Below, one piece after another: positions 1 through 64,000 of a DNA stretch of 64,000 nt (the stretch's first letter is position 1; each line of letters opens with the position of its first letter). The notes below the pieces were generated by a model. It ran no database searches. It had not been told where the DNA came from and was given only the letters and a program-made list of their open reading frames with translations. This stretch comes from a virus: IMG/VR virus record IMGVR_UViG_3300037261_000082, positions 36,178-100,177 of that record, one strand, 5' to 3'. A program made the translations under genes and the position numbers.

Positions 1-59
1 TGGCTCAGGAAATGGCATATAATGGGTAGGATGAATGGGGTTGCCATACTCGAAAGAAC

Positions 60-278
60 TTAAAGACTACGCAGAACCTGATGCGGTCCCTGAATCTTTA
101 CCAAAATGCGATACCATTTATTTCCTTTAGTGTGAGCTTCCAAATACAAACCAAGAGAACTGGCCTTCATAAGGGCTGCACGGCTGTCAGCACCTACACC
201 GTCGGAAGCATAAACATGATCACCCTCAAAACATAAACGTATATTAGACGCAACAGACTTCATTTTTACTTTTGCCAT
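60..278 (-). CDS. KTSC-like small protein (degenerate copy)
   Basis: 72 residues. The stretch from SVASNIRL to the GLYLEAH segment follows the KTSC pattern: a Ser-Asn-Ile start, a Tyr in the middle, then AAL..AsSlG.yl. A clearer KTSC protein lies at 59679-59894. KTSC proteins are small beta-rich domains of unknown function, common in phages and next to RNA/DNA-handling proteins. The start ATG follows a good AAGGAG ribosome site. The gene is divergent from the large virion gene at 333. The VYASDG segment departs from the usual GxxYxYxgV core, so this looks like a diverged paralogue. Confidence 0.6.
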   Translation of the reverse strand: MAKVKMKSVASNIRLCFEGDHVYASDGVGADSRAALMKASSLGLYLEAHTKGNKWYRILVKIQGPHQVLRSL

Positions 279-297
279 ACCGAGTCTCCTTTCCCTA

Positions 298-326
298 ATT
301 AAACATACTAACCTCTAATCCGGCAA
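298..326 (-). promoter_or_regulatory. Possible promoter for the leftward KTSC-like gene
   Basis: On the minus strand, TTGCCG (321-326) and TTTAAT (298-303) are separated by 17 bp, a sigma70-like arrangement just upstream of the ribosome site of the leftward gene. It sits in the only divergent gap at this end of the window. Inferred from spacing only. Confidence 0.3.
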
Positions 327-332
327 AACTAA

Positions 333-3300
333 ATGGCTGATATCAACGACTTTGTACCTGACACTACTCCGGCTCCTGTTCCGGTGCCACAGCACGACGA
401 CTTCGTGCCTGATGTGGCACACGATGATTTTGTGCCTGATGCTCCTCATGGGCGTGCCCCCTTGGTATCTGCAGTAGGAGCTTCTGAAGCAGCACCAGCT
501 TCCGGTGAAAGCAACATGCTTTCTGACGTGCCTCATGAAGTGTATGAAGCAGGTAAATCTGCTTTGACTGACATTAATGCTGGGCTGAACCCTTGGTCGG
601 AGGAAAACAAAGCTGCTGAAGCAAAGAAAGCTAACGCACCTACTTTTTTGAGTGGTCTATCTGCGCAAGCTAGCGACTTGGGACGAGTTGGTAAGGGGCT
701 TATGGGAATTCCGGCTCTTGCTGTGGCTCCAATTACTGGTGCTGCTCGGTCGTTAATTGGGCACCCGTTAGCTACAGCAGAACACACTGCTGGTACTATA
801 ATTGCTCCGGAAATTGCAGCGAAAGACAATCCGGATGAAATGTACCGTACTGCAAAGGAGGGCGTTGATACGGCTATGATGGGGCTACGCCCGGCTGGTG
901 CGCCTGTGCTTCGTGCTCCCCCGTCAGGACTTCCTCGTGGCCCCTATGAAATTCCTCCTACTAAGCCTGCTCTGGCTTGGGAAGCTCCTACAAAACCACA
1001 GCCTCCTACTCCACCGGCCTTAACACCACAGAATCGTCCTTTTGGTGTTACCCTTAGTCAAGGTGAAGTTGAGGGTGATTTAGCTAAGCGCATGGCTGAG
1101 CAAAATGCCATTCGTAGTGGCGACCCTCATGCTAGGGCTTTCGCTGATCAACGTGCTGCGGAATTAGCACGGTCTCGTGAGGACTTAACAGCTCAATTAG
1201 ATCCAACCCAGCAACTTGTTGAGTCCCCTCATGCTGCTGCAGAAAAGATTATTGGGGAACTGCAAGCCCAAAGCCACGCTGAACAGGCTGCCACTCAGCA
1301 GCGTGAAAGTTTGCTTCAGCAGTACCATGAAGGCTACCGAAATAATCTAAGCCCTACCCATACCCAGCTAGCGTCTAATCCCATGGAAGCAGCTGATATT
1401 GTTTCTGGTTCGGTTGCGGCTTCGGCTGAACGTGCACAAGCTGCCGCAGACGCAGCCTACACTGCCTTCCGTGAGTTGCCCGGACAGTTCCATCCTGCGT
1501 CTTTTAACAAGACAGCTGACGTAATTAAGAGCAATCTTGCACGGGGCGACGACCCTACATTTATCAATCCTCAGAATACTCCCAATGCTAATACAGCATT
1601 AGGTGATCTTACAGATATTCTGGGAGATATTAGTCAGGTTCGTGATCCGGAGACGGGACAGATCATTCCTCGCCCGCCAGTTACGCCACAGCTGGTTGAG
1701 ACAGCGCGTAAGCGCCTTAATACTTCGCTCAGTAATGCATTGAGTTCTGCTCGTTCCACTGGGAACTGGGCCGACGTTAGAGCTATGCGTCAGGTAATTG
1801 ACGAGTTTGATGGCCAGGTTCTAAAGAAACTAGACACTACCTTTACCGGGGGTGACCCTCGTGACGTTTCGTCTACCTTAAAATGGGCACGTGGGCAGTA
1901 TGCTGAGTACCGCAAGACATTTACTCCGCAAGGTGCTGGCGATGTAGTTGGCCCTGCTATTCAGAAGATTGTTGGGCGTCAGGAAGGACAGGCTGCTGCT
2001 CCCGAAGAAATTAAGTCTATGCTCTACGGAAATGGGCAGCTGCCGCCTAAGATAGCACGGCGGCTGGTTGATATGTTTGGGGTCAACTCGCCTGAGATAG
2101 GAGCCATTAAGCAGGGCCTTTTCTCCTCTATTACTGAGCGCCCGCCAGGAGCAACAGCCTGGGGGCCAGCACAGGTAGCGGATCGTATTGATGCTGCGGC
2201 AAATAGCACCCTTACGCGGGCTTACCTTAACCCAACTGAGATTAAGGATCTGCAGCGGTACGGGCGGGCCTTGCGTCAGCACGACGCAGTTACTAACGCA
2301 CCCCAGGACAGTGTTGGGAGTATTATCTCAAAGCTGACGGGTACGGATACTGCTGAACCTGCTAGCCTGCAAGCTGCTGTTAACCGGCTATTCAAGAATA
2401 CTCTCACCGGAGAGTCCAATTCTGTTGCCCTTATTAATGAGTTGAAAACACGACTAAGCCCTGAAGCCTTTACTACATTTAAGCAGGGCTTATTTCAGTA
2501 CGCAGTAAGTCCCGGTGAAAACCTGGAAGCTTGGGGACCGCAGAAGATTGCCACCAATCTCAATAAACTATTGAATACTACAGGGCGTCAAGGTGCAGCT
2601 GCTGTCTATTCACCCCAGGAGCGGGCTACGCTGCAGGCTTATGCCAACTTGATGGGCAAGATAACGATGCCTCCTGGCACATACTTCCCGTCTGCACCAG
2701 GTATTAATGCTATGATGTCTACAGTGGCAAACCGCATTGGGCAAGTCATAGGTGCGCTTGTGGGGCGTTCATTGACTCCTGGGCTGCCGCTCATTGGTGA
2801 GTTTGCCGGTATCACCATTGGCGGAAAGCTGGAAAGAGCCTTAGAGAAATTGCATGGTGGTGTTAGTAAGCAATTGCCTCTCGTAACTAATGAGATGCAG
2901 AAATGGCAACGTGCTCAGGCTCGTGCTGCTAAGAATCCCAATTGGGCAACTAAGCAAGGTGCATTACTTGCTACAACGAGTCTGCAGAATTCTCTACGCC
3001 CTCTCGGAATTGACTTCAGTAGGTTGCAATTGCCAGGCCCAGGCACAGCCCAGGATCAGCAACCTCAGCAGCGGGCTGATGGTGGTGCAACAGACAATGC
3101 ACCTACTCCCCCAGCAGGTCCTCGCCCATTTGGTTGGCCTCCTCATTTGCCTTGGGACCAACCGTCTCAGAAAGGCTCAGCACAAGCACCAATAGATAAG
3201 AGAGCTGATGGTGGTGCAACAGACGATAATCCTGACGTAGGGAGTAATTACGTCACACGTCGCACTGCCCCTTTTCCGGAAAAGCCTGAGGGCTACGAAT

Positions 3301-4487
3301 ATATTGAAGCCAAAGGGGCCGGGGCTGATACTCCAGGCCCTATTGCTACACCCTTATCCAGCGGGCTAGAGACGCTTGCAGGGGCGGTAGGTGCGCCTGA
3401 GCCTAGCCCAACCCCCTCTACCCTCGAAGAAGCGCCTGCAGGAGGCCCTGCAGACTGGTCTACAGCGGGGTTTGGCCCGTCTGTGGATACTAGTGAAGGG
3501 TTAGGCAGTAAGGCGTTGAATAGACTTACTGGCGCTGGTGGTGAAGAACGCCTTCAGACTTGGCCTGAGAAAATGGTCCGTTCTGGCACAACCCTTGCAG
3601 GTGACGTGCTGTCTGGGCAAGAACCTGACTTGACTGGATTGCGTAGAGAGGATTTTACGGACGAGCCACGTCCGGGTGGTTTTACGGTTGCTGCCGAACC
3701 TCAGGATGCCCTTATTCAACGTACCCAGGACATGGCTGCGTTGGCGGGTGGTGCAGGAATTCCTAATGCTGAGGAAGGTGCGTTGGGAATGGCTGGAGGA
3801 AAATTAACCCAACCTCCTATGGAGCAGGCCCTTAGCCGGGGCATGCCATTATTCTCGGACACGGCTAAGCCAGGGGCGGCGTTGAGTGGGTTAGAGAATA
3901 AACTTAAGAAAGTTTCTGATGCACCAATTCAGGGGGAGTACCAATTAAACAATGATCCTGATTTAAGGTTTATTGCTGACCATGGTAAAAATTGGAAAGC
4001 TGGTGAATTAGCTCCTGGCAACTATTTAGGTAAAGAGGCTGAGTGTCACTGGAATGTTGCTCGTTTATTTCATGATGGTAAAATTGATCAAGTAGTAGTT
4101 GGTTACGCAGAAAATGCTGATGGGTGGCACCAGCATACTTGGGGATTAAAGGCTGGGAAAGTTGTGGAGACTACACGTTCTAACACTGAGAATAAAAATT
4201 GGTACGGGGCGCCATTAAGTAATGCGCAGTCAACACAATTTTCCAATTATGTGTTAAAGCCTAAAAATAGCCCTGGAAAAGGAAATGTTCGTACAACTCA
4301 AGGGTCACATCGTATCTTACAAAATGCTGGTATTGTTGGCACGCCATTGAGTGCTAATAAAACTCGTTCCAATCAAAACCATATTCCAAGGCCAATAGCC
4401 CAGCAGCCACACCCCGGTCAACCAGCCCAGGAGCAAAACCGTGCGCATGGTGGGCGGGTTAATCCGGCCAATATCAAAAAGTTTTAG
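333..4487 (+). CDS. Giant virion-type protein with C-terminal Cys/His domain
   Basis: 1384 residues. The N-terminus repeats the motif DDFVPD three times, followed by Pro/Ala-rich linkers. Residues about 230-900 are mostly helical and Ala/Gln-rich. A Gly/Ala-rich, membrane-active-looking stretch follows near residues 800-840 (IGQVIGALVGRS), then long low-complexity linkers carrying RADGGATD twice. Residues about 1210-1330 form a compact domain with Cys1238 (ECHWN), His1268 (QHTWGL) and VVETT, resembling the Cys-His-acid order of papain-like hydrolases. Size, linkers and position before the lysis genes suggest an internal virion or DNA-ejection protein, as in podoviruses. That role is inference; no family is recognised over the main body. 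No clear ribosome site precedes the ATG. Confidence 0.55.
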   Translation: MADINDFVPDTTPAPVPVPQHDDFVPDVAHDDFVPDAPHGRAPLVSAVGASEAAPASGESNMLSDVPHEVYEAGKSALTDINAGLNPWSEENKAAEAKKANAPTFLSGLSAQASDLGRVGKGLMGIPALAVAPITGAARSLIGHPLATAEHTAGTIIAPEIAAKDNPDEMYRTAKEGVDTAMMGLRPAGAPVLRAPPSGLPRGPYEIPPTKPALAWEAPTKPQPPTPPALTPQNRPFGVTLSQGEVEGDLAKRMAEQNAIRSGDPHARAFADQRAAELARSREDLTAQLDPTQQLVESPHAAAEKIIGELQAQSHAEQAATQQRESLLQQYHEGYRNNLSPTHTQLASNPMEAADIVSGSVAASAERAQAAADAAYTAFRELPGQFHPASFNKTADVIKSNLARGDDPTFINPQNTPNANTALGDLTDILGDISQVRDPETGQIIPRPPVTPQLVETARKRLNTSLSNALSSARSTGNWADVRAMRQVIDEFDGQVLKKLDTTFTGGDPRDVSSTLKWARGQYAEYRKTFTPQGAGDVVGPAIQKIVGRQEGQAAAPEEIKSMLYGNGQLPPKIARRLVDMFGVNSPEIGAIKQGLFSSITERPPGATAWGPAQVADRIDAAANSTLTRAYLNPTEIKDLQRYGRALRQHDAVTNAPQDSVGSIISKLTGTDTAEPASLQAAVNRLFKNTLTGESNSVALINELKTRLSPEAFTTFKQGLFQYAVSPGENLEAWGPQKIATNLNKLLNTTGRQGAAAVYSPQERATLQAYANLMGKITMPPGTYFPSAPGINAMMSTVANRIGQVIGALVGRSLTPGLPLIGEFAGITIGGKLERALEKLHGGVSKQLPLVTNEMQKWQRAQARAAKNPNWATKQGALLATTSLQNSLRPLGIDFSRLQLPGPGTAQDQQPQQRADGGATDNAPTPPAGPRPFGWPPHLPWDQPSQKGSAQAPIDKRADGGATDDNPDVGSNYVTRRTAPFPEKPEGYEYIEAKGAGADTPGPIATPLSSGLETLAGAVGAPEPSPTPSTLEEAPAGGPADWSTAGFGPSVDTSEGLGSKALNRLTGAGGEERLQTWPEKMVRSGTTLAGDVLSGQEPDLTGLRREDFTDEPRPGGFTVAAEPQDALIQRTQDMAALAGGAGIPNAEEGALGMAGGKLTQPPMEQALSRGMPLFSDTAKPGAALSGLENKLKKVSDAPIQGEYQLNNDPDLRFIADHGKNWKAGELAPGNYLGKEAECHWNVARLFHDGKIDQVVVGYAENADGWHQHTWGLKAGKVVETTRSNTENKNWYGAPLSNAQSTQFSNYVLKPKNSPGKGNVRTTQGSHRILQNAGIVGTPLSANKTRSNQNHIPRPIAQQPHPGQPAQEQNRAHGGRVNPANIKKF

Positions 4488-4499
4488 GTGGACTTTCTT

Positions 4500-5360
4500 A
4501 TGTGGTATCACTACGTCTATATTCACTATAAAGCTGATAACGATGTTCCTTTTTACGTTGGAAAGGGACATGTAAGCAAGAAAGCTAAGGAACAGGTTTT
4601 TAAGCGTGCGAACGAGCCACGCTTGAAGAATTTACATTGGGCAAATACTGTCAAAACGCACGGGTTACGGGTAGCAATCTTTGCTTCTTGCTCCTCAGAC
4701 GAGGAAGCACAACGCTTAGAAAAAGTTCTTATTGCTGAATTTGGCCGTAAGGATTTAGGGAGGGGATCTTTAATTAATCGTACTGACGGGGGCGAGGGGA
4801 GTTGTGGTATGATTATTTCCCCAAAACACCGAGAACGGTTAAGTGTTTCTCTTACAGGAAGAAAAGGGAAGCCATTTTCTCTGGAGCAAAAAGAGGAGAT
4901 GAGTAGGAGAAAAAAGATGCAGTATGCTAACGGTTGCAAGACAACAAAAGGTTACCATCATACATTAGAAACTAAAGCAGTGCTGTCTGCTAAAAATAAG
5001 GGACGCAAGGCTTTCTTTTCGGAAGAACATAAAGCTAATATATCTGCGGCAAAGAAGAACAAACCTTCTACCTTGAAAGGTAAGAAGAGGCCTCCTTTTT
5101 CGTCTGAATGGCGTGCAAATCTGTCAGCAGCGGCAACTAGGCGCTATGCTAAGGAAGAAGGGAGAGCTGCCAGCCGCGCAGCTTGGGAAAAAGTAAAAGT
5201 AAATAATCCTAATTGGCGCCAAGACCTGCTTGAGAGATCAGCAAAAGGTGCACGCCAACGTAGCCTAAACGCTAAGATTAGAAGAGAATTAAAAGCCCAA
5301 ACTCCTCCTATAAGGTTTCCAGAAAATGCACATAATGCTGTATTAAGTTTTGGAGCGTAA
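4500..5360 (+). CDS. GIY-YIG homing endonuclease with NUMOD3-like repeats
   Basis: 286 residues from the ATG, which follows AGGTGG; an in-frame GTG at 4488 directly abuts the upstream stop. The N-terminal nuclease domain shows VYI at residues 6-8 and YVGKG at 19-23, the GIY and YIG halves, then an Arg/Glu-bearing helix. The basic C-terminal part repeats Ser/Lys-rich units such as SLTGRKGKPFS and SAKNKGRKAFFSEEHKANISAA, typical of NUMOD3 DNA-binding modules in homing nucleases. It sits free-standing between the virion gene and the lysis block and disrupts neither. AT-rich compared with its neighbours. Expected to cut an allele lacking it and promote its own spread. Confidence 0.88.
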   Translation: MWYHYVYIHYKADNDVPFYVGKGHVSKKAKEQVFKRANEPRLKNLHWANTVKTHGLRVAIFASCSSDEEAQRLEKVLIAEFGRKDLGRGSLINRTDGGEGSCGMIISPKHRERLSVSLTGRKGKPFSLEQKEEMSRRKKMQYANGCKTTKGYHHTLETKAVLSAKNKGRKAFFSEEHKANISAAKKNKPSTLKGKKRPPFSSEWRANLSAAATRRYAKEEGRAASRAAWEKVKVNNPNWRQDLLERSAKGARQRSLNAKIRRELKAQTPPIRFPENAHNAVLSFGA

Positions 5361-5475
5361 GTGCTCCCATTTCCGTCGTAAGCGTCTTTGACGGTTAAAA
5401 CTGTTCGTGCTTAGGCAATAGCGGCACGGTCTGATTACGCCTTATACTAACCCACAACCCACTTAGGAGGATACA

Positions 5476-5703
5476 ATGGATCTCGCAATCGCTTTAGGTA
5501 TTACCCTGCTCGTTGGCATCGCTCTCGGTGCTATCGGCGTGCACTACATTCATAATGTAGCCAGTGCGGCTACACGTGCAGTTACCGTACCTGGTAGCGC
5601 TGCTGCAACTACTCCAGCCGTGGTCAGCGATGTAGCGGCTAGCCTTCAAAAGCAAATCAGTGATCTTGAAGCTAAGCTAGCCGCAGCAGCCCCAAAGGTG
5701 TAA
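5476..5703 (+). CDS. Small single-pass membrane protein, lysis cluster
   Basis: 75 residues. One hydrophobic helix (residues about 3-24), an Ala/Thr-rich linker, and a short C-terminal coiled coil (SLQKQISDLEAKLAAA). A perfect TAGGAGG lies 6 nt before the ATG. It ends six bases before the GH25 muramidase gene and starts the lysis operon, so a holin or other envelope role is possible. No family recognised. Confidence 0.6.
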   Translation: MDLAIALGITLLVGIALGAIGVHYIHNVASAATRAVTVPGSAAATTPAVVSDVAASLQKQISDLEAKLAAAAPKV

Positions 5704-5709
5704 CCAGCC

Positions 5710-6369
5710 ATGACAATAAATTTGAAGGTGTTGGACCTTAGTCATCATAACTGTGGCCCTAGCGGCGACCCTAATGATCCTATCGATTTTGAGGCCATCG
5801 CTGCCTATGGCGTCAAGGGGATTATCCATAAGGCTAGCCAGGGGACCGGCGTGGTTGACCACAAGTATGCAGAACGGCGCACTGCTGCTGTGGCTGCCGG
5901 ACTTCTCTGGGGCGCTTACCACTTTGCTACTGGTGATGATGTTGATGCACAGGTTAAGCATTTTCTGGACTGTGCCCAACCTGACGCTAGCACGCTGACG
6001 GCACTTGATCATGAACCAAATGGGGGGAATGAGTTGGACCTTGCTGGTGCGCGTTCCTTCATGGAAAGTTTGCGTGATCAAAACTCAGGTAAGAATCCTG
6101 TCATCTATAGTGGCAATCTGATTAAGGAACAGATGGCTAAGGATGACAGCCAGAACGACTTCTTTGGTAGCTTCCGGCTATGGTTGTGTCAATATGGTCC
6201 AAATGCGGTTCTTCCCCCAGCATGGGACAGGTACTGGCTCTGGCAGTTTGCCGGCGATGGAACAAACTCACATGGTATTGTGGTCCCTGGCATTTTTGCT
6301 GGCAGCAAAGTTGATATGAATACCTGGGATGGCACGGATGAGGACTTAGCTGCCCAATGGGCAACCTAA
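5710..6369 (+). CDS. Endolysin, glycoside hydrolase family 25 (muramidase)
   Basis: 219 residues, a single GH25 catalytic domain with no binding repeats. It begins with the family signature LDLSHH (Asp9), continues through GIIHKASQGTG and GAYHFA, and carries the catalytic DxE pair at Asp100/Glu102 in ALDHEPNG. GH25 enzymes cleave the N-acetylmuramic acid to N-acetylglucosamine bond of peptidoglycan. No signal peptide is present, so export depends on a holin. It lies in a tight run with a holin-like protein (next gene, zero spacing) and a spanin pair, the standard order for Gram-negative lysis. Confidence 0.93.
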   Translation: MTINLKVLDLSHHNCGPSGDPNDPIDFEAIAAYGVKGIIHKASQGTGVVDHKYAERRTAAVAAGLLWGAYHFATGDDVDAQVKHFLDCAQPDASTLTALDHEPNGGNELDLAGARSFMESLRDQNSGKNPVIYSGNLIKEQMAKDDSQNDFFGSFRLWLCQYGPNAVLPPAWDRYWLWQFAGDGTNSHGIVVPGIFAGSKVDMNTWDGTDEDLAAQWAT

Positions 6370-6759
6370 ATGCCGGAACCGGATGCACTTGCCAATGAGG
6401 GATGGTTTAACAACAGGTGGAGGCCCGCAATGGCGTGGCTGTGGTTCACAACCTCAGCCTTTGACTTTATTTTGTTTCCTATCCTAAATGCCTTTGCTGC
6501 TGGTGTGAAAATGATACCCTACGCTCCTTGGGATCCCATAACACTTAAGGGGGGTGGGCTGTTTCACATGGCAATGGGCGCGGTAGTTGGGGTTGCTACG
6601 TGGCAAAGGACGCAAGAAAAACTAGCGATCATGCGGACCGACAGTGGTTCATATAGCGAGAGTAGCCACACCATTGAAACGGTCACGTCTAAGGACGCGG
6701 TTAAGCCAACTACTACATCACCGTCCACTTCACCAACAGTTTCATCGAGGGCCGATTAA
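6370..6759 (+). CDS. Holin-like membrane protein
   Basis: 129 residues starting immediately after the endolysin stop. Hydrophobic helices span about residues 19-45 and 62-78; between them lies the segment WDPITLKGGGLFHMAMGA. The sequence resembles the three-TM holin families of alphaproteobacterial phages and gene transfer agents, which begin with RPxxA and have a conserved Gly-rich loop. The C-terminal 50 residues are Ser/Thr-rich and probably cytoplasmic. The call rests on this resemblance and on position between endolysin and spanins. Confidence 0.65.
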   Translation: MPEPDALANEGWFNNRWRPAMAWLWFTTSAFDFILFPILNAFAAGVKMIPYAPWDPITLKGGGLFHMAMGAVVGVATWQRTQEKLAIMRTDSGSYSESSHTIETVTSKDAVKPTTTSPSTSPTVSSRAD

Positions 6760-7121
6760 TGTTAACAATGGTATGGCACTGGTTTACCGGGTGGCTAATT
6801 AGTTGGGGCGGTGTTGGTGGGGCCATTGCCGTTGGAGCATGGGCCTTATGGTTTTTCTGTCCTGCTGGGTTGCTCACTTACAAAACACAACTGATGTATA
6901 TTGCTATTGCTGCAACTGTAATTGCAATTACAAACACGCATTCATATACCACGGGCTACAACAGAGGTCGTTCAGAAGTTCTTCACGCGGTAGCAGCGCA
7001 GGACGCGAAGGCGAAAGAAGAGGGAGATAGAGCAAATGACGACGTTCAGAAGTGCTTTGCTGGTGGTGGTAGTTGGAACATTGCTGACAGCGTGTGCGAC
7101 GCCGCCGCCAGCAACCGTTAA
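6759..7121 (+). CDS. Inner-membrane spanin-like protein (Rz-type)
   Basis: 120 residues, with start codon overlapping the upstream stop (TAATG). Two hydrophobic segments (about 10-32 and 43-60) are followed by a polar tail running to NIADSVCDAAASNR. The 3' quarter overlaps, in a different frame, the next gene, which encodes a lipoprotein. This is the classical embedded or overlapping Rz/Rz1 arrangement. Together the two are expected to bridge inner and outer membranes and fuse them at the end of lysis. Two TM helices are unusual for an i-spanin, which normally has one, so the assignment is by context. Confidence 0.55.
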   Translation: MLTMVWHWFTGWLISWGGVGGAIAVGAWALWFFCPAGLLTYKTQLMYIAIAATVIAITNTHSYTTGYNRGRSEVLHAVAAQDAKAKEEGDRANDDVQKCFAGGGSWNIADSVCDAAASNR

Positions 7122-7461
7122 TGGTCTGAAGGCAGTCTTTCACGATCCTGGCTTTGCCGTCCAAGGCAAGACTCGTACTGATCAAGTGTGGATTAGTGCC
7201 ACACAGGAGACTGGCATCCGTGTTCTCGGTTGGGCGCGGCCGAAGGGGGTAGCAGGGAAGAAAGTAGTTCTCGTAAAAACTCACAAGGCAATTCAGACTT
7301 CTCATAAAGTGGTTATCCTGCCGAAGGCAAGACCTACAATTCTTACGCCAGCAACTCCTGCTGTTGTAACTGTCGTGCCGAAGAAACCAGTCACTACGCA
7401 ATCCCTTAGAGAGCGAATCAGGGCGCTCAATGAGAAAGTAAGAAGGCTGGAAGGCAAGTAG
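7036..7461 (+). CDS. Outer-membrane spanin-like lipoprotein (Rz1-type)
   Basis: 141 residues. An N-terminal signal with lipobox LLTAC (Cys20) is followed by TPPPA, giving a lipoprotein anchored in the outer membrane. The C-terminal end is a short coiled coil (SLRERIRALNEKVRRLEG). The first 86 bp overlap the upstream two-TM gene out of frame, as in Rz/Rz1 pairs. It is longer than most o-spanins, with an added central Val/Lys/Pro-rich segment. Confidence 0.65.
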   Translation: MTTFRSALLVVVVGTLLTACATPPPATVNGLKAVFHDPGFAVQGKTRTDQVWISATQETGIRVLGWARPKGVAGKKVVLVKTHKAIQTSHKVVILPKARPTILTPATPAVVTVVPKKPVTTQSLRERIRALNEKVRRLEGK

Positions 7462-7463
7462 TT

Positions 7464-7841
7464 ATGCCACGACGTAAGCCACCTTCACCAACACTTGTCC
7501 ATCGGGTCGTTGCCCTTCTCAAGCGCAACCCATGGAGGACGATCTCGTTGGTTGTTACCTTGTTCATTGGCATTCCAGGGATTGGCCTCAGCTTGGAGTA
7601 CGTCAATCGTAATCTAGAACCATGGTACTGGACGAGTCATGCTTATGCTCGTGAGTTAGTTGCAGACGATCATACGTACATCATCTATCTAAAGCTACGT
7701 GATGCACGACAAGCTTTGAAAGATGCCAAGGCAGATTTGGTAAAGACCCCAGACAGTGGTACAGCGCAGCGGGCAGTTGAGTATTATGTTGACATTATAG
7801 CAAAGTATCAGAAGCAACTTGACAAAGCGGCAGGAAATTAA
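7464..7841 (+). CDS. Single-pass membrane protein with periplasmic helix
   Basis: 125 residues. A basic N-terminus, one TM helix (about residues 26-45), then a hydrophilic helical region with repeated Lys/Asp/Ala (LRDARQALKDAKADLV). Begins two bases after the o-spanin-like gene and overlaps the next start by one base, so it belongs to the lysis/envelope operon. Function not recognised. Confidence 0.6.
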   Translation: MPRRKPPSPTLVHRVVALLKRNPWRTISLVVTLFIGIPGIGLSLEYVNRNLEPWYWTSHAYARELVADDHTYIIYLKLRDARQALKDAKADLVKTPDSGTAQRAVEYYVDIIAKYQKQLDKAAGN

Positions 7842-8338
7842 TGGCTGCAATTCCTACTAGTATAGTGACTGCAACTACTACTGACGTAGCAGCGTGGGCT
7901 GCTGTTGTACTATCAGCTACATCGATTCTATACTCATTCTTCTTTGCTAGTGTAAAGCACGCCCGCGAAATGGCTACCTTGACCGTCAAGGTTGACACTA
8001 TGTGGGGGTTTACAATGCGCCAAGCTGTTAGTCGGGCTGTAGATAATGATCTAATGAAACACAACTCCCCGCTTGAGATCACGGCGAAGGGCTACAACTA
8101 CATTAAGCCGGTAGCTCAAGAACTTTGGGAGTATTATCAGAAATTTCCCACCAGCGTAAGCAAGCTAACTGATGCTGACTTGGCCTTGGCTATTGAACGT
8201 GACTTTGGGGAACGACTATTGAAAGAAATCTGCATCCCAAATGGCCTTCTATTCGGTGAGTGCGTTATCCTTGCCATTGAAGCAATTAGGAAGAACGGTA
8301 ACTTACCACCGCACATTACATTGGGCAATGTAGCATGA
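7841..8338 (+). CDS. Membrane-anchored hypothetical protein
   Basis: 165 residues; TAATG overlap with the gene before and ATGA overlap with the gene after, so it is translationally coupled on both sides. One N-terminal hydrophobic helix (about 15-36), then a globular region of about 125 residues containing GFTMRQAVSRAVDNDLM and ERDFGERLLKEI. No family recognised. Confidence 0.6.
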   Translation: MAAIPTSIVTATTTDVAAWAAVVLSATSILYSFFFASVKHAREMATLTVKVDTMWGFTMRQAVSRAVDNDLMKHNSPLEITAKGYNYIKPVAQELWEYYQKFPTSVSKLTDADLALAIERDFGERLLKEICIPNGLLFGECVILAIEAIRKNGNLPPHITLGNVA

Positions 8339-8724
8339 GAATCTTCGGTCTTCCCTACCATCATAAAGAAAATCCACTGGACGGGGCAAGCCCAGCGGTT
8401 GTCGAACTCTATCACATGCTGGCCCACATCATAAACAACCAGGAGAAGATCATGGCTGCAATCGACGATCTCGCGGCTGCCGTAGCGGCAGAGGATACTG
8501 TTATTGACGGTGCTGTAACACTGCTCAATGGCATCCCAGCACTTATTGCGGCGGCTGGCACGGACCCGGCCAAGCTTGCTGCGCTGCAAGCTGACATCAC
8601 TGCAAAAACGACCACCCTTGCGGCGGCTGTTCTTGCAGGTACCCCAACCCCGGTTCCGGCTGCTCCGCCAGTCACGGCTGCGGCAGCCACTACTGCGGCC
8701 ACGGCTGCTGTAGCGGCGGCTTAG
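8335..8724 (+). CDS. Ala-rich small protein with an internal start
   Basis: 129 residues from the ATGA-coupled start. An in-frame ATG at 8452 is preceded by AGGAGAAGATC, a far better ribosome site, and would give a 90-residue protein starting MAAIDDLAAAV. That second part resembles small Ala/Thr-rich coiled-coil proteins common in phage structural regions, with a disordered Ala/Pro/Val tail. Either one protein or two nested products may be made. A terminator follows directly. Confidence 0.6.
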   Translation: MRIFGLPYHHKENPLDGASPAVVELYHMLAHIINNQEKIMAAIDDLAAAVAAEDTVIDGAVTLLNGIPALIAAAGTDPAKLAALQADITAKTTTLAAAVLAGTPTPVPAAPPVTAAAATTAATAAVAAA

Positions 8725-8739
8725 TCTCTAGTCTCGCGT

Positions 8740-8775
8740 AAGCCCAGGCCGCAATCCCTGCGGCTTGGGGGCTTT
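8740..8775 (+). terminator. Rho-independent terminator after the lysis operon
   Basis: AAGCCCAGGCCGCA (8740-8753), loop ATCCC, then TGCGGCTTGGGGGCTTT (8759-8775): a long GC-rich hairpin with one or two mismatches ending in a short T run, 15 bp after a stop codon. Confidence 0.65.
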
Positions 8776-8800
8776 CATCGTTGATCAATGAGGTAACCCC

Positions 8801-9055
8801 ATGGGGTGCTTTACTCTCGCGTGGCTTGAGCAGTTCTTAGTCTGGTGCGTGATCGTTGGAGCGATCATCGCGATCATCCGCCTTGTTGTGCCCTGGATTA
8901 TGGCTCAGGTTGGAATCCCTATGTTAGCTCAGATTGTTAATATCATTCTCTGGGCTATCGTATGTATCTTCGTGATCTACATCGTGTTCGCACTTCTGAG
9001 TTGCTTGATTGGACTGGGCGGTGGTGGGCTATCCCTGCTTCCGCCGCATAGGTAA
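8801..9055 (+). CDS. Two-TM small membrane protein
   Basis: 84 residues, almost entirely hydrophobic: helices about 11-35 and 41-68, with a Gly-rich end (GLGGGGLSLLPPHR). Preceded by TGAGGTAACCCC. A holin-like or other envelope role is possible because it lies within the lysis region, but no family is recognised. Confidence 0.6.
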   Translation: MGCFTLAWLEQFLVWCVIVGAIIAIIRLVVPWIMAQVGIPMLAQIVNIILWAIVCIFVIYIVFALLSCLIGLGGGGLSLLPPHR

Positions 9056-9163
9056 ATGCTGATGAAAGGCAACATCACTGATAATCAAGTTGTTCTTCTG
9101 GTGCTGGTGATTGCTGCCGTCATCGTTGGCGTGTATCTGGCCGGCATCGGCAACTGTTGCTAG
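9056..9163 (+). CDS. 35-residue single-TM peptide
   Basis: Starts at an ATG directly after the preceding TAA. Encodes MLMKGNITDNQ followed by one strongly hydrophobic helix (VVLLVLVIAAVIVGVYLAGI) and ends NCC. The Cys-Cys end and tight spacing to the two-TM gene suggest a real co-translated membrane peptide. Confidence 0.5.
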   Translation: MLMKGNITDNQVVLLVLVIAAVIVGVYLAGIGNCC

Positions 9164-9176
9164 CACGCTTAATTAC

Positions 9177-9205
9177 CTGCCCGGTGGGGTTGTCCTATCG
9201 GGCAG
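9177..9205 (+). terminator. Hairpin after the small membrane genes
   Basis: CTGCCCG (9177-9183) pairs with CGGGCAG (9199-9205) around a 15-nt loop, without a T run. It could be a weak terminator or a processing site between the membrane genes and the secreted-protein pair. Confidence 0.35.
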
Positions 9206-9300
9206 CAGTATGTATAACCTACGTGTTTTCCTTCTAATCAATTAAATCCCCAGGAGGTGGGATAGATGAACTAGCCCTGAAACAAACGACAGAGGACACC

Positions 9301-9927
9301 ATGAATATTCGGGTCATGGCGGCATTCGCCGTCGCTTTCATAGCAGTTCTTCTAGCCCAACCGGCTGAAGCACGAAGCGTCAATACAAAATACCAAGTCC
9401 AGAAGCATCGCGTTATTCGTGATGTGGCACCAAGTTACGCTGCCCACACTGAGCAATTTAGTGCACGGCGGCATTCAGTGCACCGTCGCCATTACACTCG
9501 TCGCAGTGGCGGGAGTCGCCATTATGCCCGTAGGGGCGGTGGCGCTTGCGACGGTTTCCAGCGTTGCCGGTGTGGCACTACTGCCGCCCGCCATTTTGGC
9601 CTTCCATATAGTTACAAAGGCTTCAACTTGAAGCTGGCGTGGGAGTGGCAGCGCGCATTTCCACACACGTCCTTTCACGTTGGGGTAGCCGGTGTGCGCC
9701 CACATCACGTTCTTGCAGTGATTGGGGGCTCCAACTGTAGTAATGCCACTATCTCCGATGATGCTGGAACGCGTCAGCGCAACGTCTGCGGCTTTACGTT
9801 CGTGGAAGTTGGCGGGGGTGGCTTTACAAACACAGCTTCAGCCCAAACGCACAGGCACCATTCACGGATACGCCACCGTGAGAATTATCAACAGTTTACA
9901 TTTAACGGCAGGAGTGATGCCTACTAG
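9301..9927 (+). CDS. Secreted Cys/His protein, possible cell-wall peptidase
   Basis: 208 residues. Signal peptide with cleavage expected after AEA (residue about 24), a His/Arg-rich linker (SARRHSVHRRHYTRRS), then a Cys-rich core: CDGFQRCRCGTTAARHFGLP, a Trp/Phe segment, HHVLAVIGG and NCSNATISDD...RNVCGF. The order Cys-Gly-x-Thr near the start and His-Val later is reminiscent of CHAP/NlpC-like amidases, but I cannot confirm a catalytic triad. The ATG follows AGAGGACACC. The next gene (RlpA-like) overlaps its 3' end, so the two exported proteins are probably co-produced to remodel the wall. Confidence 0.6.
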   Translation: MNIRVMAAFAVAFIAVLLAQPAEARSVNTKYQVQKHRVIRDVAPSYAAHTEQFSARRHSVHRRHYTRRSGGSRHYARRGGGACDGFQRCRCGTTAARHFGLPYSYKGFNLKLAWEWQRAFPHTSFHVGVAGVRPHHVLAVIGGSNCSNATISDDAGTRQRNVCGFTFVEVGGGGFTNTASAQTHRHHSRIRHRENYQQFTFNGRSDAY

Positions 9928-10339
9928 GCTTTGCTTGGCTGCAGCGCTTCTGCTTGCGACGACGGCGGCAGAAGCGCGCAACAGCTGCCGGGAGGCAGGC
10001 TTAACCGGCAACGCCTTAAAGAACTGCTCTATCCAGCGTTATGTGCCCAAGCCAGCAGGATGTAAGTGGGCAACCTCCTATGGCAACGGAGATGGCTACT
10101 TAGGCAAGCCGGTGAGTGCTGGTGGTGTGCTAGACCGCACGACACCCACCGCTGCTCATCTCACCAAGCCATTAGGTAGCCATGTGCAGCTGCACCATGG
10201 AAACAGGAGTGTTACTGTTTTGATAAATGATCGGGGACCCCACCACTCGGTTGCTGAGTACGACTTATCCCCGGCTGCTGGTCGTGCTCTTGGGTTTGAA
10301 GGTGATACTGGCTACGTATGTGAGGGCTCAGGATCATAA
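9917..10339 (+). CDS. RlpA-like double-psi beta-barrel exported protein
   Basis: 140 residues from the ATG at 9917, which follows CAGGAG and overlaps the upstream stop; longer in-frame extensions lie inside the previous gene. A signal peptide (MPTRLCLAAALLLATTAAEA) precedes a barrel with the RlpA hallmarks ATSYGNGDGYLGKPVSAGG, LGSHVQL, VLINDRGPH and EYDLSPAAGRALGF. RlpA family members bind or cleave denuded glycan strands in the periplasm. The Asp of NDRGP, used in DPBB enzymes, is present. Followed by a strong terminator. Confidence 0.82.
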   Translation: MPTRLCLAAALLLATTAAEARNSCREAGLTGNALKNCSIQRYVPKPAGCKWATSYGNGDGYLGKPVSAGGVLDRTTPTAAHLTKPLGSHVQLHHGNRSVTVLINDRGPHHSVAEYDLSPAAGRALGFEGDTGYVCEGSGS

Positions 10340-10363
10340 CCTAACATTCCTCTGCTTTGAAAG

Positions 10364-10400
10364 AGACCGTCTAGCATAACAGCTAGGCGGTCTTTTTATT
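10364..10400. terminator. Bidirectional Rho-independent terminator
   Basis: AGACCGTCTAGC (10364-10375), loop ATAACA, GCTAGGCGGTCT (10382-10393), then TTTTA. It has a 12-bp stem with one mismatch and lies at the point where rightward and leftward transcription converge. Confidence 0.9.
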
Positions 10401-10405
10401 TGGGG

Positions 10406-10525
10406 TTAATGAAAGGCAATGATGAGGGCTATGAATGCTAGGATAACACAACCAATTATCAAAACAGAGACTCCGTTAGCAGCCCGTTCTTGAGTTTCTC
10501 GGAACCAATTTATCAAATGTCTCAC
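10406..10525 (-). CDS. 39-residue single-TM protein
   Basis: The GTG start overlaps the stop of the SbcC-like gene (GTGA), so it is the last gene of the leftward recombination operon. Sequence starts MRHLINWFRETQERA, then one hydrophobic helix of about 20 residues (VLIIGCVILAFIALIIAF). It ends just before the convergent terminator. Confidence 0.55.
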   Translation of the reverse strand: MRHLINWFRETQERAANGVSVLIIGCVILAFIALIIAFH

Positions 10526-12357
10526 TCGAAGTGTGCTCCTTTCGCTGTTTTAACAACAGTAACAGAGCCTGAAAATGCAGTGCCTTCACGAGCCATATGA
10601 TCAACCATCCAGATTTGTCTATCCAATCGTTCCGCCCGGTCACTAAGGTAGTCACACAGATCTCTTACGCCAGATTCACTGAGATGTCTGGTGGGTTCGT
10701 CCAGACATTCAAAGCTGGTTTCTACCCCTGCATGGTTGAGCAGCACCTGGCTTAGGGCAAGAGCTCCTACAATACGTAGCCGTTGCCCTTCTCCACCACT
10801 CCAATTCTCAAACCGCACAGCCTCCTTATTGCTAGGCGAGAGAATGACGGCATTGATGCCCCGCTGGGTTCCACCAGATTTAGTTTCCCTCTCCACATCA
10901 AACTTAATGGACCAGTCGTCTAGTCCAACTTCGGTCAAGGCGGCATTTGTGGTTAACTCTAGTTCCTGCAAGACCTCCTGGATGAGGTAGAGTTTTAAGT
11001 CCTTAAAGCCCTTGACCCAGAACTTCGTACGCTCCAACTGGCGTCCCGCTTTAGCAATGTCCTCTTTCAATTCGGTAAGCTTAACCTCGGTCTGCTGACT
11101 CTTACGGCGCAATGCTTGTACTTGCTCCTGGTAGGGATTGGAAGCCTCCTCCTGCTCCGTACGCCCACTCTTAAGAGCTAGTACCGTGGCGGCTAACTCA
11201 GCAACCTGGGGCTTGAGGAAGTCTAGTTCTACCCGAGCCTTATCAGCTTTGTCCTCAAAGTCCCCAGCCGCTGCAGAGGCTCGCTCTAGAGCGTCCTCTG
11301 CCTTTTCCTTAGCTAGGGTCAGCTTCTGGGGTATACCCGCTGCTATAACGGTCTGCAGGGCTTTCAGCTGGGCCTTTAGTTCTGCCTGGTGCTTAGCTAG
11401 CCCGGTGCCCTTCAAGGACTGGCCACAGGTAGGGCACTCCTCAGCCTCACCCAGCGTAGCCATTTCGCGTTCTATCTTGCGGGCCTCAGTCTTCTTCGTC
11501 TCTAAGAGATAACTAGAGCCACTGTGCACTTCCTTGTGCTGGGCAACAGCCTCAGCCAGCACCAGTATCTCTTTCTTCAGGGCCTTAAGTTCGGTAGTAG
11601 CACCATCCCAGGCTAGGTCCGCGTTGCCTAACTTAGCCCGCTGGCGTGCTAGGATAGCCTCTTGCTCCTTGAGAGTCTGGGCGGCTTTAGCAACCCGCTC
11701 ACGACGTTCGGCTTCCCATGCTGTTGAGTGAGTCTTTGCTGTGGCTAGCAAGCCCTCGGCCTGGGCTAGAGCAGCATTGAGGCCGGTTTCCTCACCTGTC
11801 AACTCAGCTGCCAATTGCTCTAGCTCACGGGCCTTCGCTGAGGCTCCAGTTGAACGATCTTCCCAACGCTCTAGGTTAAGCACATCCGCAAACAGTTGCA
11901 TCTTGTCTTTGGGGGAACGGTCTAAAAATAAGGGCTGGCCTTGCGCCAGCAGGACCGTGTTGGTAAATACATCAAAGGATAGTCCAATCAGCTTCTCGGC
12001 TTCTTCGGAGCCAACTTCCTGGCCGTCAATCCTAAGACCATTAGTAACCGCTGTGCGAGTGATCTCGTGAGGATCGCCGTCCAATTCTAAGCGTAGAGTA
12101 ACAGTGGGGGTGCCGCGTCCAGTCCAAGGCTTGATATCCGTGTTGCGAAGGCCGTCCGCCGTCTTGCCATAAAGACACCAGCATAATGCTGCGAATGCCG
12201 AACTCTTCCCGGCTCCATTAGCGCCAAGTTTGGGTTCGACGTCGTTCCTTCCACGCATAAACCAAAGACCAGAACCACGGGATGCAAAGCCCAAGGTCTG
12301 CTTCGTTGTGAAGCATTTGAAGTCAGAAATTTCTAGGGAGTCAAATTCCAGTCTCAT
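10522..12357 (-). CDS. SbcC/Rad50/gp46-like recombination ATPase
   Basis: 611 residues. Walker A GANGAGKSS at 45-53; a Q-loop-like LLAQGQP near 136-142; two Ala/Lys/Glu-rich coiled-coil arms surrounding a zinc hook CPTC at 308-311; ABC signature NWSGGEGQRLRI; and Walker B ending in ECLDEPTRHLSESG. Short relative to cellular SbcC and close to T4 gp46 in size. With the Mre11-like partner (4-bp overlap) it forms an ATP-dependent nuclease that processes DNA ends for recombination-dependent replication and host DNA breakdown. Confidence 0.93.
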   Translation of the reverse strand: MRLEFDSLEISDFKCFTTKQTLGFASRGSGLWFMRGRNDVEPKLGANGAGKSSAFAALCWCLYGKTADGLRNTDIKPWTGRGTPTVTLRLELDGDPHEITRTAVTNGLRIDGQEVGSEEAEKLIGLSFDVFTNTVLLAQGQPLFLDRSPKDKMQLFADVLNLERWEDRSTGASAKARELEQLAAELTGEETGLNAALAQAEGLLATAKTHSTAWEAERRERVAKAAQTLKEQEAILARQRAKLGNADLAWDGATTELKALKKEILVLAEAVAQHKEVHSGSSYLLETKKTEARKIEREMATLGEAEECPTCGQSLKGTGLAKHQAELKAQLKALQTVIAAGIPQKLTLAKEKAEDALERASAAAGDFEDKADKARVELDFLKPQVAELAATVLALKSGRTEQEEASNPYQEQVQALRRKSQQTEVKLTELKEDIAKAGRQLERTKFWVKGFKDLKLYLIQEVLQELELTTNAALTEVGLDDWSIKFDVERETKSGGTQRGINAVILSPSNKEAVRFENWSGGEGQRLRIVGALALSQVLLNHAGVETSFECLDEPTRHLSESGVRDLCDYLSDRAERLDRQIWMVDHMAREGTAFSGSVTVVKTAKGAHFE

Positions 12358-13373
12358 AACAACGTCAACCCTGTCTTTTCCGTACGCTCGTCAAGCCCAC
12401 GTGACTTAGCATACTCTTGGATTAACTGCTCGTCACTCTTGGTAGCCTTTGCCTTAATGGCTTTGGCAGAACCACGTTCTAGGGCAGTTACAACTGGCTG
12501 CACAAGGTGGATCAGATACCCATTGTCAACGCCCCAGGCTCTTACCTTAGCGGCTAGTTCAGGCCATTCAGCATGCTGCTCCGGTGCAATCGTCAAACGT
12601 ACTTTCAAGATATCACCAGGGTTGAGTTGACGCTGCTTACTTAACTCGGCAATTGATTTGACTTCTACAAGGCGCTTCTGGGGGCCGGTGCACGGAATAG
12701 AACGCAGCTTGCCGTTGTTCTCAATCAACAAACATCTTGGCATAAACTCATCGCCAAAATCTACATGAAAGGGTGCTCCCACGTAGGTCAGTGGCCCTAA
12801 TGTTTGTGGACGATGAATATCCCCGCTTATGATCTGCAGGTACTTTGGGAAGTAGTTGAGAGGGATGCCATCCAACTTAAATCCGGAATCACTCAGAGCA
12901 TTGGCGAAGGTCTGGTGCATAAAGGCTAGATCGTAACTCTTAAAGTCGATGTCAGCCCAGTCTCGCTCATAATTAGGAGAGAATGGAACGAATATAGCCC
13001 TGCCCAGGCTCCTAGCGGCGGTCGCTGGTACGTTCTTTAGGTCTCGTATAGGGGTGGGCTGCCCGACCCATGAAATACCCTCTATTCGCTGTAGAAACCT
13101 AAAATAAGGGTTATCAGGCGAGGAAAGGTAATCGTGGTTGCCTTGCAATACGATAACCGGGCAGACGGTGGCTAAGGCGTACAGGTGGTCAACTAGAGCG
13201 TTGACGAGTTCGGCGGGGTGAGCATCTTTCTCCTCACACAAGTCCCCGAGAATTATGACTAGTTCTGCTCCGAACTTCTTGGCTAGCGCGGGAAATCGCT
13301 TCATGAATTCGTGGCGGTAAGCGTCACGCACATTTGCGGATAGATGAATATCGGCTGTTACAAGTACGGTCAT
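12354..13373 (-). CDS. SbcD/Mre11/gp47-like nuclease
   Basis: 339 residues. Calcineurin-like phosphoesterase motifs appear in order: DIH at 8-10, GDL at 43-45, GNHD at 78-81, then a GDIHRPQ motif later. These ligate the two metal ions that cut DNA. It overlaps the SbcC-like gene by 4 bp (ATGA type) and the upstream resolvase by 4 bp, so all three are translationally coupled. The C-terminal part (SAKAIKAKATKSDEQLIQEYA) is the usual capping/partner-binding helix region. Confidence 0.93.
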   Translation of the reverse strand: MTVLVTADIHLSANVRDAYRHEFMKRFPALAKKFGAELVIILGDLCEEKDAHPAELVNALVDHLYALATVCPVIVLQGNHDYLSSPDNPYFRFLQRIEGISWVGQPTPIRDLKNVPATAARSLGRAIFVPFSPNYERDWADIDFKSYDLAFMHQTFANALSDSGFKLDGIPLNYFPKYLQIISGDIHRPQTLGPLTYVGAPFHVDFGDEFMPRCLLIENNGKLRSIPCTGPQKRLVEVKSIAELSKQRQLNPGDILKVRLTIAPEQHAEWPELAAKVRAWGVDNGYLIHLVQPVVTALERGSAKAIKAKATKSDEQLIQEYAKSRGLDERTEKTGLTLL

Positions 13374-13843
13374 TTTGCGTCTAACACTCTTTCTAAATTA
13401 GCCTCAGCATACCGTAATAGACATACGGCATCTGCCTCATGCTCATTGCTGCCTTTATACCCCATACGCTTTGCAGCAATGATCATTTGATCCTTGCTGG
13501 CCTTTCCATGACCAGTAGCAAACTTCTTTATTGTGGGAACCGCCACATCGACAACGGGTAGCCCCGCGTTGGTTGCACAGGCTTCAATTATCCCGGCTAT
13601 GCCCCAGAGTGATCGAGTGGCGTCACGACCACGGGCGAAAGGAGTTTCGTAAACAGCAATATCAAACCCAGGACTACCCTGGCTTTGGTAGTCAAAGAAT
13701 AGGTTGTTTAGAAAAGTACTAAGGGAGCCTAGACGGTGGGCACGAGTCTCGCCGGTCAGCACTTCTAAATGAGTTGCGGGACGTTTAGAAAGATTATGGG
13801 CAAACGCAAAATTGCGGCCCAAGTCAAATGCAATGATTTTCAT
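13370..13843 (-). CDS. RuvC-like Holliday junction resolvase
   Basis: 157 residues with the RNase H-fold acid set of RuvC-like proteins: Asp7 (IAFDLG), Glu66 (AVYETPF), and the C-terminal helix NEHEADAVCLL with Glu136/Asp138. Also VPTIKKFATGHGKASKDQM, the usual basic substrate loop. It resolves branched recombination intermediates before packaging. First strong member of the coupled recombination trio, overlapping the next gene by 4 bp. Confidence 0.85.
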   Translation of the reverse strand: MKIIAFDLGRNFAFAHNLSKRPATHLEVLTGETRAHRLGSLSTFLNNLFFDYQSQGSPGFDIAVYETPFARGRDATRSLWGIAGIIEACATNAGLPVVDVAVPTIKKFATGHGKASKDQMIIAAKRMGYKGSNEHEADAVCLLRYAEANLERVLDAK

Positions 13844-14136
13844 TTTGTTTCCACTAGATCAAACTCAACAATTTCCATATCATTTTTCTTTCGATGGGGC
13901 TGTGGGGTTACCCGCAATGAGAAGTCTTCGTTCCCATTGTAATCAAGGCTGTAGTCATTCTCAAATATTCCTTGTAGCCAGTTACCTAAAAACGACCTAG
14001 CAGATAAGGCTGATGGGAATATGCGTGGGGGACTGTCGTTAGTTGGCTCAGAATGACTTCCTCCGCGCTTAAATCCACGCTTAAGAATTGGAATAAAGTA
14101 GCCGGTGGATTTTTGCCGAACAGCATAAGCTTTCAT
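13840..14136 (-). CDS. Hypothetical protein, coupled to the resolvase gene
   Basis: 98 residues from the ATG at 14136 (MKAYAVRQKSTGYFIP). The frame stays open to an ATG at 14250 but the extra N-terminus looks unlike protein. Contains an SxSARSFLGNWLQG helix and ends DMEIVEFDLVETK. Its stop overlaps the resolvase start. Phage proteins of this layout often sit in replication clusters; no function recognised. Confidence 0.55.
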   Translation of the reverse strand: MKAYAVRQKSTGYFIPILKRGFKRGGSHSEPTNDSPPRIFPSALSARSFLGNWLQGIFENDYSLDYNGNEDFSLRVTPQPHRKKNDMEIVEFDLVETK

Positions 14137-14258
14137 GGTAAGCCTCAAAATTAAGTGGTGGGGCACTTGGTTTCCGGACCCCACCGTGCCGGTCATAGGA
14201 TGAACGCAGACGGCAATCTGCGCTCTGGCCACCAAGCTAGGCCAAATCATACTTTACC

Positions 14259-14477
14259 TTATTCTGGGTCATTTCCTATGAGTTTGTTGGGTAGCCCTGA
14301 TACAAACCCCATCTTCTTCAACGGGGCTTCGTGCACAGGTTCGTCTAGGTCATGCGTTGCAGCGCGGGTCTGGATTGTTTTCAGGTCACCCTGAATTGAC
14401 CATCCACACGTGCATACGGCACGGAACAGGCCCGGTTCGTCAGGGCAGCGATAGAAGCGTGTGATGTGTGTGGTCAT
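14259..14477 (-). CDS. Small Cys-containing hypothetical protein
   Basis: 72 residues. CTCGW and an upstream Cys (YRCPDEPGLFRAVCTCGW) with a downstream TRAATHDLDEP resemble a short zinc-binding or treble-clef-like fold common in small phage and actinobacterial proteins (CxC...H). Its ATG overlaps the stop of the preceding membrane peptide. Confidence 0.5.
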   Translation of the reverse strand: MTTHITRFYRCPDEPGLFRAVCTCGWSIQGDLKTIQTRAATHDLDEPVHEAPLKKMGFVSGLPNKLIGNDPE

Positions 14478-14566
14478 GATAGCACCACTGCCCAGACTGT
14501 CAACATAGCCACGAAAAGGGCCAATGCAACTAGAGTAGCCGCTTCATGCAGGATTGTCTTAGCCAT
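14474..14566 (-). CDS. 30-residue single-TM peptide
   Basis: Starts MAKTILHEAATL and continues as one hydrophobic helix to VLS. A clear AGAGGAG ribosome site precedes it, and both ends overlap neighbours (TAATG upstream, ATGA downstream), which supports genuine translation. Confidence 0.55.
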   Translation of the reverse strand: MAKTILHEAATLVALALFVAMLTVWAVVLS

Positions 14567-14760
14567 TAGCGGCTCCTCTTATTTGCTGCATCAACAAGTG
14601 CCGCCATTGCAGATTCAAATTTCTGTTCAGCCCTAACGTAACGTGTGTGCGCGGTATCAGTTTTGTGATGTTTAGCCCAAGCTATAGCCCAGGTTTGAGC
14701 TGCATCAATTGCGTTATCATGCCTTTTTACAACACGTTGGACTATGTCTTGCGGGATCAT
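14566..14760 (-). CDS. Small helical hypothetical protein
   Basis: 64 residues, charged and helical (VVKRHDNAIDAAQTWAIAWAKHH). Preceded by the recurrent leader ATCATAGGAGG, located inside the end of the upstream gene. No family recognised. Confidence 0.55.
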   Translation of the reverse strand: MIPQDIVQRVVKRHDNAIDAAQTWAIAWAKHHKTDTAHTRYVRAEQKFESAMAALVDAANKRSR

Positions 14761-15212
14761 TCGCTACCTCCTATGATTGTTTTCCACTTAGTCACGACAC
14801 GTGCCGCAGCTTGGCGGCAGGCCTCGGCGTGCACTCCGCCGTAGTAAGCTGGGCGTGGATGCTTATAATCCGGTTCGGCTCCAGTACGCCAGCCGACATT
14901 ACCTAACGGGCCAAGCTTTACAACCTTGGTTTTGCCGCCAACATAGTCATAATTGACGGTCAGCGTTTCGGCTTCAGTTGTCTGTTCGTAATCAACGCCA
15001 AAGGATTCGACGATGCACTTGGCGCGTAAGAATTTCTCTCGCCAGTCCTTCTTGCGGCCAGCCAAATCCATATTGCCCCAATTCGGTGCGTTGTAGGTCT
15101 TGGCTGTTATGTAGTCACACCACGCCCCAAACTTGGCGGCATCCTCTGCCGCCTGCAAAAGAAAGGGTTCAGCGTCGTCAGCTAGCAACGTCAACGTAAC
15201 TTTGTTTGCCAT
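14757..15212 (-). CDS. Hypothetical protein, leftward operon
   Basis: 151 residues, acidic N-terminus (TLTLLADDAEPFLLQAAEDAAKFG), a Trp/Asn-rich middle and a conserved-looking end PAYYGGVHAEACRQAAARVVTKWK. Preceded by ATCATAGGAGACTGACAA. Function not recognised. Confidence 0.55.
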   Translation of the reverse strand: MANKVTLTLLADDAEPFLLQAAEDAAKFGAWCDYITAKTYNAPNWGNMDLAGRKKDWREKFLRAKCIVESFGVDYEQTTEAETLTVNYDYVGGKTKVVKLGPLGNVGWRTGAEPDYKHPRPAYYGGVHAEACRQAAARVVTKWKTIIGGSE

Positions 15213-15243
15213 TTGTCAGTCTCCTATGATGTTTCTGGGTGGC

Positions 15244-15267
15244 AAGGGCGGCTTTTGCACCGCCCTT
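15244..15267. other. Perfect 8-bp hairpin between small genes
   Basis: AAGGGCGG (15244-15251), loop CTTTTGCA, CCGCCCTT (15260-15267). It lies in the 5' leader of the 15212 gene on the minus strand and lacks a clear T run in that direction, so it may be an RNA processing or stabilising element. Confidence 0.4.
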
Positions 15268-15274
15268 GTTTCAA

Positions 15275-15451
15275 CTATTTAAGCCAGGTAGTTTCTACCT
15301 CACGGTACTCAACGTCTGAAGGCTTTTGCCGTTTCCAGCGCAGTGCTTTTCTTTCACTGCGGTAAGCGCACACGGTTTCCATCCTTTCAAAAGTTCCCTC
15401 AGAGCAGAAATAGATACGCACAGGCTTGCGTTTACGCTTTTTTATGGCCAT
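15275..15451 (-). CDS. Small basic hypothetical protein
   Basis: 58 residues from the ATG at 15451 (MAIKKRKRKPVRIYF). Lys/Arg-rich N-terminus suggests nucleic acid contact. It overlaps the end of the upstream membrane peptide by 10 bp. The frame is open further upstream, but that stretch duplicates the membrane peptide gene in another frame. Confidence 0.5.
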   Translation of the reverse strand: MAIKKRKRKPVRIYFCSEGTFERMETVCAYRSERKALRWKRQKPSDVEYREVETTWLK

Positions 15452-15558
15452 GTGAGTAGTCCGTTTCGGGTGGCGGCTACAACTGCAATAATTGTGAGCG
15501 AACCACTCACCATTAATGCAATAGACACGTAGTGCCACACTTTCTCAGCCCTGTGCAT
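15442..15558 (-). CDS. 38-residue single-TM peptide
   Basis: Start ATG at 15558 follows AAGGAGGGC. Sequence MHRAEKVWHYVS, then a TM helix (IALMVSGSLTIIAVVAATR). A longer open frame exists upstream but lies inside the neighbouring gene. Confidence 0.5.
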   Translation of the reverse strand: MHRAEKVWHYVSIALMVSGSLTIIAVVAATRNGLLTWP

Positions 15559-15904
15559 TATGCCCTCCTTGTCCCTTATGCATACCGAGCCATATCTCGG
15601 CAAACTTTTCGTAATCTTTCTTGGGAATACAGAATGCCCGGCCATCGTCAGTCACGGCATAGATCAACATTCTGGGATTTTCGTGGGCCAGGTACACCGC
15701 CACAGCAAAGGACTTAACTGTGGCTATTTCTGAGCCATTGAAGGTTCCGTATTTCACGATGTTGAAGTGACTTGCCGTACGGAATACCCGTTCTTCAAAA
15801 GCCTCACGGGTTGCCCCAAACTCAGGCTCGCGGTTGCTGGCCGCTAGCCTTAAATGGGTGAGGCGCTGGCTGGGTGATTTGGGTTGGGGGTAAGTGGTTT
15901 TCAT
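15545..15904 (-). CDS. Hypothetical protein
   Basis: 119 residues. N-terminal basic region, then FGATREAFEERVFRTASHFNIVKYG and AVYLAHENPRMLIYAVTDDGRAFCIPKKDYEKF, which look like a compact alpha/beta domain. Its start overlaps the end of the DUF6874-like gene by 4 bp. No family recognised. Confidence 0.55.
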   Translation of the reverse strand: MKTTYPQPKSPSQRLTHLRLAASNREPEFGATREAFEERVFRTASHFNIVKYGTFNGSEIATVKSFAVAVYLAHENPRMLIYAVTDDGRAFCIPKKDYEKFAEIWLGMHKGQGGHNAQG

Positions 15905-16206
15905 CGGAAGGCCCCAACTTGCTCAGCAAGGTTGCGCAATTCGTAGCGCGGGGAAAACTGGTCCTTGAGTTTCCCCGTTTCGCGGTCCAGGTGGTCCCTG
16001 ATGCCACAGACGTCATGAAAGAAGTTAAAGTCGTCAGCGGCGAGCAGGTCGCTGAGCTTCAACGGACAGCCGTTTGAGATAACGGCTTCCAGGTCCATCA
16101 TCACGTCCAACTTCTTGCCAAAGTTTGGGAACCGTTTCAAGTAACGATTCGCAATTTGGCTCATCAGAAGTAAGTCATTGTGCGAAGCTTTGAATTGAAC
16201 AGTCAT
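15901..16206 (-). CDS. DUF6874-like phage protein
   Basis: 101 residues. The pattern MSQIANRY...LDVMMDLEAVISNGCPLKLSDLLAADDFNFFHDVCGIRDHLDRETGKL matches my memory of the DUF6874 family, small proteins of unknown function in many phages. Preceded by ATCATAGGAG. Confidence 0.65.
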   Translation of the reverse strand: MTVQFKASHNDLLLMSQIANRYLKRFPNFGKKLDVMMDLEAVISNGCPLKLSDLLAADDFNFFHDVCGIRDHLDRETGKLKDQFSPRYELRNLAEQVGAFR

Positions 16207-16234
16207 GGTTCACTCCTATGATTAAGTTTGGGTT

Positions 16235-16258
16235 AGACCGGGCCGTTAAGCCCGGTCT
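16235..16258. other. Perfect 9-bp hairpin in front of the DUF6874-like gene
   Basis: AGACCGGGC (16235-16243), loop CGTTAA, GCCCGGTCT (16250-16258). It lies between the VWA gene stop and the next leftward start. No T run on the minus strand, so an intra-operon stability or attenuation element is more likely than full termination. Confidence 0.5.
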
Positions 16259-16264
16259 TGTCTT

Positions 16265-17638
16265 TTACGCAGCGATTGCTACCTCTGTCCCACAGTCAAT
16301 AACCTTACCCCAGGGCAGAGCACTTCCGAGTCGCTCAACGGCGCGTGGGTCACCCCAGGCACAGAAAAGCGCAGGACTAGCCGGTTCCGGTCCTGGGTCG
16401 CCAATGTACAGGTCAGTACAGCAGACAATCAGGGACGCGTCCGGTTCGTTCTCCTCAACCCACGCAAACGCTGGGCGCATATCAGTACCACCACGCCCAG
16501 GAGCCTTGAACTCAATCTTGTCGCCGTCAATGTACCTGTCCACCTTATTGACGCGGGTGTCACAATAGACGGTTACGACTTCGCTGATTGAGCCATCGTC
16601 CATAGCGGCTTGTACTTCTTCTGCTATCTTGGCGAGTACCGGATCACTCATTGACCCAGAAGTATCGATAATGAACGCGACCTTGTTGATGCCATCGCGC
16701 TGACTGCCCGGTAGGATAGTTCCGGAGTAGGCAAAGCGACGGTTTGGGCGGTTCCAGGTATCAATACGACGGGCACCTGCGTCAATGTATTCACGCAGAA
16801 TGGCACGCCAATCCTGGGTAGGTGTTTTGCGACGTTCAATGATGCTTTCCCAGTGGCCCGGAAGGCTGCCCTGCTTCTTAGCAATGGCTGCTGCCTGACG
16901 AGTTACGACTTCCCACTTGGCGTCTAAGTCAGCCTTCTCGGCTGCGGTGCCAGGGGCGTCTAGTACTTCGCCACAGCCACCATCCTCGCCACATGACTGA
17001 GGTTTGCCAGAACCCTGGCCTTCCTCAGCTTCACCTTCGCCTTCTCCGTCGCCGTCCTCAGAAGGAGAACCTTCACCTTCCTCAGAGCCTTCACCTTCGT
17101 CATCACCAGCTTCATCACCAGCTTCGGAATCAGAGCCGTCGTCACTCTTATCCTCAGAAGCATCCTCAGACTTTTCGTCGTCCTGGGGCTTCTGTTCCTC
17201 TTGCTGCTGCTTCTGCTGTTCCTCAATTTCCAGGATGCGGTAGATTTCCTCAGCCGCCATACCTACAAATTCCTTACGGAACAGAATGCCGTCTGGCAAC
17301 TCAAAGCCTTCGGCTATTAAGTCACCATTGATGGCGTAGTCGCAGGCCTTGTTCCACCGCTGTGGGTCACGCCCAGCGCGGCGGGTAGAGTGATGGCGGG
17401 CATCGTGCTCACTTTCATGGGCCTGCGTACCCAGGATTTTCTTGGGAGGCAGGCTTACAATGAACTCCGGATTGTAGAAGTGCTGTACGGAGTTCGTCGC
17501 CATGGTGGGGAAGTCCCAGGACGGCACCGGGTCAACTTGGGACACCAGCACCGCATAGAACTTCCGTTCCAGGATTAGGGCTGCGCGTGCATTTCGGATC
17601 AGCACGGCAGCCTTGGCTTCCATCTCAACCTTGTCCAT
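16265..17638 (-). CDS. VWA-domain protein with HExxH metallopeptidase-like region (DUF2201 type)
   Basis: 457 residues. The N-terminal part carries HESEH at 74-78, a HExxH motif in the setting of the DUF2201 putative metallopeptidase region. Residues about 140-215 are an extremely Glu/Asp/Ser-rich linker. The C-terminal VWA-like domain has a full MIDAS: DTSGS at 325-329, GRGGTDMRPA (Thr) and CCTDLYIGD (Asp). Such proteins are partners of MoxR AAA ATPases; the MoxR gene lies directly upstream in the same operon. They are thought to act as chaperone or metal-insertion machines. Target unknown. Preceded by CATAGGAG. Confidence 0.88.
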   Translation of the reverse strand: MDKVEMEAKAAVLIRNARAALILERKFYAVLVSQVDPVPSWDFPTMATNSVQHFYNPEFIVSLPPKKILGTQAHESEHDARHHSTRRAGRDPQRWNKACDYAINGDLIAEGFELPDGILFRKEFVGMAAEEIYRILEIEEQQKQQQEEQKPQDDEKSEDASEDKSDDGSDSEAGDEAGDDEGEGSEEGEGSPSEDGDGEGEGEAEEGQGSGKPQSCGEDGGCGEVLDAPGTAAEKADLDAKWEVVTRQAAAIAKKQGSLPGHWESIIERRKTPTQDWRAILREYIDAGARRIDTWNRPNRRFAYSGTILPGSQRDGINKVAFIIDTSGSMSDPVLAKIAEEVQAAMDDGSISEVVTVYCDTRVNKVDRYIDGDKIEFKAPGRGGTDMRPAFAWVEENEPDASLIVCCTDLYIGDPGPEPASPALFCAWGDPRAVERLGSALPWGKVIDCGTEVAIAA

Positions 17639-17662
17639 AACCTTGCTCCTATGAAGGCAAGT

Positions 17663-18697
17663 TTAGTGAAGCGTGATATCTTGATTCGCAACAGCCCAAG
17701 TAACGTAGGCTGTTGTTTCTGCCAACTTCTTGTCGCGTTGCACGGCGTCGGTTACCGCCACGATCTCCAACTCGCGGTTCGTCTCGCCAATGCGCTTAGC
17801 GTAGGTCACGATGTTGTCGAAGTTCTTGCGATCAGCAAGGCGTCCGAGTGCCGTGACTACGGCATAGCATTCTGACCGTTCGGTAGGCAGCTTCGCAGTC
17901 TTGGGGTTGGCCAGAATGTCCTCGATGTTAGCGAGGGACTGGTACATAGCCACGAAGCTTTCCATTTCCGAGCCAACATCCTTACCTACGAGGGCCACGA
18001 AAGCCTTGTAGCGCAGCCGGGTAGGCATACTGACGTAGACGCCACACTTATAGACCGAACGGGGTGAAGCATAGGCGTTCTCATCCCCCAGCAACTGCCG
18101 GGAGATATGGTCAGGGCGGAATCGCCCAAAGGCCACGATTTCCGGCGCTAGGTTGGTACGTACGCAGTGACCAACCCACGACTCGTGGTCAAACACCATT
18201 GTGTAGTGGGCGAAGCGGTTACGAAGCGGCTTCGGCATCTGCACAACAGCACGGGAGTCCTTAGAACGATTGCCCATGGCCAGGATGACGCAATTATCAG
18301 GGAGGATATAATCCCCAACCTTGCGATCCAGAACCAGTTGCATAGCAACGGCCATCATTTGCATCGTGCCGGTATTGATTTCGTCCAGCACGAGAATAGA
18401 AGGACCGTCGCTTCCGTCCATTTTGGGCAACTCGCCTGGCACGAACCAGTCCGTAGTCTTGGTCTTCATGTTGGGCACCGGAATGCCCCGCATATCCACT
18501 GGCTCACGGATATTAAGGCGGAAGTCAAACTTCTTCCGACTCAAGGTGAGAGCAACCTGGTCTGAGAGTTCCGATTTGCCAATACCGGCATCGCCCCAGA
18601 CCATCACTGCCTGCTTCTGCTCGAAGTGCATGGGCAGTAGTTCAACCAGTTCCCGCGACGTCACGGGGTTCTCGATTTCCATGTTGATTGCCGTCAT
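17663..18697 (-). CDS. MoxR-family AAA+ ATPase
   Basis: 344 residues from the ATG at 18697, which follows the recurrent leader ATCATAGGAG; an open extension to 18751 is less likely. Walker A GDAGIGKS at 35-42, MoxR-style MRGIPVP loop at 69-75, Walker B ILVLDEIN (Asp105/Glu106), sensor 1 ILAMGN and Arg-rich PLRNRF. The MoxR/VWA pair (next gene) plus the DUF3150-like gene upstream form a conserved-looking three-gene unit. In cells, MoxR-VWA pairs remodel or activate partner proteins; in phages the purpose is unknown. Confidence 0.9.
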   Translation of the reverse strand: MTAINMEIENPVTSRELVELLPMHFEQKQAVMVWGDAGIGKSELSDQVALTLSRKKFDFRLNIREPVDMRGIPVPNMKTKTTDWFVPGELPKMDGSDGPSILVLDEINTGTMQMMAVAMQLVLDRKVGDYILPDNCVILAMGNRSKDSRAVVQMPKPLRNRFAHYTMVFDHESWVGHCVRTNLAPEIVAFGRFRPDHISRQLLGDENAYASPRSVYKCGVYVSMPTRLRYKAFVALVGKDVGSEMESFVAMYQSLANIEDILANPKTAKLPTERSECYAVVTALGRLADRKNFDNIVTYAKRIGETNRELEIVAVTDAVQRDKKLAETTAYVTWAVANQDITLH

Positions 18698-18732
18698 TGT
18701 CGTAGCTCCTATGATTAATCTGTTGTCGTGCT

Positions 18733-18930
18733 TTAAGGTGCGGGAATACACCTAACATTGTATCCTTCATTCATAATCCAAGCTTCGTTCCACCACAAAC
18801 CTGCTTCTTGATGGTGCATAAATTTGTGGGCGGCTTCTTTGCACGCTTGCTCTGTTTTGTATCCTGGTTGCAGAGCAGGTTGAGGAGTGCCAAGTCCTCC
18901 TAAAGTTATCAGCACAAGAGTCCATGTCAT
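18733..18930 (-). CDS. Small exported or membrane-anchored protein
   Basis: 65 residues. A short hydrophobic start (MTWTLVLITLGGLG) followed by a Cys/Trp-containing polar domain (KTEQACKEAAHKFM..CIPAP), a layout like small secreted phage proteins that begin with a signal and contain EQACxxAA. Preceded by CATAGGAG. A similar small protein is at 57561 (DECRDAAIQAI), with the same signal plus Cys-Ala layout. Confidence 0.5.
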   Translation of the reverse strand: MTWTLVLITLGGLGTPQPALQPGYKTEQACKEAAHKFMHHQEAGLWWNEAWIMNEGYNVRCIPAP

Positions 18931-18954
18931 TTTTAGTCTCCTATGGGGTTAAGC

Positions 18955-19857
18955 TTACGCCATAAACTTGGTGACGTCCTTGAGGATCTTCTCGGCAGCG
19001 TCCGCAACCTTCTCGCGGGCGTTATCACTTTCACGCAACTCTGGGGCATCGAACGCACAGAGGTCTTTCTCCATTTTGTCCGCTAGAGTATTGATGACCG
19101 GGTCGTCAGCAAAGTTGAAGGTGCGGAGCACAGGGACGAACTCACGGATGTTATCAACAAGGCTTCCGTAAAGTCGGCCTTCAGTCTTCTCGCCCTTTTC
19201 TGCTGCAGGCTTATAGGCACGCAGCCGGTCAACCATCGTACTGACGAGGGTTGCAGCTTTCTCAAGAGCAAACTTCTGGGCGTCGTGCAGCCCAGCCGCT
19301 AACCGCTTCTGAACGTCCGCTTCAATGTCAGCGAGTTGTTCTGACGCTATGTCACAGCGGAAGTCTGAGGATGGGCAAGGCATAACCGCCACGTCAAAGT
19401 AGAAGCGGTGCCCAATCTGGCTCTGGTCAGGGTAGTCAGCCGGGTCGAAGGCCCCATTGAGGCGCTTCTTGGCAGCCTCCACGAACGTGGGGTAAGCAGC
19501 CACGAATTCCTTGACGGCTGAGGAAAACTCCTCCTTGAGTTTCCGCATCTCATTCGTGTACTCAATATAGGCCACGGCGGGCAGCAACCGCTGGCCGTCC
19601 ATGTCCATCCAAGGGAGTGTCTTGGACCAGTTATACCCACGAGCCTTATTGTGGATATGGGTAATCTTTTCCAAGGCATCCTTGGCCAGCAGCTGCTTGT
19701 TGTAGCGACCAGCGTCGTCCTGCATGCCGTGAGAGGTATGCACGTCGTTCGTCAACTTCTTATCGAAGCGTCGCGCTGACCATTGCGAAATAGTCAACAC
19801 AGTGAGAACCGCCTTTTTGCTAAGGACGGACTCAGCATTCTTGATCGGATTGATCAT
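18955..19857 (-). CDS. DUF3150-like helical protein
   Basis: 300 residues. Begins with VLTVLTISQWSARRFDKKLT, then helical segments with KARGYNWSKTLPWMDMDGQRLLP and RFYFDVAVMPCPSSDFRCD. The start, the helical length and the position next to MoxR and VWA genes fit the DUF3150 family as I remember it. Function unknown; it may be the substrate adaptor of the MoxR-VWA machine. Preceded by ATCATAGGAG. Confidence 0.6.
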   Translation of the reverse strand: MINPIKNAESVLSKKAVLTVLTISQWSARRFDKKLTNDVHTSHGMQDDAGRYNKQLLAKDALEKITHIHNKARGYNWSKTLPWMDMDGQRLLPAVAYIEYTNEMRKLKEEFSSAVKEFVAAYPTFVEAAKKRLNGAFDPADYPDQSQIGHRFYFDVAVMPCPSSDFRCDIASEQLADIEADVQKRLAAGLHDAQKFALEKAATLVSTMVDRLRAYKPAAEKGEKTEGRLYGSLVDNIREFVPVLRTFNFADDPVINTLADKMEKDLCAFDAPELRESDNAREKVADAAEKILKDVTKFMA

Positions 19858-20319
19858 GGTGTTAGTCTCCTATGATTAAGCTTTTGGTGCTAGTCGTTGT
19901 AGTGAAGCTTGATGCCGGCAGCACGGATGGCTACTGCCGGGTCGTTCTTAGGGGCTTGACCTTTTGTCGAACCATCGAACCGGGGGTGGGGTGTAGCCCG
20001 CGCTTGCCGACGCGACAGCTAGAATATGCGCTAATTCGGCAAAGTAAACAAGGGGTTTTGCCGGATTACCTGAAATATCTGAGGGGTGGAGTTAAGGCCC
20101 GATTAAGGGGGCCTAGTCGGGGTAGGGCTGTTTTGGGCCTAAATAAGGGGTAAACCAGGGCCTAGAGACGGCTGCAGAGACGTTTTAGGGGGTGGGGAGC
20201 CACCGCTACGCCGATAAGGGCTAAAAGCCTCTAAAAAGGCCCTTTTAGGCCGATTAGAGATAGGCCTGGTTTTATTGGGGTTTTGACGTATTACCCCCTC
20301 TAGAGCTGCCCTCGGGGGC
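19858..20319. repeat. Noncoding, GGCCTA-rich repeat region
   Basis: 460 bp without a convincing gene. It contains an imperfect direct repeat of about 22 bp (20107-20128 and 20314-20335: GGGGGCCTAG, T or C, then CGGGG and TAGG). There are further GGGCCTA/AGGCCC copies near 20094, 20134, 20158, 20238, 20249 and 20266. A hairpin CCGGCAG...CTGCCGG lies at about 19915-19942. The clustering suggests a protein-binding region, an origin element or a structured transcript. The open frame 19872-20153 inside it has no ribosome site or protein-like sequence. Confidence 0.5.
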
Positions 20320-20595
20320 CTAGCCGGGGGTAGGCTTGACGATTTTAAGGTGAGCTACCTGGGCCGGGGTGCTGGGCGTTTCTAGCCACTTAAACCAAAG
20401 GGCCATTTCAGCACGGGTGTTAAAGAAGACCGTGGATTCCGGCAGAACGTCTAGGTCAATGAGACGCATAAAGGTAGCGGGCATATCGTCCGGTCGGAAC
20501 AGATAAAGAGTTGGCGTAATAAGGCTTACAATTTTGCCAGTTAGATAATGCTCGTCATCAGTTTCGAGCATGATGAATTTTCCGACAAGGCTCAT
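20320..20595 (-). CDS. Small beta-rich hypothetical protein, coupled to ProQ
   Basis: 91 residues from the ATG at 20595, overlapping the ProQ stop (ATGA). The sequence SLVGKFIMLETDDEHYLTGKIVSLITPTLYLF suggests a small beta-barrel of SH3/Sm-like size, although I cannot place it in a family. Its last codons lie inside the second copy of the GGCCTAG repeat. Confidence 0.55.
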   Translation of the reverse strand: MSLVGKFIMLETDDEHYLTGKIVSLITPTLYLFRPDDMPATFMRLIDLDVLPESTVFFNTRAEMALWFKWLETPSTPAQVAHLKIVKPTPG

Positions 20596-20951
20596 GATTT
20601 TATTCCTTTGATTATGCTGGCCCAATTTTCCTGAGTTTCTTTAGAAAGTTGTTCCATTTGTTCTTTTGCACGGGTAGCCTGGGCAGCATTCACAGAACCA
20701 ACAATTTTTCCTTGAAGGCTATACCGAGGTGCCCCTTCTAGTAGCATAGCCTTATAACTTGGTCCAGCAACATAATCTTCCAGGGCTTTCCGCAAAAGCC
20801 AGGAATTTATTTTTGGTAATTGAGCACGAATATCGTCATAGATTCCTACCTTCAACGGGCGTTTTGTAGTTCGAACCGGGCAGAAACAGTTTGGGAACCG
20901 CTCCACCAAAGACTCACGGATTTTCTGGATCTTTTTAGAGAGGTTGCTCAT
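20592..20951 (-). CDS. ProQ/FinO-family RNA chaperone
   Basis: 119 residues, about the size of a bare ProQ/FinO domain. Diagnostic features in order: RFPNCFCP at 18-25, RPLKVGIYDDI at 31-41, a helix (LRKALEDYV), Tyr-x-x-ML..GAPRYSLQG and an Ala/Glu helix (NAAQATRAKEQMEQLS). ProQ/FinO domains bind the base of intrinsic terminators and other structured RNAs and affect stability and pairing. Coupled to the following small gene. The adjacent 1 kb of structured noncoding DNA is a natural candidate for its target. Confidence 0.88.
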   Translation of the reverse strand: MSNLSKKIQKIRESLVERFPNCFCPVRTTKRPLKVGIYDDIRAQLPKINSWLLRKALEDYVAGPSYKAMLLEGAPRYSLQGKIVGSVNAAQATRAKEQMEQLSKETQENWASIIKGIKS

Positions 20952-21917
20952 AGTAAAAACATACTAAGAGCTATGGGGTTTAGAAAAACTTAAAACTCAC
21001 TAACAAAAAGTCGTAGTCTTTTTGCAATAGCTAGTTTAAGTTGAAAACGCCCGCAGGTTTAGCGACCCACGGGCGTTGATGACCAATCTAGGGCAGCTAG
21101 TGGTCAACTAGAAACTTGTTAGGAAATATATAACCTACCTGTTTCGGTAAAACTAGCCCTCCCCAGAACGGTGCCCACAGCCCTTTTAACTCTAACAGGG
21201 GTTTGCCATCGTTTCTAGCGACCTTAATCGCTCAGGGGACCCAGTCCTTTTAAGGACTGACCGAGTCCAGCAAACCAATAAAGGCTTAAAGAGGACGGAA
21301 GCTCTTAGTTCTTCCGAGACGAGTCGCGGCGGGGAGGAGACCCCCGACGCCCCCGACGGCTGAAAGGCAGCCCAGGGGATATCAACGTACTTGGTACTGG
21401 ATAAGTTGTAATGTTCAGAAAAGTTCAATCAACTCTCGGAACAATGCTACCGACTTCAGAATCAGTGGGTGGTTGCCGCTGTGATAGCGCCGCCACATGG
21501 ACCCCAGGAGAGAAATCTCCCCCAGCTTATCAAAAATTCCTCGTTCTTAAGGCAACAGCTGCGTTTGAACCACAAGGTATAGTGGAAGCAACTGTTCGCA
21601 TAGAGGGAAACAGCGGGGCTGGTGTGCCCCGACAACAAAACACGGGTCCTCGTAAAACGCGACTGGCAGCTGCCTTTGATGTGAGGGTTGTAACATAACT
21701 AGGTTGCAGCTTTAGCATCTTTACCCGTTCATCTTGGCTGTAGCTAGAGTTGCATTAACACTAGCACATAGGTGCTGGACCAGACGCGGGTCCTACGCCA
21801 GCCAGGGTAGCGGGGGTCTTTATATGGCTGCAAGGGTAGGACGGTAGTGTGCTAGTGTTATGTAAATGAATGAAAATAGAGTATGATTGCATGTGCAGGC
21901 TTAGATAGGGTAATAGC
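20952..21917. other. Noncoding region with several inverted repeats
   Basis: Nearly 1 kb with no convincing gene between ProQ (leftward) and GcrA (rightward). Inverted repeats: CAAAAAG-7-CTTTTTG (21004-21024); AACGCCCG (21046-21053) with CGGGCGTT (21070-21077), which on the minus strand is followed by TTTT; the palindrome AGTCCTTTTAAGGACT near 21240-21256; and AT-rich TTAGGAAATATATAACCTA near 21120-21138. A stretch GGGGAGGAGACCCCCGACGCCCCCGACGG lies near 21330-21359. It may hold a small RNA, regulatory leaders or an origin. The open frames 21411-21698 (+) and 21530-21718 (-) are not protein-like. Confidence 0.4.
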
Positions 21918-22319
21918 ATGACCACCTGGACGGCTGACCGCACTGAAATACTGGTTAAGTTACGAAAGAAGCACCAGCCTGTATCTGTCATGGTTGAACG
22001 TCTTGGTATTACTCGTACCGCCATCATGGGTAAGTTGTTTCGTTTAGGACTGTCCGTGGCAAGAGTTCGCAACCCAGCACCAACCTTGACTGCACCTGAG
22101 CCACACTCTACGCGAGTAGGCATCACTCTTTTGCAGTTGACGAGTAAAACCTGTCATTGGCCTCTGGGTGATCCCCAGCAATCCAACTTTGCCTTCTGTG
22201 GGGATGTGAGTCTAGATGGTTGCCCTTATTGTGAAGCCCACGCTAAGATTGCTTATAATAAAGGTGGGAACATAAGAGTGACGATGAAAGCTTCAGCGTA
22301 TTGGAAAAAGCGGTATTAA
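21918..22319 (+). CDS. gcrA: GcrA-family cell-cycle regulator
   Basis: 133 residues. The N-terminus TTWTADRTEILVKLRKKHQPVSVMVERLGITRTAIMGKLFRLGLS is the GcrA helix-turn-helix. The C-terminus has TCHWPLGDP, FAFCGD and CPYCEAHAKIAY, the sigma70-binding part of GcrA. In Caulobacter and relatives GcrA binds RNA polymerase sigma70 and activates promoters methylated by CcrM. A phage copy could redirect host transcription or sense methylation state. A TATGAT box lies at 21882-21887, 30 bp upstream. First gene of the long rightward replication region. Strong evidence for an alphaproteobacterial host. Confidence 0.9.
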   Translation: MTTWTADRTEILVKLRKKHQPVSVMVERLGITRTAIMGKLFRLGLSVARVRNPAPTLTAPEPHSTRVGITLLQLTSKTCHWPLGDPQQSNFAFCGDVSLDGCPYCEAHAKIAYNKGGNIRVTMKASAYWKKRY

Positions 22320-22369
22320 TGAAAAGCTGGGAAGTCGTATGACTAGGCATCTAAATCGGATAAACATCA

Positions 22370-23620
22370 ATGACAAAGAAAATCACCAAACTAACTACTA
22401 GCCAAGAAACTCGTCTTATCGAGTTTCGTGAGGAATGGCTAAAGATTGGGTTATGCTGTGAACCGGCGGATTTTACAACTGGCGATGAAGTCATTCGTGG
22501 TTTTTACGCGAGGCTAAAGAAGCCTTCGCCAATAATCTTGCATTTCTCATCACCAGCAATATGCGAACTGGCAGTAAACTTTATCTTTATGTTGCTTAAA
22601 GAGAAACCGAGCCAGTTGTGGAGCCAGTTGGGGAGCCAGTTGGAGAGCCAGTTGTGGAGCCAGTTGGGGAGCCAGTTGCGGAGCCAGTTGGGGAGCCAGT
22701 TGGGGAGCCAGTTGCGGAGCCAGTTGGGGAGCCAGTTGGAGAGCCAGTTGTGGAGCCAGTTGCGGAGCCAGTTGCGGAGCCAGTTGGGGAGCCAGTTGGG
22801 GAGCCAGTTGTGGAGCCAGTTGTGGAGCCAGTTGGGGAGCCAGTTGTGGAGCCAGTTGTGGAGCCAGTTGCGGAGCCAGTTGGGGAGCCAGTTGGGGAGC
22901 CAGTTGTGGAGCCAGTTGTGGAGCCAGTTGGGGAGCCAGTTGGGGAGCCAGTTGCGGAGCCAGTTGTGGAGCCCCCAGCTTTATTTTCGAAATAATAGTT
23001 TTGGCGGGCAACACTGGTGTGCCTGGGAGGCTTTTTATCTTTTTGGGCACGAAATTGGTGTAACTTATAAAGCCGAAGACATTGCGCTTCTGTTGGAATG
23101 GGCCAGACAATCACAAAGTATTGGTTGGTGGGCACCTTGGGATGGGATTTGCTTTGTGAGTGACCGTCCGCGTTTAGTTAAGTTCGATGCTGAAAAGCGT
23201 TTTCATAATGAAACCGGAAAATCCGTCGAATACTCTGATGGCTGGGGGGTTTCATCTTGGCATGGAGTGCAAGTGCCAGACGAGTGGATAGTAAAGAAGC
23301 AAGACCTTACTCCGAAGGTTGCCCTAACTTGGAAAAACATTGAGCAGCGTCGTGCGGCTTGCGAGATTATAGGTTGGGAGCGTATATTGCACGAGTTGAA
23401 TGCTAAGACTATTGATAAGGACGGTGACCCAGAAATAGGTGAACTTGTAGAAGTAGAATTGCCGGAAATTGGCAAAGAGAAATTTCTACGGGTAGTATGT
23501 GGTACTAAGCGGTCTTTTGCTTTGCCAGTGCCTCCTAATATGAAAACTGCACTAGAGGCCAATGCTTGGACCTTTGGGCTTGACAAGGTAACCTTCGTTC
23601 GGCCTGAGGTTAGAACTTAA
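22370..23620 (+). CDS. DUF6745 protein with long SQLx repeat
   Basis: 416 residues. The C-terminal half shows the DUF6745 pattern: CAWEAFYLFGHEIGV, GWWAPWDGICFVSDRP, a FHNETGKSVEYSDGW segment, HGVQVPDEWI, then NIEQRRAACEIIGWERIL. The middle (residues 81-200) is an uninterrupted array of 30 tetrapeptides SQL(W/G/R/E). Family members usually carry a much shorter run of similar W-x-Q-V/L units. Function unknown; DUF6745 proteins often sit beside the small protein encoded next (23646). No strong ribosome site precedes the ATG. Confidence 0.75.
   Translation: MTKKITKLTTSQETRLIEFREEWLKIGLCCEPADFTTGDEVIRGFYARLKKPSPIILHFSSPAICELAVNFIFMLLKEKPSQLWSQLGSQLESQLWSQLGSQLRSQLGSQLGSQLRSQLGSQLESQLWSQLRSQLRSQLGSQLGSQLWSQLWSQLGSQLWSQLWSQLRSQLGSQLGSQLWSQLWSQLGSQLGSQLRSQLWSPQLYFRNNSFGGQHWCAWEAFYLFGHEIGVTYKAEDIALLLEWARQSQSIGWWAPWDGICFVSDRPRLVKFDAEKRFHNETGKSVEYSDGWGVSSWHGVQVPDEWIVKKQDLTPKVALTWKNIEQRRAACEIIGWERILHELNAKTIDKDGDPEIGELVEVELPEIGKEKFLRVVCGTKRSFALPVPPNMKTALEANAWTFGLDKVTFVRPEVRT
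22610..22969 (+). repeat. 30 x 12-bp tandem repeat
   Basis: Thirty perfect-length copies of a 12-bp unit (AGCCAGTTG followed by a variable codon, tgg, ggg, gag or cgg), in frame within the DUF6745 gene. The variable codon alternates irregularly. Length multiple of three keeps the frame, so copy number could change by slippage without breaking the gene. Open frames in other phases across it are by-products of the repeat. Confidence 0.95.
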
Positions 23621-23645
23621 CTCTTGCTTGGAGAAAGTATCCCCG

Positions 23646-23984
23646 ATGAAAACCTTTAAGAACTTTTGCGCGCAGGGTGATATCTACATTCGTCGTGTAG
23701 ATAAATTGCCAACAGAAGCAATTGCTGTTAAGGCAGAGAATGGCCAGGTAACTGTTACCCATTCGGAAACTGGGCATCACCACGTGATGGACGCGACTAC
23801 AGTTACAATGTACCGGCTGCCAAACTCAATCATGGACTGCTTGCTTGTGGTAGATCAGCCAACGGCTCTTGAGCATTTGCGGGAGTTTGATCAGCACGAG
23901 CCTATCATGTTTGACAAGGGTATCTACCATGTCCGTCGCCAGCAGGAACACACACCTGAAGGATTGCGGCGGGTAGAAGACTAG
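23646..23984 (+). CDS. Small conserved protein, DUF6745 neighbour
   Basis: 112 residues from the ATG at 23646 (MKTFKNFCAQGDIYIRR). Motifs: SETGHHHVM, EHLREFDQHEPI, and YHVRRQQEHTPEGLRRVED, a pattern I recognise from small proteins repeatedly found beside DUF6745 genes in bacteria and phages. The GHHH cluster could bind metal. Function unknown; the conserved adjacency suggests the two act together. Confidence 0.65.
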   Translation: MKTFKNFCAQGDIYIRRVDKLPTEAIAVKAENGQVTVTHSETGHHHVMDATTVTMYRLPNSIMDCLLVVDQPTALEHLREFDQHEPIMFDKGIYHVRRQQEHTPEGLRRVED

Positions 23985-23991
23985 CTGTCTT

Positions 23992-24471
23992 ATGAGGGGC
24001 AATGCTGACCTAACTTTGGTGCTTAAGCATCTGCCAAAGCTAGGTAGACTTGATCTCGAAAAAGTTCGCCAGCGGACGGTCTTCTTGTTGGGAGTAGCCG
24101 CGCCTAAAGGAAATCCTTCTGAACAGGATTGGTTGTTAGACGGCATAACAAGTGAGTTGCGACGACGTGGGTTGTGGTCCCGTTCTCCTGTTCCTAAGAA
24201 GTTGTTGCCTGAAGGTTTTGCTGAGAAGTCTGTTGTTGTTAGGGAGCATCTATTGAAGGGCTTGACTAAGCCTAACCCGCGCCCGGCAGAGCGTATGGCG
24301 TTAGGGGCACTCGCGGCAGCTGCACTAGCAGATTATCTGACGAAGGTGCAAGTGCCTGTTGGGCCGAAGACTTTGCTAAACAATATTGAGAAGGTACCGC
24401 TTGCGTTAGAAGAATCATTTCCCGGCTACTGGGCACAAAAGTTACTGGGTTTCTGCGTGAAAGTGAGTTAG
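23992..24471 (+). CDS. Hypothetical protein upstream of the replicative helicase
   Basis: 159 residues. Basic and helical, with LDLEKVRQRTVFLLGVAAPKG at the start and NPRPAERMALGALAAAALADYL in the middle. It ends three bases before the DnaB-like gene, so it may be a helicase loader or accessory factor, but no motif proves it. Confidence 0.5.
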   Translation: MRGNADLTLVLKHLPKLGRLDLEKVRQRTVFLLGVAAPKGNPSEQDWLLDGITSELRRRGLWSRSPVPKKLLPEGFAEKSVVVREHLLKGLTKPNPRPAERMALGALAAAALADYLTKVQVPVGPKTLLNNIEKVPLALEESFPGYWAQKLLGFCVKVS

Positions 24472-24474
24472 GTC

Positions 24475-25905
24475 TTGGCGGGCGAGGAACCACTCACAGA
24501 GTCCCTACAGGAAGCCATTCTGGCTGTCTTGGCGTTTGACGCTAAGCACGGAGCACTTATAGCAACTCAGGTTGCTCCTGAACACTTTTCAGGACAGTAC
24601 CATGAAATTGCTGGGCCGGTATTAGAGTACCGCAAGAAGTATGGCAAGCCCCCAGGCCACGCTCACCTAGAGCATATATTCTCCCGTTCGAAGCTAGACC
24701 CGGCCGACCGCAGAACGGCGGCGCTGCGGCGTACCTTAGTCAATTTGTCTTCCCAGGCCGAAGCCCTCAATGCTGAATACATCGTCTCTCGGGTACAGGA
24801 CTTCGTACGGTCGCAGAAGCTAATCTCAGCCCTTCTGGCAGCCAATGACCGGGCGGTGCAGGGTGGCGAGGGGATGGCAACGGACGTGGAGGGTATTCTC
24901 CACACGGCGCTGCGTTACCGCCAGACTACTTTAGACGCTGGTACATTCTTAAATCAGATAGAAAAGTCTGCACTATTTTCTCCTCGTGCTGAGGAAACTT
25001 ATGCATTAGGTATTCCAGAACTAGATCGTTTGGGCATAGGTCCTGCTGCTAAACGGTTGATGCTTTACATTGCTCCGAAAAATACGGGGAAGTCATGGGC
25101 ATGTGTTCATGTAGGGCGTCAGTGCCTTCTACAAAAAGCCAAGGTGGTGCATATTTCACTTGAAATGTCAGAACGAGAGGTTTTGGGAAGATATTATCAA
25201 AATTTCTTCAGCATTGCTACGCGGTCTGATCCCTATACCAAAGCAACTCTAGAGTTTGATGAGTTAGAAAGGTTGACTGGCTTTAAGGTGCGGCGCAGTA
25301 AGCCTAAGCTAGATTTTGGTGATCCAGGTATTCGAAAGTTCCTTCGCAATAAAGTGAGCTCCTGGGGAACACGCTTTAAGCGCCTTGTTATCAAAGAGTA
25401 CCCATCAGGCACTCTCACGATTGATGCTTTACGGGGCTACCTAGACTACCTAGAGTTGGTAGAGAAATTCATACCCAACGTGCTGATTGTGGATTATGGG
25501 GATTTGTTTGCTATAAAATCAACTGACTACCGTCTTGCGCTGGGGCGAATATTTGTGGATTTGCGAGGTTTAGCTTCTGAGCGTAATCTAGCTGTGGTTG
25601 TGCCTACGCAATCAGGGCGTTCGAGCATAGGAGCGAAGCGGGTTAATAGCGCCAATGTAACAGAGGATATTAGCAAAGTCTTTACTTCCGACTTAGTAAT
25701 AGCATATAGTCAAACAAATGCAGAGGAGAAGTTGGGGTTAGCGCGGTTATCAGTAGAACATGCTAGAAATGCTCCTAGGGGGTCAGTAATTCTAATTTCT
25801 CAATCTTATAGTACTGGCCAATTTGTGTTAGAGTCTGCTGCTTTGACTAGCAACGCATATTGGGAAAAGTTACGTGAGGTCACAGGAGATGATGGTGAGG
25901 GCTAA
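24475..25905 (+). CDS. DnaB-like replicative helicase
   Basis: 476 residues from a TTG start. The N-terminal domain (LTESLQEAILAVLAFD ... VAPEHFSG) matches the DnaB N-lobe. The RecA-like C-terminal domain has Walker A APKNTGKSW, Walker B VLIVDYGDLF and a downstream Gln-containing VVPTQSGR loop (motif H3-like). It should unwind duplex DNA 5' to 3' ahead of the phage polymerase, in concert with the TOPRIM primase encoded downstream. Its 3' end overlaps a homing nuclease gene. Confidence 0.88.
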   Translation: MAGEEPLTESLQEAILAVLAFDAKHGALIATQVAPEHFSGQYHEIAGPVLEYRKKYGKPPGHAHLEHIFSRSKLDPADRRTAALRRTLVNLSSQAEALNAEYIVSRVQDFVRSQKLISALLAANDRAVQGGEGMATDVEGILHTALRYRQTTLDAGTFLNQIEKSALFSPRAEETYALGIPELDRLGIGPAAKRLMLYIAPKNTGKSWACVHVGRQCLLQKAKVVHISLEMSEREVLGRYYQNFFSIATRSDPYTKATLEFDELERLTGFKVRRSKPKLDFGDPGIRKFLRNKVSSWGTRFKRLVIKEYPSGTLTIDALRGYLDYLELVEKFIPNVLIVDYGDLFAIKSTDYRLALGRIFVDLRGLASERNLAVVVPTQSGRSSIGAKRVNSANVTEDISKVFTSDLVIAYSQTNAEEKLGLARLSVEHARNAPRGSVILISQSYSTGQFVLESAALTSNAYWEKLREVTGDDGEG

Positions 25906-26458
25906 TCCCGATAAATCTTTGAAACGTAGGCGGTCGCTACGCACGCAATATATGGGGCATAAACAGCGAGCTATTCGCAGTGGTATTGGATTTGATATGA
26001 CTTTTGAGGAATGGTCCAATATTTGGGTTGATTCAGGGCATTGGGAGGAGCGTGGTGTGCGTAAAGGTCAATATGTAATGGCTCGCACAAAAGATCAGGG
26101 GCCTTACAAGGTTGGTAACGTTCGGATTTGTACGGTTGAAGAGAATAGAGCAGAACAAACTGCAAATATTCGTCCAGAAACGCGCGCAAAAATAAGCAAG
26201 TCTTTGTTAAATAACAAACGTACGGTTGGTAATAAAAATCACTTAGGTTGCTCGCAGCCGCAATCTGCTAAAGATGCAATAAGCAGGAAAAATCGAGGTC
26301 GGGTGTTGAGTGATAAGACTAAGGCTAGAATGAGTAAAGCTAAGAAAAATAACATTTATCGTTTAGGTACAACACAGTCTTTGGAGACTAGAGCTAAAAT
26401 GCGTGCGGCTCAAACTAGGAGACGCTTACGAGAGAAAGGGTTTTATTTGCTGTATTAG
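25892..26458 (+). CDS. Free-standing HNH-type homing endonuclease A
   Basis: 188 residues; AGGAG directly upstream also suits the GTG at 25895. The segment FEEWSNIWVDSGHWEERG...YVMARTKDQGPYKVGNVRIC is shared with the protein at 42545 and is typical of a phage HNH-like nuclease family. The C-terminus repeats basic Ser/Lys units (RAKISKSLLNNKRTVGNKNHLG; SDKTKARMSKAKKNN) like NUMOD3. It overlaps the helicase stop by a few bases, and AT content exceeds the neighbours. Probably a mobile nuclease that targets the helicase gene. Confidence 0.75.
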   Translation: MVRANPDKSLKRRRSLRTQYMGHKQRAIRSGIGFDMTFEEWSNIWVDSGHWEERGVRKGQYVMARTKDQGPYKVGNVRICTVEENRAEQTANIRPETRAKISKSLLNNKRTVGNKNHLGCSQPQSAKDAISRKNRGRVLSDKTKARMSKAKKNNIYRLGTTQSLETRAKMRAAQTRRRLREKGFYLLY

Positions 26459-26489
26459 GCAACGGTATGGTTTGGTAGGGAGACTAATC

Positions 26490-27158
26490 ATGGGCGCACG
26501 AAATGAATGTGTTGAGGCAGTTTTACTAGAACTAGAACGCTTTGGTTTGAAGGGCGAAGTCAGTGCCCTCGCTAAGCATATGGAGATTGCTTGGCATTAT
26601 CCTGATGGTACAAGACGTATTCAGATAGTTCCAGCTACTCCGTCAGACCATCGTGCTGCATTAAACTCTCGTGGCGACGTGCGGCGACAGTTGCGTGCTG
26701 ATAACGTACAGAAGCCTGAGCGCCCGGTTGTTAGCTTAGGCAAGGCATTACAGCTGCCCAGCCCTAATGATTTTGCGGCTAATAGATTGGCGCGGCTAGA
26801 GAAGGATGTTGAGGGTTTGCTAGACTTAGTTGTGGAGTTAACTTCTCAACTAGCAGAAACGCAGGCGCGATTGAGCAACGCGCGAGTGATAACGACTTTG
26901 AGCTTTGAGGCTCAGCCTGTAATGGTTCCTGTTGAAACCCCTGCGGTGCCTCATCGTAAAGGTTCTCGTCAGGAAGGGATAATGTCTGCGTTGAGTAATG
27001 GTCAGTGGCGTTATCGCAATGATATTGCGGAAGAGGTTAAGGCTGACGTAAAGCTGGTGAGTGCCTGCCTAAGTAATCTTCGAGCAAAGGGCTTAGTTGA
27101 GAACGGTCTGCGCGGTTTGTGGCGCAAGGTGCCCGAACTTAGGGTGGCAGCGCAATGA
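26490..27158 (+). CDS. DNA-binding protein with C-terminal winged helix
   Basis: 222 residues from the ATG at 26490 (after AGGGAGA). N-terminal helical part with WHYPDGTRRIQIVPATPSDHRAALNSRGDVRRQLR, a coiled coil (LARLEKDVEGLLDLVVELTSQL), and a C-terminal winged-helix-like unit (IMSALSNGQWRYRNDIAEEVKADVKLVSACLSNLRAKGLVENGLRGLWR). Probably a replication or transcription regulator; exact role unknown. Confidence 0.6.
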   Translation: MGARNECVEAVLLELERFGLKGEVSALAKHMEIAWHYPDGTRRIQIVPATPSDHRAALNSRGDVRRQLRADNVQKPERPVVSLGKALQLPSPNDFAANRLARLEKDVEGLLDLVVELTSQLAETQARLSNARVITTLSFEAQPVMVPVETPAVPHRKGSRQEGIMSALSNGQWRYRNDIAEEVKADVKLVSACLSNLRAKGLVENGLRGLWRKVPELRVAAQ

Positions 27159-27427
27159 AACTTAGAACCGGGCGTAGCACTTACCCTCTCCCTAAGCATA
27201 GTCAAATTTTGTTGGTGCTTATTGAGGGGAATCAGAAGCACAATCAGGGAATAGACTTTGCGTTACGGCCGATAAGTCTTTCAGATATGGATGAGGTTAG
27301 TAAGCAGAAAATTAGGGCTATTCCTACCGTTTTTACAATAATTCATGGCAGGATTGAGTTTTGGCCAGTTCCTTCTAAACCTTACAAGGTGCGGGTGCGT
27401 TACGTTCCACCAATAATGGAATGCTAA
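27155..27427 (+). CDS. Small hypothetical protein
   Basis: 90 residues, coupled to the upstream gene by a 4-bp overlap and directly abutting the SNF2 helicase. Beta-rich with a run KPYKVRVRYVPPI at the end; resembles small phage proteins of the portal/tail or replication type only loosely. Function unknown. Confidence 0.55.
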   Translation: MKLRTGRSTYPLPKHSQILLVLIEGNQKHNQGIDFALRPISLSDMDEVSKQKIRAIPTVFTIIHGRIEFWPVPSKPYKVRVRYVPPIMEC

Positions 27428-28990
27428 GTGATTCCTAGCTCAGCTGTAAACAACTATCTCAGACGACAGCTTGACGGCCACCTTTGGGTGAAGCAGTTGA
27501 CGGCTAAGCAGCTAGATGCTGCTATTGCTCAATTACAGCCCCCACCAAAATTAAACCCGCGTCTTCGGCTCCATCAAAAGGGGTGCTTTCTTATTGGGGT
27601 AGCTCAGCCAAAATTCTGCTTTTTTCTCGATATGGGAACTGGGAAAACATTACTCACTCTTGAGTTGTTGCGTTACTGGTTTCAGGTTGGCTTGATAAAG
27701 CGAGCATTGATTTTCGTGACATCAGATAAAGCCTTTCCTACTTGGGAGAAGCAACTGATTGAGTTTGGTATTAAGTTACCAATTACAGCATTGGCTGGGT
27801 CGTCAGAACAGAAGTGGCAGCAGCTTGAGAAGTTTGGTGACGGGTTAGTGCTAGTTCCTTATCCCGGTGCGCTAGCTATGGTTTGCACAAAGGTAAAAGT
27901 GAAGAAAGGTAAGAAGAATAAATTCAAACTGGACTCCCAAAAAATAGCGCGACTAGCGGCTTGGGCTGGCGCAGTTGTTCTTGATGAGAGCACCAAGTGC
28001 GCGGGGGATAGTTTAACTTTTTCTATGATAGCCCATCTTTGTAAGAATGCTAAGGTGCGTTATGCTCTAGCGGGGCGTCCTTTTGGGCGTGATCCTATTA
28101 TGCTCTGGGCGCAGCACTACCTAATTGACGACGGGGAAACTTTGGGTGAGACCAAGGGTCTATTCCGGGCAGCATTTTACAATGAGAAGCCCAATTTCTG
28201 GGGTGGCCCTTATTCGAAGGATTACACATTCAAGGATAAGTTGAAGCCCACACTAGCGAAGATGATACAGCATCGTTCAATCACTTATGCAGCGGACGAA
28301 TGCATTGATATGCCCCAGGTGGTCCCCATTCGGGAGGTTGTGCGCTTTCCAGAGGAAGCTGAGCAATACTATCGTAAGGTGATAGAACAGGTTATTGCTG
28401 CGAAGGGCAATTTGCAGGAAATGAAGAGTGCCTTCCTTCGTATGCGCCAAATATCCTCTGGATTTGTTGGGATGCGTAACGAGGACACTGGTGACCGTGC
28501 TGAGATTGAGTTTGATGCAAATCCAAAGTTGGAGCGTTTACTAGAGTTGGTTGAAGAGCTTCCTGAAGGTAGGGGAGCGTGCATTTTTTATCAGCATACT
28601 TGGTTTGGGCAACGGATAGTAAAAGAATTGACGGCGTTAGGGCATAAGCCCATCTGGCTGTGGTCAGGAACTAAGGATGCTAGGGCTGAACTAGACCGTT
28701 TCGCCAAGATGAAACAACCCATTGCTGTGATTCAGAACCAGGTGGGCGCGTACTCGATAGATTCGCTCCAGCATTCAGCCAACTATCTTCTATTTGGGGA
28801 ATCCCCTTTGTCTGTGATTGACCGTGAGCAAGCGGAACGTAGGCTAGTTCGGGACGGACAGAAGCATAAGGTTTTCATTTACGATATTCTAGTGGCGGGG
28901 ACTGTAGATGAGAAAATACTTGATTTTCATGCTTCTGGTGAGGAATTATTTCAAGCATTGCTGCGTGACCCAAAAGGCACATTGTTATGA
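27428..28990 (+). CDS. SNF2-family DNA helicase/translocase
   Basis: 520 residues from a GTG start. Motif I FLDMGTGKT, motif II VVLDEST, motif III-like LAGRPFGRDP, and C-terminal RecA lobe with FYQHTWFGQRIVKEL, VIQNQVGAYSIDSLQHS and REQAERRLVRDGQ (motifs V/VI). This is the DEAD/SNF2 type commonly present in phage replication clusters, acting on branched DNA or displacing bound proteins. ATGA overlap with the primase gene supports a shared replisome role. Confidence 0.88.
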   Translation: MIPSSAVNNYLRRQLDGHLWVKQLTAKQLDAAIAQLQPPPKLNPRLRLHQKGCFLIGVAQPKFCFFLDMGTGKTLLTLELLRYWFQVGLIKRALIFVTSDKAFPTWEKQLIEFGIKLPITALAGSSEQKWQQLEKFGDGLVLVPYPGALAMVCTKVKVKKGKKNKFKLDSQKIARLAAWAGAVVLDESTKCAGDSLTFSMIAHLCKNAKVRYALAGRPFGRDPIMLWAQHYLIDDGETLGETKGLFRAAFYNEKPNFWGGPYSKDYTFKDKLKPTLAKMIQHRSITYAADECIDMPQVVPIREVVRFPEEAEQYYRKVIEQVIAAKGNLQEMKSAFLRMRQISSGFVGMRNEDTGDRAEIEFDANPKLERLLELVEELPEGRGACIFYQHTWFGQRIVKELTALGHKPIWLWSGTKDARAELDRFAKMKQPIAVIQNQVGAYSIDSLQHSANYLLFGESPLSVIDREQAERRLVRDGQKHKVFIYDILVAGTVDEKILDFHASGEELFQALLRDPKGTLL

Positions 28991-30012
28991 GTCGCTTTGA
29001 TTGGCCCTCATTTCTGCGGCAGAATCGGATTGAGTTTGTAACGTCCGGTCCTAACACCGCTCGGAATCATATTTCTTGTCGATGTCCATTTTGCGGCGAA
29101 GCTGACCCATCGCAGCATCTTGGTATTTCACTTGATGGAAGAGGTTGGGGCTGCTTACGAAATGCAGCCCATCGGGGTAAGTCTCCTGTCCGGCTTATAC
29201 GGCAGCTGTTACGGTGCAGTGAGGCTGAAGCTAAACGGATAGTGGGCGGCGCTGAGGCAACGGCTCCTACATTGAGTTCTTTTGAGGCTAGTGTTGCTGC
29301 CCTGCGTGGGAGTGCCACTACGCTGCAGCCCGAACCAGAAATTGACTTACACTTCCCAAAAGAATTTAAGCCTCTCGCAAATGGTTCGCCCTTATCACAG
29401 CCTTTTATTGGCTACCTAGAAAGCCGGGGCTATCGTACTGCCCAGATAAAGTGGCTGGCCCAGAACTACGGCTTGCAGTACGCGACGCGAGGGCTTTATG
29501 CTCACCGCATTATCATTCCTATTTATGACCGTTACGGTGACTTGCTCTCTTGGACGGCGCGTACAATTAGTTCTGAAACACAGCCGCGTTATCGTACACT
29601 CCGGATGAAGAGTGACGACGGTGGCTCTGTGGCTAAACTGGCAGCCAATAATACGGTGCTAGGCTTGCCGGTGCTTTACGGGGCGGATAATCCTCGTGCC
29701 CTCGTCGTAGTTGAAGGCCCATTTGACGCATTGAAGGTAACAGCTTTCGGGCAGGGCTTAGGCGTCTATGCAACAAGCCTTTTCGGTCTTAACGTGTATC
29801 CTTCGCAGGTGGCTGAACTGCAGCAACTCGCTCCACGGTTTGATCGAGTTTATTTGCTTATTGATGAGGATGCTGAACTGCAGCGGTTACGGCTATTGCA
29901 GTCCCTCTCTTCAGTGCGTTGTATTACTCTTAAAATGCCGGTTGGCAGCGACGACCCCGGTGCGTTGTCTGGAGGTCAGGTTGTAGAGTTAGCAATGAAC
30001 TTGCAGGAATAA
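28987..30012 (+). CDS. DnaG-like primase with zinc finger and TOPRIM
   Basis: 341 residues. N-terminal zinc finger CRCPFCGEAD ... WGCLRNAAHRG; linker; catalytic core with FIGYLESRGY; and a TOPRIM fold with VVVEGPFDALK (Glu) and LLIDEDAE (DxD-like). It lacks a C-terminal helicase-binding domain. The enzyme should make RNA primers for lagging-strand synthesis. It overlaps the SNF2 gene by 4 bp. Confidence 0.88.
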   Translation: MSRFDWPSFLRQNRIEFVTSGPNTARNHISCRCPFCGEADPSQHLGISLDGRGWGCLRNAAHRGKSPVRLIRQLLRCSEAEAKRIVGGAEATAPTLSSFEASVAALRGSATTLQPEPEIDLHFPKEFKPLANGSPLSQPFIGYLESRGYRTAQIKWLAQNYGLQYATRGLYAHRIIIPIYDRYGDLLSWTARTISSETQPRYRTLRMKSDDGGSVAKLAANNTVLGLPVLYGADNPRALVVVEGPFDALKVTAFGQGLGVYATSLFGLNVYPSQVAELQQLAPRFDRVYLLIDEDAELQRLRLLQSLSSVRCITLKMPVGSDDPGALSGGQVVELAMNLQE

Positions 30013-30022
30013 AAGAATCTCC

Positions 30023-30052
30023 TTGCTTTGCCGAATTAAGTCATAGTATGAT
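30023..30052 (+). promoter_or_regulatory. Sigma70-type promoter upstream of the sigma-like gene
   Basis: TTGCTT (30023-30028), 18-bp spacer, TATGAT (30047-30052), placed just after the primase stop and before the stem-loop leader. The same boxes with 17 bp spacing occur upstream of the KTSC gene at 59535-59563. Confidence 0.6.
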
Positions 30053-30066
30053 TGTTTTGTAAGGTC

Positions 30067-30144
30067 GGTCTTAGCTCTGGCGAAGTGCAGCCCAGTCCCC
30101 GCGTTCCCCCTCGCCAAGTTAAGAATGCAACCTCGGGTAAGACC
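30067..30144 (+). ncRNA. Nested stem-loop leader upstream of sigma-like gene
   Basis: GGTCTTA (30067-30073) pairs with TAAGACC (30138-30144). Inside this, TGGCGA (about 30078-30083) pairs with TCGCCA (about 30111-30116). The result is a two-helix RNA of 78 nt placed between the promoter above and the start codon of the sigma-like gene. The outer flanks GGTC and GACC extend pairing. Likely a cis-acting leader rather than a tRNA: no acceptor end, T-loop or anticodon arm. Confidence 0.5.
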
Positions 30145-30194
30145 AGCGAGTGACCGAACTGGTCGTTTCATTTGGCTTAAGGGGACCCCCAAAA

Positions 30195-30779
30195 ATGACA
30201 ACGGCACCAGACTTGTTTCTCGATGCAGGTATGAGAGGCTTCATAGTTAATACGGCAAAACGGGAGTACTGGCGGGTTGCTGAGTTGGTAGATTTTGAAG
30301 ATCTAATCCAGGATGGCTACGTTTGCTATTACAAATGTTTCCGACGGTACACAGATATTACTTCCGCTAAGAATCCTACAAAGGACCAGCGTCGTCATTT
30401 TCAGTCCCTCGTCAAGACCACCTTCTTCAACCATATATCCACGCTAGCGGCCAAACACAAGGGTGTGTCCGTTAAGGCTGTCTCTCAGCTTCCGGCTGCT
30501 GAGGCTATGTCTGAAAATGAAGTGTGGGATACGCTCATGCCCTCGACGCCTGAGGAAGGTACGCTTCGCGCCTTATTGGCGTCTGCCCCTGCTGAGATTA
30601 AGCAACTCGCTATGCTCCTAGCCAGTGATGGCCTCAGCCTGCTGGGCTTTGAACGGAAGCGGAAAGGGCGACGGCTTCTGCGTGAGACCACGAATGAATT
30701 CTATTGCAGGCTTTTGGGCCGCAATCCGGAACAAGAGGATATCGTAGGCCGGGTGCGGGCATATTTCCGCCCTAGTTGA
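30195..30779 (+). CDS. Sigma70-region-2-like protein
   Basis: 194 residues from the ATG at 30195, which follows AAGGGGA; the frame is open to 30150. The segment ELVDFEDLIQDGYVCYYKCFRRYTD is a sigma70 region 2 (polymerase-binding) signature, as in phage and ECF sigma-like proteins. The region-4-like part is weak. Preceded by its own promoter and a stem-loop leader, so it is probably separately regulated. It may redirect host RNA polymerase to phage genes. Confidence 0.7.
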   Translation: MTTAPDLFLDAGMRGFIVNTAKREYWRVAELVDFEDLIQDGYVCYYKCFRRYTDITSAKNPTKDQRRHFQSLVKTTFFNHISTLAAKHKGVSVKAVSQLPAAEAMSENEVWDTLMPSTPEEGTLRALLASAPAEIKQLAMLLASDGLSLLGFERKRKGRRLLRETTNEFYCRLLGRNPEQEDIVGRVRAYFRPS

Positions 30780-30826
30780 TGCTAGTATGTATCTAGAATA
30801 GAGCAACCGTTGGAGGGTTAACGCTC

Positions 30827-31480
30827 ATGGCTGAAACTACCATTGTAGAAGATCTTCAGGCGCTTCTAAATTTGGAGCCAGAAGAGGGCGAAACTCAGCA
30901 CGAGTTTGCTAAGCGCCTTGCGGAGAAGGGTTTTGCCGTTACGGAGGAGAACTGGGAAACACTGAGCGAGCCAACGCAAAGCTGGATTAATGACACAGTC
31001 ACGGCGGTGAGCGAGAAGAAGCCAATTTCGCAGCTTACGCTACCGTCAGGGATTGACGAAGTTATCCCAGCTGAGCCTGCGTCAGACCCAGAAACAGGCG
31101 AAATTACAGCTGATCCTGCCCCGGCTAAGAAGTCAGCCAAGAAGAAGGCTGCTGCTAAGGCCAAGCCTAATCCGGAGAAGAAGGCAGCAACTGGTAAGCC
31201 TACGGCGGTGAAAGCCAAGCCCGCTGCTAAGGCTCCGGCTAAGAAGGCAGCCAAGACAAATGGCGCGCCCAAAGCTAAGGTTGGCCCAAAGGGCCGGTTT
31301 GACTTAACCCAAAAGATCAAGATTGTTGCCAAGGAAAATCCCTTCCGCAAGGGCACCAAGTGTGAAGCTTGGCACAACAAGCTGAAGGATGGCATGACTT
31401 CGGAAGCTGCTATTGAAGCGGGGGTTCCGCGTCACCATATCCGCTGGGAACAGACGCTGGGTCATATTAAGATTGGCTAA
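30827..31480 (+). CDS. Histone-like Lys/Ala/Pro-rich DNA-binding protein
   Basis: 217 residues. Acidic N-terminal domain, a central Lys/Ala/Pro linker (AKKSAKKKAAAKAKPNPEKK ...) like histone H1 tails, and a C-terminal conserved domain (KIKIVAKENPFRKGTKCEAWHNKLKDGMTSEAAIEAGVPRHHIRWEQTLGHIKIG) that occurs alone or fused in many phages and bacteria. Probably binds DNA or compacts it. A GGAGGG ribosome site precedes the ATG. Confidence 0.65.
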   Translation: MAETTIVEDLQALLNLEPEEGETQHEFAKRLAEKGFAVTEENWETLSEPTQSWINDTVTAVSEKKPISQLTLPSGIDEVIPAEPASDPETGEITADPAPAKKSAKKKAAAKAKPNPEKKAATGKPTAVKAKPAAKAPAKKAAKTNGAPKAKVGPKGRFDLTQKIKIVAKENPFRKGTKCEAWHNKLKDGMTSEAAIEAGVPRHHIRWEQTLGHIKIG

Positions 31481-31485
31481 GCGTT

Positions 31486-32598
31486 ATGCGCAAAATTGGC
31501 CGGGCTTCAGAAGTAGAACAAAAGAAGCTGAAGCCTGGCTTAGACTTTCGGTTGCCGCAGTACCGTCGCGAAGTCTTTCTGCGGTTCTATGAGTTTCATT
31601 TAGAGAACCGCTCCCACCCTGGTTGTGTCTATTATGCTATGCCTTGGCTGGCGAAGAAGCACAAGCTGGACCAGGAGCAGAAGCTTTGGCTGGCTTTCAT
31701 CAACGGCAACACCCAGAATATTGTTACCAGCTGGGCAATCTTTAATAGGTTCCCAACGGTTAATGCCAAAGGACTAAAGGTTTGGTTCGACGAGAAGTAC
31801 AATTCCCTCGCCTGGGATACAGATCGGCGCTACCATAAGAAGGATTTCATTAAATCAGTGGAGTGCTATCGACGCCTTGTTGGTCAGTCTCAGCAAAAGT
31901 ATTTTGCAGGCTTAGAGGGTATGAGTGAGGCAGAAACTTTTGCTATTTTGTGGCGAGCGTTGCGAAGTGACTTTTACACGTTTGGGCGGCTGTCCTCATT
32001 CTCCTACGCTGAGTATCTCCGGATTATGGGTGTGCCAGTCTTGTGTGATACTTTATTCCTGCGTGACTTAGACGGTTCCAAGTCTCATCGCAATGGTTTA
32101 GCAAAGGTTTTGGGTCGGGACGACCTAGACTGGTTCCGAGAAACCAACTTTATGGGCGACTATACGGAGGACGAGTTCGTATGGTTAGAAGGAGAGGGCG
32201 ACGCACTGCTTAAGGAGGCTCAGAAGCGTACGGCAGCTAACCCTAAGATAGACCCCCGCGAAGTGCACTACTTTACATTGGAATCAGCACTTTGTACGTA
32301 CAAGAGTTGGTACAGGAAAAATAGAAGATACGGAAATGTTTATCAGGACATGTTCTTTGAGCGTATTCAGAAGGGTGAGGCTGCTTTTGGTAAGGAAGAG
32401 GTAAAGCAGTTCTGGAAATGTCGTGTGGAATGTCAGCCAGAGCATCTGTTGCTAGAGAAGTGTCCTAATGATCCAGGTTTGGTGCCTGAGAAGCAGAATT
32501 ACTACCGGGAAACGGGTAGTCCCATTATGATGTCGAAGCGGTGGCCGGAGTTTGACAACGAGTTTGACCGCAAGATTTGGCGTAAGACGTGGCTATGA
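31486..32598 (+). CDS. Amino acid:DNA transferase-like protein (thymine hypermodification)
   Basis: 370 residues. DFRLPQYRREVFLRFYEFHLENRSHPGCVYYAMPWLA, FINGNTQNIVTSWAIFNRFP, WDTDRRYHKKDFIKSVECY, YTFGRLSSFSYAEYLRI and KSHRNGLAKVLGRDDLDW form the conserved pattern I associate with the amino acid:DNA transferase family of hypermodified-thymine phages (M6, ViI, SP10, phiW-14). That enzyme transfers an amino acid or amine to pyrophosphorylated 5-hydroxymethyluracil in DNA. It opens the modification cluster. Family assignment by pattern memory, role by family knowledge. Confidence 0.8.
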   Translation: MRKIGRASEVEQKKLKPGLDFRLPQYRREVFLRFYEFHLENRSHPGCVYYAMPWLAKKHKLDQEQKLWLAFINGNTQNIVTSWAIFNRFPTVNAKGLKVWFDEKYNSLAWDTDRRYHKKDFIKSVECYRRLVGQSQQKYFAGLEGMSEAETFAILWRALRSDFYTFGRLSSFSYAEYLRIMGVPVLCDTLFLRDLDGSKSHRNGLAKVLGRDDLDWFRETNFMGDYTEDEFVWLEGEGDALLKEAQKRTAANPKIDPREVHYFTLESALCTYKSWYRKNRRYGNVYQDMFFERIQKGEAAFGKEEVKQFWKCRVECQPEHLLLEKCPNDPGLVPEKQNYYRETGSPIMMSKRWPEFDNEFDRKIWRKTWL

Positions 32599-33344
32599 AA
32601 ATCTGTGTTCGCAATTACGAGCCAATTCTAATTCCGGATGACCTCACGGCAAAAGAGGTTGGCCCCTTTGACGGCCATACGCCTTACGTAGCAAAAGTTA
32701 CCACCCGTCTTAATAAGCGTGGGTACAGAGAGAGAACGCTCCCTAGCAAACTCTTATGCCTAGAGGCCATCAAGGGGCGGATGCTTGCTCTAGGCGGCTA
32801 CAAATCCTTTGCAGAGCCTCTGGCAGGGGTGGGATTAAGCGCCCGCCTCTTTAACAACGGTGGGAAGCTCTATCTGAACGATACTGACGAGGGCTGCCGC
32901 AGAATTCTAGACCTAAACTTCGGAGGCGTATCAACAGGCCTAGACGTCTTGACAATGAAGCTGCCAAAGGCTGATGCTATATTTCTAGATTTCAATGACT
33001 TTACGTTGAAGCGGTATAATCAGACGGCTTACGGAGTCGTCTTGGGCGGGGCTTTGAAGACGGCCCGGAAGTTTGTCATTCTGAATGACTGTTCTATCTT
33101 CTATTTTCGTTATGGAAAGAGCTCGTTTGAGACTTATTCGAAGTACCTTGGCCAGAAGATTAATTCGATTGAGGACTATCTGCGTGCTGTGAGAGCGTAC
33201 CACCGTAGGGAGTTCCCGGATTGGTGGTTAGTGCATGCAGCCTACTTCCGGGACTCGTCCTTCCAATTGTTCTCCCGCGAAGTTGCACCCCTAAAGATTG
33301 AGTCTGTAAAAACTATTCCCAAAGCTATGGTAACGGTGCGGTAA
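32595..33344 (+). CDS. Rossmann-fold methyltransferase-like protein
   Basis: 249 residues from the ATG that overlaps the upstream stop (ATGA). A SAM-binding-like glycine loop, FAEPLAGVGLSARLF (P-x-x-G-x-G), then LYLNDTDEGC (acidic end of strand 2) and AIFLDFNDFTL where a DPPY motif would be in DNA methyltransferases. The catalytic motif is not preserved, so it may modify a base by a different chemistry or be inactive. Located in the thymine modification cluster. Confidence 0.6.
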   Translation: MKICVRNYEPILIPDDLTAKEVGPFDGHTPYVAKVTTRLNKRGYRERTLPSKLLCLEAIKGRMLALGGYKSFAEPLAGVGLSARLFNNGGKLYLNDTDEGCRRILDLNFGGVSTGLDVLTMKLPKADAIFLDFNDFTLKRYNQTAYGVVLGGALKTARKFVILNDCSIFYFRYGKSSFETYSKYLGQKINSIEDYLRAVRAYHRREFPDWWLVHAAYFRDSSFQLFSREVAPLKIESVKTIPKAMVTVR

Positions 33345-33529
33345 TGATCTTTTTAGTTTCACAAGAGAACCCGCACGGCTACTGGTGCCGCAAGTGCGGC
33401 CGAGATCGAGCGTATGCGGAGAAGCATTGCTCATCCGCTAACTGCAAGGAGCGCCGGGACGCGGAGGACCTCGACCGAGAGAATCCGCGCCCGGACTATA
33501 CCCGTTGGAACATGTTTGAGGGGCCATGA
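33344..33529 (+). CDS. Small zinc-binding protein
   Basis: 61 residues. CxxC (CRKCG) and a second Cys pair (HCSSANCKER) give a likely zinc ribbon. Overlaps upstream (TAATG) and downstream (ATGA) genes, so it is embedded in the modification operon. Role unknown. Confidence 0.55.
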   Translation: MIFLVSQENPHGYWCRKCGRDRAYAEKHCSSANCKERRDAEDLDRENPRPDYTRWNMFEGP

Positions 33530-34092
33530 CCATTATCACGGTGGCTGGAACAAGTGGCTCTGGCAAGTCACATATCGTCCGTTCTTTCCTAGACTGGGCA
33601 CGTAAGAATGGCAGAGTGACAGAGGAATTTATTGAGGGCCGCACGTCACCTATTGCTTACACGGTTTCCTTGAAAGGCAAGGCTCCAATTTATGTCTTAG
33701 GCTCTTATGAGGTGCCTACCGGGGGTTGTGATACCATTCATGACGTGGCAGATATATTTGACCGGGTTAAGAAGAATCACCGGAATTGTCATGTGGTTTA
33801 TGAGGGTCTGTTTGTGATGAACATGACCAGAGGACCAAAGTTGGTATCAGAGGTAGGTAAGACTCGGCTTTGTGTGTTGCAACTGGATACGCCCTTAGCA
33901 ACGTGCATAGCATCAATTGATGCACGCCGTGCTGAAAAGGGTAAGGATAAGTTGGAGGCTAAGACTAACACGGTTGATAACTATCGTCGCGCTAGAAACT
34001 ACTGTTCTAAAATGCGGGATGCTGGTGCAAGAGTGTTCAAGGTAACTCGTGATGAAGCGTTGCCCAAGATGCTTGAATTGTTGGAGGTGTAG
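33526..34092 (+). CDS. 5-hmdU DNA kinase A (P-loop)
   Basis: 188 residues. Walker A GTSGSGKS at 8-15, then YVLGSYEVPTGGCDTIHDV, VVYEGLFV (Walker B-like Glu) and LDTPLATCIASIDARRAEKG. The LGSY...GGCD motif is shared with the kinase at 34366. These P-loop proteins phosphorylate 5-hydroxymethyluracil in DNA, the first step of thymine hypermodification. It has the standard uninterrupted P-loop, unlike its intein-bearing paralogue. Confidence 0.82.
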   Translation: MTIITVAGTSGSGKSHIVRSFLDWARKNGRVTEEFIEGRTSPIAYTVSLKGKAPIYVLGSYEVPTGGCDTIHDVADIFDRVKKNHRNCHVVYEGLFVMNMTRGPKLVSEVGKTRLCVLQLDTPLATCIASIDARRAEKGKDKLEAKTNTVDNYRRARNYCSKMRDAGARVFKVTRDEALPKMLELLEV

Positions 34093-34094
34093 CT

Positions 34095-34364
34095 ATGGAT
34101 AGAACTATTTGGAAAGCAGTTTTGAAGCCAACTGGTATACAGGAACTTGAATTTCCGGTGGGTGCTGAGTTTCTTTGTGCTCATGAACAGCACGAAAAGA
34201 TTTGTATATGGTTTAGAGTTAATCCTGACCAGAAGGTTACAGAGCGCCGCAAAATTGCGATTATTGGCACAGGCCATCCTGCCCCTGCTGATGGGCGTTA
34301 TTTAGGCTCGGCATTTCTTAATGGTGGGTTGCTTGTGCTTCATGTGTTTGCTTGGCCAAGCTAA
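34095..34364 (+). CDS. DUF7352-like small phage protein
   Basis: 89 residues. The patterns FPVGAEFLCAHEQHEKICIWFRVNP and RKIAIIGTGHPAPADGRYLGSAFLNGGLLVLHVF match small beta proteins widespread in phages, recognised as DUF7352-like. It separates the two DNA kinase genes, and its stop abuts the start of the second. Function unknown. Confidence 0.65.
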   Translation: MDRTIWKAVLKPTGIQELEFPVGAEFLCAHEQHEKICIWFRVNPDQKVTERRKIAIIGTGHPAPADGRYLGSAFLNGGLLVLHVFAWPS

Positions 34365-34365
34365 T

Positions 34366-35982
34366 ATGCTGCTTTCTATACGAGGCACAAATGGATGTTT
34401 GGCGGCGGGCACATTAATTGATTGCCCACGAAACCTTATTGAGTATCCTCGAGGAATTCCGATTGAAGATTTAGTTGGGAAGAGATTCCTTACATACAGC
34501 TGGGATTTGTCTAAGGATACGTTTACGCTTTCGCAAGTAACTAAGGTTTGGTGTGTTGGAAAAAGGCGTACTTATCGAGTGGTAGTTTCTGCATACCAAA
34601 CTAAAAACAAAGTTGGGTTTAAGTCAGGAGGTTCAGGTAAGGGCCGGTATTTGCCTCCTTGCGAACTTGTCGGAACTTATGAGCATCTTGTTATGCTTTC
34701 AGATGGCACCTGGAAAAAGCTTGGAGAACTCAAACCAGGTGACTCTCTTAAGTCACTTTATCGCAGGCACACAGACCGAGGAAAGCTTTATTGGACGACA
34801 AACGTAGTAAAAACTCAAGAGAACTATGGAACGCCTTATGGGCCAGTTAAGAATATTTTTACTTACCAAGGTGTAACAAAGCCAGTAAGTGAGCAACAAT
34901 TTGTTTGTGCTCAAGCTCACGGACCACGTCCCGGAACAGAAAAAGAGTTTCAGGTCCACCACAAGAATGAGAATCCTTATGATCATTCTCCTAAAAACTT
35001 AGAGTGGAAGGATACTCATAAGCACCAATCTGATCACCTTAAGGCTCGTAGGGCACTCGGGCCTACAGGTTGGGAAGTTACTGGAGTCCATCCTAGGGGG
35101 ATGGCTGGTAAGAAACATACAGATTCTACCTTAGGTAGAATTGGTGCAGCAAGTATGGAAATACATAAGCAGCGGCGTGATCCTAGGTTTTATGACGATG
35201 TTTGGATGCGTGAGCATTACCCTCGGTGTTCCCTTAGCGAACTTAATAAGATACTGAGAGTAAGTACTGCTTTAATTAAGACCCGACTTAAGAGTTTAGG
35301 TATTAAGCTTGTGGGCTTGCGTGCCCGAGAGGTGCTAAATCACCGCGTTTTAGAAACTCCCGTTTTTGTAGGGAGTGAAAAAGTATACGATATGGAGGTA
35401 GCGCAGACTAAGAACTTTGTAGCAAACGGGATGGTTGTTCACAACAGTGGAAAAACTACAATCGTTAGGGCGATCCTAGATCAGTTCAAGGGCGTCCCCA
35501 TTTATGGTGTGCTCGGTCCACGTCGTCCTGAGGCTTACGCACTGAAGGTTAAGGGTGTGCCCCAGATAGTCTATGTGCTGGGTTCTTACCATACAATTAG
35601 CGGCGGCTGCGATCAGGTTCAACCATATCAACTAATTTTGGAATTGATTGAGAAGTATGCAGCAAAGGGCCACGTGCTATTTGAGGGAGTAATTGTTAGT
35701 TCGAGTTATGGGCGCGTGGGGCGGTTATTAGAGAAGTGGGGCCAGGAAGCAGTAATGGCTTTTCTGACAACGTCCTTAGAGGACTGCCTTAAGAATGTGC
35801 AGAAGCGTCGTAATGCTAGGGATGATGCTAGGGAATTCAATCCGAAGAACACGACGAGTAAGTACAATCAGATCTTGAAGAGTCGCACGACAATAGCTGA
35901 AGCAGGTAAGTTGCGGGTGGTTGACATAGACCCCAACAAGGGTGTGGCCCAGGTGCTTAGTCTCCTGCGAGAAGCGTCATGA
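34366..35982 (+). CDS. 5-hmdU DNA kinase B, split by an intein
   Basis: 538 residues before splicing. The start ATG at 34366 directly follows the previous stop; an open extension to 34321 is unlikely. The N-extein is MLLSIRGTNG (10 residues), then a 350-residue intein, then SGKTTIVRAILDQ. Spliced, it gives a 188-residue kinase with Walker A GTNGSGKT, YVLGSYHTISGGCD and VLFEGVIV, matching kinase A. The intein sits exactly within the Walker A loop, so activity requires splicing. Part of the thymine hypermodification set. Confidence 0.88.
   Translation: MLLSIRGTNGCLAAGTLIDCPRNLIEYPRGIPIEDLVGKRFLTYSWDLSKDTFTLSQVTKVWCVGKRRTYRVVVSAYQTKNKVGFKSGGSGKGRYLPPCELVGTYEHLVMLSDGTWKKLGELKPGDSLKSLYRRHTDRGKLYWTTNVVKTQENYGTPYGPVKNIFTYQGVTKPVSEQQFVCAQAHGPRPGTEKEFQVHHKNENPYDHSPKNLEWKDTHKHQSDHLKARRALGPTGWEVTGVHPRGMAGKKHTDSTLGRIGAASMEIHKQRRDPRFYDDVWMREHYPRCSLSELNKILRVSTALIKTRLKSLGIKLVGLRAREVLNHRVLETPVFVGSEKVYDMEVAQTKNFVANGMVVHNSGKTTIVRAILDQFKGVPIYGVLGPRRPEAYALKVKGVPQIVYVLGSYHTISGGCDQVQPYQLILELIEKYAAKGHVLFEGVIVSSSYGRVGRLLEKWGQEAVMAFLTTSLEDCLKNVQKRRNARDDAREFNPKNTTSKYNQILKSRTTIAEAGKLRVVDIDPNKGVAQVLSLLREAS
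34396..35445 (+). mobile_element. Intein with HNH endonuclease in kinase Walker A
   Basis: 350 residues. First residue Cys (CLAAGTLIDCP, block A); TYEHLVML with the block B Thr-x-x-His; an HNH-like nuclease with VHHKNENPYDHSPKNLEW and KHQSDHLKAR; C-terminal KVYDMEVAQTKNFVANGMVVHN with the final His-Asn, and Ser as +1 residue. All splicing residues are present, so it should be active. Bounded by GTNG before and SGKTT after. Confidence 0.9.
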
Positions 35983-36851
35983 ACCCACTTGTTGAATTTG
36001 TTAAGGCGCGCGAGGCTCTGCGCAAGAAGAAGGCGGAAGGAGGACCTCCCCCGCATACTGACAATGAAATATTGCAGAAATACAGGTTTACAAATGTGCG
36101 AAGACCGTTTGATAGAGTATCTCGTTGGCTGATTGAGAATGTGTTATTGGAGAAGCATATTGAAAGTGATTTGGACTCGTTCTTGAAGTTCTCGGCGCTT
36201 TGTCGGTGGGTTAATTGGCCGCCAACAATTAAGGCAATTATGGACGCGGGGCACTTCCCAAATAAGCACCCGAACTATAAAGCAATCGGGAAGTTGATTG
36301 ACGCACGCAAGAAGTCAGGGGAGAAGACATGGACGGGGGCTTATCTTATTAGAGCAAAACCTGGTAGTAAGAAAGGTAAAGGGCATTTCGTAGCAGTTGA
36401 GGTAATTGAAAAGCCCCTTACCAAAGCAATGCCTGCGCTAGTTGCTGCGTTAAGCAATAATGTTCGCACGCGTAGGGCTGTCTGGGGAGTGCTTTACAAT
36501 TGCCATAATTGGGGGCCATTTCTCTCTGGGCAGGTTGTAGATGATTGGTCTTGGACGCCTTTGTTGGCTAGTGCATTAGATACTTTTACTTGGGCTCCGC
36601 AAGGTCCTGGAAGTTTACGAGGGTTTAACAGGTTACTGGGCCTTCCACTTAAGACTAGACATAGTGAGGAGGAGTGGTGCATACACCTTCAAATGTGGCG
36701 GAAAGAAATTATTCATGAGTTGGGGCCTGAATTTAAAAGTATGACTCTGATGGACTGCCAAAATTCACTTTGCGAAACGGACAAGATTCTCCGTGTAAAG
36801 AATGGTGAGGGTAGGCCTCGTTCCAATTATCGACCGGAGACAGCATTCTAA
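35979..36851 (+). CDS. aGPT-Pplase/HMUDK-helical-domain family protein
   Basis: 290 residues. PHTDNEILQKYRFTNVRRPFDRVSRWL is the signature of the helical domain found fused to or beside 5-hmdU DNA kinases, also annotated as alpha-glutamyl/putrescinyl thymine pyrophosphorylase clade. The C-terminus MDCQNSLCETDKILRV and GEGRPRSNYRP continues that pattern. Expected to help convert phosphorylated 5-hmU into the final hypermodified base. The subfamily, and hence the exact reaction, cannot be settled from sequence alone. Overlaps the kinase B stop. Confidence 0.75.
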   Translation: MNPLVEFVKAREALRKKKAEGGPPPHTDNEILQKYRFTNVRRPFDRVSRWLIENVLLEKHIESDLDSFLKFSALCRWVNWPPTIKAIMDAGHFPNKHPNYKAIGKLIDARKKSGEKTWTGAYLIRAKPGSKKGKGHFVAVEVIEKPLTKAMPALVAALSNNVRTRRAVWGVLYNCHNWGPFLSGQVVDDWSWTPLLASALDTFTWAPQGPGSLRGFNRLLGLPLKTRHSEEEWCIHLQMWRKEIIHELGPEFKSMTLMDCQNSLCETDKILRVKNGEGRPRSNYRPETAF

Positions 36852-37393
36852 TGACGCCCTTTCAGCGAGTAATGGCAATTCGGACTGGTGGTAATACGGA
36901 GCGTTGCCACGGAATTAGGCATGTTGGTTCGTACTCTGTTGGGTTGCATTCTTGGAATGTTGCAATGTTAATGCTGGTGCTTTGGCCTGGGGATTTTCCT
37001 AGGCTGGTTACTTATTGTCTTACTCATGACATTCCAGAAGCGTGGGTAGGAGATATTCCCGCGCCCACTAAGAGATACTGTCCTGAAATAAAAACTGCCT
37101 GCAACCGGATGGAAGATGAGATATTCTTACGCTTGAATTTGTCGAATGGTGCTGCATTGCCTAAAGAAGATCGCGCGAAGTTGAAAGCTTGTGATCATTT
37201 GGAACTCTATCTCTGGGCACGTGAGCAAACGTATGGTGGTAATATGCACGCGGATTGTGTTAGGCGTGAACTAGAAAGGTTCTTTCTTGAAACTCCTCTG
37301 CCTTGGGTAGCGCACGAATTGTATGAGGTCATTAAGGCGGGTGTCACCGAGTATGCTACTGACAATTTAATAAAAGAACTGAATAGAGGATAG
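36851..37393 (+). CDS. HD-domain nucleotidase (YfbR-like)
   Basis: 180 residues. HD-domain residues occur at RCHG, GLHSWNVA and the LTHDIPEAWVGDIPAP motif, as in YfbR 5'-deoxynucleotidases. These hydrolyse deoxynucleoside monophosphates. In a phage that makes 5-hydroxymethyl-dUMP, such an enzyme could adjust the pool by removing host dNMPs such as dTMP. One-base overlap with the previous stop and 6 bp before the thymidylate synthase homologue. Confidence 0.8.
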   Translation: MTPFQRVMAIRTGGNTERCHGIRHVGSYSVGLHSWNVAMLMLVLWPGDFPRLVTYCLTHDIPEAWVGDIPAPTKRYCPEIKTACNRMEDEIFLRLNLSNGAALPKEDRAKLKACDHLELYLWAREQTYGGNMHADCVRRELERFFLETPLPWVAHELYEVIKAGVTEYATDNLIKELNRG

Positions 37394-37399
37394 TAGCAG

Positions 37400-38473
37400 A
37401 TGTACGTAATTACGGTTCCAGGTGTGAATGCTGCCTATTCACAAGGCTTGCGTTACATTTGTGAGCGGGGCGAGTTGCAGAACTCACGGGCAGGCGAAGT
37501 TCTGGTAGCACCTACGCCTGTCACCATTGTCTACGAAAAGCCTCAGGAGCGGGTGCTCTTTGATCCATTACGGGATGCAAATCCAGTATTCCATCTCATG
37601 GAATCACTTTGGATGTTGGCCGGACGTAACGATGCCCGCTGGCTTGATCAATTCGTGAAAGACTTCTCCTCGCGTTTTGCAGAGGACGACGGCATTCAGC
37701 ACGGCGCTTATGGGTTCCGCTGGCGTCATCACTTCGATATGGAAGGTGGTGGTGAGTGGGATTTGCCCGATCAGTTGGATAGTGTAGTGAATATGCTCAC
37801 GAAAGACCCTGAGAGTCGTCGTGCTGTAATCCAAATGTGGGATCCGGTTGCAGACTTAGGTGCTAACAAAAAAGACTTGCCGTGTAATTGCACTATATTT
37901 CTGCGTGTGCATATTAATCGTGAGTGCGTGAGCGGGCAATGGAAGGATATCTCAGTACTTGATATGATGGTGTGCTGCCGGTCAAATGATTTGGTGTGGG
38001 GAGCTACCGGGGCAAACGCTGTGCATTTCTCTATGCTCCTTGAATACCTAGCTGGACGCATAGGAGTTAAGGTTGGCAGGTATACGCAGTGTGCAAATAA
38101 TATGCATATTTATACCAGCATTTTGCCTAAGCTAGACAAGCCTCAGAACCTTGCCTTCTATCCTGGTGTACGCTCAATTGGTACGGTGTGGGATTACTGG
38201 GATAACGATTTGAATAAGTTTATGGTTTGGACTACATTGGACAATCCTGCGAAGGCTGATCTGAGTTACGCCAACGTCTGGTTCAAGGATACGGCTGAGC
38301 CTATGTTCTATGCACACTGGCTCTGGCGCTTTGCTAGAAAGCAAGAGGCATTGGATTATTTACTTACTCCTAACAATATGGCACCAGACTGGAAGAAGGC
38401 AGCCTTAGAATGGATGCAGCGCAGAATGGCTCGCAGTATGATTGCTAAAGGGGAGCTAGTCCATGGACGCTGA
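37400..38473 (+). CDS. Thymidylate synthase homologue, probable dUMP hydroxymethylase
   Basis: 357 residues. Thymidylate synthase fold: ESLWMLAGRNDARWL, YGFRWRHHF, the catalytic Cys162 in DLPCN, and RSNDLVWGATGANAVHF with Arg194, Asp197 and Asn206. The Asn of that loop contacts the uracil ring in TS and dUMP hydroxymethylases, whereas dCMP hydroxymethylases have Asp, so dUMP is the likely substrate. Given the kinases and transferases beside it, hydroxymethylation rather than methylation is inferred. Longer than cellular TS (about 264 residues). Confidence 0.82.
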   Translation: MYVITVPGVNAAYSQGLRYICERGELQNSRAGEVLVAPTPVTIVYEKPQERVLFDPLRDANPVFHLMESLWMLAGRNDARWLDQFVKDFSSRFAEDDGIQHGAYGFRWRHHFDMEGGGEWDLPDQLDSVVNMLTKDPESRRAVIQMWDPVADLGANKKDLPCNCTIFLRVHINRECVSGQWKDISVLDMMVCCRSNDLVWGATGANAVHFSMLLEYLAGRIGVKVGRYTQCANNMHIYTSILPKLDKPQNLAFYPGVRSIGTVWDYWDNDLNKFMVWTTLDNPAKADLSYANVWFKDTAEPMFYAHWLWRFARKQEALDYLLTPNNMAPDWKKAALEWMQRRMARSMIAKGELVHGR

Positions 38474-38927
38474 CGATTATCAAGTTGCGGGTAACCATTA
38501 TCGGGGAGGGGGTTACCAACACTGGAATCTGGTGCTTAGCTGTGACCTTGATTATCTGGCTGGGTGCTCTACAAAGTATGTGAGCCGCTGGCGTAAAAAG
38601 GATGGCTTGAAGGATTTACAAAAGAGTTTGCACTATTTGAATAAGCTGGAGGAATCACGGGCTAAACCTCTGGCGCGGCTTATGACGGTAGAGGAAATAT
38701 TGCGTGAGGTAAATGCTTTCAGCGAAGCCAACAAACTGAGTGACCTAGAACGTAGCTACGTTCGTATGCTTAGTACGTGGCAGACCCGTGATGAGTTGAA
38801 TATGGCGCGAGAGTTGCTCTTCTTGTTGTTGGATGAAGCTGAGGCGCTAGAGAAGGGTGCTAAGCCAGTTCCTCTCTGTGAGGAAAATCATTATTCTGAA
38901 AGGGCTGGAGAACCTCATGTTGATTGA
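38463..38927 (+). CDS. DUF3310-type phage protein
   Basis: 154 residues. The N-terminus DYQVAGNHYRGGGYQHWNLVLSCDLDYLAGCSTKYVSRWRKKDGLKDLQKSLHYLNKL is the DUF3310 pattern. Its C-terminal half is helical and unrelated. Overlaps the TS-like gene by 11 bp and the clamp gene by 11 bp. Function in phages unknown, though it is linked to nucleotide metabolism. Confidence 0.8.
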   Translation: MDADDYQVAGNHYRGGGYQHWNLVLSCDLDYLAGCSTKYVSRWRKKDGLKDLQKSLHYLNKLEESRAKPLARLMTVEEILREVNAFSEANKLSDLERSYVRMLSTWQTRDELNMARELLFLLLDEAEALEKGAKPVPLCEENHYSERAGEPHVD

Positions 38928-39960
38928 TCGTGAAGAATTTATAGCCGCGCTGACACAGCTTAAGCCTGCACTTGGCGTGAAGGGTGTAGTGCCTGAGCTA
39001 GCTCACGTCTGGTTTGAGAAGGGTACAGCCCAGGCTTACGATGGTGGCTTTGGCATTAAGATACCTTTCAAGACTGATTTGATTTGTGGAGTGCCTGGAA
39101 CCACTCTCTTAGGCTTGCTCCAGACGTCTGCCTTAAAGCAGGCTACTCTTGAACCTAACGGTAAGGATGCTTTGCAGCTTAAGCTGGGCAAGTCACACAG
39201 CAAGCTGGCTACTCTGGCGGCCGACCGCAAGGTGTGGCCCTTCCCAATTAAGTTGCCCCAGAAGACAGACCCAACAGAACTCAACGAAGAATTCATTGAG
39301 GGTTTGCGCAAGACGCTCTTTATCAAGGCTTCTCCGGCTACGCGGGTTGAGCATTATGGTGTGATGGTGCACCATGTTAAGAATGATTTGCTGCTCTACA
39401 GCACAGATTCAGCTACCATGGTTCAGGTGATGGTTAAGGGGGCCGGTAAGGCGGCAGGCTTTGAGCGTACACTATTCCCGCGTGACTTTGCGGAGCAACT
39501 CGTAGCCCAGGCTCCAGCAGGAGCAACTCTCTACACGCCGGAGGACTGCTTCATAGCTGAAGCGGAGGGTATCTCTCTCTATTCAAACTTGTTGGATATA
39601 TCCTCAGCGGACGACATTGGGGCTATCGTGGACCGGAACCTAGACCGTCACCCAGAAGAGGTACCCCTGCCTGCAGGCTTAGAGGGCGCACTGGCACGGG
39701 CTGAGATATTGGCAGGTACACAGCAGCCTGACATTGAAGCCTCCATAGAGAAAGGTGTTCTAAAGTTGAGTGGGGATTATGCTCTGGGTACATTGCAGGA
39801 AAGTCTGCCGCTAGAGGGTAAGCATCCGGACGCCAAGATACGGTTACGGGCAGGACTAATTCGTCGTGCCCTCGTTCATGCCGATAGTTTCTCATTGACC
39901 AAGGAGTCTTTGTTGTTGTGTGGAACGCCGGGATTTGTCTATTTGGTAGCATCGTTATAA
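38917..39960 (+). CDS. Beta-clamp-like DNA polymerase processivity factor
   Basis: 347 residues from the ATG at 38917, which lies after AAGGGCTGGAG and inside the end of DUF3310. Three repeats of a beta-beta-alpha layout, size and the position beside the polymerase and clamp loader indicate a DnaN-type sliding clamp. Segments such as VPELAHVWFEKGTAQAYDGGFGI, LKLGKSHSKLATLAADRKVWP and GLIRRALVHADSF recall clamp repeats. No single diagnostic motif, so homology is inferred. It should tether the UDG-polymerase fusion to DNA. Confidence 0.65.
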   Translation: MLIDREEFIAALTQLKPALGVKGVVPELAHVWFEKGTAQAYDGGFGIKIPFKTDLICGVPGTTLLGLLQTSALKQATLEPNGKDALQLKLGKSHSKLATLAADRKVWPFPIKLPQKTDPTELNEEFIEGLRKTLFIKASPATRVEHYGVMVHHVKNDLLLYSTDSATMVQVMVKGAGKAAGFERTLFPRDFAEQLVAQAPAGATLYTPEDCFIAEAEGISLYSNLLDISSADDIGAIVDRNLDRHPEEVPLPAGLEGALARAEILAGTQQPDIEASIEKGVLKLSGDYALGTLQESLPLEGKHPDAKIRLRAGLIRRALVHADSFSLTKESLLLCGTPGFVYLVASL

Positions 39961-39968
39961 CGTAGCCC

Positions 39969-42548
39969 GTGTCTTCATTTCTATCACAGCAAGCCCCCGT
40001 CAATTTGCGCAATGCTAGTGATCTGGCTTTGTTGCATCAGATGGAATGTCGTGCTTGTCCATTGAATAACACAGTGGGAGGCAAGATGGCTCCTACTGGG
40101 GCTGTGCGCCCCCTCGTATATATTTTGGGAGAAGGTCCCGGTGAAGCAGAAATTGATGAGCAACAGCAGTTTGTTGGGGAATCAGGCCAACTCCTGAGGG
40201 CGCATATTCCTCGTCGTTTCAAGGATCAAATCAGATTTAACAATGTTGTGCGTTCACGGCCACCGGGTAATGCTACGCCAGACCGTATTGAAATAGAATG
40301 TTGCCGTCCGAGCGTGGTTAAGGACATAGAGCGGTCCAAGCCCAAGATTATTCTAGGCTTCGGAAATGTGCCTCTAGAGTGGGTCTCAGGTTTTAATGGG
40401 ATAACGCTCTGGCGTGGACGACGCATGCCGGTTAAGGTAGGCAGCCACACGTGCTGGTACTACCCTATGCTGCATCCATCCTACTTATTGCGCCAGCGCC
40501 GTAATGATGGCGTAGGTTCTGAAGAAGAACGCATGTTCAAGTTTGACATGAAACGTGCGTTTGACGAAGTAGAAACGCTGCCCGAGCCAATAGTGCACTC
40601 GCACGTAGATGTTAGGCAGGGTGTAGAAATAATTGTTGAGGGTGGCGTTAGAGGAATTAATCGGGTTAGGGATGTATTAGCTTGGGCAACTGAGCAGCCA
40701 GTCATTGGAATAGACTATGAAACAAACGGAATTAGACCATATTTTGCAGGCGCTAAGGTGTTAAGTGCAGCAATAGCAACTGGTGAACGTGCTGTAGCTT
40801 TCCCTTTTGACCACCCTGAGTCCCAGTGGAATCTAGATGAGCGGGATCAAGTATGTAACCTCTGGCGGAACTTTATTTTCAAAGCTAAAGGTGTCAAGGC
40901 AGTTCACAATCTTGCCTTCGAGTTAGAGTGGTCTGGGCATAAGTTTGGGCAGGATTTAATTAGAGCAGGTACCTGGGAAGACACTGCTACGCAAGCGTGC
41001 ATTCTGGACGAACGTGCGGGCAACAAAAAGGCCGGACCGTTCTCATTAGAATTTTTAGTACAGCAGTACTTCGGCTTCAACCTTAAGAAGCTAGCGGGGG
41101 TTGATCGTAAGAAACTTGCTGAAACGCCTATTGAAGCTGTACTGCAATATAATGCGCCAGATGCTAGGTACCATGCGTTGCTTTGGGAAAAGCAAGCAGA
41201 GCGTATTAAGGCGGAGGGACTAGAGGAGCCTTATGAGTTAGGACTTCGGCGCGTACCAACGGTAATTCTATCCCAACTTAGGGGTGTGCCTGTTGATCAG
41301 AAGGAAGCTAAGCGGCTCCAGAATAAGTACGAGGGGCAGATAGAGACTACTGAGAATTTGATAGCTGCGCTGCCAGTTGCTCAGGAGTTTAAGCGTAAGA
41401 AGGGTCAAACATTTAATGCATTCTCTAATAAGGATGTCCTCTACGTGTTTAAGGATATGCTTCATCGCAGTGAGATTTTAGTTGAAGACAAGTATACGAA
41501 GAAACGTCATTACTCTGCTGACGAGGGTGTGTTAGAAACGATTGATCATCCTTTGGCTAAATTGTTGGTGAAGCTGCGTAAGGCTAATAAGCGCAAGGCA
41601 ACGTATATTGACCCTCTTTGTTCAGATCATGAAGAGACGCTGATTTTCCCCGATGGGCTTCTCCACGCACAATTTAATACGTTCTTTGCATCCACTGGAA
41701 GATTATCATGTGAGTCTCCGAATTTGCAGAACTTCCCGAAAAGGGATAGTGGTGTTGAGGGTGAGCGTAAGGATGAAGCACGTGAGGTTCGCAAACAAAT
41801 TGTTGCTCCCCCAGGACATGTGATTCTTGCATTTGATGCGGGACAAATCGAGGCCCGCGTCATCGCCATGTTTACGAAGGACAAGCAGTTTTGTAAGGCA
41901 CTCTGGGAACGATACGATGTTCATATGGAATGGGCTGAGCGGTTAGCACGAGCATACCCCGCACGGGTGGGGGGGAAGAAGAATCTAACTGATAAAACGG
42001 TGATGAAGGCTTTTCGTACTGACATTAAGAATCAGTTTACGTTTCCGTTATTCTTCGGGGCACGTTTGGAGTCTGCTGCAGGATACCTAAATATTCCACC
42101 CCATATTTTGAAGCCCCATTATGATGAATTTTGGCGGCAGTTTTCTGGTGTTCGAGAATGGCAAGAGCAGCAACTAGAGTTCTACCACGAGTATGGCTAT
42201 GTCGAGTGCTTAACTGGTCGGCGTAGGCACGGTCCTCTGAGTGTGAATATGGTGTATAATACACCAGTTCAAGGAACTGCAGCTGAAATAGTTATGGACA
42301 TGATGGGCAGGCTTAGTGAGGGTGGTGACCCAGAATTACAACCGGAAATAAATATCCATGATGATCTTACATGGCTTCGGGTTCCTGAGAAGCGAGTAGA
42401 TGATATAGCTGAGAAAATACTAAACATTATGTTGGATGTTCCATTTGATTGGGTTAACGTGCCAATTACTGTTGAAGGTAGTGTAGGAGCAAATTGGCTT
42501 GAAATGTCAGAATTTGGTGTATTTAGTTCGGATACTTGGTTCAAATGA
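39969..42548 (+). CDS. polA: UDG-like domain fused to family A DNA polymerase
   Basis: 859 residues from a GTG start. Residues 20-180 are a uracil-DNA-glycosylase-superfamily domain: MECRACPL (Cys27/Cys30), GEGPGEAEID at about 54-63, FVGESGQLL, and HPSYLLRQ. Next a 3'-5' exonuclease (VIGIDYETNG, AVHNLAFELEW, YNAPDARYHAL) and the polymerase: motif A LAFDAGQIEARVIAMF, motif B KNQFTFPLFFG, motif C INIHDDLTW. SPO1, an hmU phage, also has such a fusion. Here the glycosylase-like domain may help recognise or exclude dU. Lacks the 5'-nuclease domain. Confidence 0.92.
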   Translation: MSSFLSQQAPVNLRNASDLALLHQMECRACPLNNTVGGKMAPTGAVRPLVYILGEGPGEAEIDEQQQFVGESGQLLRAHIPRRFKDQIRFNNVVRSRPPGNATPDRIEIECCRPSVVKDIERSKPKIILGFGNVPLEWVSGFNGITLWRGRRMPVKVGSHTCWYYPMLHPSYLLRQRRNDGVGSEEERMFKFDMKRAFDEVETLPEPIVHSHVDVRQGVEIIVEGGVRGINRVRDVLAWATEQPVIGIDYETNGIRPYFAGAKVLSAAIATGERAVAFPFDHPESQWNLDERDQVCNLWRNFIFKAKGVKAVHNLAFELEWSGHKFGQDLIRAGTWEDTATQACILDERAGNKKAGPFSLEFLVQQYFGFNLKKLAGVDRKKLAETPIEAVLQYNAPDARYHALLWEKQAERIKAEGLEEPYELGLRRVPTVILSQLRGVPVDQKEAKRLQNKYEGQIETTENLIAALPVAQEFKRKKGQTFNAFSNKDVLYVFKDMLHRSEILVEDKYTKKRHYSADEGVLETIDHPLAKLLVKLRKANKRKATYIDPLCSDHEETLIFPDGLLHAQFNTFFASTGRLSCESPNLQNFPKRDSGVEGERKDEAREVRKQIVAPPGHVILAFDAGQIEARVIAMFTKDKQFCKALWERYDVHMEWAERLARAYPARVGGKKNLTDKTVMKAFRTDIKNQFTFPLFFGARLESAAGYLNIPPHILKPHYDEFWRQFSGVREWQEQQLEFYHEYGYVECLTGRRRHGPLSVNMVYNTPVQGTAAEIVMDMMGRLSEGGDPELQPEINIHDDLTWLRVPEKRVDDIAEKILNIMLDVPFDWVNVPITVEGSVGANWLEMSEFGVFSSDTWFK

Positions 42549-43180
42549 GAAAGCGCGGCCCATATAAATTTGGACTTTCAGCCGAAGAACGGTTGCTTTG
42601 GCGGTGGTTTCAAAAACATCGCATTCGTTCGTTAGATAGAGGGATTGAATTTTTGCTTACATTTGAGGAATGGCTTAAAATTTGGACTGATTCGGGTCAT
42701 TTGTATGAGCGCGGGCAGGGTAAAGAAAAGTATTGTATGGCTCGGTATAAGGATAAGGGTCCTTACGCTGTTGGAAATGTACGCATCTGCAAGAACCGTG
42801 AAAATCAAGAAGAGCTTTTGGCAAACCCTGAAAAGCTGGTTGAAATTGGTTCTGCTATGCGGGGGAAGAAACATCGGATTGATACCCGAAAAAGAATGAG
42901 TCGCTCTAAGCGTGGAAATCAAAATGCAAAGGGGATGAAACATTCAGCGGAAACTAAAGAAATTATTGGGGCGAAGTCTGCAGCAAACTGGGTGGACCCT
43001 GTTTATGCTGCTCATGGTTCTGAAGTAATGCTTTCTCTCTGGGAGGATCCACAGTACCGCGCAAAAGTGAGTGCTGGTCACCAAAAAGCTTGGGATAATC
43101 CTGAGCGACGCAGGGCTGCTAGTGAGCGTATGCGTGTGAGGAATCAACAGCGTAGGGAAGCTAAGTGTCCAACTCCTTAA
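42545..43180 (+). CDS. Free-standing HNH-type homing endonuclease B
   Basis: 211 residues from the ATG that overlaps the polymerase stop (ATGA). FEEWLKIWTDSGHLYERGQGKEKYCMARYKDKGPYAVGNVRIC aligns with the nuclease at 25892. The C-terminal part has basic Ser/Lys and HSAETKEI / DNPERRRAASERM units resembling NUMOD3. Located between the polymerase and clamp-loader genes, which is a common home for homing nucleases. More AT-rich than the genes around it. Confidence 0.75.
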   Translation: MRKRGPYKFGLSAEERLLWRWFQKHRIRSLDRGIEFLLTFEEWLKIWTDSGHLYERGQGKEKYCMARYKDKGPYAVGNVRICKNRENQEELLANPEKLVEIGSAMRGKKHRIDTRKRMSRSKRGNQNAKGMKHSAETKEIIGAKSAANWVDPVYAAHGSEVMLSLWEDPQYRAKVSAGHQKAWDNPERRRAASERMRVRNQQRREAKCPTP

Positions 43181-44097
43181 TCAATAAATATCGGCCAACT
43201 CAATTCTCTGAAGTCGTAGGCCACGACGCTGTTGTGCGTTCATTACAGGCTGTCCTTAAGCGCGGTTCTAGTAAGACCTTTCTATTTACTGGTCCTAGTG
43301 GGACGGGCAAAACGACTCTTGCACGTATCGTGGCTAGTGCGGTTGGCTGTGTCCCAGCGGATTTATTAGCCATAGATGCCGTAACGTACACAGGCGTAGA
43401 TGATATGCGGGCTGTCACTGCTAATTTGATCTATAAACCTCTTGGTGAGGGAGCAGTGAAGGCTATCATCGTTGATGAGTTTCAAGGCTTGAGTAAAGCT
43501 GCCCTTCAGTCTCTACTCAAGATTTTAGAGGAACCACCCGCTTGGGTTTGGTGGTTTTTATGTACAACAGAGCCAACTCGCATTCCAGTAAATATTCTGA
43601 CGCGTTGCACACGTTACGACCTTAAGCCTGTAAGTGTGAGCATTCTTGGTGATTTGCTAGAAAGCATTGTCGAGCAGGAAAAGCTAGCTTCTATTGATGG
43701 TAGAATTATTGATTTGTGTGCAAAGGAAGCGAATGGATCCCCGCGTCAAGCCATAGCCAATTTGACGGCTTGTTCTGCCGCTAAGAACTATGCAGAGGCT
43801 CAGGAATTGCTTCGTTCAGCAATTGAGAGTGAAGAAGCTGTAAATCTAGCTCGTGCGTTAGTTAAAGGGGCACAATGGGAAGAAGTTTGGAGAATTGTTA
43901 ATGGCTTGCAAAATATCAACCCGGAATCGGTTCGTCATGTGGTGCGGGCGTATGTCTTACGAGTAGCTTTGAATGCTAAGAGTGAGGCGGCAGCTGGGCG
44001 TGGTCTGGAGATACTTGACGCATTCAGCGAACCGTTTAATTCGTCAGATGGTCTAGCGCCATTGTTGTTAGCTTGTGGGAGGGTTTTGTTACAATGA
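43165..44097 (+). CDS. Clamp loader ATPase (DnaX/RFC-like)
   Basis: 310 residues from a GTG start overlapping the nuclease end by 16 bp. KYRPTQFSEVVGH is the typical start of DnaX/RFC proteins; Walker A GPSGTGKT at 43-50; Walker B IIVDEFQ; sensor 1 CTTEP; and the RCTRYDLKP arginine-finger region (SRC-like motif modified to TRC). Only one loader subunit is seen. Should load the clamp at 38917. Confidence 0.9.
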   Translation: MSNSLINKYRPTQFSEVVGHDAVVRSLQAVLKRGSSKTFLFTGPSGTGKTTLARIVASAVGCVPADLLAIDAVTYTGVDDMRAVTANLIYKPLGEGAVKAIIVDEFQGLSKAALQSLLKILEEPPAWVWWFLCTTEPTRIPVNILTRCTRYDLKPVSVSILGDLLESIVEQEKLASIDGRIIDLCAKEANGSPRQAIANLTACSAAKNYAEAQELLRSAIESEEAVNLARALVKGAQWEEVWRIVNGLQNINPESVRHVVRAYVLRVALNAKSEAAAGRGLEILDAFSEPFNSSDGLAPLLLACGRVLLQ

Positions 44098-44600
44098 GCA
44101 TGCTAGAGCACTATCGCAATAATCTTGCCATTGATAGGGATGATCTCGACACTTGCCTAATGCGCCAGCCGGAAGTTTATTACGGAGTGGCTCAAAACGT
44201 CGCACTGTCAAATGCAGAACGCGACGCCTGTAAGCTTGACCTTGAGGAGTTGCAGGCGCAACTTGATCAGGATATTCGGGCTGAGGCTTTGCGTAAGGAT
44301 GAGAAGCTTACTGAGACTTCCCTCCAGAATCGCCTTAAGACCCTCCCTAAGATGCAGGATATTCAGAGGGAGTTTCTCAAGAAGCGTCAGGAGGCTGAAA
44401 GCTGGCAGGTGCTTAAGGAGGCTTTTCAGCAGAGATCATTCATGTTACGGGAATTGGTGGCCCTCTATATTGCTCAGCGTCATGACGCGGCTATGGAAGG
44501 GGGTGCTGGTCAAGCGAGGGCTAGTTTAACGGCTGATAAGGCAGATCAGAACCGGGCTGCGGCAGGAGCAATCCGGCGTGTTAAGCGGGCCACTGTGTAG
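44094..44600 (+). CDS. UvsY-like recombination mediator candidate
   Basis: 168 residues from the ATG overlapping the clamp-loader stop (ATGA). Helical and basic/acidic, with a Leu-rich coiled coil (LSNAERDACKLDLEELQAQL) and AESWQVLKEAFQQRSFMLRELVALY. Helical composition, size and position just before the gp32-like SSB and UvsX-like recombinase suggest a UvsY-type recombination mediator. No motif proves this. Confidence 0.5.
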   Translation: MSMLEHYRNNLAIDRDDLDTCLMRQPEVYYGVAQNVALSNAERDACKLDLEELQAQLDQDIRAEALRKDEKLTETSLQNRLKTLPKMQDIQREFLKKRQEAESWQVLKEAFQQRSFMLRELVALYIAQRHDAAMEGGAGQARASLTADKADQNRAAAGAIRRVKRATV

Positions 44601-44623
44601 TATGGTTACTGCAAGGAATTGAA

Positions 44624-44806
44624 ATGTTTTCTAGTGCTACTCTTGGAACAAGTCTAAGCTGGTTGGCGGGTGCTGTATTGCTCGTCATTCTTGCTTATGC
44701 AGTGACACGTGCGGCGAGCTTTGCACACTTCCGCACTAAGCTTGAGTATCTGCGAAGTGTGCTCAGAGAAATAAATAGAGGAGGAGGTCGTAATGGCCAA
44801 GGGTAA
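44624..44806 (+). CDS. 60-residue single-TM protein
   Basis: One hydrophobic helix (WLAGAVLLVILAYAVTRAAS) then a charged tail ending in Gly/Arg. AAGGAATTG precedes the ATG. It overlaps the SSB gene by 14 bp. Function unknown. Confidence 0.5.
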   Translation: MFSSATLGTSLSWLAGAVLLVILAYAVTRAASFAHFRTKLEYLRSVLREINRGGGRNGQG

Positions 44807-45893
44807 ATTCGTGTATCGTGGTACTGCCCGTACGGTGGAGTCCGTCGTGCGCAAGTCAAAGCAGGCGGGTGGGCTTTACGACAGTTATCTCGCAGCGGAA
44901 ATGCAGATGTACAAGCCGAAGGAAGGCGAGGCCTGCGTACGCATTCTGCCTCCTACCTGGGATGACGTCGAGAAGTGGGGTGACGGCTGGGAAATTGGCG
45001 TCTATATCCACTACTCCGTTGGTCCGGACAACGGCACCTACCTCTGCCTAGATAAGATGAAGGGCGAGCCTTGCCCGGTGTGCGAAGCTAGGCGTCAGAT
45101 TACGGATCAGGATGAAGCTGACCAGCTTAAGCCGGGTTATCGCTGTCTGGCCTGGGTAATTGACCGCGATAATGAGAAGGCTGGTCCTATGATCTGGTCC
45201 ATGCCGGTCTCCCTTTTCCGGGATATCAATGCGCGTTCGGTAGACAAGAAGTCCAATGCGCCTATTCTGATTGACGATCCGGAGGAGGGCTACGACATCA
45301 TCTACAACCGGGAAGGTACTGGCCTCAAGACCAAGTACACGGCTGTTGAGGTCTCGCGGGAGCCGTCGCCCTTACATGACAATGAGAAGCTGCAGGCGCG
45401 CTGGCTGGAGTACATTACGGAACATCCCCTACCGGAGGTGCTTAATTTCTATGATGCTGAACACATCGAGAAGGTGTTGTTCGGAAAGACTGACCGTCGC
45501 AAGGATGCAGAAGAAGAGACGGAAGCAGAGCCGGAGACGAGGCCTTCTCGTCGTGGGCGTGCAGAGCCAGTAGAGGAGGTCGTAGAGGAGGAGGCTCCCC
45601 GTGGTGGCCATAGGGCTAGCCGTGCTGAGCCAGAGGTTGAGGATCGCCCTACCCGTGGTGGCCGCCATTCGCGTGGTGGCGCGGCGGAGGAGACAGAGGA
45701 AGAACCCCCTTTTGAGGAGAACTCTCGTACAGCCCGTCGCAGGGCCTTATTGGACGAGGGTGACGCACCAGAGGAAGGGGAGACCCAGACAAGGCCCCGT
45801 ACTCGGCCAGAGACGGATGCAGAGGATGAGACGCCTGTTAAGGCTGCCCGTCGTAGCCTCGAAAGGCTTAAACCAACTGGACGGCGTTCCTAG
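44793..45893 (+). CDS. T4 gp32-like single-stranded DNA-binding protein
   Basis: 366 residues. The spacing His73-X11-Cys85-X8-Cys94-X2-Cys97 follows the gp32 zinc-site order (His-Cys-Cys-Cys). Flanking VRILPPTWDD and GYRCLAWVIDRD are also gp32-like. The last 120 residues are a very acidic and Arg-Gly-rich tail (EEETEAEPETRPSRRG...), the usual partner-docking end of SSBs but unusually long. GAGGAGG precedes the ATG. Should coat single-stranded DNA for the polymerase and UvsX-like recombinase. Confidence 0.85.
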   Translation: MAKGKFVYRGTARTVESVVRKSKQAGGLYDSYLAAEMQMYKPKEGEACVRILPPTWDDVEKWGDGWEIGVYIHYSVGPDNGTYLCLDKMKGEPCPVCEARRQITDQDEADQLKPGYRCLAWVIDRDNEKAGPMIWSMPVSLFRDINARSVDKKSNAPILIDDPEEGYDIIYNREGTGLKTKYTAVEVSREPSPLHDNEKLQARWLEYITEHPLPEVLNFYDAEHIEKVLFGKTDRRKDAEEETEAEPETRPSRRGRAEPVEEVVEEEAPRGGHRASRAEPEVEDRPTRGGRHSRGGAAEETEEEPPFEENSRTARRRALLDEGDAPEEGETQTRPRTRPETDAEDETPVKAARRSLERLKPTGRRS

Positions 45894-45898
45894 CGCCT

Positions 45899-46930
45899 AT
45901 GAAACGGGTGAGACTGAACGGGTCGGTTAAGCGTCAGGGCGGGAACGACTATTTCCCAGTCCTGACGCCTGGTGTTGAATGCATCCCAACGGGTTGTGCT
46001 CTCTTAGATTGCGTACTGGGAGGAGGCTGGGCACGACGACGTATTGTAAATGTTGTTGGCGATAAGAGCGTCGGAAAGTCGCTACTCGCGATTGAAGCCT
46101 GCGCCAACTTTGCCCATCTAGAACCGAAGGGCAAGATCTTCTATCGGGAGGCTGAAGCAGCATTTGACGAGCCTTACGCTGAGGGTCTTGGGTTGCCACT
46201 TAAGCGGGTGGACTTCGGACCGGAAGGTATAGATACGGTTTGGGATACCGTTGAAGACATATTTGAGGATCTAGATGCCAAACTGGCAGAGTGCGAAAAG
46301 AATAAGACCCCAGGACTGTATATCGTAGACTCGCTGGACGCTTTGACGTCGCGAGCGGAACTCGGGCGTAAGCCTGGTGAAGCTACTTTCGGGTTAGAAA
46401 AACAGAAGATGATGGGCAAGTTATTCCGGCAGCTAACCCGCCGCATCAAATCTGCTGATATGTGTGTGATGATCATATCCCAGGTTCGCGATAAGATAGG
46501 CGTGGTGTTTGGGGAGAAGCATACCCGCACAGGGGGCAAGGCCCTCGATTTCTATGCCAGCCAGATACTCTGGCTCAGTCATATACAGAAGCTAACTCGC
46601 ACGGTTGGCAACGTTAAGCGTACCACGGCTGTTCGCATTAAGGCTCAGTGCAAGAAGAACAAGGTATCGCTGCCTTTCCGAGAGTGCCTCTTTGAAATTG
46701 AATTTGGGTTTGGGATGCGTGACGCTGAGGCTTCCTTAGCGTGGTTAGAGGAGGTCAAGGCGCTAGGAAAGCTGGGTACAAAGGACCCTGGAGCCTTCCT
46801 GACGCATTTAGATAAGCTGTCGGGGGTTGAGCTAGCCAAGGAGCAGGAACGCTTGCGAGCGGTTGTTATAGCGGCTTGGCAGGAGGTAGAAGGACGGTTT
46901 GCTCCTACTCGTAAGAAGTACGGGCAATAG
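45899..46930 (+). CDS. UvsX/RecA-like recombinase
   Basis: 343 residues. Walker A GDKSVGKS at 54-61, Walker B YIVDSLDAL, and VMIISQVRDKIGVVFGEKHTRTGGKALDFYAS, the RecA L1/L2 region. The C-terminus is charged. Catalyses strand exchange for recombination-dependent replication together with the SSB upstream, the mediator candidate and the SbcCD-like pair on the other strand. Confidence 0.92.
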   Translation: MKRVRLNGSVKRQGGNDYFPVLTPGVECIPTGCALLDCVLGGGWARRRIVNVVGDKSVGKSLLAIEACANFAHLEPKGKIFYREAEAAFDEPYAEGLGLPLKRVDFGPEGIDTVWDTVEDIFEDLDAKLAECEKNKTPGLYIVDSLDALTSRAELGRKPGEATFGLEKQKMMGKLFRQLTRRIKSADMCVMIISQVRDKIGVVFGEKHTRTGGKALDFYASQILWLSHIQKLTRTVGNVKRTTAVRIKAQCKKNKVSLPFRECLFEIEFGFGMRDAEASLAWLEEVKALGKLGTKDPGAFLTHLDKLSGVELAKEQERLRAVVIAAWQEVEGRFAPTRKKYGQ

Positions 46931-46986
46931 CAGCAAACTTTTAACTGCTTCTCTGCATTACCTTTACCCAGACGCATCAAACGCTT

Positions 46987-47511
46987 ATGCTCTCGGGCAT
47001 GTTTGGGAATCCTTTCTGGGTAGCCGTGAAGACAAAGCCACAGCGGGAGCAGTGGGCTGCAGATAATGTAGCTAATCAAGGCTACGAGTTTTATTTGCCT
47101 CTTACAGAGGCTCTTACTAAGCCTAAGCCTAAGAAACCTTGCTTAGTTCCTAAGCCCCAATACTTATTCCCACGCTACCTTTTTGTACAGACAGAGGGAC
47201 CCTGGCGGTTCCTTCTAGGAACACGTGGGGTCATGAGTGTGATTATGTGCGGGCAGCGCCCTGCAGTTATGCTCCCAAGAGAAATTGACGAATTACGTGC
47301 ACGCGAAAATACTGAGGGATTGATCGTGTTGGAAGATAAGGAACAGTTTCGTTTTAATAATGGTGACAAAGTACGAGTTATCTCAGGACCATTTAGTACT
47401 TATGAGGGACTTTATGACCGTGATCCCCAGAATAGAATAAGTGTACTGTTAGATGTATTGGGACGATATGTACCAGTGCCCCTTGATGAAGACGCCTTAG
47501 AAGCGGTATGA
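46987..47511 (+). CDS. NusG/RfaH-like transcription factor
   Basis: 174 residues. N-terminal NGN domain: FWVAVKTKPQREQWAADNVANQGYEFYLPL, PRYLFVQ, and TRGVMSVIMCG. C-terminal KOW domain: FNNGDKVRVISGPFSTYEGLYDRDPQNRISVLLDVLGR. Acts on RNA polymerase to suppress pausing or termination, probably over the late operon that begins with terminase just downstream. Alternative ATG at 46999. Confidence 0.88.
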   Translation: MLSGMFGNPFWVAVKTKPQREQWAADNVANQGYEFYLPLTEALTKPKPKKPCLVPKPQYLFPRYLFVQTEGPWRFLLGTRGVMSVIMCGQRPAVMLPREIDELRARENTEGLIVLEDKEQFRFNNGDKVRVISGPFSTYEGLYDRDPQNRISVLLDVLGRYVPVPLDEDALEAV

Positions 47512-47518
47512 TGCTCAA

Positions 47519-48154
47519 ATGGTAGCCCGCGTAAAACTTAAGACCAAGCCCGCTAAACTCGAGAAGAAGCAATCTTATCCGGGGGCTAGGCGTGGGCCGA
47601 AGTCTACGTACCTCCCTCAATTTGCTAAGGTAGCCGGGGTACTGTGTTCGCGGGGTGCAACAAATGCGGACCTAGCAGACGCTTTTAGTGTTACCACAAT
47701 GACCATCCAGAATTGGATGGGTATGTACCCAGAATTTGATGAAGCAGTAAGGCGGGGCAAGGCTGAGATATTTGACCCCAAGGTGGAGCGTGCTCTTGCC
47801 CAACGGGCGTTAGGCTACTCAGTAGACACTGAGGAAATACGTGTGCTTAAGGACGGCGAGGTTATTCGTGTGCCTGTCCGAAAGCATTATCCCCCAGAAA
47901 CTCTTGCGTGTATTTTCTGGCTTAAGAACCGCAAGCCGGAGCAGTGGCGTGATGTGCAGAACCATCTACATTCAGGCAAGGTTGAGAATTTGACAGCAGC
48001 TGAGTTGTTGGCTGAGATACGGAAGGATGCTACTGAGTTGGGCATTCTTCCGGAGGCACTATTGCATGCTGGTGTTGTTCCGTCTGTAAAAGGCAATCGT
48101 TCAGGTAACGGATTGAGCAACGGCAATGGTGCAAACGGAAGGACTAAGCATTGA
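47519..48154 (+). CDS. terS: Small terminase-like DNA-binding protein
   Basis: 211 residues. A helix-turn-helix segment (GATNADLADAFSVTTMTIQNWMGMYPEFDEAVRRGKAEI) followed by VERALAQRALGYS and a C-terminal assembly part. This is the usual terminase small-subunit pattern with an HTH and a homeobox-like recognition helix. It lies two genes upstream of the large terminase; TnpB has been inserted right at its end and overlaps its stop codon. Confidence 0.8.
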   Translation: MVARVKLKTKPAKLEKKQSYPGARRGPKSTYLPQFAKVAGVLCSRGATNADLADAFSVTTMTIQNWMGMYPEFDEAVRRGKAEIFDPKVERALAQRALGYSVDTEEIRVLKDGEVIRVPVRKHYPPETLACIFWLKNRKPEQWRDVQNHLHSGKVENLTAAELLAEIRKDATELGILPEALLHAGVVPSVKGNRSGNGLSNGNGANGRTKH

Positions 48155-49371
48155 TTCTAACTTACAAATATCGTCTGCTTCCTTCTAAGCGTCAGCATCG
48201 CGCGCTAGAAGAGATTCTAGAGGCGCAACGTATTTTATATAATTCTGCTTTAGAAGGTAGGATTTGGTACTATAAAAATACTCGGCAACTTCTTAGTCTT
48301 TTTGATCAGACAAAAGAGTTGACTATCTGCCGTCGAGAAATGCCAGAAATGGCGGCTATTCCTACAACAATTCAGCGTTGGACGCTGAAGCATCTTGACT
48401 GGGCTTATCGAGGATTTTTTCGTAGAATTCGCAAAGCGCACAAAACTCCTGGCTTTCCGCGTTTCAAAAGTTATTACCGGTGGCGGTCTTTTGGTTTTAA
48501 CCAGACTGTTGGCAGTTTTCGTTTTGGAGACAACAACCATATTGGTTTTAAAGGCTTTCCAGGTTGGATTCGTATCCATTATCATAGACCTCTGCCTAAA
48601 AAGGCAGATGTTAAGTCTTGTAGCTTTACAAAGGATACTAAAGGTTGGTATATTACTTTTCAGATTAAGTTAATTGAAAAGACTAAATGTACGATTTCGT
48701 CTGCTGTTGGGATTGATCTTGGCTTAAAAGTTTTTGCTTATCAGTCTGATGGAGTAATTATTCCAAATCCAAGAGTAGCACGTAAGGCTGAAAAAGAAAT
48801 GAGGAGGAGACAACGTGCTTTAGCGCGTTGTAAGAAAGGTTCTAAACGGCGAATAAAAGTGCGGGTTAGTTGTACAAGATTGAGTGCTTCAGTCACTAAT
48901 GCTAGAAATACTTGGTTACATCAGCAGTCGGCTCGTATTGTTAGATCTTACGATCTAATTGCGGTTGAAGATTTGAATGTAAAAAATATGCTTCAAAATT
49001 CTACATTTGCACGTTCAATTTCGGATGCTTCTTGGTCGGGGTTTCTAACCTTTCTCGCTTACAAGGCTGAAAGAGCTGGTAAGTACTTAGTTAGGGTGGA
49101 TCCTAAAAATACAACTAAAAAATGTTCTGGTTGCGGAGAGTTGGTTCCCAAGGCTATACTGGAGAGGACCCATTCTTGTCCTGAGTGTGGTCTAACTTTA
49201 GATAGGGACCATAATGCAGCTAGGAACATCTTAGCGGTCGTTGCGGATCGCGGAGAGCATAACGTGGCCCAGTGGGGCGAGCGTGCTCTCGGAAACCTCA
49301 GTTTGGCCTCTAGCCAAAGTTCGAGACGTAACCTTAGTCTTGCCGTTACTAAAACTAGCAACAAACATTAA
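48151..49371 (+). mobile_element. tnpB: Lone TnpB RNA-guided nuclease gene
   Basis: 406 residues from a TTG that overlaps the terS stop. RuvC acids: Asp189 (GIDLGLK), Glu273 (AVEDLNVKNM), Asp353 (RDHNAARN). Zinc ribbon: Cys325/328/343/346 (CSGCG, CPECG). The start, MILTYKYRLLPSKRQ, is full length for IS200/IS605 OrfB. No TnpA transposase lies beside it. It is AT-rich compared with terS. TnpB cuts DNA at a guide-matched site next to a TAM. It probably persists by copying through cleavage and repair. Its omega-RNA is expected at the 3' end. Confidence 0.92.
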
Positions 49372-49390
49372 TGCGTGTGTTTAATTTAGG
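49230..49390 (+). ncRNA. Candidate TnpB omega-RNA and right end
   Basis: The last part of tnpB and the 20 bp after it contain short inverted segments such as GCCTCTAGCCAAAGTTCGAGACGTAACC (in the coding end) that look non-random and are where omega-RNAs overlap in this family. Secondary structure was not computed; the limits are guesses. Confidence 0.3.
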
Positions 49391-49398
49391 AGTTTGTT

Positions 49399-49749
49399 TT
49401 GAGGAATTCTCATGTTGATAAGCGCAGCAATCGCTACGCTGCAAGACAGTTCGTCAGTGATATTGAGTATGAACCAGTGGAGAGCTTAGCGATGGGTATC
49501 GAAACGAATGGCAACAGCGTGACAGAGCGTTCTCAGGGAACAGTGAAGTTCTTTAATGGTGAAAAAGGCTTTGGATTTGTACGTCGAGAGAATAATGCCC
49601 CGGACGTGTTTATTCATGCGAATGAATTGAAGCGGTCTGGCATTGAAGGTGGCGTAAAAACAGGTGACCGCCTTGAGTTTGATGTTACCGCCGTAGATGG
49701 GAAAGGTCCAAAAGCAAGTTCCATCAAGTTGATTGCAGCGGCTAAGTGA
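49399..49749 (+). CDS. Cold-shock-domain protein with N-terminal extension
   Basis: 116 residues from a TTG start after TTAGGAG; an ATG at 49492 would give an 85-residue version. The cold-shock core is GTVKFFNGEKGFGFVRRE (RNP1), DVFIHANEL (RNP2), then TGDRLEFDVT. CSPs bind single-stranded RNA/DNA and can act as RNA chaperones or anti-terminators. It is placed between TnpB and the packaging ATPase. Confidence 0.85.
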   Translation: MRNSHVDKRSNRYAARQFVSDIEYEPVESLAMGIETNGNSVTERSQGTVKFFNGEKGFGFVRRENNAPDVFIHANELKRSGIEGGVKTGDRLEFDVTAVDGKGPKASSIKLIAAAK

Positions 49750-49910
49750 ACGTCCTTCTTCATGACTGGCGTGGACCGCGCATGGTCGCCCTTAAATGGT
49801 TGTCACTAAGTTGGGACTGGGGATGTTGGCACTATCACATTGATCGCTGGGGCTGTGTCATAATGCTTTGGGTCTGGGAAAAGGACGAGCACCCCCTTGA
49901 AGATGTATAA
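49746..49910 (+). CDS. 54-residue Trp-rich protein
   Basis: GTG start overlapping the CSP stop, with its own stop overlapping the terminase start (TAATG). Seven or more Trp residues (DWGCWHYHIDRWGC, MLWVWEKDE) and two Cys. Resembles small Trp-rich phage proteins. The tight couplings on both sides make translation likely. Confidence 0.5.
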   Translation: MNVLLHDWRGPRMVALKWLSLSWDWGCWHYHIDRWGCVIMLWVWEKDEHPLEDV

Positions 49911-51634
49911 TGAGTGTTGCTGCCCCCGCCATTTCAAAGACCATCCCCGCTGAGCGCCTTACAGCATTCAGGGATAAGCTTGCGCGCTATGCCGTAGTGG
50001 AGGCTAAGGAGCGTTGCGAGGACTCTCTTATTGAGTTTCTGCAAGCTGCATGGCCTTACATAGATGCTTCTGCCTATCAGCCTTCATGGGCAATAGAAGC
50101 CATGTGCGACCACCTTGAGGCCGTGACATTAGGGCAGATCCCACGTCTACTAATCAACGTTCCACCCCGTTGTGCTAAGACTTCTTTGTGCTCCATTATT
50201 TACCCAGCATGGACTTGGGCTAGATCAGAAATATCCTTTCTGAGTGGCCGTCAAGTGCGGTTTCTGTGTGCTAGTTATGGCCATGCACTTTCCTTAGACA
50301 GTTCTAATAAGTCGCGGCGGCTATTGCAAAGCCCTTGGTACCAAAAACACTGGCCTGGTCAGATTACATTTCAGCCCGATCAAAATACCAAGATGCAATT
50401 TGACAATACAGCCGGTGGTTCACGCATAGCAACTTCTGTTGGGGGAAGTTTGCTCGGAATTGGCGGCGATATTTTGATAGCCGACGATTTGAATAATACT
50501 GAACAGGTGGAGTCTGAAGCTGAGCGGATGACAGTGGCTAATTTCTGGAATGAGTTCCACTCCACGCGCCTTAATGATCCAAAGCGGTCGGCTATTATTG
50601 CTATTCAACAGCGTTTGCATGAGCAGGATGTATCAGGACTAATTCTAGATAGTGATGAGGATTGGACGCATTTAATGATCCCCATGCGTCATGATGAGGC
50701 TCGTCATTGTGTTACCGTTAAGCTTCCTCAATATGACGACAACGAACCTTGGTCTGATCCACGTATTGATGAAGGTGAGTTGATGTGGCCTGAACGGTTT
50801 GGTGAGACTCAGGTGCGGTCTCTCGAAACTGCCCTTGGCCCATATATGGCAGCCGGTCGTCTTCAACAAAGCCCTACGCCGAAAGGTGGTGGTATTATTA
50901 AGCGTGAATGGTGGCAGCCTTGGGATCAACAGGAGGCCCAGCGTTATGGGTTAGAGTGGACCGGGGAGCGTAAGGAGTTTCCACAGTTTGAATTGGTAGT
51001 AGGATCACTCGATACTTCTTATGGCGAGAAGCAGGAGAATGACTACAATGCCTTGACGGTGTGGGGCGTCTGGATTGATCGTAATAAAAATAGACGTGCT
51101 ATGTTGATGTTTGCCTGGGCTAAGCGGTTGCCCCTACACGGCAAGGTAATATCTGCGTTGCCTAATGAAGCCAAGGTCAATTTTGAGCAGCGCCAGCGAG
51201 AACAGTTTGGGTTAATTCAATGGGTTGCGGATACGGCAAAAAGGTATAAGATTCGACGGTTGCTGATTGAGAATAAGACGCGAGGGCGTGATGTGGCTAA
51301 TGAGATCAACCGTCTTTATGCAAGAGAAAATTGGGGTGTAGAATTATTGGATCCGGTTGGGGATAAGGTGTCACGTACTCATTCAGTTGTGCCCTTGTTT
51401 ACCGATAACGTGATTTGGGCACCGGATACAAAATGGGCAGATGCTGTAATTGCAAATAGTCAAAGTTTTCCGAAGGCTGCGCATGACGATTTGCACGATA
51501 CCGTAACTCAGTTTCTCAATTGGTCCCGGGAGAACGGAATTTTGTTGAGGGGTGATGAGATGAGTGCTGCACTAGAAGACGAACAAGCGTATAAGCCGCC
51601 TCAAGATTCAGTAGCACGAATGTATGGGGTCTAG
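49910..51634 (+). CDS. terL: Large terminase subunit (packaging ATPase/nuclease)
   Basis: 574 residues. ATPase: variant Walker A VPPRCAKTS at 84-92, Walker B DILIADDL, and coupling motif region. C-terminal RNase H-like nuclease with GSLDTSYGEKQENDYNALTVWG, LLIENKTRGRDVA and PKAAHDDLHDTVTQFLNW. Cleaves concatemers and drives DNA into the procapsid through the portal encoded at 60192. Separated from that portal by the 7.6 kb small-gene island, where most phages have the two side by side. Confidence 0.95.
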   Translation: MSVAAPAISKTIPAERLTAFRDKLARYAVVEAKERCEDSLIEFLQAAWPYIDASAYQPSWAIEAMCDHLEAVTLGQIPRLLINVPPRCAKTSLCSIIYPAWTWARSEISFLSGRQVRFLCASYGHALSLDSSNKSRRLLQSPWYQKHWPGQITFQPDQNTKMQFDNTAGGSRIATSVGGSLLGIGGDILIADDLNNTEQVESEAERMTVANFWNEFHSTRLNDPKRSAIIAIQQRLHEQDVSGLILDSDEDWTHLMIPMRHDEARHCVTVKLPQYDDNEPWSDPRIDEGELMWPERFGETQVRSLETALGPYMAAGRLQQSPTPKGGGIIKREWWQPWDQQEAQRYGLEWTGERKEFPQFELVVGSLDTSYGEKQENDYNALTVWGVWIDRNKNRRAMLMFAWAKRLPLHGKVISALPNEAKVNFEQRQREQFGLIQWVADTAKRYKIRRLLIENKTRGRDVANEINRLYARENWGVELLDPVGDKVSRTHSVVPLFTDNVIWAPDTKWADAVIANSQSFPKAAHDDLHDTVTQFLNWSRENGILLRGDEMSAALEDEQAYKPPQDSVARMYGV

Positions 51635-51637
51635 GTT

Positions 51638-51838
51638 ATGAAGAAGCTTCCCTGGCGTGTGCGGGTTAGGTTAGTTGTAGAAGGTTGGGTAGATATAGAA
51701 GCCTCTACTGCAAGTATTGCAGAAGTAGAAGCGGCTAAGCTGCCTAATGTTATTTCTGTATTTAGGGCATCAGCTACTTTAGCAAATAAGGTGGCAGGAG
51801 CAGAAGCACCAGCCGGTGTGCAAGAAGATTTATTTTAG
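51638..51838 (+). CDS. Small hypothetical protein after terminase
   Basis: 66 residues, starting 3 bp after the terminase stop. Val/Ala-rich with VEGWVDIEASTASIAEVEAAKLPN, a small beta-alpha unit. Its stop meets the stop of the leftward island array exactly (1 bp gap). Function unknown. Confidence 0.55.
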   Translation: MKKLPWRVRVRLVVEGWVDIEASTASIAEVEAAKLPNVISVFRASATLANKVAGAEAPAGVQEDLF

Positions 51839-51958
51839 TTAGTGTTGAGTAGATCGATAATCCCAAGACCATGATGCGCGATATGGAAAACAACGGCGTG
51901 TAGTAGCCCCTTGGTTCCGCTGAATTTCATTCATCGCATTGATCTGAGTGAGCGTCAC
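51839..51958 (-). CDS. Island microgene L1, 39 residues
   Basis: GTG start after AAAGGCCGATT. Sequence starts MTLTQINAMNEIQRNQG and ends in an aromatic-rich tail (FPYRASWSWDYRS). Last gene of the leftward array; its stop abuts the stop of the rightward gene at 51838. Confidence 0.45.
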   Translation of the reverse strand: MTLTQINAMNEIQRNQGATTRRCFPYRASWSWDYRSTQH

Positions 51959-51996
51959 AATCGGCCTTTGATGTTGAAAGTTATAGGTTAGCGCGT

Positions 51997-52245
51997 TCAG
52001 TTGTCGAGATAGTGGCTCTTTGGGCGCTTACATGGCCCGAGATATTCCCAGCCGCGCCGTGCAAGTTCTTGTGGCGTAATCGGCTGTGCCTCTCCGATGC
52101 AATGCCACACATTTCCAAGCCACTCTGCTATTCCAGGCTTGCTTGATCGCTCAGAATGAAGCCAATGGTAGGCATCCATATTGAGCATGTCGGCGGGTGG
52201 CCAGGTTCCTGGCATCGTGTGCATTGCGGTTTTGCGCAGCGACAT
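51997..52245 (-). CDS. Island microgene L2, 82 residues
   Basis: ATG after TAGAGGCCACCAA. Contains MDAYHWLHSERSSKPGIAEWLGNVWHCIGEAQPITPQELARRGWEYLGPC, a Trp/Cys-rich sequence typical of small phage proteins. The longer frame to 52353 lies within the next gene and is less likely. Confidence 0.5.
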   Translation of the reverse strand: MSLRKTAMHTMPGTWPPADMLNMDAYHWLHSERSSKPGIAEWLGNVWHCIGEAQPITPQELARRGWEYLGPCKRPKSHYLDN

Positions 52246-52255
52246 TTGGTGGCCT

Positions 52256-52411
52256 CTACTGTTCCAAAGCTTCACGCGCGATCTTGCGCATTTTCCACGT
52301 CTGAGGCTCATCAACAATCGCGGTGAGGACCGCTCGCAACCGCTGACATTCAACTATGGCGTCAGCGAGCGTCATTCGGCCATATCTGATCTGTGCTTCT
52401 GCGGCTTCCAT
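52256..52411 (-). CDS. Island microgene L3, 51 residues
   Basis: ATG after GAGGACGGGCA. Helical: MEAAEAQIRYGRMTLADAIVECQRLRAVLTAIVDE ... KIAREALEQ. No family recognised. Confidence 0.5.
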   Translation of the reverse strand: MEAAEAQIRYGRMTLADAIVECQRLRAVLTAIVDEPQTWKMRKIAREALEQ

Positions 52412-52458
52412 TGCCCGTCCTCAGTTGTTCGGTTTGAATAAGCGGAATCCTGTGACAA

Positions 52459-52689
52459 CTAATTGCCGCAACAAAAGTCGCAGCACGATTGATCGGGTTT
52501 GCAGTAGGCGCGGTTCGGTTTTTCCTCAGTCGGGCCACCCGCGTCGTTGTTCTCGATCAGGTCCGCTATGGCCTCAGCCTCAGTCGCCCCGGTGCCGGTC
52601 ACGCCTTCCTCCATCCCGTCATAGTACGCCAGCCAATCAAAGCGGCGGATCGGGATCGGCGGATAGACATACTCGGTGACGATTTTCAC
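52459..52689 (-). CDS. Island microgene L4, 76 residues
   Basis: GTG after AATAGGCCCGCC. Starts MKIVTEYVYPPIPIRRFDW, then GTGATEAEAIADLIEN, and ends with a Cys cluster (YCKPDQSCCDFCCGN) suggestive of metal binding. The N-terminal IPIRxFDWxAY pattern is common in small uncharacterised phage/bacterial proteins. Confidence 0.55.
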   Translation of the reverse strand: MKIVTEYVYPPIPIRRFDWLAYYDGMEEGVTGTGATEAEAIADLIENNDAGGPTEEKPNRAYCKPDQSCCDFCCGN

Positions 52690-52696
52690 GGCGGGC

Positions 52697-52927
52697 CTAT
52701 TTCTCCAACGCGGCGATTGCCGCATCTGCATAAATAAAACACAGGTCGCAAGCCGCAACCGGATTGTGTGGGTAGGCGCGGCGCTGCTCAGGCGTGTTCA
52801 TTGGCCACGGCTTCCCTTGGCAGTCGGGCCGCTTTGCCCAAATCGCTCGGGCGACCATTTCTCGCGGCGTGAACTTTGATTCCGTGCTCTCGTCGCCTGT
52901 TGCACTTGTAGTGTGCGAGGACAACAT
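52697..52927 (-). CDS. Island microgene L5, about 76 residues
   Basis: ATG at 52927 after GAGAGGGAA; a second in-frame ATG at 52858. Core: PREMVARAIWAKRPDCQGKPWPMNTPEQRRAYPHNPVAACDLCFIYADAAIAAL, with two Cys pairs. From 52927 it overlaps the HNH gene by 140 bp in another frame; from 52858 the overlap is about 70 bp. Confidence 0.5.
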   Translation of the reverse strand: MLSSHTTSATGDESTESKFTPREMVARAIWAKRPDCQGKPWPMNTPEQRRAYPHNPVAACDLCFIYADAAIAALEK

Positions 52928-53114
52928 TTCCCTCTCCCATATGGCCTCCGTCGCGGCGACGCTTAACGTGCTCAAAGGTTGCAAAGTCTCGCGTTGGCAT
53001 TCCGTTCGGACGGTGCTTGAGCTTCATTGGCTTCTGGCACCAGTGGCAAAGACTGCGTTGCTGGTCGAAAAGGCGCTGTCGCCAAGCATTCTTTCGTGCA
53101 GCAGTCGGAGACAT
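52788..53114 (-). CDS. Small HNH-endonuclease-like protein (L6)
   Basis: 108 residues. CHWCQKPM, FATFEHVKRRRDGGHMGEGNVVLAHYKCNRRR fits HNH nucleases (Cys pair, His in the second motif, Asn, final His). A longer tail is shared in another frame with L5. Preceded by AATAGGCACGGA. Might be a mobile or DNA-cutting nuclease within the island. Confidence 0.65.
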   Translation of the reverse strand: MSPTAARKNAWRQRLFDQQRSLCHWCQKPMKLKHRPNGMPTRDFATFEHVKRRRDGGHMGEGNVVLAHYKCNRRREHGIKVHAARNGRPSDLGKAARLPREAVANEHA

Positions 53115-53121
53115 TCCGTGC

Positions 53122-53298
53122 CTATTCTGACTTTGGAGGGGTGAGGAATTTTTCTAGGATGTAAGCCTCGATGGTTACGGAGGCGGCGGGAGAATATCCC
53201 CTGGCCTTGATCTCGATAGATTGGGTGCTGGACGGGTTTTGCAAAGCGGCCCGAACCACAGTTTTCAGCTTTTCATATTCTTCCTGCTCATAGCTCAT
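53122..53298 (-). CDS. Island microgene L7, 58 residues
   Basis: ATG after TTAGGCCCGCAAAC. Starts MSYEQEEYEKLKTVVRAAL, ends ILEKFLTPPKSE. Charged, mixed helix/strand; no family recognised. Confidence 0.5.
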   Translation of the reverse strand: MSYEQEEYEKLKTVVRAALQNPSSTQSIEIKARGYSPAASVTIEAYILEKFLTPPKSE

Positions 53299-53308
53299 GT
53301 TTGCGGGC

Positions 53309-53578
53309 CTAATCCTTCAACGCGGCTTCAACGTCCGCGAGCTTCTGTTCGACATGCGAAATCCAAGCATCGATGGCCTCAAGAACGGTTGGCTTCGGCT
53401 CGCAACTCCAGACCGTGCAGGCGCAAACTGGCTTGTCGGTTTTGGCCAGTCCGTCACAGACGATTGACGCAAGCCAATGGTCGCGCAGGACGCGGCGCAA
53501 TGGGGTAAGGGCGGCTTTGTGCTTTTCCCATGCGGCGTCGATCATCTCGTTTTCATCGGGGGTTAAGGGGCGTTCCAT
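53309..53578 (-). CDS. Island gene L8, 89 residues
   Basis: ATG after AAAGGCCCGAA. Helical (MERPLTPDENEMIDAAWEKHKAALTPLRRVLRDHW), with CACTVWSCEPK in the middle and a charged end AWISHVEQKLADVEAAL. No family recognised. Confidence 0.5.
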   Translation of the reverse strand: MERPLTPDENEMIDAAWEKHKAALTPLRRVLRDHWLASIVCDGLAKTDKPVCACTVWSCEPKPTVLEAIDAWISHVEQKLADVEAALKD

Positions 53579-53587
53579 TTCGGGCCT

Positions 53588-53785
53588 TTACTGACTGGCT
53601 AGAGGGTTGAAGATCGGCGGGTAGCTGCCGAGCGGCATTCCGGCGGCGGTAAGGCCAATGATTTCCCCATCGCGGTAGACGACTGACGGTTCCAGTTCCG
53701 ACACCCACAAGCCGAGCAATGTACGTAATGTACATTCATCGCGCCGCATCTTGGCCTCGACAGCTTGCTCGATGATGCGTTTCAC
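53588..53785 (-). CDS. Island microgene L9, 65 residues
   Basis: GTG after TAGAGGCCGCC. Sequence MKRIIEQAVEAKMRRDECTLRTLLGLWVSELEPSVVYRDGEIIGLTA. An open frame extends a few codons further to a TTG, but the GTG has the array-type leader. Confidence 0.5.
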   Translation of the reverse strand: MKRIIEQAVEAKMRRDECTLRTLLGLWVSELEPSVVYRDGEIIGLTAAGMPLGSYPPIFNPLASQ

Positions 53786-53793
53786 GGCGGCCT

Positions 53794-53958
53794 CTATTGA
53801 CAAGTTTGGGGTTGGTTTTTGAGATAGCCTCTTACGTTCTCGGCGCGAGATCGGTAATCGTTAGCCTGCTCCATCAATTTTGCGGCTTGGACCTCAAGGC
53901 GCTTTGCGGCATCCTCTAGGTATTGAGCGCGAAACTGCCAATCCTCTCGTTCTGTCAT
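53794..53958 (-). CDS. Island microgene L10, 54 residues
   Basis: ATG after TAGGCCGCAGCC. Strongly helical: MTEREDWQFRAQYLEDAAKRLEVQAAKLMEQANDYRSRAENVRG. Probably a coiled-coil oligomer; no family recognised. Confidence 0.5.
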   Translation of the reverse strand: MTEREDWQFRAQYLEDAAKRLEVQAAKLMEQANDYRSRAENVRGYLKNQPQTCQ

Positions 53959-53967
53959 GGCTGCGGC

Positions 53968-54144
53968 CTACTCTGACAATTCGCGCATGGCTATCATGGC
54001 GGCGCGGGCTAGGGTGCGAGCGTATCGCTGCGCACTTTCATCTTCCTCGGCCAGTCCGCAAACCGGCAAGGTGCTGCCCGTGTAGCGAGCGCGGTTGATC
54101 GCATTGGCAACCTTGTCCACGGCAGCATCGGTGATGGTCTGCAT
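53968..54144 (-). CDS. Island microgene L11, 58 residues
   Basis: ATG after TAGAGGCCGCCA. Begins MQTITDAAVDKVANAINRARYTGSTLPVCGLAEEDES and ends LARAAMIAMRELSE. Helix-rich small protein, function unknown. Confidence 0.5.
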   Translation of the reverse strand: MQTITDAAVDKVANAINRARYTGSTLPVCGLAEEDESAQRYARTLARAAMIAMRELSE

Positions 54145-54168
54145 TGGCGGCCTCTATATCCAGATTGT

Positions 54169-54369
54169 TCAACGCATTTCGTCGTAGTCGAGAAAGTAGC
54201 TTTCGCCGCACACATCGCAGCGGTAGCGTTCGCCCTCAAAGCCGCCGCCGACTTCCTTGAGGTTTGGACACTGCGACCAGTGACCCAAGCCCTGCGGATG
54301 GTTCGGTATCGGCGTAAACACCGGCTCGCACCCCGCACTCTTTTTCGCTGGATCGCCTTTGATCGCCAT
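54169..54369 (-). CDS. Island microgene L12, 66 residues, zinc-ribbon-like
   Basis: Ends with CPNLKEVG...YRCDVCGESYFLDYDEM: three Cys of a possible zinc ribbon plus an earlier Cys. The leader has a run of ten C on the coding strand (G10 at 54371-54380 on the plus strand), next to AAGGATT. Confidence 0.5.
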   Translation of the reverse strand: MAIKGDPAKKSAGCEPVFTPIPNHPQGLGHWSQCPNLKEVGGGFEGERYRCDVCGESYFLDYDEMR

Positions 54370-54387
54370 CGGGGGGGGGGTAATCCT

Positions 54388-54555
54388 TCAATCGTGTCCG
54401 TGTTGTTTTTGGTACTCGGCAACTTGCCGAAGAATAGCGAACGCGCCATCCGATATGGATGTGCCGGGCCAAGACAAGAGTGCTGCCACCATCGCAAGAC
54501 GGAAGCTTTCTGGCCCGTATAGGTCGGGGGCGATGCCGGGCTTACGCTTTTTCAT
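54388..54555 (-). CDS. Island microgene L13, 55 residues
   Basis: ATG after AAAGGAGCCCCG, the best classical ribosome site in the array. Sequence MKKRKPGIAPDLYGPESFRLAMVAALLSWPGTSISDGAFAILRQVAEY. No family recognised. Confidence 0.5.
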   Translation of the reverse strand: MKKRKPGIAPDLYGPESFRLAMVAALLSWPGTSISDGAFAILRQVAEYQKQHGHD

Positions 54556-54576
54556 CGGGGCTCCTTTGACAATCTG

Positions 54577-54780
54577 TTAGGCGTAGATAACGAGAGCGAC
54601 TAGACCGACAAAAACAGCGGAGCAAAGTGCGGCGGTAAATGATCCTAGCGCCCATCCGTTCACGCGGAACGTCCAGTGACTTGTCGAGTAGTCCGCGATG
54701 CTGCTGATGGCCGCCGTCGCCACGCCTACCATTAAACTGCCGACGACCCAAACTATCCAGAGTTTTACAGGCAACGGCAT
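54577..54780 (-). CDS. Island microgene L14, 67-residue membrane protein
   Basis: ATG after AATAAGGCCCGCC. Three hydrophobic segments (about 5-24, 30-50, 52-67) with a Gly-rich start, so an integral membrane protein. Possible envelope or exclusion role; not recognised. Confidence 0.55.
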   Translation of the reverse strand: MPLPVKLWIVWVVGSLMVGVATAAISSIADYSTSHWTFRVNGWALGSFTAALCSAVFVGLVALVIYA

Positions 54781-54788
54781 GGCGGGCC

Positions 54789-54965
54789 TTATTTGACAAA
54801 ATCGGTTAGGGACTTTTCCACTTCGGGCCGCGACATGATTGTGGGCTTCCCGTAGAGGATCGCTTCCGCATCAATAATTACGTCCCACATCGCGCTCATA
54901 CTTCCTACCGTAGCTGCTTTGCGTCGGGCGCGGTTGATGTGATCGACTAATTCTTGATCGGTCAT
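54789..54965 (-). CDS. Island microgene L15, 58 residues
   Basis: MTDQELVDHINRARRKAATVGSMSAMWDVIIDAEAILYGKPTIMSRPEVEKSLTDFVK. Charged helical start. The leader (ACAGATTATCAAGCC) lacks the AGGCC core. No family recognised. Confidence 0.45.
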   Translation of the reverse strand: MTDQELVDHINRARRKAATVGSMSAMWDVIIDAEAILYGKPTIMSRPEVEKSLTDFVK

Positions 54966-54979
54966 GGCTTGATAATCTG

Positions 54980-55159
54980 TTAAGCGACTCGATGGGGTAC
55001 AGGTTTGGGCGGCGCGGCAGGTCCCGGCGGAATGCCGGTCACGTCAGCGACGGCAAGATTGATGGCCGCATGAATTTCGTATTCAAGCTGATCGCGCAGC
55101 AAACCCTTGGCATATCGGTCGGCCACTTTCTTCGCCTCGGCTTGCGCGTGGAATGCCAT
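54980..55159 (-). CDS. Island microgene L16, 59 residues
   Basis: ATG after GGAGGCCGCAGCA; the frame opens slightly further upstream. MAFHAQAEAKKVADRYAKGLLRDQLEYEIHAAINLAVADVTGIPP, then Pro-rich. First gene of the leftward array, next to the divergent promoter region. Confidence 0.5.
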   Translation of the reverse strand: MAFHAQAEAKKVADRYAKGLLRDQLEYEIHAAINLAVADVTGIPPGPAAPPKPVPHRVA

Positions 55160-55269
55160 TGCTGCGGCCTCCACTAACTATCTAGACATACTGTGTTCCG
55201 AATTACGGAATAGCTTAAGCAACGTAGGTTACGCTTGATTTGTTAACCTGTAAAGCCTATTATCGTTAA
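55160..55269. promoter_or_regulatory. Divergent promoter/operator region of the island
   Basis: Contains the inverted repeat TTCCG-AATTA-CGGAA (55197-55211 region) and, rightward, TTGATT (55235-55240), 17 bp, TATTAT (55258-55263). Transcription from this promoter would begin almost at the ATG at 55270, giving a leaderless message. The leftward promoter is less clear. It is the only non-coding gap of any size in the island. Confidence 0.5.
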
Positions 55270-55836
55270 ATGGCTGTTGAAGACACCAGATCATACCTAA
55301 ATCCATTGAAACCTAGTTGGAGTGAAGTCTCTCAACGAGAGAAGCTTACTGGAGAAATATACTGTGCAGATCAGCGCGAAGCATTATTGCGATCTTTACG
55401 AAAAGGCAGTGTTGTTGAGGTAGTAGAAACTTTCTTATTGGCTAAAACAGTTGGACGTGTTGATGTTAGAAAACGTGACTTGCTGGCAATTGTTGATCAA
55501 ATTGAAAACCGAAAAGGAGTTATTCGAGAACTTGCTACAGGACATCAATCTAATATACCCAAGCAATGGCGTCAAATGCAGGCGCGGGCGTTTGCTCTTA
55601 TTTCTAGTTCTGCACGAGGAAAGAACTCCGCAGTTAATGGTAAACAATCTAAAGGCAGGCCCCATAAAACATATCATGAAGACCAACTTTCTGTTATGGA
55701 AAAAGTTTGGTTTAGTCGGCGGTACAAGACAATTGCGGAACGTATGTCTTATCTAGGCGGAATTGGGATTAAGGTAAAACGTGGGTGGATGTATAGTCGT
55801 TTTGGAACCGTTGAAAATCCCCGAGTAAAACTTTAG
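55270..55836 (+). CDS. Hypothetical protein heading the rightward array
   Basis: 188 residues. No recognised family. Basic at the C-terminus (GRPHKTYHEDQLSVMEKVWFSRRYKTIAERMSYLGGIGIKVKRGWMYSRFG) with an HTH-like last third; might bind DNA and regulate the arrays. It is AT-rich and unlike the following GC-rich microgenes, so it may be of separate origin. The start is immediately downstream of a promoter-like sequence. Confidence 0.5.
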   Translation: MAVEDTRSYLNPLKPSWSEVSQREKLTGEIYCADQREALLRSLRKGSVVEVVETFLLAKTVGRVDVRKRDLLAIVDQIENRKGVIRELATGHQSNIPKQWRQMQARAFALISSSARGKNSAVNGKQSKGRPHKTYHEDQLSVMEKVWFSRRYKTIAERMSYLGGIGIKVKRGWMYSRFGTVENPRVKL

Positions 55837-55845
55837 GAGTTTGCC

Positions 55846-56184
55846 TTGCGCGCCATAGTCTGCGGAAGCCGCAACTACAAGAATTGGGAACTGCTTTATC
55901 GCGTTCTCGATGGCCTTGGAATTACCCACGTCATCGAAGGCGGCGCGCGTGGGGCGGATAGATTGGCGAGGGAGTGGGCACAGTCTCGGCTCATTCCTAT
56001 GACGACATTTGATGCGAATTGGGACACTCACGGGAAAGTCGCAGGACAGATTCGCAATCAGCAAATGCTCGATGAAGGAAAGCCTGAATTAGTGGTGGCC
56101 TTCCCCTTGGAGAAAAGCAGCGGAACATGGGATATGGTTCGCAAGGCCAGAGCCGCTGGCGTCAAAGTTGAACTGGTTGAATAA
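55846..56184 (+). CDS. SLOG/DUF2493-like nucleotide-binding protein (R2)
   Basis: 112 residues from a TTG start after TTTAGGAG. VCGSRNYKNW, GGARGADRLAREWAQ, GQIRNQQMLDEGKPELVVAF and SSGTWDMVRKARAAG are the YspA/DUF2493 SLOG signature. SLOG proteins bind nucleotide-derived ligands; in phages some are candidate anti-defence or signalling factors. Confidence 0.82.
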   Translation: MRAIVCGSRNYKNWELLYRVLDGLGITHVIEGGARGADRLAREWAQSRLIPMTTFDANWDTHGKVAGQIRNQQMLDEGKPELVVAFPLEKSSGTWDMVRKARAAGVKVELVE

Positions 56185-56197
56185 TTAGGAGCGCACC

Positions 56198-56410
56198 GTG
56201 CATACTTGGAACCCACCCGTAGAAATGACAACAACCGCGCCGCAGGGCGTGACAGAATTAAAAACCATCATGCGCGACGATAATAAAATGGTAGGCGTAA
56301 CAAAACTTGGCCGTACCATTCGTTCTGCCCTGTCCGAACTACGCGAAATCCACACCGATCTACCTTTTGCGATATTGACCGTAATTTTATCTGATGAACT
56401 GAATAAATAG
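56198..56410 (+). CDS. Island microgene R3, 70 residues
   Basis: GTG after TTAGGAGCGCACC. MHTWNPPVEMTTTAPQGVTELKTIMRDDNKMVGVTKLGRTIRSALSELREI. Mixed charge, no family recognised. Confidence 0.5.
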   Translation: MHTWNPPVEMTTTAPQGVTELKTIMRDDNKMVGVTKLGRTIRSALSELREIHTDLPFAILTVILSDELNK

Positions 56411-56420
56411 GAGATTTTAG

Positions 56421-56516
56421 ATGGCATGGAAATGTAAGGAATGCGGGAAGCATAGCGGCGGGCCGTACTGCGATGAATGTGGAGCGCCACCGTCCTGCAA
56501 ATCAGGCAAGAGATAA
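56421..56516 (+). CDS. Island microgene R4, 31-residue zinc finger
   Basis: ATG after TAGGAGATTTTAG. Four or five Cys in CKECGKH..YCDECGAPPSC give one or two compact zinc knuckles. Too short for automatic gene calling, but the ribosome site and spacing match the array. Confidence 0.55.
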   Translation: MAWKCKECGKHSGGPYCDECGAPPSCKSGKR

Positions 56517-56526
56517 AGGAGTTTGC

Positions 56527-56724
56527 ATGACGATAGACAGCACGATGGTTCCGGCGGGTGGCACTCGCAAGGGCGATAAGGTTTACGACGCGCGAGGCCG
56601 ACTGATTGAAATCTATGAGGGCGAGTGGCGCGTCGTGGTTGATGGTGGCCGGTCAGGCTGGTGGCGTTTCAACGAACACTACGACCGCGACGGCTACTGC
56701 GACAATCCCGCCCGTGGGTACTGA
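56527..56724 (+). CDS. Island microgene R5, 65 residues
   Basis: ATG after AAAGGAGTTTGC. MTIDSTMVPAGGTRKGDKVYDARGRLIEIYEGEWRVVVDGGRSGWWRFNEHYDRDGYC; a small beta protein with several Trp. No family recognised. Confidence 0.5.
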   Translation: MTIDSTMVPAGGTRKGDKVYDARGRLIEIYEGEWRVVVDGGRSGWWRFNEHYDRDGYCDNPARGY

Positions 56725-56741
56725 ATATAGAGGAGATTTTC

Positions 56742-57086
56742 GTGTCTGCATTGGATGCGCGCCAACAGGCTTTCCGAGAAATGGATCGGGGGGTGTTCAA
56801 CATCCTCAAACTGGCGCTCGCCTATGACATGACCGATGATCTGTTTATCCAAGTCGCACACGACATTAGAACCACGCTGCCGCCGAACGCCCGCAAGGAG
56901 ATGCTGGCCTACACAAAAGAGATTGAGATTTTTGTGAGTGGCCGCCAATGGCAGAGGGGATGGTGGTTTTGCAAAAAGACAACTTGGAAGCACATCAATG
57001 CCGAGATCACCTTCAATCCGTACAAGGCAAGTTTGAGTTGCTGGACTGATCCAAAAGAACCGGGCGGAATTGTCTGCTTTCAATAG
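56742..57086 (+). CDS. Island gene R6, 114 residues
   Basis: GTG after ATAGAGGAGATTTTC. Helical start (ALDARQQAFREMDRGVFNILKLALAYDMTDDLFIQVAHDIRTTLPP) then Trp/Cys-rich end (GWWFCKKTTWKHINAEITFNPYKASLSCWTD). No family recognised. Confidence 0.55.
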   Translation: MSALDARQQAFREMDRGVFNILKLALAYDMTDDLFIQVAHDIRTTLPPNARKEMLAYTKEIEIFVSGRQWQRGWWFCKKTTWKHINAEITFNPYKASLSCWTDPKEPGGIVCFQ

Positions 57087-57105
57087 TCACAAGAGGAGAA
57101 TTGGC

Positions 57106-57336
57106 GTGCTTATCGACGATCCCAACAGTGCGAGCGGCAAGCGCGTCATCGCGGACAACCCAGGCTGCATGGCACCAGACGGCGGCGAATGCTGTCCTCA
57201 ATATCTAGCCCTCTCGCAAGAAAACGAGAGGATGCGTGAAATTCTAATTTGGCTTGATCGAGTTGGCGGACTTGGACTGGAAACTCATGGGCGCATTCGC
57301 AAGGCGCTCGGTTTCAAATCCGCTGCTGACGATTGA
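57106..57336 (+). CDS. Island microgene R7, 76 residues
   Basis: GTG after AAGAGGAGAATTGGC. MLIDDPNSASGKRVIADNPGCMAPDGGECCPQYLALSQENERMREILIWL. Two Cys pairs and a coiled helix. No family recognised. Confidence 0.5.
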   Translation: MLIDDPNSASGKRVIADNPGCMAPDGGECCPQYLALSQENERMREILIWLDRVGGLGLETHGRIRKALGFKSAADD

Positions 57337-57354
57337 ATATAGAGGAGCAAACGA

Positions 57355-57564
57355 ATGTCTGACCTTGAGGACGGTCTAGTCGCCGCAAAAAAGGCTTTGA
57401 TTGATTGTGGTTTCTGTGGTGCTGGTGAACATGGCGCAGGCGATCCTGAGATTAACTCCATCGATAGGGTTATTGGTGCGCTGCGTTCTGGTCGTCGCAC
57501 AGCAACACTTGAAATGATGGGTTTCCCAGATGCGGCATCTTTTGCAAAAGACCCAACTCAATGA
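57355..57564 (+). CDS. Island microgene R8, 69 residues
   Basis: ATG after ATAGAGGAGCAAACGA. DLEDGLVAAKKALIDCGFCGAGEHGAGDPEINSIDRVIGALRSGRRTATLEMMGFPD; Cys pair CGFCG. Overlaps the next gene by four bases. Confidence 0.5.
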   Translation: MSDLEDGLVAAKKALIDCGFCGAGEHGAGDPEINSIDRVIGALRSGRRTATLEMMGFPDAASFAKDPTQ

Positions 57565-57770
57565 GTGTGCCAATGGCCGTCAAGGTAGTCTGGGTGCTTA
57601 CGTCGATTTGGTCGGTTCACAATGCTCCTGAGCATCACTATCTACAGTTCGCTTCTCACGACGAATGTAGAGACGCTGCAATTCAAGCAATCGAAGTGGG
57701 CGGCGCAAAGTTTGCGTTCTGCACTGAGGGATACGCGACGCCACTTCAATATCTGCCGTATGAACGCTGA
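57561..57770 (+). CDS. Island microgene R9, 69 residues, exported
   Basis: ATGA overlap with R8. Hydrophobic N-terminus (AVKVVWVLTSIWSV) then HDECRDAAIQAIEVGGAKFAFCTEGYA, a signal-plus-Cys-Ala layout like the protein at 18733. Confidence 0.5.
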   Translation: MSVPMAVKVVWVLTSIWSVHNAPEHHYLQFASHDECRDAAIQAIEVGGAKFAFCTEGYATPLQYLPYER

Positions 57771-57787
57771 ATAAATAGGAGATTGTC

Positions 57788-58012
57788 GTGTCACCTGGCG
57801 AGAAGCGGCGGCGTAAAGCAAAGCGAGAGCGCGAGCAAGCAGCCTATGCCGCCGCAGTATCAGCGTTGCCGACCGGCTCTTGCTGTTGCAACTGCGCTCA
57901 TCGCGGTACGATGCCACTTTCGCGCAAACCGATCTGCACGCTCGACAGCGATTTTGCCGGCTACACAGTGGTTGAGTTGATGCACGTCTGTCCGCGATGG
58001 ACTACTAAATAA
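57788..58012 (+). CDS. Island microgene R10, 74 residues
   Basis: GTG after ATAGGAGATTGTC. Basic start (MSPGEKRRRKAKREREQA) then Cys-rich (SCCCNCAHRGTMPL ... ICTLDSDFAGYTV ... CPRW). Probable zinc-binding protein. Confidence 0.5.
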   Translation: MSPGEKRRRKAKREREQAAYAAAVSALPTGSCCCNCAHRGTMPLSRKPICTLDSDFAGYTVVELMHVCPRWTTK

Positions 58013-58024
58013 ACAGGAGCGACC

Positions 58025-58255
58025 GTGGCTGAGTATCGTTGGATTGGAGACTTCGGCGGATACGGTTGGGCTATCTGCCCCACATGCAGCGGTCGTGGTC
58101 ACTGGATTGGAGTAGCCACAACAACGGCTGCTGATTGTCGTACCTGTCACGGCAACGGAAAGGTGTCATGGGGGCGCTGGCCGAACTACAATCCAACGTC
58201 AGAGCATGATGAGGGAACGAGAATGGTCCCTCCGCCATTGGCGATAACAAAATAG
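58025..58255 (+). CDS. Island microgene R11, DnaJ-type zinc motif, 76 residues
   Basis: GTG after ACAGGAGCGACC. CPTCSGRGHW and CRTCHGNGKV are the paired CxxCxGxG motif of DnaJ central zinc fingers, here alone. Probably a zinc-binding adaptor. Confidence 0.55.
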   Translation: MAEYRWIGDFGGYGWAICPTCSGRGHWIGVATTTAADCRTCHGNGKVSWGRWPNYNPTSEHDEGTRMVPPPLAITK

Positions 58256-58264
58256 GAGTTTTTC

Positions 58265-58438
58265 GTGTGCGACTGCAAAATCTATTGCCAAGATACAGGC
58301 AACGGAGATTGCCGCTATATGGTCAAGTGTTCGAAGGGAACGCCGAAGTCTGACTTTGAGCATGTGCCGATGAAGGCCGCGATCGATGATACAGTCTACT
58401 GCATCCGCTGTGGACGGGAACTAGGTCTAGCGAATTAG
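58265..58438 (+). CDS. Island microgene R12, 57-residue Cys-rich protein
   Basis: GTG after ATAGGAGTTTTTC. CDCKIYCQDTGNGDCRYMVKC ... YCIRCGRELG: eight Cys, likely zinc-binding. The final CIRCGREL resembles zinc ribbons. Confidence 0.55.
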   Translation: MCDCKIYCQDTGNGDCRYMVKCSKGTPKSDFEHVPMKAAIDDTVYCIRCGRELGLAN

Positions 58439-58449
58439 GAGCAACCAGC

Positions 58450-58638
58450 ATGGCCGTCGATTTTTGGACCGATGTTGACCTCTACGAGCCGACTTGCGTC
58501 TTGCGCCGGTTCGGCATTGGAGATGTTCTTGAGCAGCAATGGCGCAAAGCAAAGATAGGACGGCTCGGCCACGTCGAGGGATTTTATTATGAATGGCGTC
58601 CGGTGCCGCACGTTTACGGTGAACCAAAGTCAGAATAG
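58450..58638 (+). CDS. Island microgene R13, 62 residues
   Basis: ATG after TTAGGAGCAACCAGC. MAVDFWTDVDLYEPTCVLRRFGIGDVLEQQWRKAKIGRLGHVEGFYYEWRPVPHV. Aromatic and charged. No family recognised. Confidence 0.5.
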   Translation: MAVDFWTDVDLYEPTCVLRRFGIGDVLEQQWRKAKIGRLGHVEGFYYEWRPVPHVYGEPKSE

Positions 58639-58649
58639 GAGATTGAAAA

Positions 58650-58817
58650 ATGATCTATGTGCACCCCACCAAACCGCGCGGATTAATCGCCCGTTATGCG
58701 ATGGCACCGCTGGTGTTTTTGCAAGTCCTCTACCTGCATCCGAAGAATGGCATTGGCTATGCCGCTCGTTGGGCGCGGCAGAGCACCATCGTTCCCAATG
58801 GCGTGTTCCCAAATTAG
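58650..58817 (+). CDS. Island microgene R14, 55 residues
   Basis: ATG after ATAGGAGATTGAAAA. Basic/hydrophobic: MIYVHPTKPRGLIARYAMAPLVFLQVLYLHPKNGIGYAARWARQS; possible amphipathic or membrane segment. Confidence 0.45.
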   Translation: MIYVHPTKPRGLIARYAMAPLVFLQVLYLHPKNGIGYAARWARQSTIVPNGVFPN

Positions 58818-58826
58818 GAGCCGACC

Positions 58827-59051
58827 ATGAGTATGGCAGAATATGAAATCCCGCGCCGCGTCTGCCTTGATCGAATGACGGAAGCCGAGTTGGCAATTCG
58901 CCAAGCCGTGATTGAAGTCGAGAAGGTTGGTGCAGACGTTCGACTAACTGACGCCGTGATATTGCTATCGGCTGCACAGACGCGCGTAGCTGACTACGTT
59001 GATCGTGTCCCCGGCCTACGCACTGTCCCGCAACAGCTTCAAGAGAATTAG
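58827..59051 (+). CDS. Island microgene R15, 74 residues
   Basis: ATG after TTAGGAGCCGACC. Helical: CLDRMTEAELAIRQAVIEVEKVGADVRLTDAVILLSAAQTRVADYVDRVPG. No family recognised; helical phage proteins of this size are often anti-defence or regulatory, which is not shown here. Confidence 0.5.
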   Translation: MSMAEYEIPRRVCLDRMTEAELAIRQAVIEVEKVGADVRLTDAVILLSAAQTRVADYVDRVPGLRTVPQQLQEN

Positions 59052-59061
59052 GAGCGCAGAC

Positions 59062-59166
59062 ATGAGCCGCAGCGATACCGCGATAGTGGCCTACGCTATT
59101 TTTGTCGGCATCAATATGTTGGGGCTGTGTGGTATGCTGTATTTTCGGTTTACGATAGCCAACTAA
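59062..59166 (+). CDS. Island microgene R16, 34-residue TM peptide
   Basis: ATG after TTAGGAGCGCAGAC. MSRSDTAIVAYAIFVGINMLGLCGMLYFRFT; one TM helix. Confidence 0.45.
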   Translation: MSRSDTAIVAYAIFVGINMLGLCGMLYFRFTIAN

Positions 59167-59176
59167 GGAATTACAG

Positions 59177-59296
59177 ATGCGCGAGGCTCACGACATACCG
59201 TTTAAGGGCTGGATACCGCTCAACGCTTTTCTGTGGGTGGCCGCTGGCGCTGCGATCTGGCTTGCGCTGCCTTACATCATCAGGCCGTTTATTTAG
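59177..59296 (+). CDS. Island microgene R17, 39-residue TM peptide
   Basis: ATG after TAAGGAATTACAG. MREAHDIPFKGWIPLNAFLWVAAGAAIWLALPYIIRPF; one TM helix. Confidence 0.45.
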   Translation: MREAHDIPFKGWIPLNAFLWVAAGAAIWLALPYIIRPFI

Positions 59297-59307
59297 GGGC
59301 AAATTCC

Positions 59308-59481
59308 GTGGTCACGAAAGAAGAATGGGACGCGCTAGATAAGAAAGTTAAATCGTGGCTCGATTTTCGCTGCCAACGCGAGCTAGAGGAATCTGCAAAG
59401 CGGGTGAAAGATGCGGCGCAGAAACTTCACGATGATCTGCGGCCCGATCCAGAGATTCTACGAAAGCCGACAACTATTTAA
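59308..59481 (+). CDS. Island microgene R18, 57 residues
   Basis: GTG after TTAGGGGCAAATTCC. Highly charged helix MVTKEEWDALDKKVKSWLDFRCQRELEESAKRVKDAAQKLHDDLRP. Last member of the rightward array; no family recognised. Confidence 0.5.
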   Translation: MVTKEEWDALDKKVKSWLDFRCQRELEESAKRVKDAAQKLHDDLRPDPEILRKPTTI

Positions 59482-59534
59482 GGAGCGCGGCAATCAATAA
59501 GGGCTGCCATTTTAACTCATTCCCAAGCCAGTAG

Positions 59535-59563
59535 TTGCTTATTTGCCGTTTTGAGCGTATGAT
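59535..59563 (+). promoter_or_regulatory. Sigma70-type promoter upstream of the KTSC/portal operon
   Basis: TTGCTT (59535-59540), 17-bp spacer, TATGAT (59558-59563). The 115-nt leader that follows contains a small hairpin ACCGCA-AT-GCGGT near 59598-59611. Same boxes as at 30023-30052. It restarts transcription after the island. Confidence 0.65.
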
Positions 59564-59678
59564 CATTACTTGCGGGGCTTGCACAAGTTCTCACACCGCA
59601 ATGCGGTAGCATCCGAAAATTCCCAATTGAATTTCGCAATTAGTTTGTCCCATAAAAGAATTATGAAAGGGTTGCATA

Positions 59679-59894
59679 ATGGATTTCAAATCCGTAACTA
59701 GTAGCAATATTGATGCTGTAGCTCATGATCCGAAAACAAACACTCTCCATGTGCGTTTCAAAGGTGGCGGTGTTTATGCGTATCAGGGTGTTGATGCAGA
59801 AAAACATGCAGCCCTGATGAATGCTGCTTCAGTTGGTTCATATTTGCATGCCCACATCAAGGGCAAACATGCACACTCGAAGATGGATGGGTAA
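59679..59894 (+). CDS. KTSC-domain small protein
   Basis: 71 residues. SVTSSNIDAVAHDPKTNTLHVRFKGGGVYAYQGVDAEKHAALMNAASVGSYLHAHIKGKH is a clear KTSC domain. Function unknown. Paralogue of the leftward gene at 60-278. Preceded by GAAAGGGTTGCATA. Confidence 0.85.
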   Translation: MDFKSVTSSNIDAVAHDPKTNTLHVRFKGGGVYAYQGVDAEKHAALMNAASVGSYLHAHIKGKHAHSKMDG

Positions 59895-59900
59895 GTGTTA

Positions 59901-60152
59901 ATGAGAAAAAATGGCTGGTCTGCAAGTGATGAAGCTTGGTTGTACACACATTATTTGACCGCTTCAACACCTCTTGCTCAAAAAGTATTGAAACGAAGCA
60001 GCACAGCTATCTCAGCACGCGCAGTTAAGTTAGGGCTTAACAAGAAAAGCTATCTTGCTAAATTGCGGATGATTGATGCGCAGGATCGTCTAAGCACGCT
60101 TCATCGTCCTAGGGTAGGTAGGTTCTATCAGTCAAGTTTTGAATTGAGCTAA
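59901..60152 (+). CDS. Small HTH/Myb-like DNA-binding protein
   Basis: 83 residues from the ATG at 59901. GWSASDEAWLYTHYLTASTPLAQKVLKRSSTAISARAVKLGL resembles a Myb/SANT-like or homeodomain-like HTH (Trp spacing, then a recognition helix). A similar module is at the right edge (63609). Possibly regulates the structural operon or packaging. Confidence 0.6.
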   Translation: MRKNGWSASDEAWLYTHYLTASTPLAQKVLKRSSTAISARAVKLGLNKKSYLAKLRMIDAQDRLSTLHRPRVGRFYQSSFELS

Positions 60153-60191
60153 CGACTACTATCGTCCTCTTTACGTTAGGTTCTACAAAGC

Positions 60192-62747
60192 ATGAGCAAC
60201 GTCTTCCCCCTAGACACTGGCCAGAACTATCGTCAACCCGGTCCTGCACCCTTAACGGGGCAGGACATTACTGTTATTACTGAGGGTGATGGTGCACCTC
60301 AGTTTGACCAGGAGACGGGCACAACCCAGATTGAATTGCCGGATGGTGAAGTCACTATCAGCTTTGGTCCCCCTGAGCAGCCCAAGAAGGACTCCAAGTT
60401 TGACGATAACCTAGCCAATAAGCTGTCTGAGGCTGAGTTGTCTGTCATAGCTGAGAAGCTCTTGATGGGCATAGAGCAGGATAACCAGTCCCGTTCGGCG
60501 TGGCTTGAGAATATGAGTGCAGGCATTAGTCTGCTAGGCTTGGAGATTAAGAACCCTCGTGGTGCTGCAGCGTCTGGCGCTACGCCAGCTGAGGGAACTA
60601 GTACGGTTGATCACCCTTTGCTCTTAGAGGCTGTGTTACGGTTCCAGGCTAATGCTAGGGGTGAGTTGTTGCCTTCCGACGGCCCAGTGAAGGTGCGTAA
60701 TGACGGCGAAGCCAATAGTCTTTCTGATCGTCTGTCCCAGGCCTTAGAAAAGGATATGAATCATTATCTGACTAAGGTTGCGAAAGAGTACTATCCAGAT
60801 ACGGACCGGATGCTGCTGATGCTAGGCTTCAGCGGCATTTCTTTTAAGAAGGGCTATCACGATCCAATCAAGCGGCGTCCTGTTATTGCCTCTATTGATG
60901 CGAAGGATTTGATTGTCTCTAATGCAGCAACTGATATTGATGGCGCTGGGCGCGTAACTCATCGTATCATGATGCGTCCTTCCGTATTAAAACGCATGAT
61001 GTTATTAGGTGCTTACCGTGACATTGCGTTGCCTGTGGCTGGTCTACCTCAAATCAAGAATCCTGTTGAGGCCAAGATTGACGTTATTCAAGGTATTGCC
61101 CCGCCTACGTATGTAGAACCTACAGACCAGGATAGAGAACTGTACGAGTGCTACTGTGAAATAGAGGTGCCGGGCTTTGAGCACGAAATGGATGGTGAAG
61201 CGACAGGCTTGCCACTGCCATATAAGGTCACGATAGATCATGAAGCGAGACGCATTCTTGAGGTCCGCCGGAATTGGACTGAGGGTGATGACTTCTGTCT
61301 TCCTCGTAATCGCATCATTGCTTATGTGTTTATTCCTGGTCTTGGCTTCTATGGCATTGGGTTGCTCAACATTCTGGGTAATGCTACGAAAGCGGTTACA
61401 GCCGCATGGCGGCTGATGATTGATGCGGGCATGTTTGCCAACTTCCCAGGCTTCCTTTACCTTAAGCAACTCGCCAAGCAACTTACCAATCAGTTCCGTA
61501 TTCCTCCTGGTGGTGGAATGCCTATTGATACCATGGGCAACGACATTCGTGCGTCAGTTATGCCCTTGCCGTACAAGGATCCAAGTGCCGTATTCATTCA
61601 GTTAATTGAGAATATTGCCACCACAGCCCAGCGGGTTGGTGGTACTGCTGAAATGCAGATAGGCGAAGGCAAGCAGGATGCCCCTGTGGGCACAACGCTG
61701 GCGCTAATTGAGCAGGCTACGAAGCTTATGTCAGCCGTGCATAAGCGACTGCACCAAGCCCAGGGCCAAGAGTTTGATATGTTGAAGTCTTTGTTGATGG
61801 AGGATCCCGAGGCGTTGTGGCGACATAACAAGAAGTCTGCTGTGTTGGCCCAACTCACGGCGGAAATGGGGTTGCAGCCCCTTACAAACGCCCAGGACGG
61901 TGCAGAGCTAAGGCAACGGGCATTGTTCCTTACTGCCTTGCAGGACTGCGAGCTAGTCCCGGCTGCCGACCCCAATACAAGTAGCCAGACCGAACGCTAC
62001 CTGAAGGTGGTGGCCATGCGGCAAATGGCTGCCACGAACCAGAATATCGACTTGAATAAGGTTGATGAGAAAGCCTTCCACACGATGGGCGTGGACAATC
62101 CGGAAGACTTCTTTAAGCCACCACCGGATCCAAATGCACCACCGCCCCCGCCACCGCCAGAACAAGTTACGGCTATGGCTACAATGACGGCTGCGCAGGC
62201 TAGGCTGACGGATAGCCAGACGAAAGCAATGGAGGCTAAGACCAAGGCTGCCACGGCCCAGTCCGACGCTGCCATCAAGGCACAAGAGTTGCAGTCTAAG
62301 GAGAAGATTGCTTCGCTGGGTGTGGCCCGTGAGTTGGTCATCCACAATGACGATAAGGCTATGGCTGAACGACAGCTGGCTCAGGAGCATATGGGTCGTG
62401 CTGCTGACCGGGCGCACGAAGCACAACAGAGTGGGGCTGATCGTGCCCATCAGGTACAACAGACGGGGGTTGATAATAATCAGCGCTCGGCCGATAGGTT
62501 GCATGCCCTTGCTCTTGCCCATATGGGGCATCAGGCTGCATTCCGGCAGAAGCAGAGTGATCAGCAGCATGGTATAGCAACAGCTGTACTAGGACATCAG
62601 GTTACGTCACAACAGAAGGCTGCCGATCGTCAAAGTAGTATGATGCAACAGGGCGTAGCGCAAGGTCATGAAGCTACACAGAGTGAGTTGGACCGTCAGC
62701 ATCAGTTGGCGCTGGCAGCGGCTAAGCCTGATGGAGTTGCACCATGA
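60192..62747 (+). CDS. Portal protein
   Basis: 851 residues. The core (residues about 90-560) has the large-phage portal features: RSAWLENMSAGISLLGLE, PLLLEAVLRFQANARGELLPSDGPV, LRYV-like NRIIAYVFIPGLGFYGIGLLNILG, AWRLMIDAGMFANFPGFLYLKQL, and GTTLALIEQATKLMSAVHKRLH. A Pro-rich linker and a long C-terminal Ala/Gln/His coiled coil with RAHEAQQSGADRAHQVQQTG-type repeats follow. Forms the ring at one capsid vertex through which terminase pumps DNA. Longer than T4/P22 portals. Confidence 0.9.
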   Translation: MSNVFPLDTGQNYRQPGPAPLTGQDITVITEGDGAPQFDQETGTTQIELPDGEVTISFGPPEQPKKDSKFDDNLANKLSEAELSVIAEKLLMGIEQDNQSRSAWLENMSAGISLLGLEIKNPRGAAASGATPAEGTSTVDHPLLLEAVLRFQANARGELLPSDGPVKVRNDGEANSLSDRLSQALEKDMNHYLTKVAKEYYPDTDRMLLMLGFSGISFKKGYHDPIKRRPVIASIDAKDLIVSNAATDIDGAGRVTHRIMMRPSVLKRMMLLGAYRDIALPVAGLPQIKNPVEAKIDVIQGIAPPTYVEPTDQDRELYECYCEIEVPGFEHEMDGEATGLPLPYKVTIDHEARRILEVRRNWTEGDDFCLPRNRIIAYVFIPGLGFYGIGLLNILGNATKAVTAAWRLMIDAGMFANFPGFLYLKQLAKQLTNQFRIPPGGGMPIDTMGNDIRASVMPLPYKDPSAVFIQLIENIATTAQRVGGTAEMQIGEGKQDAPVGTTLALIEQATKLMSAVHKRLHQAQGQEFDMLKSLLMEDPEALWRHNKKSAVLAQLTAEMGLQPLTNAQDGAELRQRALFLTALQDCELVPAADPNTSSQTERYLKVVAMRQMAATNQNIDLNKVDEKAFHTMGVDNPEDFFKPPPDPNAPPPPPPPEQVTAMATMTAAQARLTDSQTKAMEAKTKAATAQSDAAIKAQELQSKEKIASLGVARELVIHNDDKAMAERQLAQEHMGRAADRAHEAQQSGADRAHQVQQTGVDNNQRSADRLHALALAHMGHQAAFRQKQSDQQHGIATAVLGHQVTSQQKAADRQSSMMQQGVAQGHEATQSELDRQHQLALAAAKPDGVAP

Positions 62748-62911
62748 ATCGGCGTGAGTTGACGCTAGGACTAGTAGCAACGGTAGCAGTACTACCGTTA
62801 GCTCCAGATCCTTGGTGGAAAGGGGGCTGGGTTCCGATTACGAATAAGACCACGCCATGTACTGTACAAGAGTTAGAGGAGTTGCACGGGGCAATTCAAA
62901 TCTTTAGGTAA
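62744..62911 (+). CDS. 55-residue protein with Tat-like leader
   Basis: ATG overlaps the portal stop (ATGA). MNRRELTLGLVATVAVLPLAPDPWWKGGW: an RR pair followed by a hydrophobic h-region, as in twin-arginine signals. Ends in a short polar helix. The coupling to the portal gene is notable. Confidence 0.5.
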   Translation: MNRRELTLGLVATVAVLPLAPDPWWKGGWVPITNKTTPCTVQELEELHGAIQIFR

Positions 62912-62923
62912 GGAGATACAACG

Positions 62924-63217
62924 ATGAGTAAAGTTCTTAAGCGGGGGTCAGGTGGTGGTGTTACACCTATACAAATTAGTCCACCGGGGACCATGAGCCA
63001 GCAACAAGCAGCAGCCAGAGCGCACATGGCTGATGTGATTGGTGCTGATTTTTCTGGTAAAGAACACAATTCCTATATTAGGGAGATGGCTATAGAGCAT
63101 GGATGGAATCCGTTTGACGAAACGTACAGTCAAAGTAAGAGTAAGGGTGGTTCAGTTGAGGGTGAAGGCTCTTCACCAAAACATCGAAACGATCGCACAA
63201 AGCGCAAGCATTCATAG
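62924..63217 (+). CDS. Small basic/disordered protein
   Basis: 97 residues. MSKVLKRGSGGGVTPIQISPPGTMSQQQAAARAHMADVIGADFSGKEHNSYIREMAIEHGW, then a Ser/Lys-rich tail. AAGGAGATACAACG precedes the ATG. Position after the portal suggests a capsid-assembly or scaffold accessory role; no motif confirms it. Confidence 0.55.
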   Translation: MSKVLKRGSGGGVTPIQISPPGTMSQQQAAARAHMADVIGADFSGKEHNSYIREMAIEHGWNPFDETYSQSKSKGGSVEGEGSSPKHRNDRTKRKHS

Positions 63218-63409
63218 ATGGTTAAGGCTCCTCCAAATTTGCCAGAAGTTGGGGATAGAGTGAGACTGCGAGGAAATGATTGTGTTGGGAAGTTGGTTCG
63301 TCTTATACCAGATCATCCTTGGGCGGTCGTTGAATGGGACAAGGATAAAGTCGGAGCCAGAGTTGTGCATTTACTTGAACTAGAGCAGTTGGTAGGAGTT
63401 GTGTCTTGA
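63218..63409 (+). CDS. Small SH3/KOW-like protein
   Basis: 63 residues. EVGDRVRLRGNDCVGKLVRLIPDHPWAVVEWDKDKVGARVVHLLELE is a small beta-barrel of the KOW/SH3 type. Directly abuts the gene before. Function unknown. Confidence 0.55.
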   Translation: MVKAPPNLPEVGDRVRLRGNDCVGKLVRLIPDHPWAVVEWDKDKVGARVVHLLELEQLVGVVS

Positions 63410-63609
63410 GTGCCCTTAGTGAGAACATGTTCAATGCTACTATCTGTAATGCTGTTGTGGCAGGCACTTGCGTGTGGATTCTAGATGAAGCAATTGTTTA
63501 TGCTGGCCCAATTAAGCATTGCCCTGAGATTGTAGACGGAACATTGATGCTGCTTAATACGAAAGACTTTGAGATATTGCAGGCCCATATCAAACGGCAC
63601 CAGAACTAA
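63406..63609 (+). CDS. Small hypothetical protein
   Basis: 67 residues; TTG start overlaps the upstream stop (TTGA). Cys-containing N-terminus (MFNATICNAVVAGTCVWIL) then an acidic helix. No family recognised. Confidence 0.5.
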   Translation: MSALSENMFNATICNAVVAGTCVWILDEAIVYAGPIKHCPEIVDGTLMLLNTKDFEILQAHIKRHQN

Positions 63610-64000
63610 TGTTCTTCGACGGCAAAGATTACCAGATTGTTAATCCCAAACGGGTAGAAGCTCAGACGTTAAGTCATGCTCCTTTGCGTAAATTCTCAGA
63701 TGCTGCCTTGCGCATAGCTTATGTCCACGACCAGACGGCAAATGGCTTAGCCAGAACACTGCATTGCAACGTAGGCACTATACGGTCACATGCTCGGCGC
63801 TTAGGCTTGGCCCTTAAGGGTAAGCCTGGTGCACGTTGGACTTCTGAGGAAGACGTTATGGTCCGTGAGTGCGGGCGTGGTTTGATCAGTGTAGGGACTA
63901 TCACAAGAGTGACTAACCATTCCAGTAAATCTATTCGTATTCGTGCTTCTGAATTAGGTGTTGTGCTAGTGATTGGCGGCCAAGCCCAGCGTCCGCCCTA
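63609..64000 (+). CDS. HTH-type DNA-binding protein, truncated by the window edge
   Basis: 130 residues visible from the ATG (TAATG overlap) and still open at 64000. Two HTH-like repeats are visible: LARTLHCNVGTIRSHARRLGL and TRVTNHSSKSIRIRASELGV, each preceded by a Trp/Ser-containing helix (RWTSEEDVMVRECG). Similar to the protein at 59901. Likely a sequence-specific DNA-binding protein of the structural operon. Confidence 0.6.
   Translation, partial: MFFDGKDYQIVNPKRVEAQTLSHAPLRKFSDAALRIAYVHDQTANGLARTLHCNVGTIRSHARRLGLALKGKPGARWTSEEDVMVRECGRGLISVGTITRVTNHSSKSIRIRASELGVVLVIGGQAQRPP

Follow-up and report, generated by a model that had tools for sequence, protein, structure and literature searches.

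Accessory hotspots and the morons of tailed-phage structural operons hold small foreign genes of unusual composition that lie between conserved virion genes and vary among relatives. Morons typically comprise one or a few genes, have a promoter and terminator of their own that make their expression independent of the operon around them, and usually encode host-interaction or counter-defence products. In cluster K mycobacteriophages, the start-associated sequence (SAS), a short asymmetric repeat with the consensus GGGATAGGAGCCC, lies at the ribosome-binding position of numerous small, non-structural genes that are unrelated to one another; it is conserved past the bases that pair with the 16S rRNA, and the upstream stop codon sometimes lies within it (PMC3203893; PMC12699233).

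Re-annotation of the window (the whole stretch of 64,000 nucleotides analyzed here) revealed about 33 tiny genes in two back-to-back operons, inside the DNA-packaging gene cluster of an uncultured phage whose host, judging only from homologues, is probably rhizobial. The block resembles morons of structural operons in placement, composition and variability, but comprises some 33 genes in two divergent operons. We conclude with moderate confidence that these operons form a horizontally assembled, moron-like accessory block, set in a hotspot between the large terminase gene (terL) and the portal gene.

Gene content of the two arms

The re-annotated block has 15 leftward genes (51997-55159) and 18 rightward genes (55270-59481). 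The sequence-only reading had the divergence from a gap of about 110 bp, the coordinates and the packing right. It had counted about 34 genes: the 18 rightward ones stand, and the 16 leftward ones become 15 unless a doubtful ORF (52362-52538), which overlaps a better one, is included. Some of the left-arm starts listed here were picked with the start motif in view.

51839-51996, no strand: left block end, where the left arm and the terminase operon converge; no evident terminator
51997-52245, minus: left gene 15, 82 aa; start context AGAGGCCACCAA-ATG
52256-52411, minus: left gene 14, 51 aa
52459-52689, minus: left gene 13, 76 aa with a C-terminus rich in Cys; start motif TAGGCCCGCC-GTG
52697-52927, minus: left gene 12, 76 aa; overlap with the HNH gene, position of the start uncertain
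52788-53114, minus: left gene 11, HNH protein, 108 aa (PF01844 1.3e-5, phrog_338 2.8e-9)
53122-53298, minus: left gene 10, 58 aa; start motif TTAGGCCCGCAAAC-ATG
53309-53578, minus: left gene 9, 89 aa, 4 Cys
53588-53785, minus: left gene 8, 65 aa; start motif ATAGAGGCCGCC-GTG
53794-53958, minus: left gene 7, 54 aa; start motif GTAGGCCGCAGCC-ATG
53968-54144, minus: left gene 6, 58 aa; start motif ATAGAGGCCGCCA-ATG
54169-54369, minus: left gene 5, zinc-type protein, 66 aa; homologues, purifying selection
54388-54555, minus: left gene 4, 55 aa
54577-54780, minus: left gene 3, membrane protein, 67 aa; start motif TAAGGCCCGCC-ATG
54789-54965, minus: left gene 2, 58 aa; lacks the start motif
54980-55159, minus: left gene 1, 59 aa; start motif GAGGCCGCAGCA-ATG

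The right arm reads:

55270-55836, plus: right gene 1, highly basic protein of 188 aa (net charge +17), GC3 0.28
55846-56184, plus: right gene 2, SLOG (YAcAr) protein, 112 aa (PF10686 2.5e-15)
56198-56410, plus: right gene 3, 70 aa
56421-56516, plus: right gene 4, 31 aa, two CXXC motifs
56527-56724, plus: right gene 5, 65 aa; near-invariant family C-terminus GWWRFNEHYDRDGYCDNPARGY
56742-57086, plus: right gene 6, 114 aa
57106-57336, plus: right gene 7, 76 aa
57355-57564, plus: right gene 8, 69 aa
57573-57770, plus: right gene 9, 65 aa; lacks a Shine-Dalgarno
57788-58012, plus: right gene 10, 74 aa, 6 Cys
58025-58255, plus: right gene 11, DnaJ-type CXXCXGXG zinc protein, 76 aa (PF00684 5.6e-4, under the Pfam cut-off)
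58265-58438, plus: right gene 12, 57 aa, 7 Cys
58450-58638, plus: right gene 13, 62 aa
58650-58817, plus: right gene 14, 55 aa
58827-59051, plus: right gene 15, 74 aa
59062-59166, plus: right gene 16, single-TM peptide, 34 aa
59177-59296, plus: right gene 17, single-TM peptide, 39 aa
59308-59481, plus: right gene 18, 57 aa

These frames are real genes. On the minus strand of the left arm, 12 tandem ORFs of at least 45 aa cover 2,596 of 3,342 bp, a value that none of 200 shuffles reached (mean 777, maximum 2,114 bp). On the plus strand of the right arm, 11 ORFs cover 2,495 bp (shuffle mean 643; 0 of 200), and the result was the same when a Shine-Dalgarno sequence was demanded. The strands opposite to both arms showed no such enrichment in the same shuffle test. 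Purifying selection was detected in three block gene families, namely those with usable homologues. Most frames lack homologues and have weak coding scores under the phage model, as might be expected of chance ORFs within a degraded insert; against this, the tiling, the position of the start motif at the starts and the purifying selection make that explanation extremely improbable, and the comparison of the tiling with shuffles rules it out. An assembly chimera is also unlikely, because the identical sequence is present in a second IMG/VR contig (L002/L042).

As had been noticed from the sequence, only the HNH and SLOG proteins are clearly recognizable: they are the only block proteins above the Pfam cut-off (PF01844, 1.3e-5; PF10686, 2.5e-15). 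The SLOG protein belongs to the YAcAr family, with 56.5 bits against a gathering score of 28.2; its profile matched none of the PDB sequences. For 30 of the 33 proteins, Pfam, PHROGs, NCBIfam and PADLOC gave no convincing family match. Ten of the 33 contain CX2-4C motifs, and three or four have a hydrophobic segment. A protein of the right gene 5 family (GWWRFNEHY) is modeled as small and beta-rich (pLDDT 76); a search of 385 genomes of the class, run without a positive control, gave no match to this family.

A dedicated anti-defence island, close to the store of anti-defence or host-takeover factors suggested by the sequence-only reading, is compatible with the anatomy that we favor. The size, packing and variability of the genes recall known clusters, the SLOG protein might bind nucleotide signals, and the phage has hypermodified-thymine genes and thus already invests in DNA protection. 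However, Pfam, PHROGs, NCBIfam and PADLOC placed no block protein in an anti-CRISPR, anti-restriction or other anti-defence family (the PADLOC matches to PtuB, 0.0024, and PDC-S64, 0.0039, are weak), and most of the proteins match nothing. None of the analyses lent support to an anti-defence or host-takeover role, and a dedicated island is a rather doubtful proposition.

The two arms are separated by an AT-rich gap with inverted repeats:

55160-55269, no strand: divergent control region, GC 0.41
55196-55210, no strand: operator-like inverted repeat TTCCG-AATTA-CGGAA, single copy in the window
55226-55249, no strand: operator-like inverted repeat AGGTTA-N12-TAACCT, single copy in the window
55235-55263, plus: sigma-70-like match TTGATT-17-TATTAT ahead of the right arm (9/12)

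The number of sigma-70-like matches in the region is not above chance, and promoter and terminator matches of the block are not clearly above those in shuffles. An Rfam search found no RNA family. Right gene 1 is a candidate regulator; homologue searches gave none for it, and its structure model (pLDDT 43) is uninformative.

The terminase-portal junction in related phages

The block is flanked by conserved backbone genes, of which the 66-aa gene and the KTSC gene lie just outside it:

49910-51634, plus: large terminase, left backbone flank (tblastn against named phage terminases; relatives)
51638-51838, plus: 66-aa backbone gene, left hotspot border in relatives (homologues)
59679-59894, plus: KTSC backbone gene, 71 aa, right hotspot border in relatives (PF13619 2.3e-21)
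60192-62747, plus: portal (head-to-tail connector), right backbone flank

We compared about 65 related terL-portal loci, some of which share a contig. The gap between the two genes ranges from a slight overlap to 8.6 kb. Nearly all of the longer gaps hold rightward microgenes. The statement that terminase and portal are normally neighbors applies to distant relatives only; the two genes overlap in Roseobacter phage CRP-902. Homologues of the 66-aa gene (42-50% identical) occur in L029, L033, L032, L040, L035, L003, L034 and others, and those of the KTSC gene in at least eight relatives. The borders are thus conserved while the contents differ among relatives, which bears out the suggestion that this junction is an insertion hotspot.

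Microgenes between terL and portal are nothing unusual in this group, since near relatives have them there as well. The arrays of the related IMG/VR phages L031, L043, L045 and L008 (and, more distantly, L052 and L072) are rightward and have the same place and gene sizes, and in near relatives also the same bordering genes as the present block. Unlike in the block, their genes mostly overlap, leftward genes number none or one or two, and the start contexts in near relatives are not stereotyped. The leftward array was not found in any relative. Discrete junctions of 5-25 nt, the tight packing noted from the sequence, make up 28 of the 29 counted in the block, against 10 of 70 in relatives, where 42 of 70 overlap (Fisher 3e-15 and 2e-9). 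What is unusual for the group is the leftward operon and the linker style, not the microgenes themselves.

The block could also be a local version of the relatives' array, with differences that arose by drift in one lineage. Relatives do hold microgenes at the identical place, the SLOG gene is common to L031 and L038 at the same junction, and right gene 1 (55270) has phage-like codon use. However, the linker style, start signals, GC3 and leftward operon are all distinct, and SLOG is the only block content shared with relatives at the junction. We regard this as unlikely. Another array, on L127 (IMGVR_UViG_3300022687_000002), carries a GWWRFNEHYDRDGYCDNPARGY gene like the block (the right gene 5 family is present in L121-L127); gaps of 14-29 nt separate its genes, and its stereotyped linker resembles TAAGGCCGGAGGCTCGA-ATG. 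It differs in having six or seven genes, a single direction and another consensus, and the stretch read held no terL or portal match.

Composition and start signals

The GC and codon scans showed the predicted shift from the phage core, strongest in the left arm. GC is 0.565 in the left arm, 0.513 in the right arm, 0.409 in the divergent gap and 0.495 in the remaining window. GC3 is 0.62 and 0.55 in the left and right arms against 0.44 in the other small genes of the phage, a contrast that is somewhat inflated because this control set was selected by the phage codon model. That model fails on the left arm, where a phage-trained gene finder called no genes.

Each arm has its own start signal, AGGCC(C/G)GCC-RTG on the left and (A/T)TAGGAG on the right. 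Junction similarity is 6.15 in the left arm (versus 4.71±0.11) and 6.55 in the right arm (versus 4.54±0.08), and is absent downstream of the starts in both; in the relatives' arrays it is 4.45-4.93. The left signal extends past Shine-Dalgarno pairing: with the Shine-Dalgarno masked, similarity is 5.50 on the left and, more weakly, 4.85 on the right, against 4.43±0.14 for core genes. The left motif occurs seven times in the left arm and 10 times elsewhere in 2 x 100 kb. The right motif, which is close to an ordinary Shine-Dalgarno sequence, has 12 copies in the right arm, none in the left and 34 elsewhere in the genome. Among viral contigs, the right-arm junction pattern matched the phage itself and gave 15 further single matches, none of which had homologues of note.

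Three accounts of the junctions were rejected. Gene duplication does not explain them, as no block paralogues were found below E=0.03 and the sequences downstream of the starts are dissimilar. Universal three-frame stop linkers fail, because none of the 13 left-arm junctions and only 3 of the 17 on the right have stops in every frame. Common C-terminal codons are not a general feature (positions -40 to -19 are at the null, and only a few pairs match).

As with the SAS, many unrelated genes have the repeat at most a few nt from their starts, and it is conserved past the Shine-Dalgarno. The right-arm signal ATTAGGAG is like GGGATAGGAGCCC, the left-arm signal less closely so. By eye, none of the listed block junctions matched GGGATAGGAGCCC with two or fewer mismatches, so the block signal is SAS-like in its working and not the cluster K element. 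The SAS also differs in its actinobacterial hosts and consensus; the block has two signals, one per divergent operon, and its left signal, unlike the SAS, is nearly confined to one arm.

Origin of the block and its meaning

The detectable homologues other than SLOG are single and come from other phages or genomes, partly rhizobial, which indicates that the content is mosaic. Left gene 5 has homologues in Rhizobium phages RHph_N2/RHEph18, Pseudorhizobium, Rhizobium daejeonense, a Mesorhizobium plasmid and virus contig L112, and left gene 15 a weak one in Rhizobium phage RHph_Y68. Concatenated left- and right-arm proteins found almost nothing in 297 Hyphomicrobiales genomes. In this donor search, which also took in INPHARED phages, no source with several consecutive block genes appeared, which leaves acquisition as one piece a conjecture. 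No integrase, att repeats or terminators were detected at the block edges. No integrase family occurs in the block and the junction repeats are short and imperfect, unlike an integron or site-specific cassette array.

Relatives keep tiny genes at this hotspot, but the different build and arm-specific start signals suggest that the block was probably acquired. The proposal of block acquisition from the sequence-only reading therefore holds for the entry of foreign genes into a hotspot (content, codon use, linkers and start signals) and falls short on a single identifiable source, given the SLOG gene of L031 and L038, the lone homologues and the differences in signal and GC3 between the arms.

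Those differences raise the possibility of two acquisitions, with the left operon arriving whole from a source of high GC that was probably rhizobial, the right array growing locally and the two meeting by chance at the gap. The start motifs of the arms are mutually exclusive, their GC3 differs (P=0.03), rhizobial phage and genome matches come from left-arm proteins only, and the SLOG gene shared with relatives is on the right. Against this, the discrete linkers are found in both arms, cross-arm junction similarity is slightly raised (5.05 versus 4.68±0.07, with one 16/16 match), and the sharing of a control gap that bears inverted repeats is in keeping with a single unit. We consider two acquisitions a possible, though less probable, history.

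Under the accessory-block reading that we favor, the junction would be a site of microgene gain and loss between the 66-aa and KTSC genes, with both operons read outward from one AT-rich control region. Each arm may have been assembled from genes already bearing its start-associated sequence, and every gene added would bring its own translation start. The block would be switched from the divergent region, probably early, as the left operon opposes the late packaging operon. The products may, more tentatively, be small host-interaction or counter-defence factors. A more speculative and rather improbable extension is that the arms are modular cassettes, each accepting genes flanked by its own start-associated sequence. 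That sequence would offer landing homology to recombination and would also be the start signal read by a dedicated factor, so that a single divergent switch would govern two translation-tagged gene sets. The basic 188-aa protein (55270), acting at the divergent region, would be an example of such a factor.

The terminase-portal junction of this large group of uncultured phages is a place to seek accessory genes. SAS-type sequences, whose role is unexplained in mycobacteriophages, now appear in a probably rhizobial phage in a two-motif form, which makes a role in translation versus gene exchange testable by comparison. An arm-specific motif could also reveal real microgenes missed by codon-based gene finders, as the whole left arm was here.

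Coding capacity of the microgene block

Between the large terminase gene (terL) and the portal gene, the window carries:

51638-51838, 66-aa gene, backbone border
51997-55159, minus strand, left arm of the block
55160-55269, divergent gap
55270-59481, plus strand, right arm of the block
59679-59894, KTSC gene, backbone border

In the left arm, tandem ORFs form a chain that covers 2,596 of 3,342 bp of the minus strand; in the right arm, the plus strand has such a chain over 2,495 of 4,221 bp. Neither span was reached in 200 shuffles, and the opposite strands were at chance level; this tiling test is independent of the start motif. For the block genes with homologues, we compared divergence at codon positions 1/2/3. 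The SLOG gene (55846-56184) differs from locus L031 by 0.43/0.31/0.74 changes per codon, the 65-aa right gene 56527 from L121 by 0.22/0.25/0.58 and the left zinc-protein gene 54169 from L112 by 0.25/0.15/0.47, and all three are under purifying selection. The microgenes are therefore real genes, as the sequence-only reading had held. Its count of 18 rightward genes stands; against its 16 leftward genes we count 15, with one further ORF (52362-52538) doubtful. When trained on genes of the phage itself, a gene finder made no calls in the left arm and few in the right; training on Mesorhizobium genes let it recover nine left-arm genes.

The junction between terminase and portal

The source record has 100,177 bp (the window is bases 36178-100177), and the phage genome is probably a circle of about 100,050 bp, because a second contig joins the record's end to its start through a 127-bp overlap at 100% identity. 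No near-identical named phage was found in INPHARED, and terminase identity to named phages is at most 38%; IMG/VR relatives are 55-79% identical in terminase and 64-76% in portal. In six relatives (L029, L007, L045, L061, L064 and L080) inserts divide the terminase matches near residues 90, 190 or 187-220, which points to introns or inteins.

The terL-to-portal distance is 8.6 kb in this phage. Near relatives have distances of 5.3, 4.6, 4.0, 2.7, 1.8, 1.5 and 0.9 kb, and L052 and L072 have 8.2 kb. In many distant relatives the two genes lie between overlap and a few hundred bp apart; they overlap in the cultured Roseobacter phage CRP-902 and flank five small genes in a Manatee Spring phage. 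Near relatives keep the 66-aa and KTSC genes as borders, with rightward microgenes inside. Leftward genes are rare there (one each in L043 and L098, two each in L052 and L072), and SLOG is the sole block gene seen at the same junction (L031, L038). With distance varying and content differing, the junction behaves as an insertion hotspot.

A TnpB gene (48151-49371; OrfB_IS605, Cas12f1-like TNB domain) lies between a possible small terminase gene and terL; no TnpA partner was seen.

Linkers, start signals and the divergent gap

Leaving aside the overlapping left-arm HNH/52697 pair, 28 of 29 same-arm junctions in the block measure 5-25 nt, with no overlaps; of 70 junctions in the arrays of near relatives, 42 overlap and 10 fall within that size range. 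GC is 0.565 in the left arm (GC3 0.62) and 0.513 in the right (GC3 0.55), and other small genes of the phage have a GC3 of 0.44, a control set that was chosen by the phage codon model and inflates the contrast. The difference in GC and codon choice from flanking genes noticed earlier holds to that extent.

Each arm has its own start signal. In the right arm, (A/T)TAGGAG or a close variant precedes the genes; in the left arm, AGGCC(C/G)GCC or a close variant sits immediately before the starts. Compared in pairs, the 40 nt upstream of starts have a mean similarity of 6.15 in the left arm vs a coding null of 4.71±0.11, and 6.55 in the right vs 4.54±0.08; the first 40 nt downstream are at null, as is the stretch from -40 to -19 overall. 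With the Shine-Dalgarno match masked, the values are 5.50 (left) and 4.85 (right), and core genes with a Shine-Dalgarno give 4.43±0.14. In 2 x 100 kb the right motif turns up 46 times, 12 of them within its own arm and none within the left arm. For the left motif (AGGCC[CG]?GC) the count is 17, seven of them on the coding strand of the left arm. A caution on these start-signal results is that the motif was spotted before testing and that some left starts were chosen with it in view.

The nearest described case is the start-associated sequences of cluster K mycobacteriophages (PMC3203893); their role still awaits proof by experiment (PMC12699233). Stereotyped starts occur in only a few of the 45 microgene runs from the fetched loci (L127 9.37, L052 6.3, L102 6.0; null about 4.7). 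In L127 the context is TAAGGCCGGAGG-N5-ATG and close forms; L127 6807-8586 and L145 621-2475, the same contig, hold an array of six or seven small genes joined by linkers of the TCCAACTAAGGCCGGAGGCTCGA-ATG kind. In the arrays L052 1787-9968, L072 1792-9950 and L102 3346-5909, start contexts recur, for example GGGGAGAAAGAGTG-ATG or AAGGAGGGTGAGTG-ATG. Each array encodes several MDIVERLR...AADEIERLRE proteins that are related to one another, and duplication may therefore account for part of the start similarity in L052 and L102.

A few junctions share long stretches of DNA. Those at 56421 and 57788 are identical over 18/18 nt, left junction 53114 and right junction 58650 over 16/16 nt, and 53298 and 52689 have 24 nt in common with few differences. 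At 56421/57788 the upstream genes, as read from the sequence, stop in different frames within the shared DNA, which fits DNA-level exchange there, a handful of cases being no general rule.

The gap has a GC of 0.41. Its two inverted repeats, TTCCGAATTACGGAA and AGGTTA-N12-TAACCT, occur nowhere else in the window; each by itself is weak evidence, because such matches appear somewhere in 6-7% of shuffled windows and both were first noticed by eye. Promoter-like matches were not above chance. The first right gene (55270) encodes a strongly basic 188-aa protein, for which no homologues were found, and is a candidate regulator of the gap.

Origin and possible role

Two Rhizobium phages (RHph_N2, RHEph18), genomes of Pseudorhizobium and of Rhizobium daejeonense, a Mesorhizobium plasmid and a virus contig of 61% GC encode homologues of the zinc protein. 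For the 51997 protein there is a weak homologue in another Rhizobium phage, RHph_Y68. These matches suggest a rhizobial host. The 56527 protein, with its near-invariant C-terminus GWWRFNEHYDRDGYCDNPARGY, is present in L121-L127, where no other block gene adjoins it. For other block genes little was found in phages, 297 Hyphomicrobiales genomes or viral contigs. With homologues so scattered, the content is a mosaic. No donor block was found, which is weak evidence because the concatenated queries reach close relatives only.

Two of the 33 block proteins pass Pfam cut-offs, SLOG YAcAr and HNH, the two already recognised from sequence; a third resembles DnaJ zinc repeats, and none matches an anti-defence family. 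Elsewhere in the window we note:

10522-13373, leftward gene pair, putative SbcC/Rad50-type ATPase and its Mre11-type nuclease
22370-23620, protein containing numerous SQLxSQL-type repeats in tandem
31486-38473, genes probably for thymine hypermodification: ADDT (PF18724, above Pfam cut-off), two HMUD-kinase-like proteins (below), thymidylate synthase
34321-35982, HMUD-kinase-like protein split, apparently within its P-loop (NG / SGKTT), by an intein with HNH endonuclease
39969-42548, uracil-DNA-glycosylase domain fused to family A DNA polymerase and its 3'-5' exonuclease

Given the hypermodified-thymine genes and the lack of anti-defence matches, a counter-defence role for the block is a plausible hypothesis. 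The original observation was right. Its reading as foreign acquisition is mostly right, given the hotspot, composition, linkers and start signals, and is corrected from a single block to mosaic content. New here are the comparison of the hotspot across relatives, the statistics on linkers and the two arm-specific start signals.
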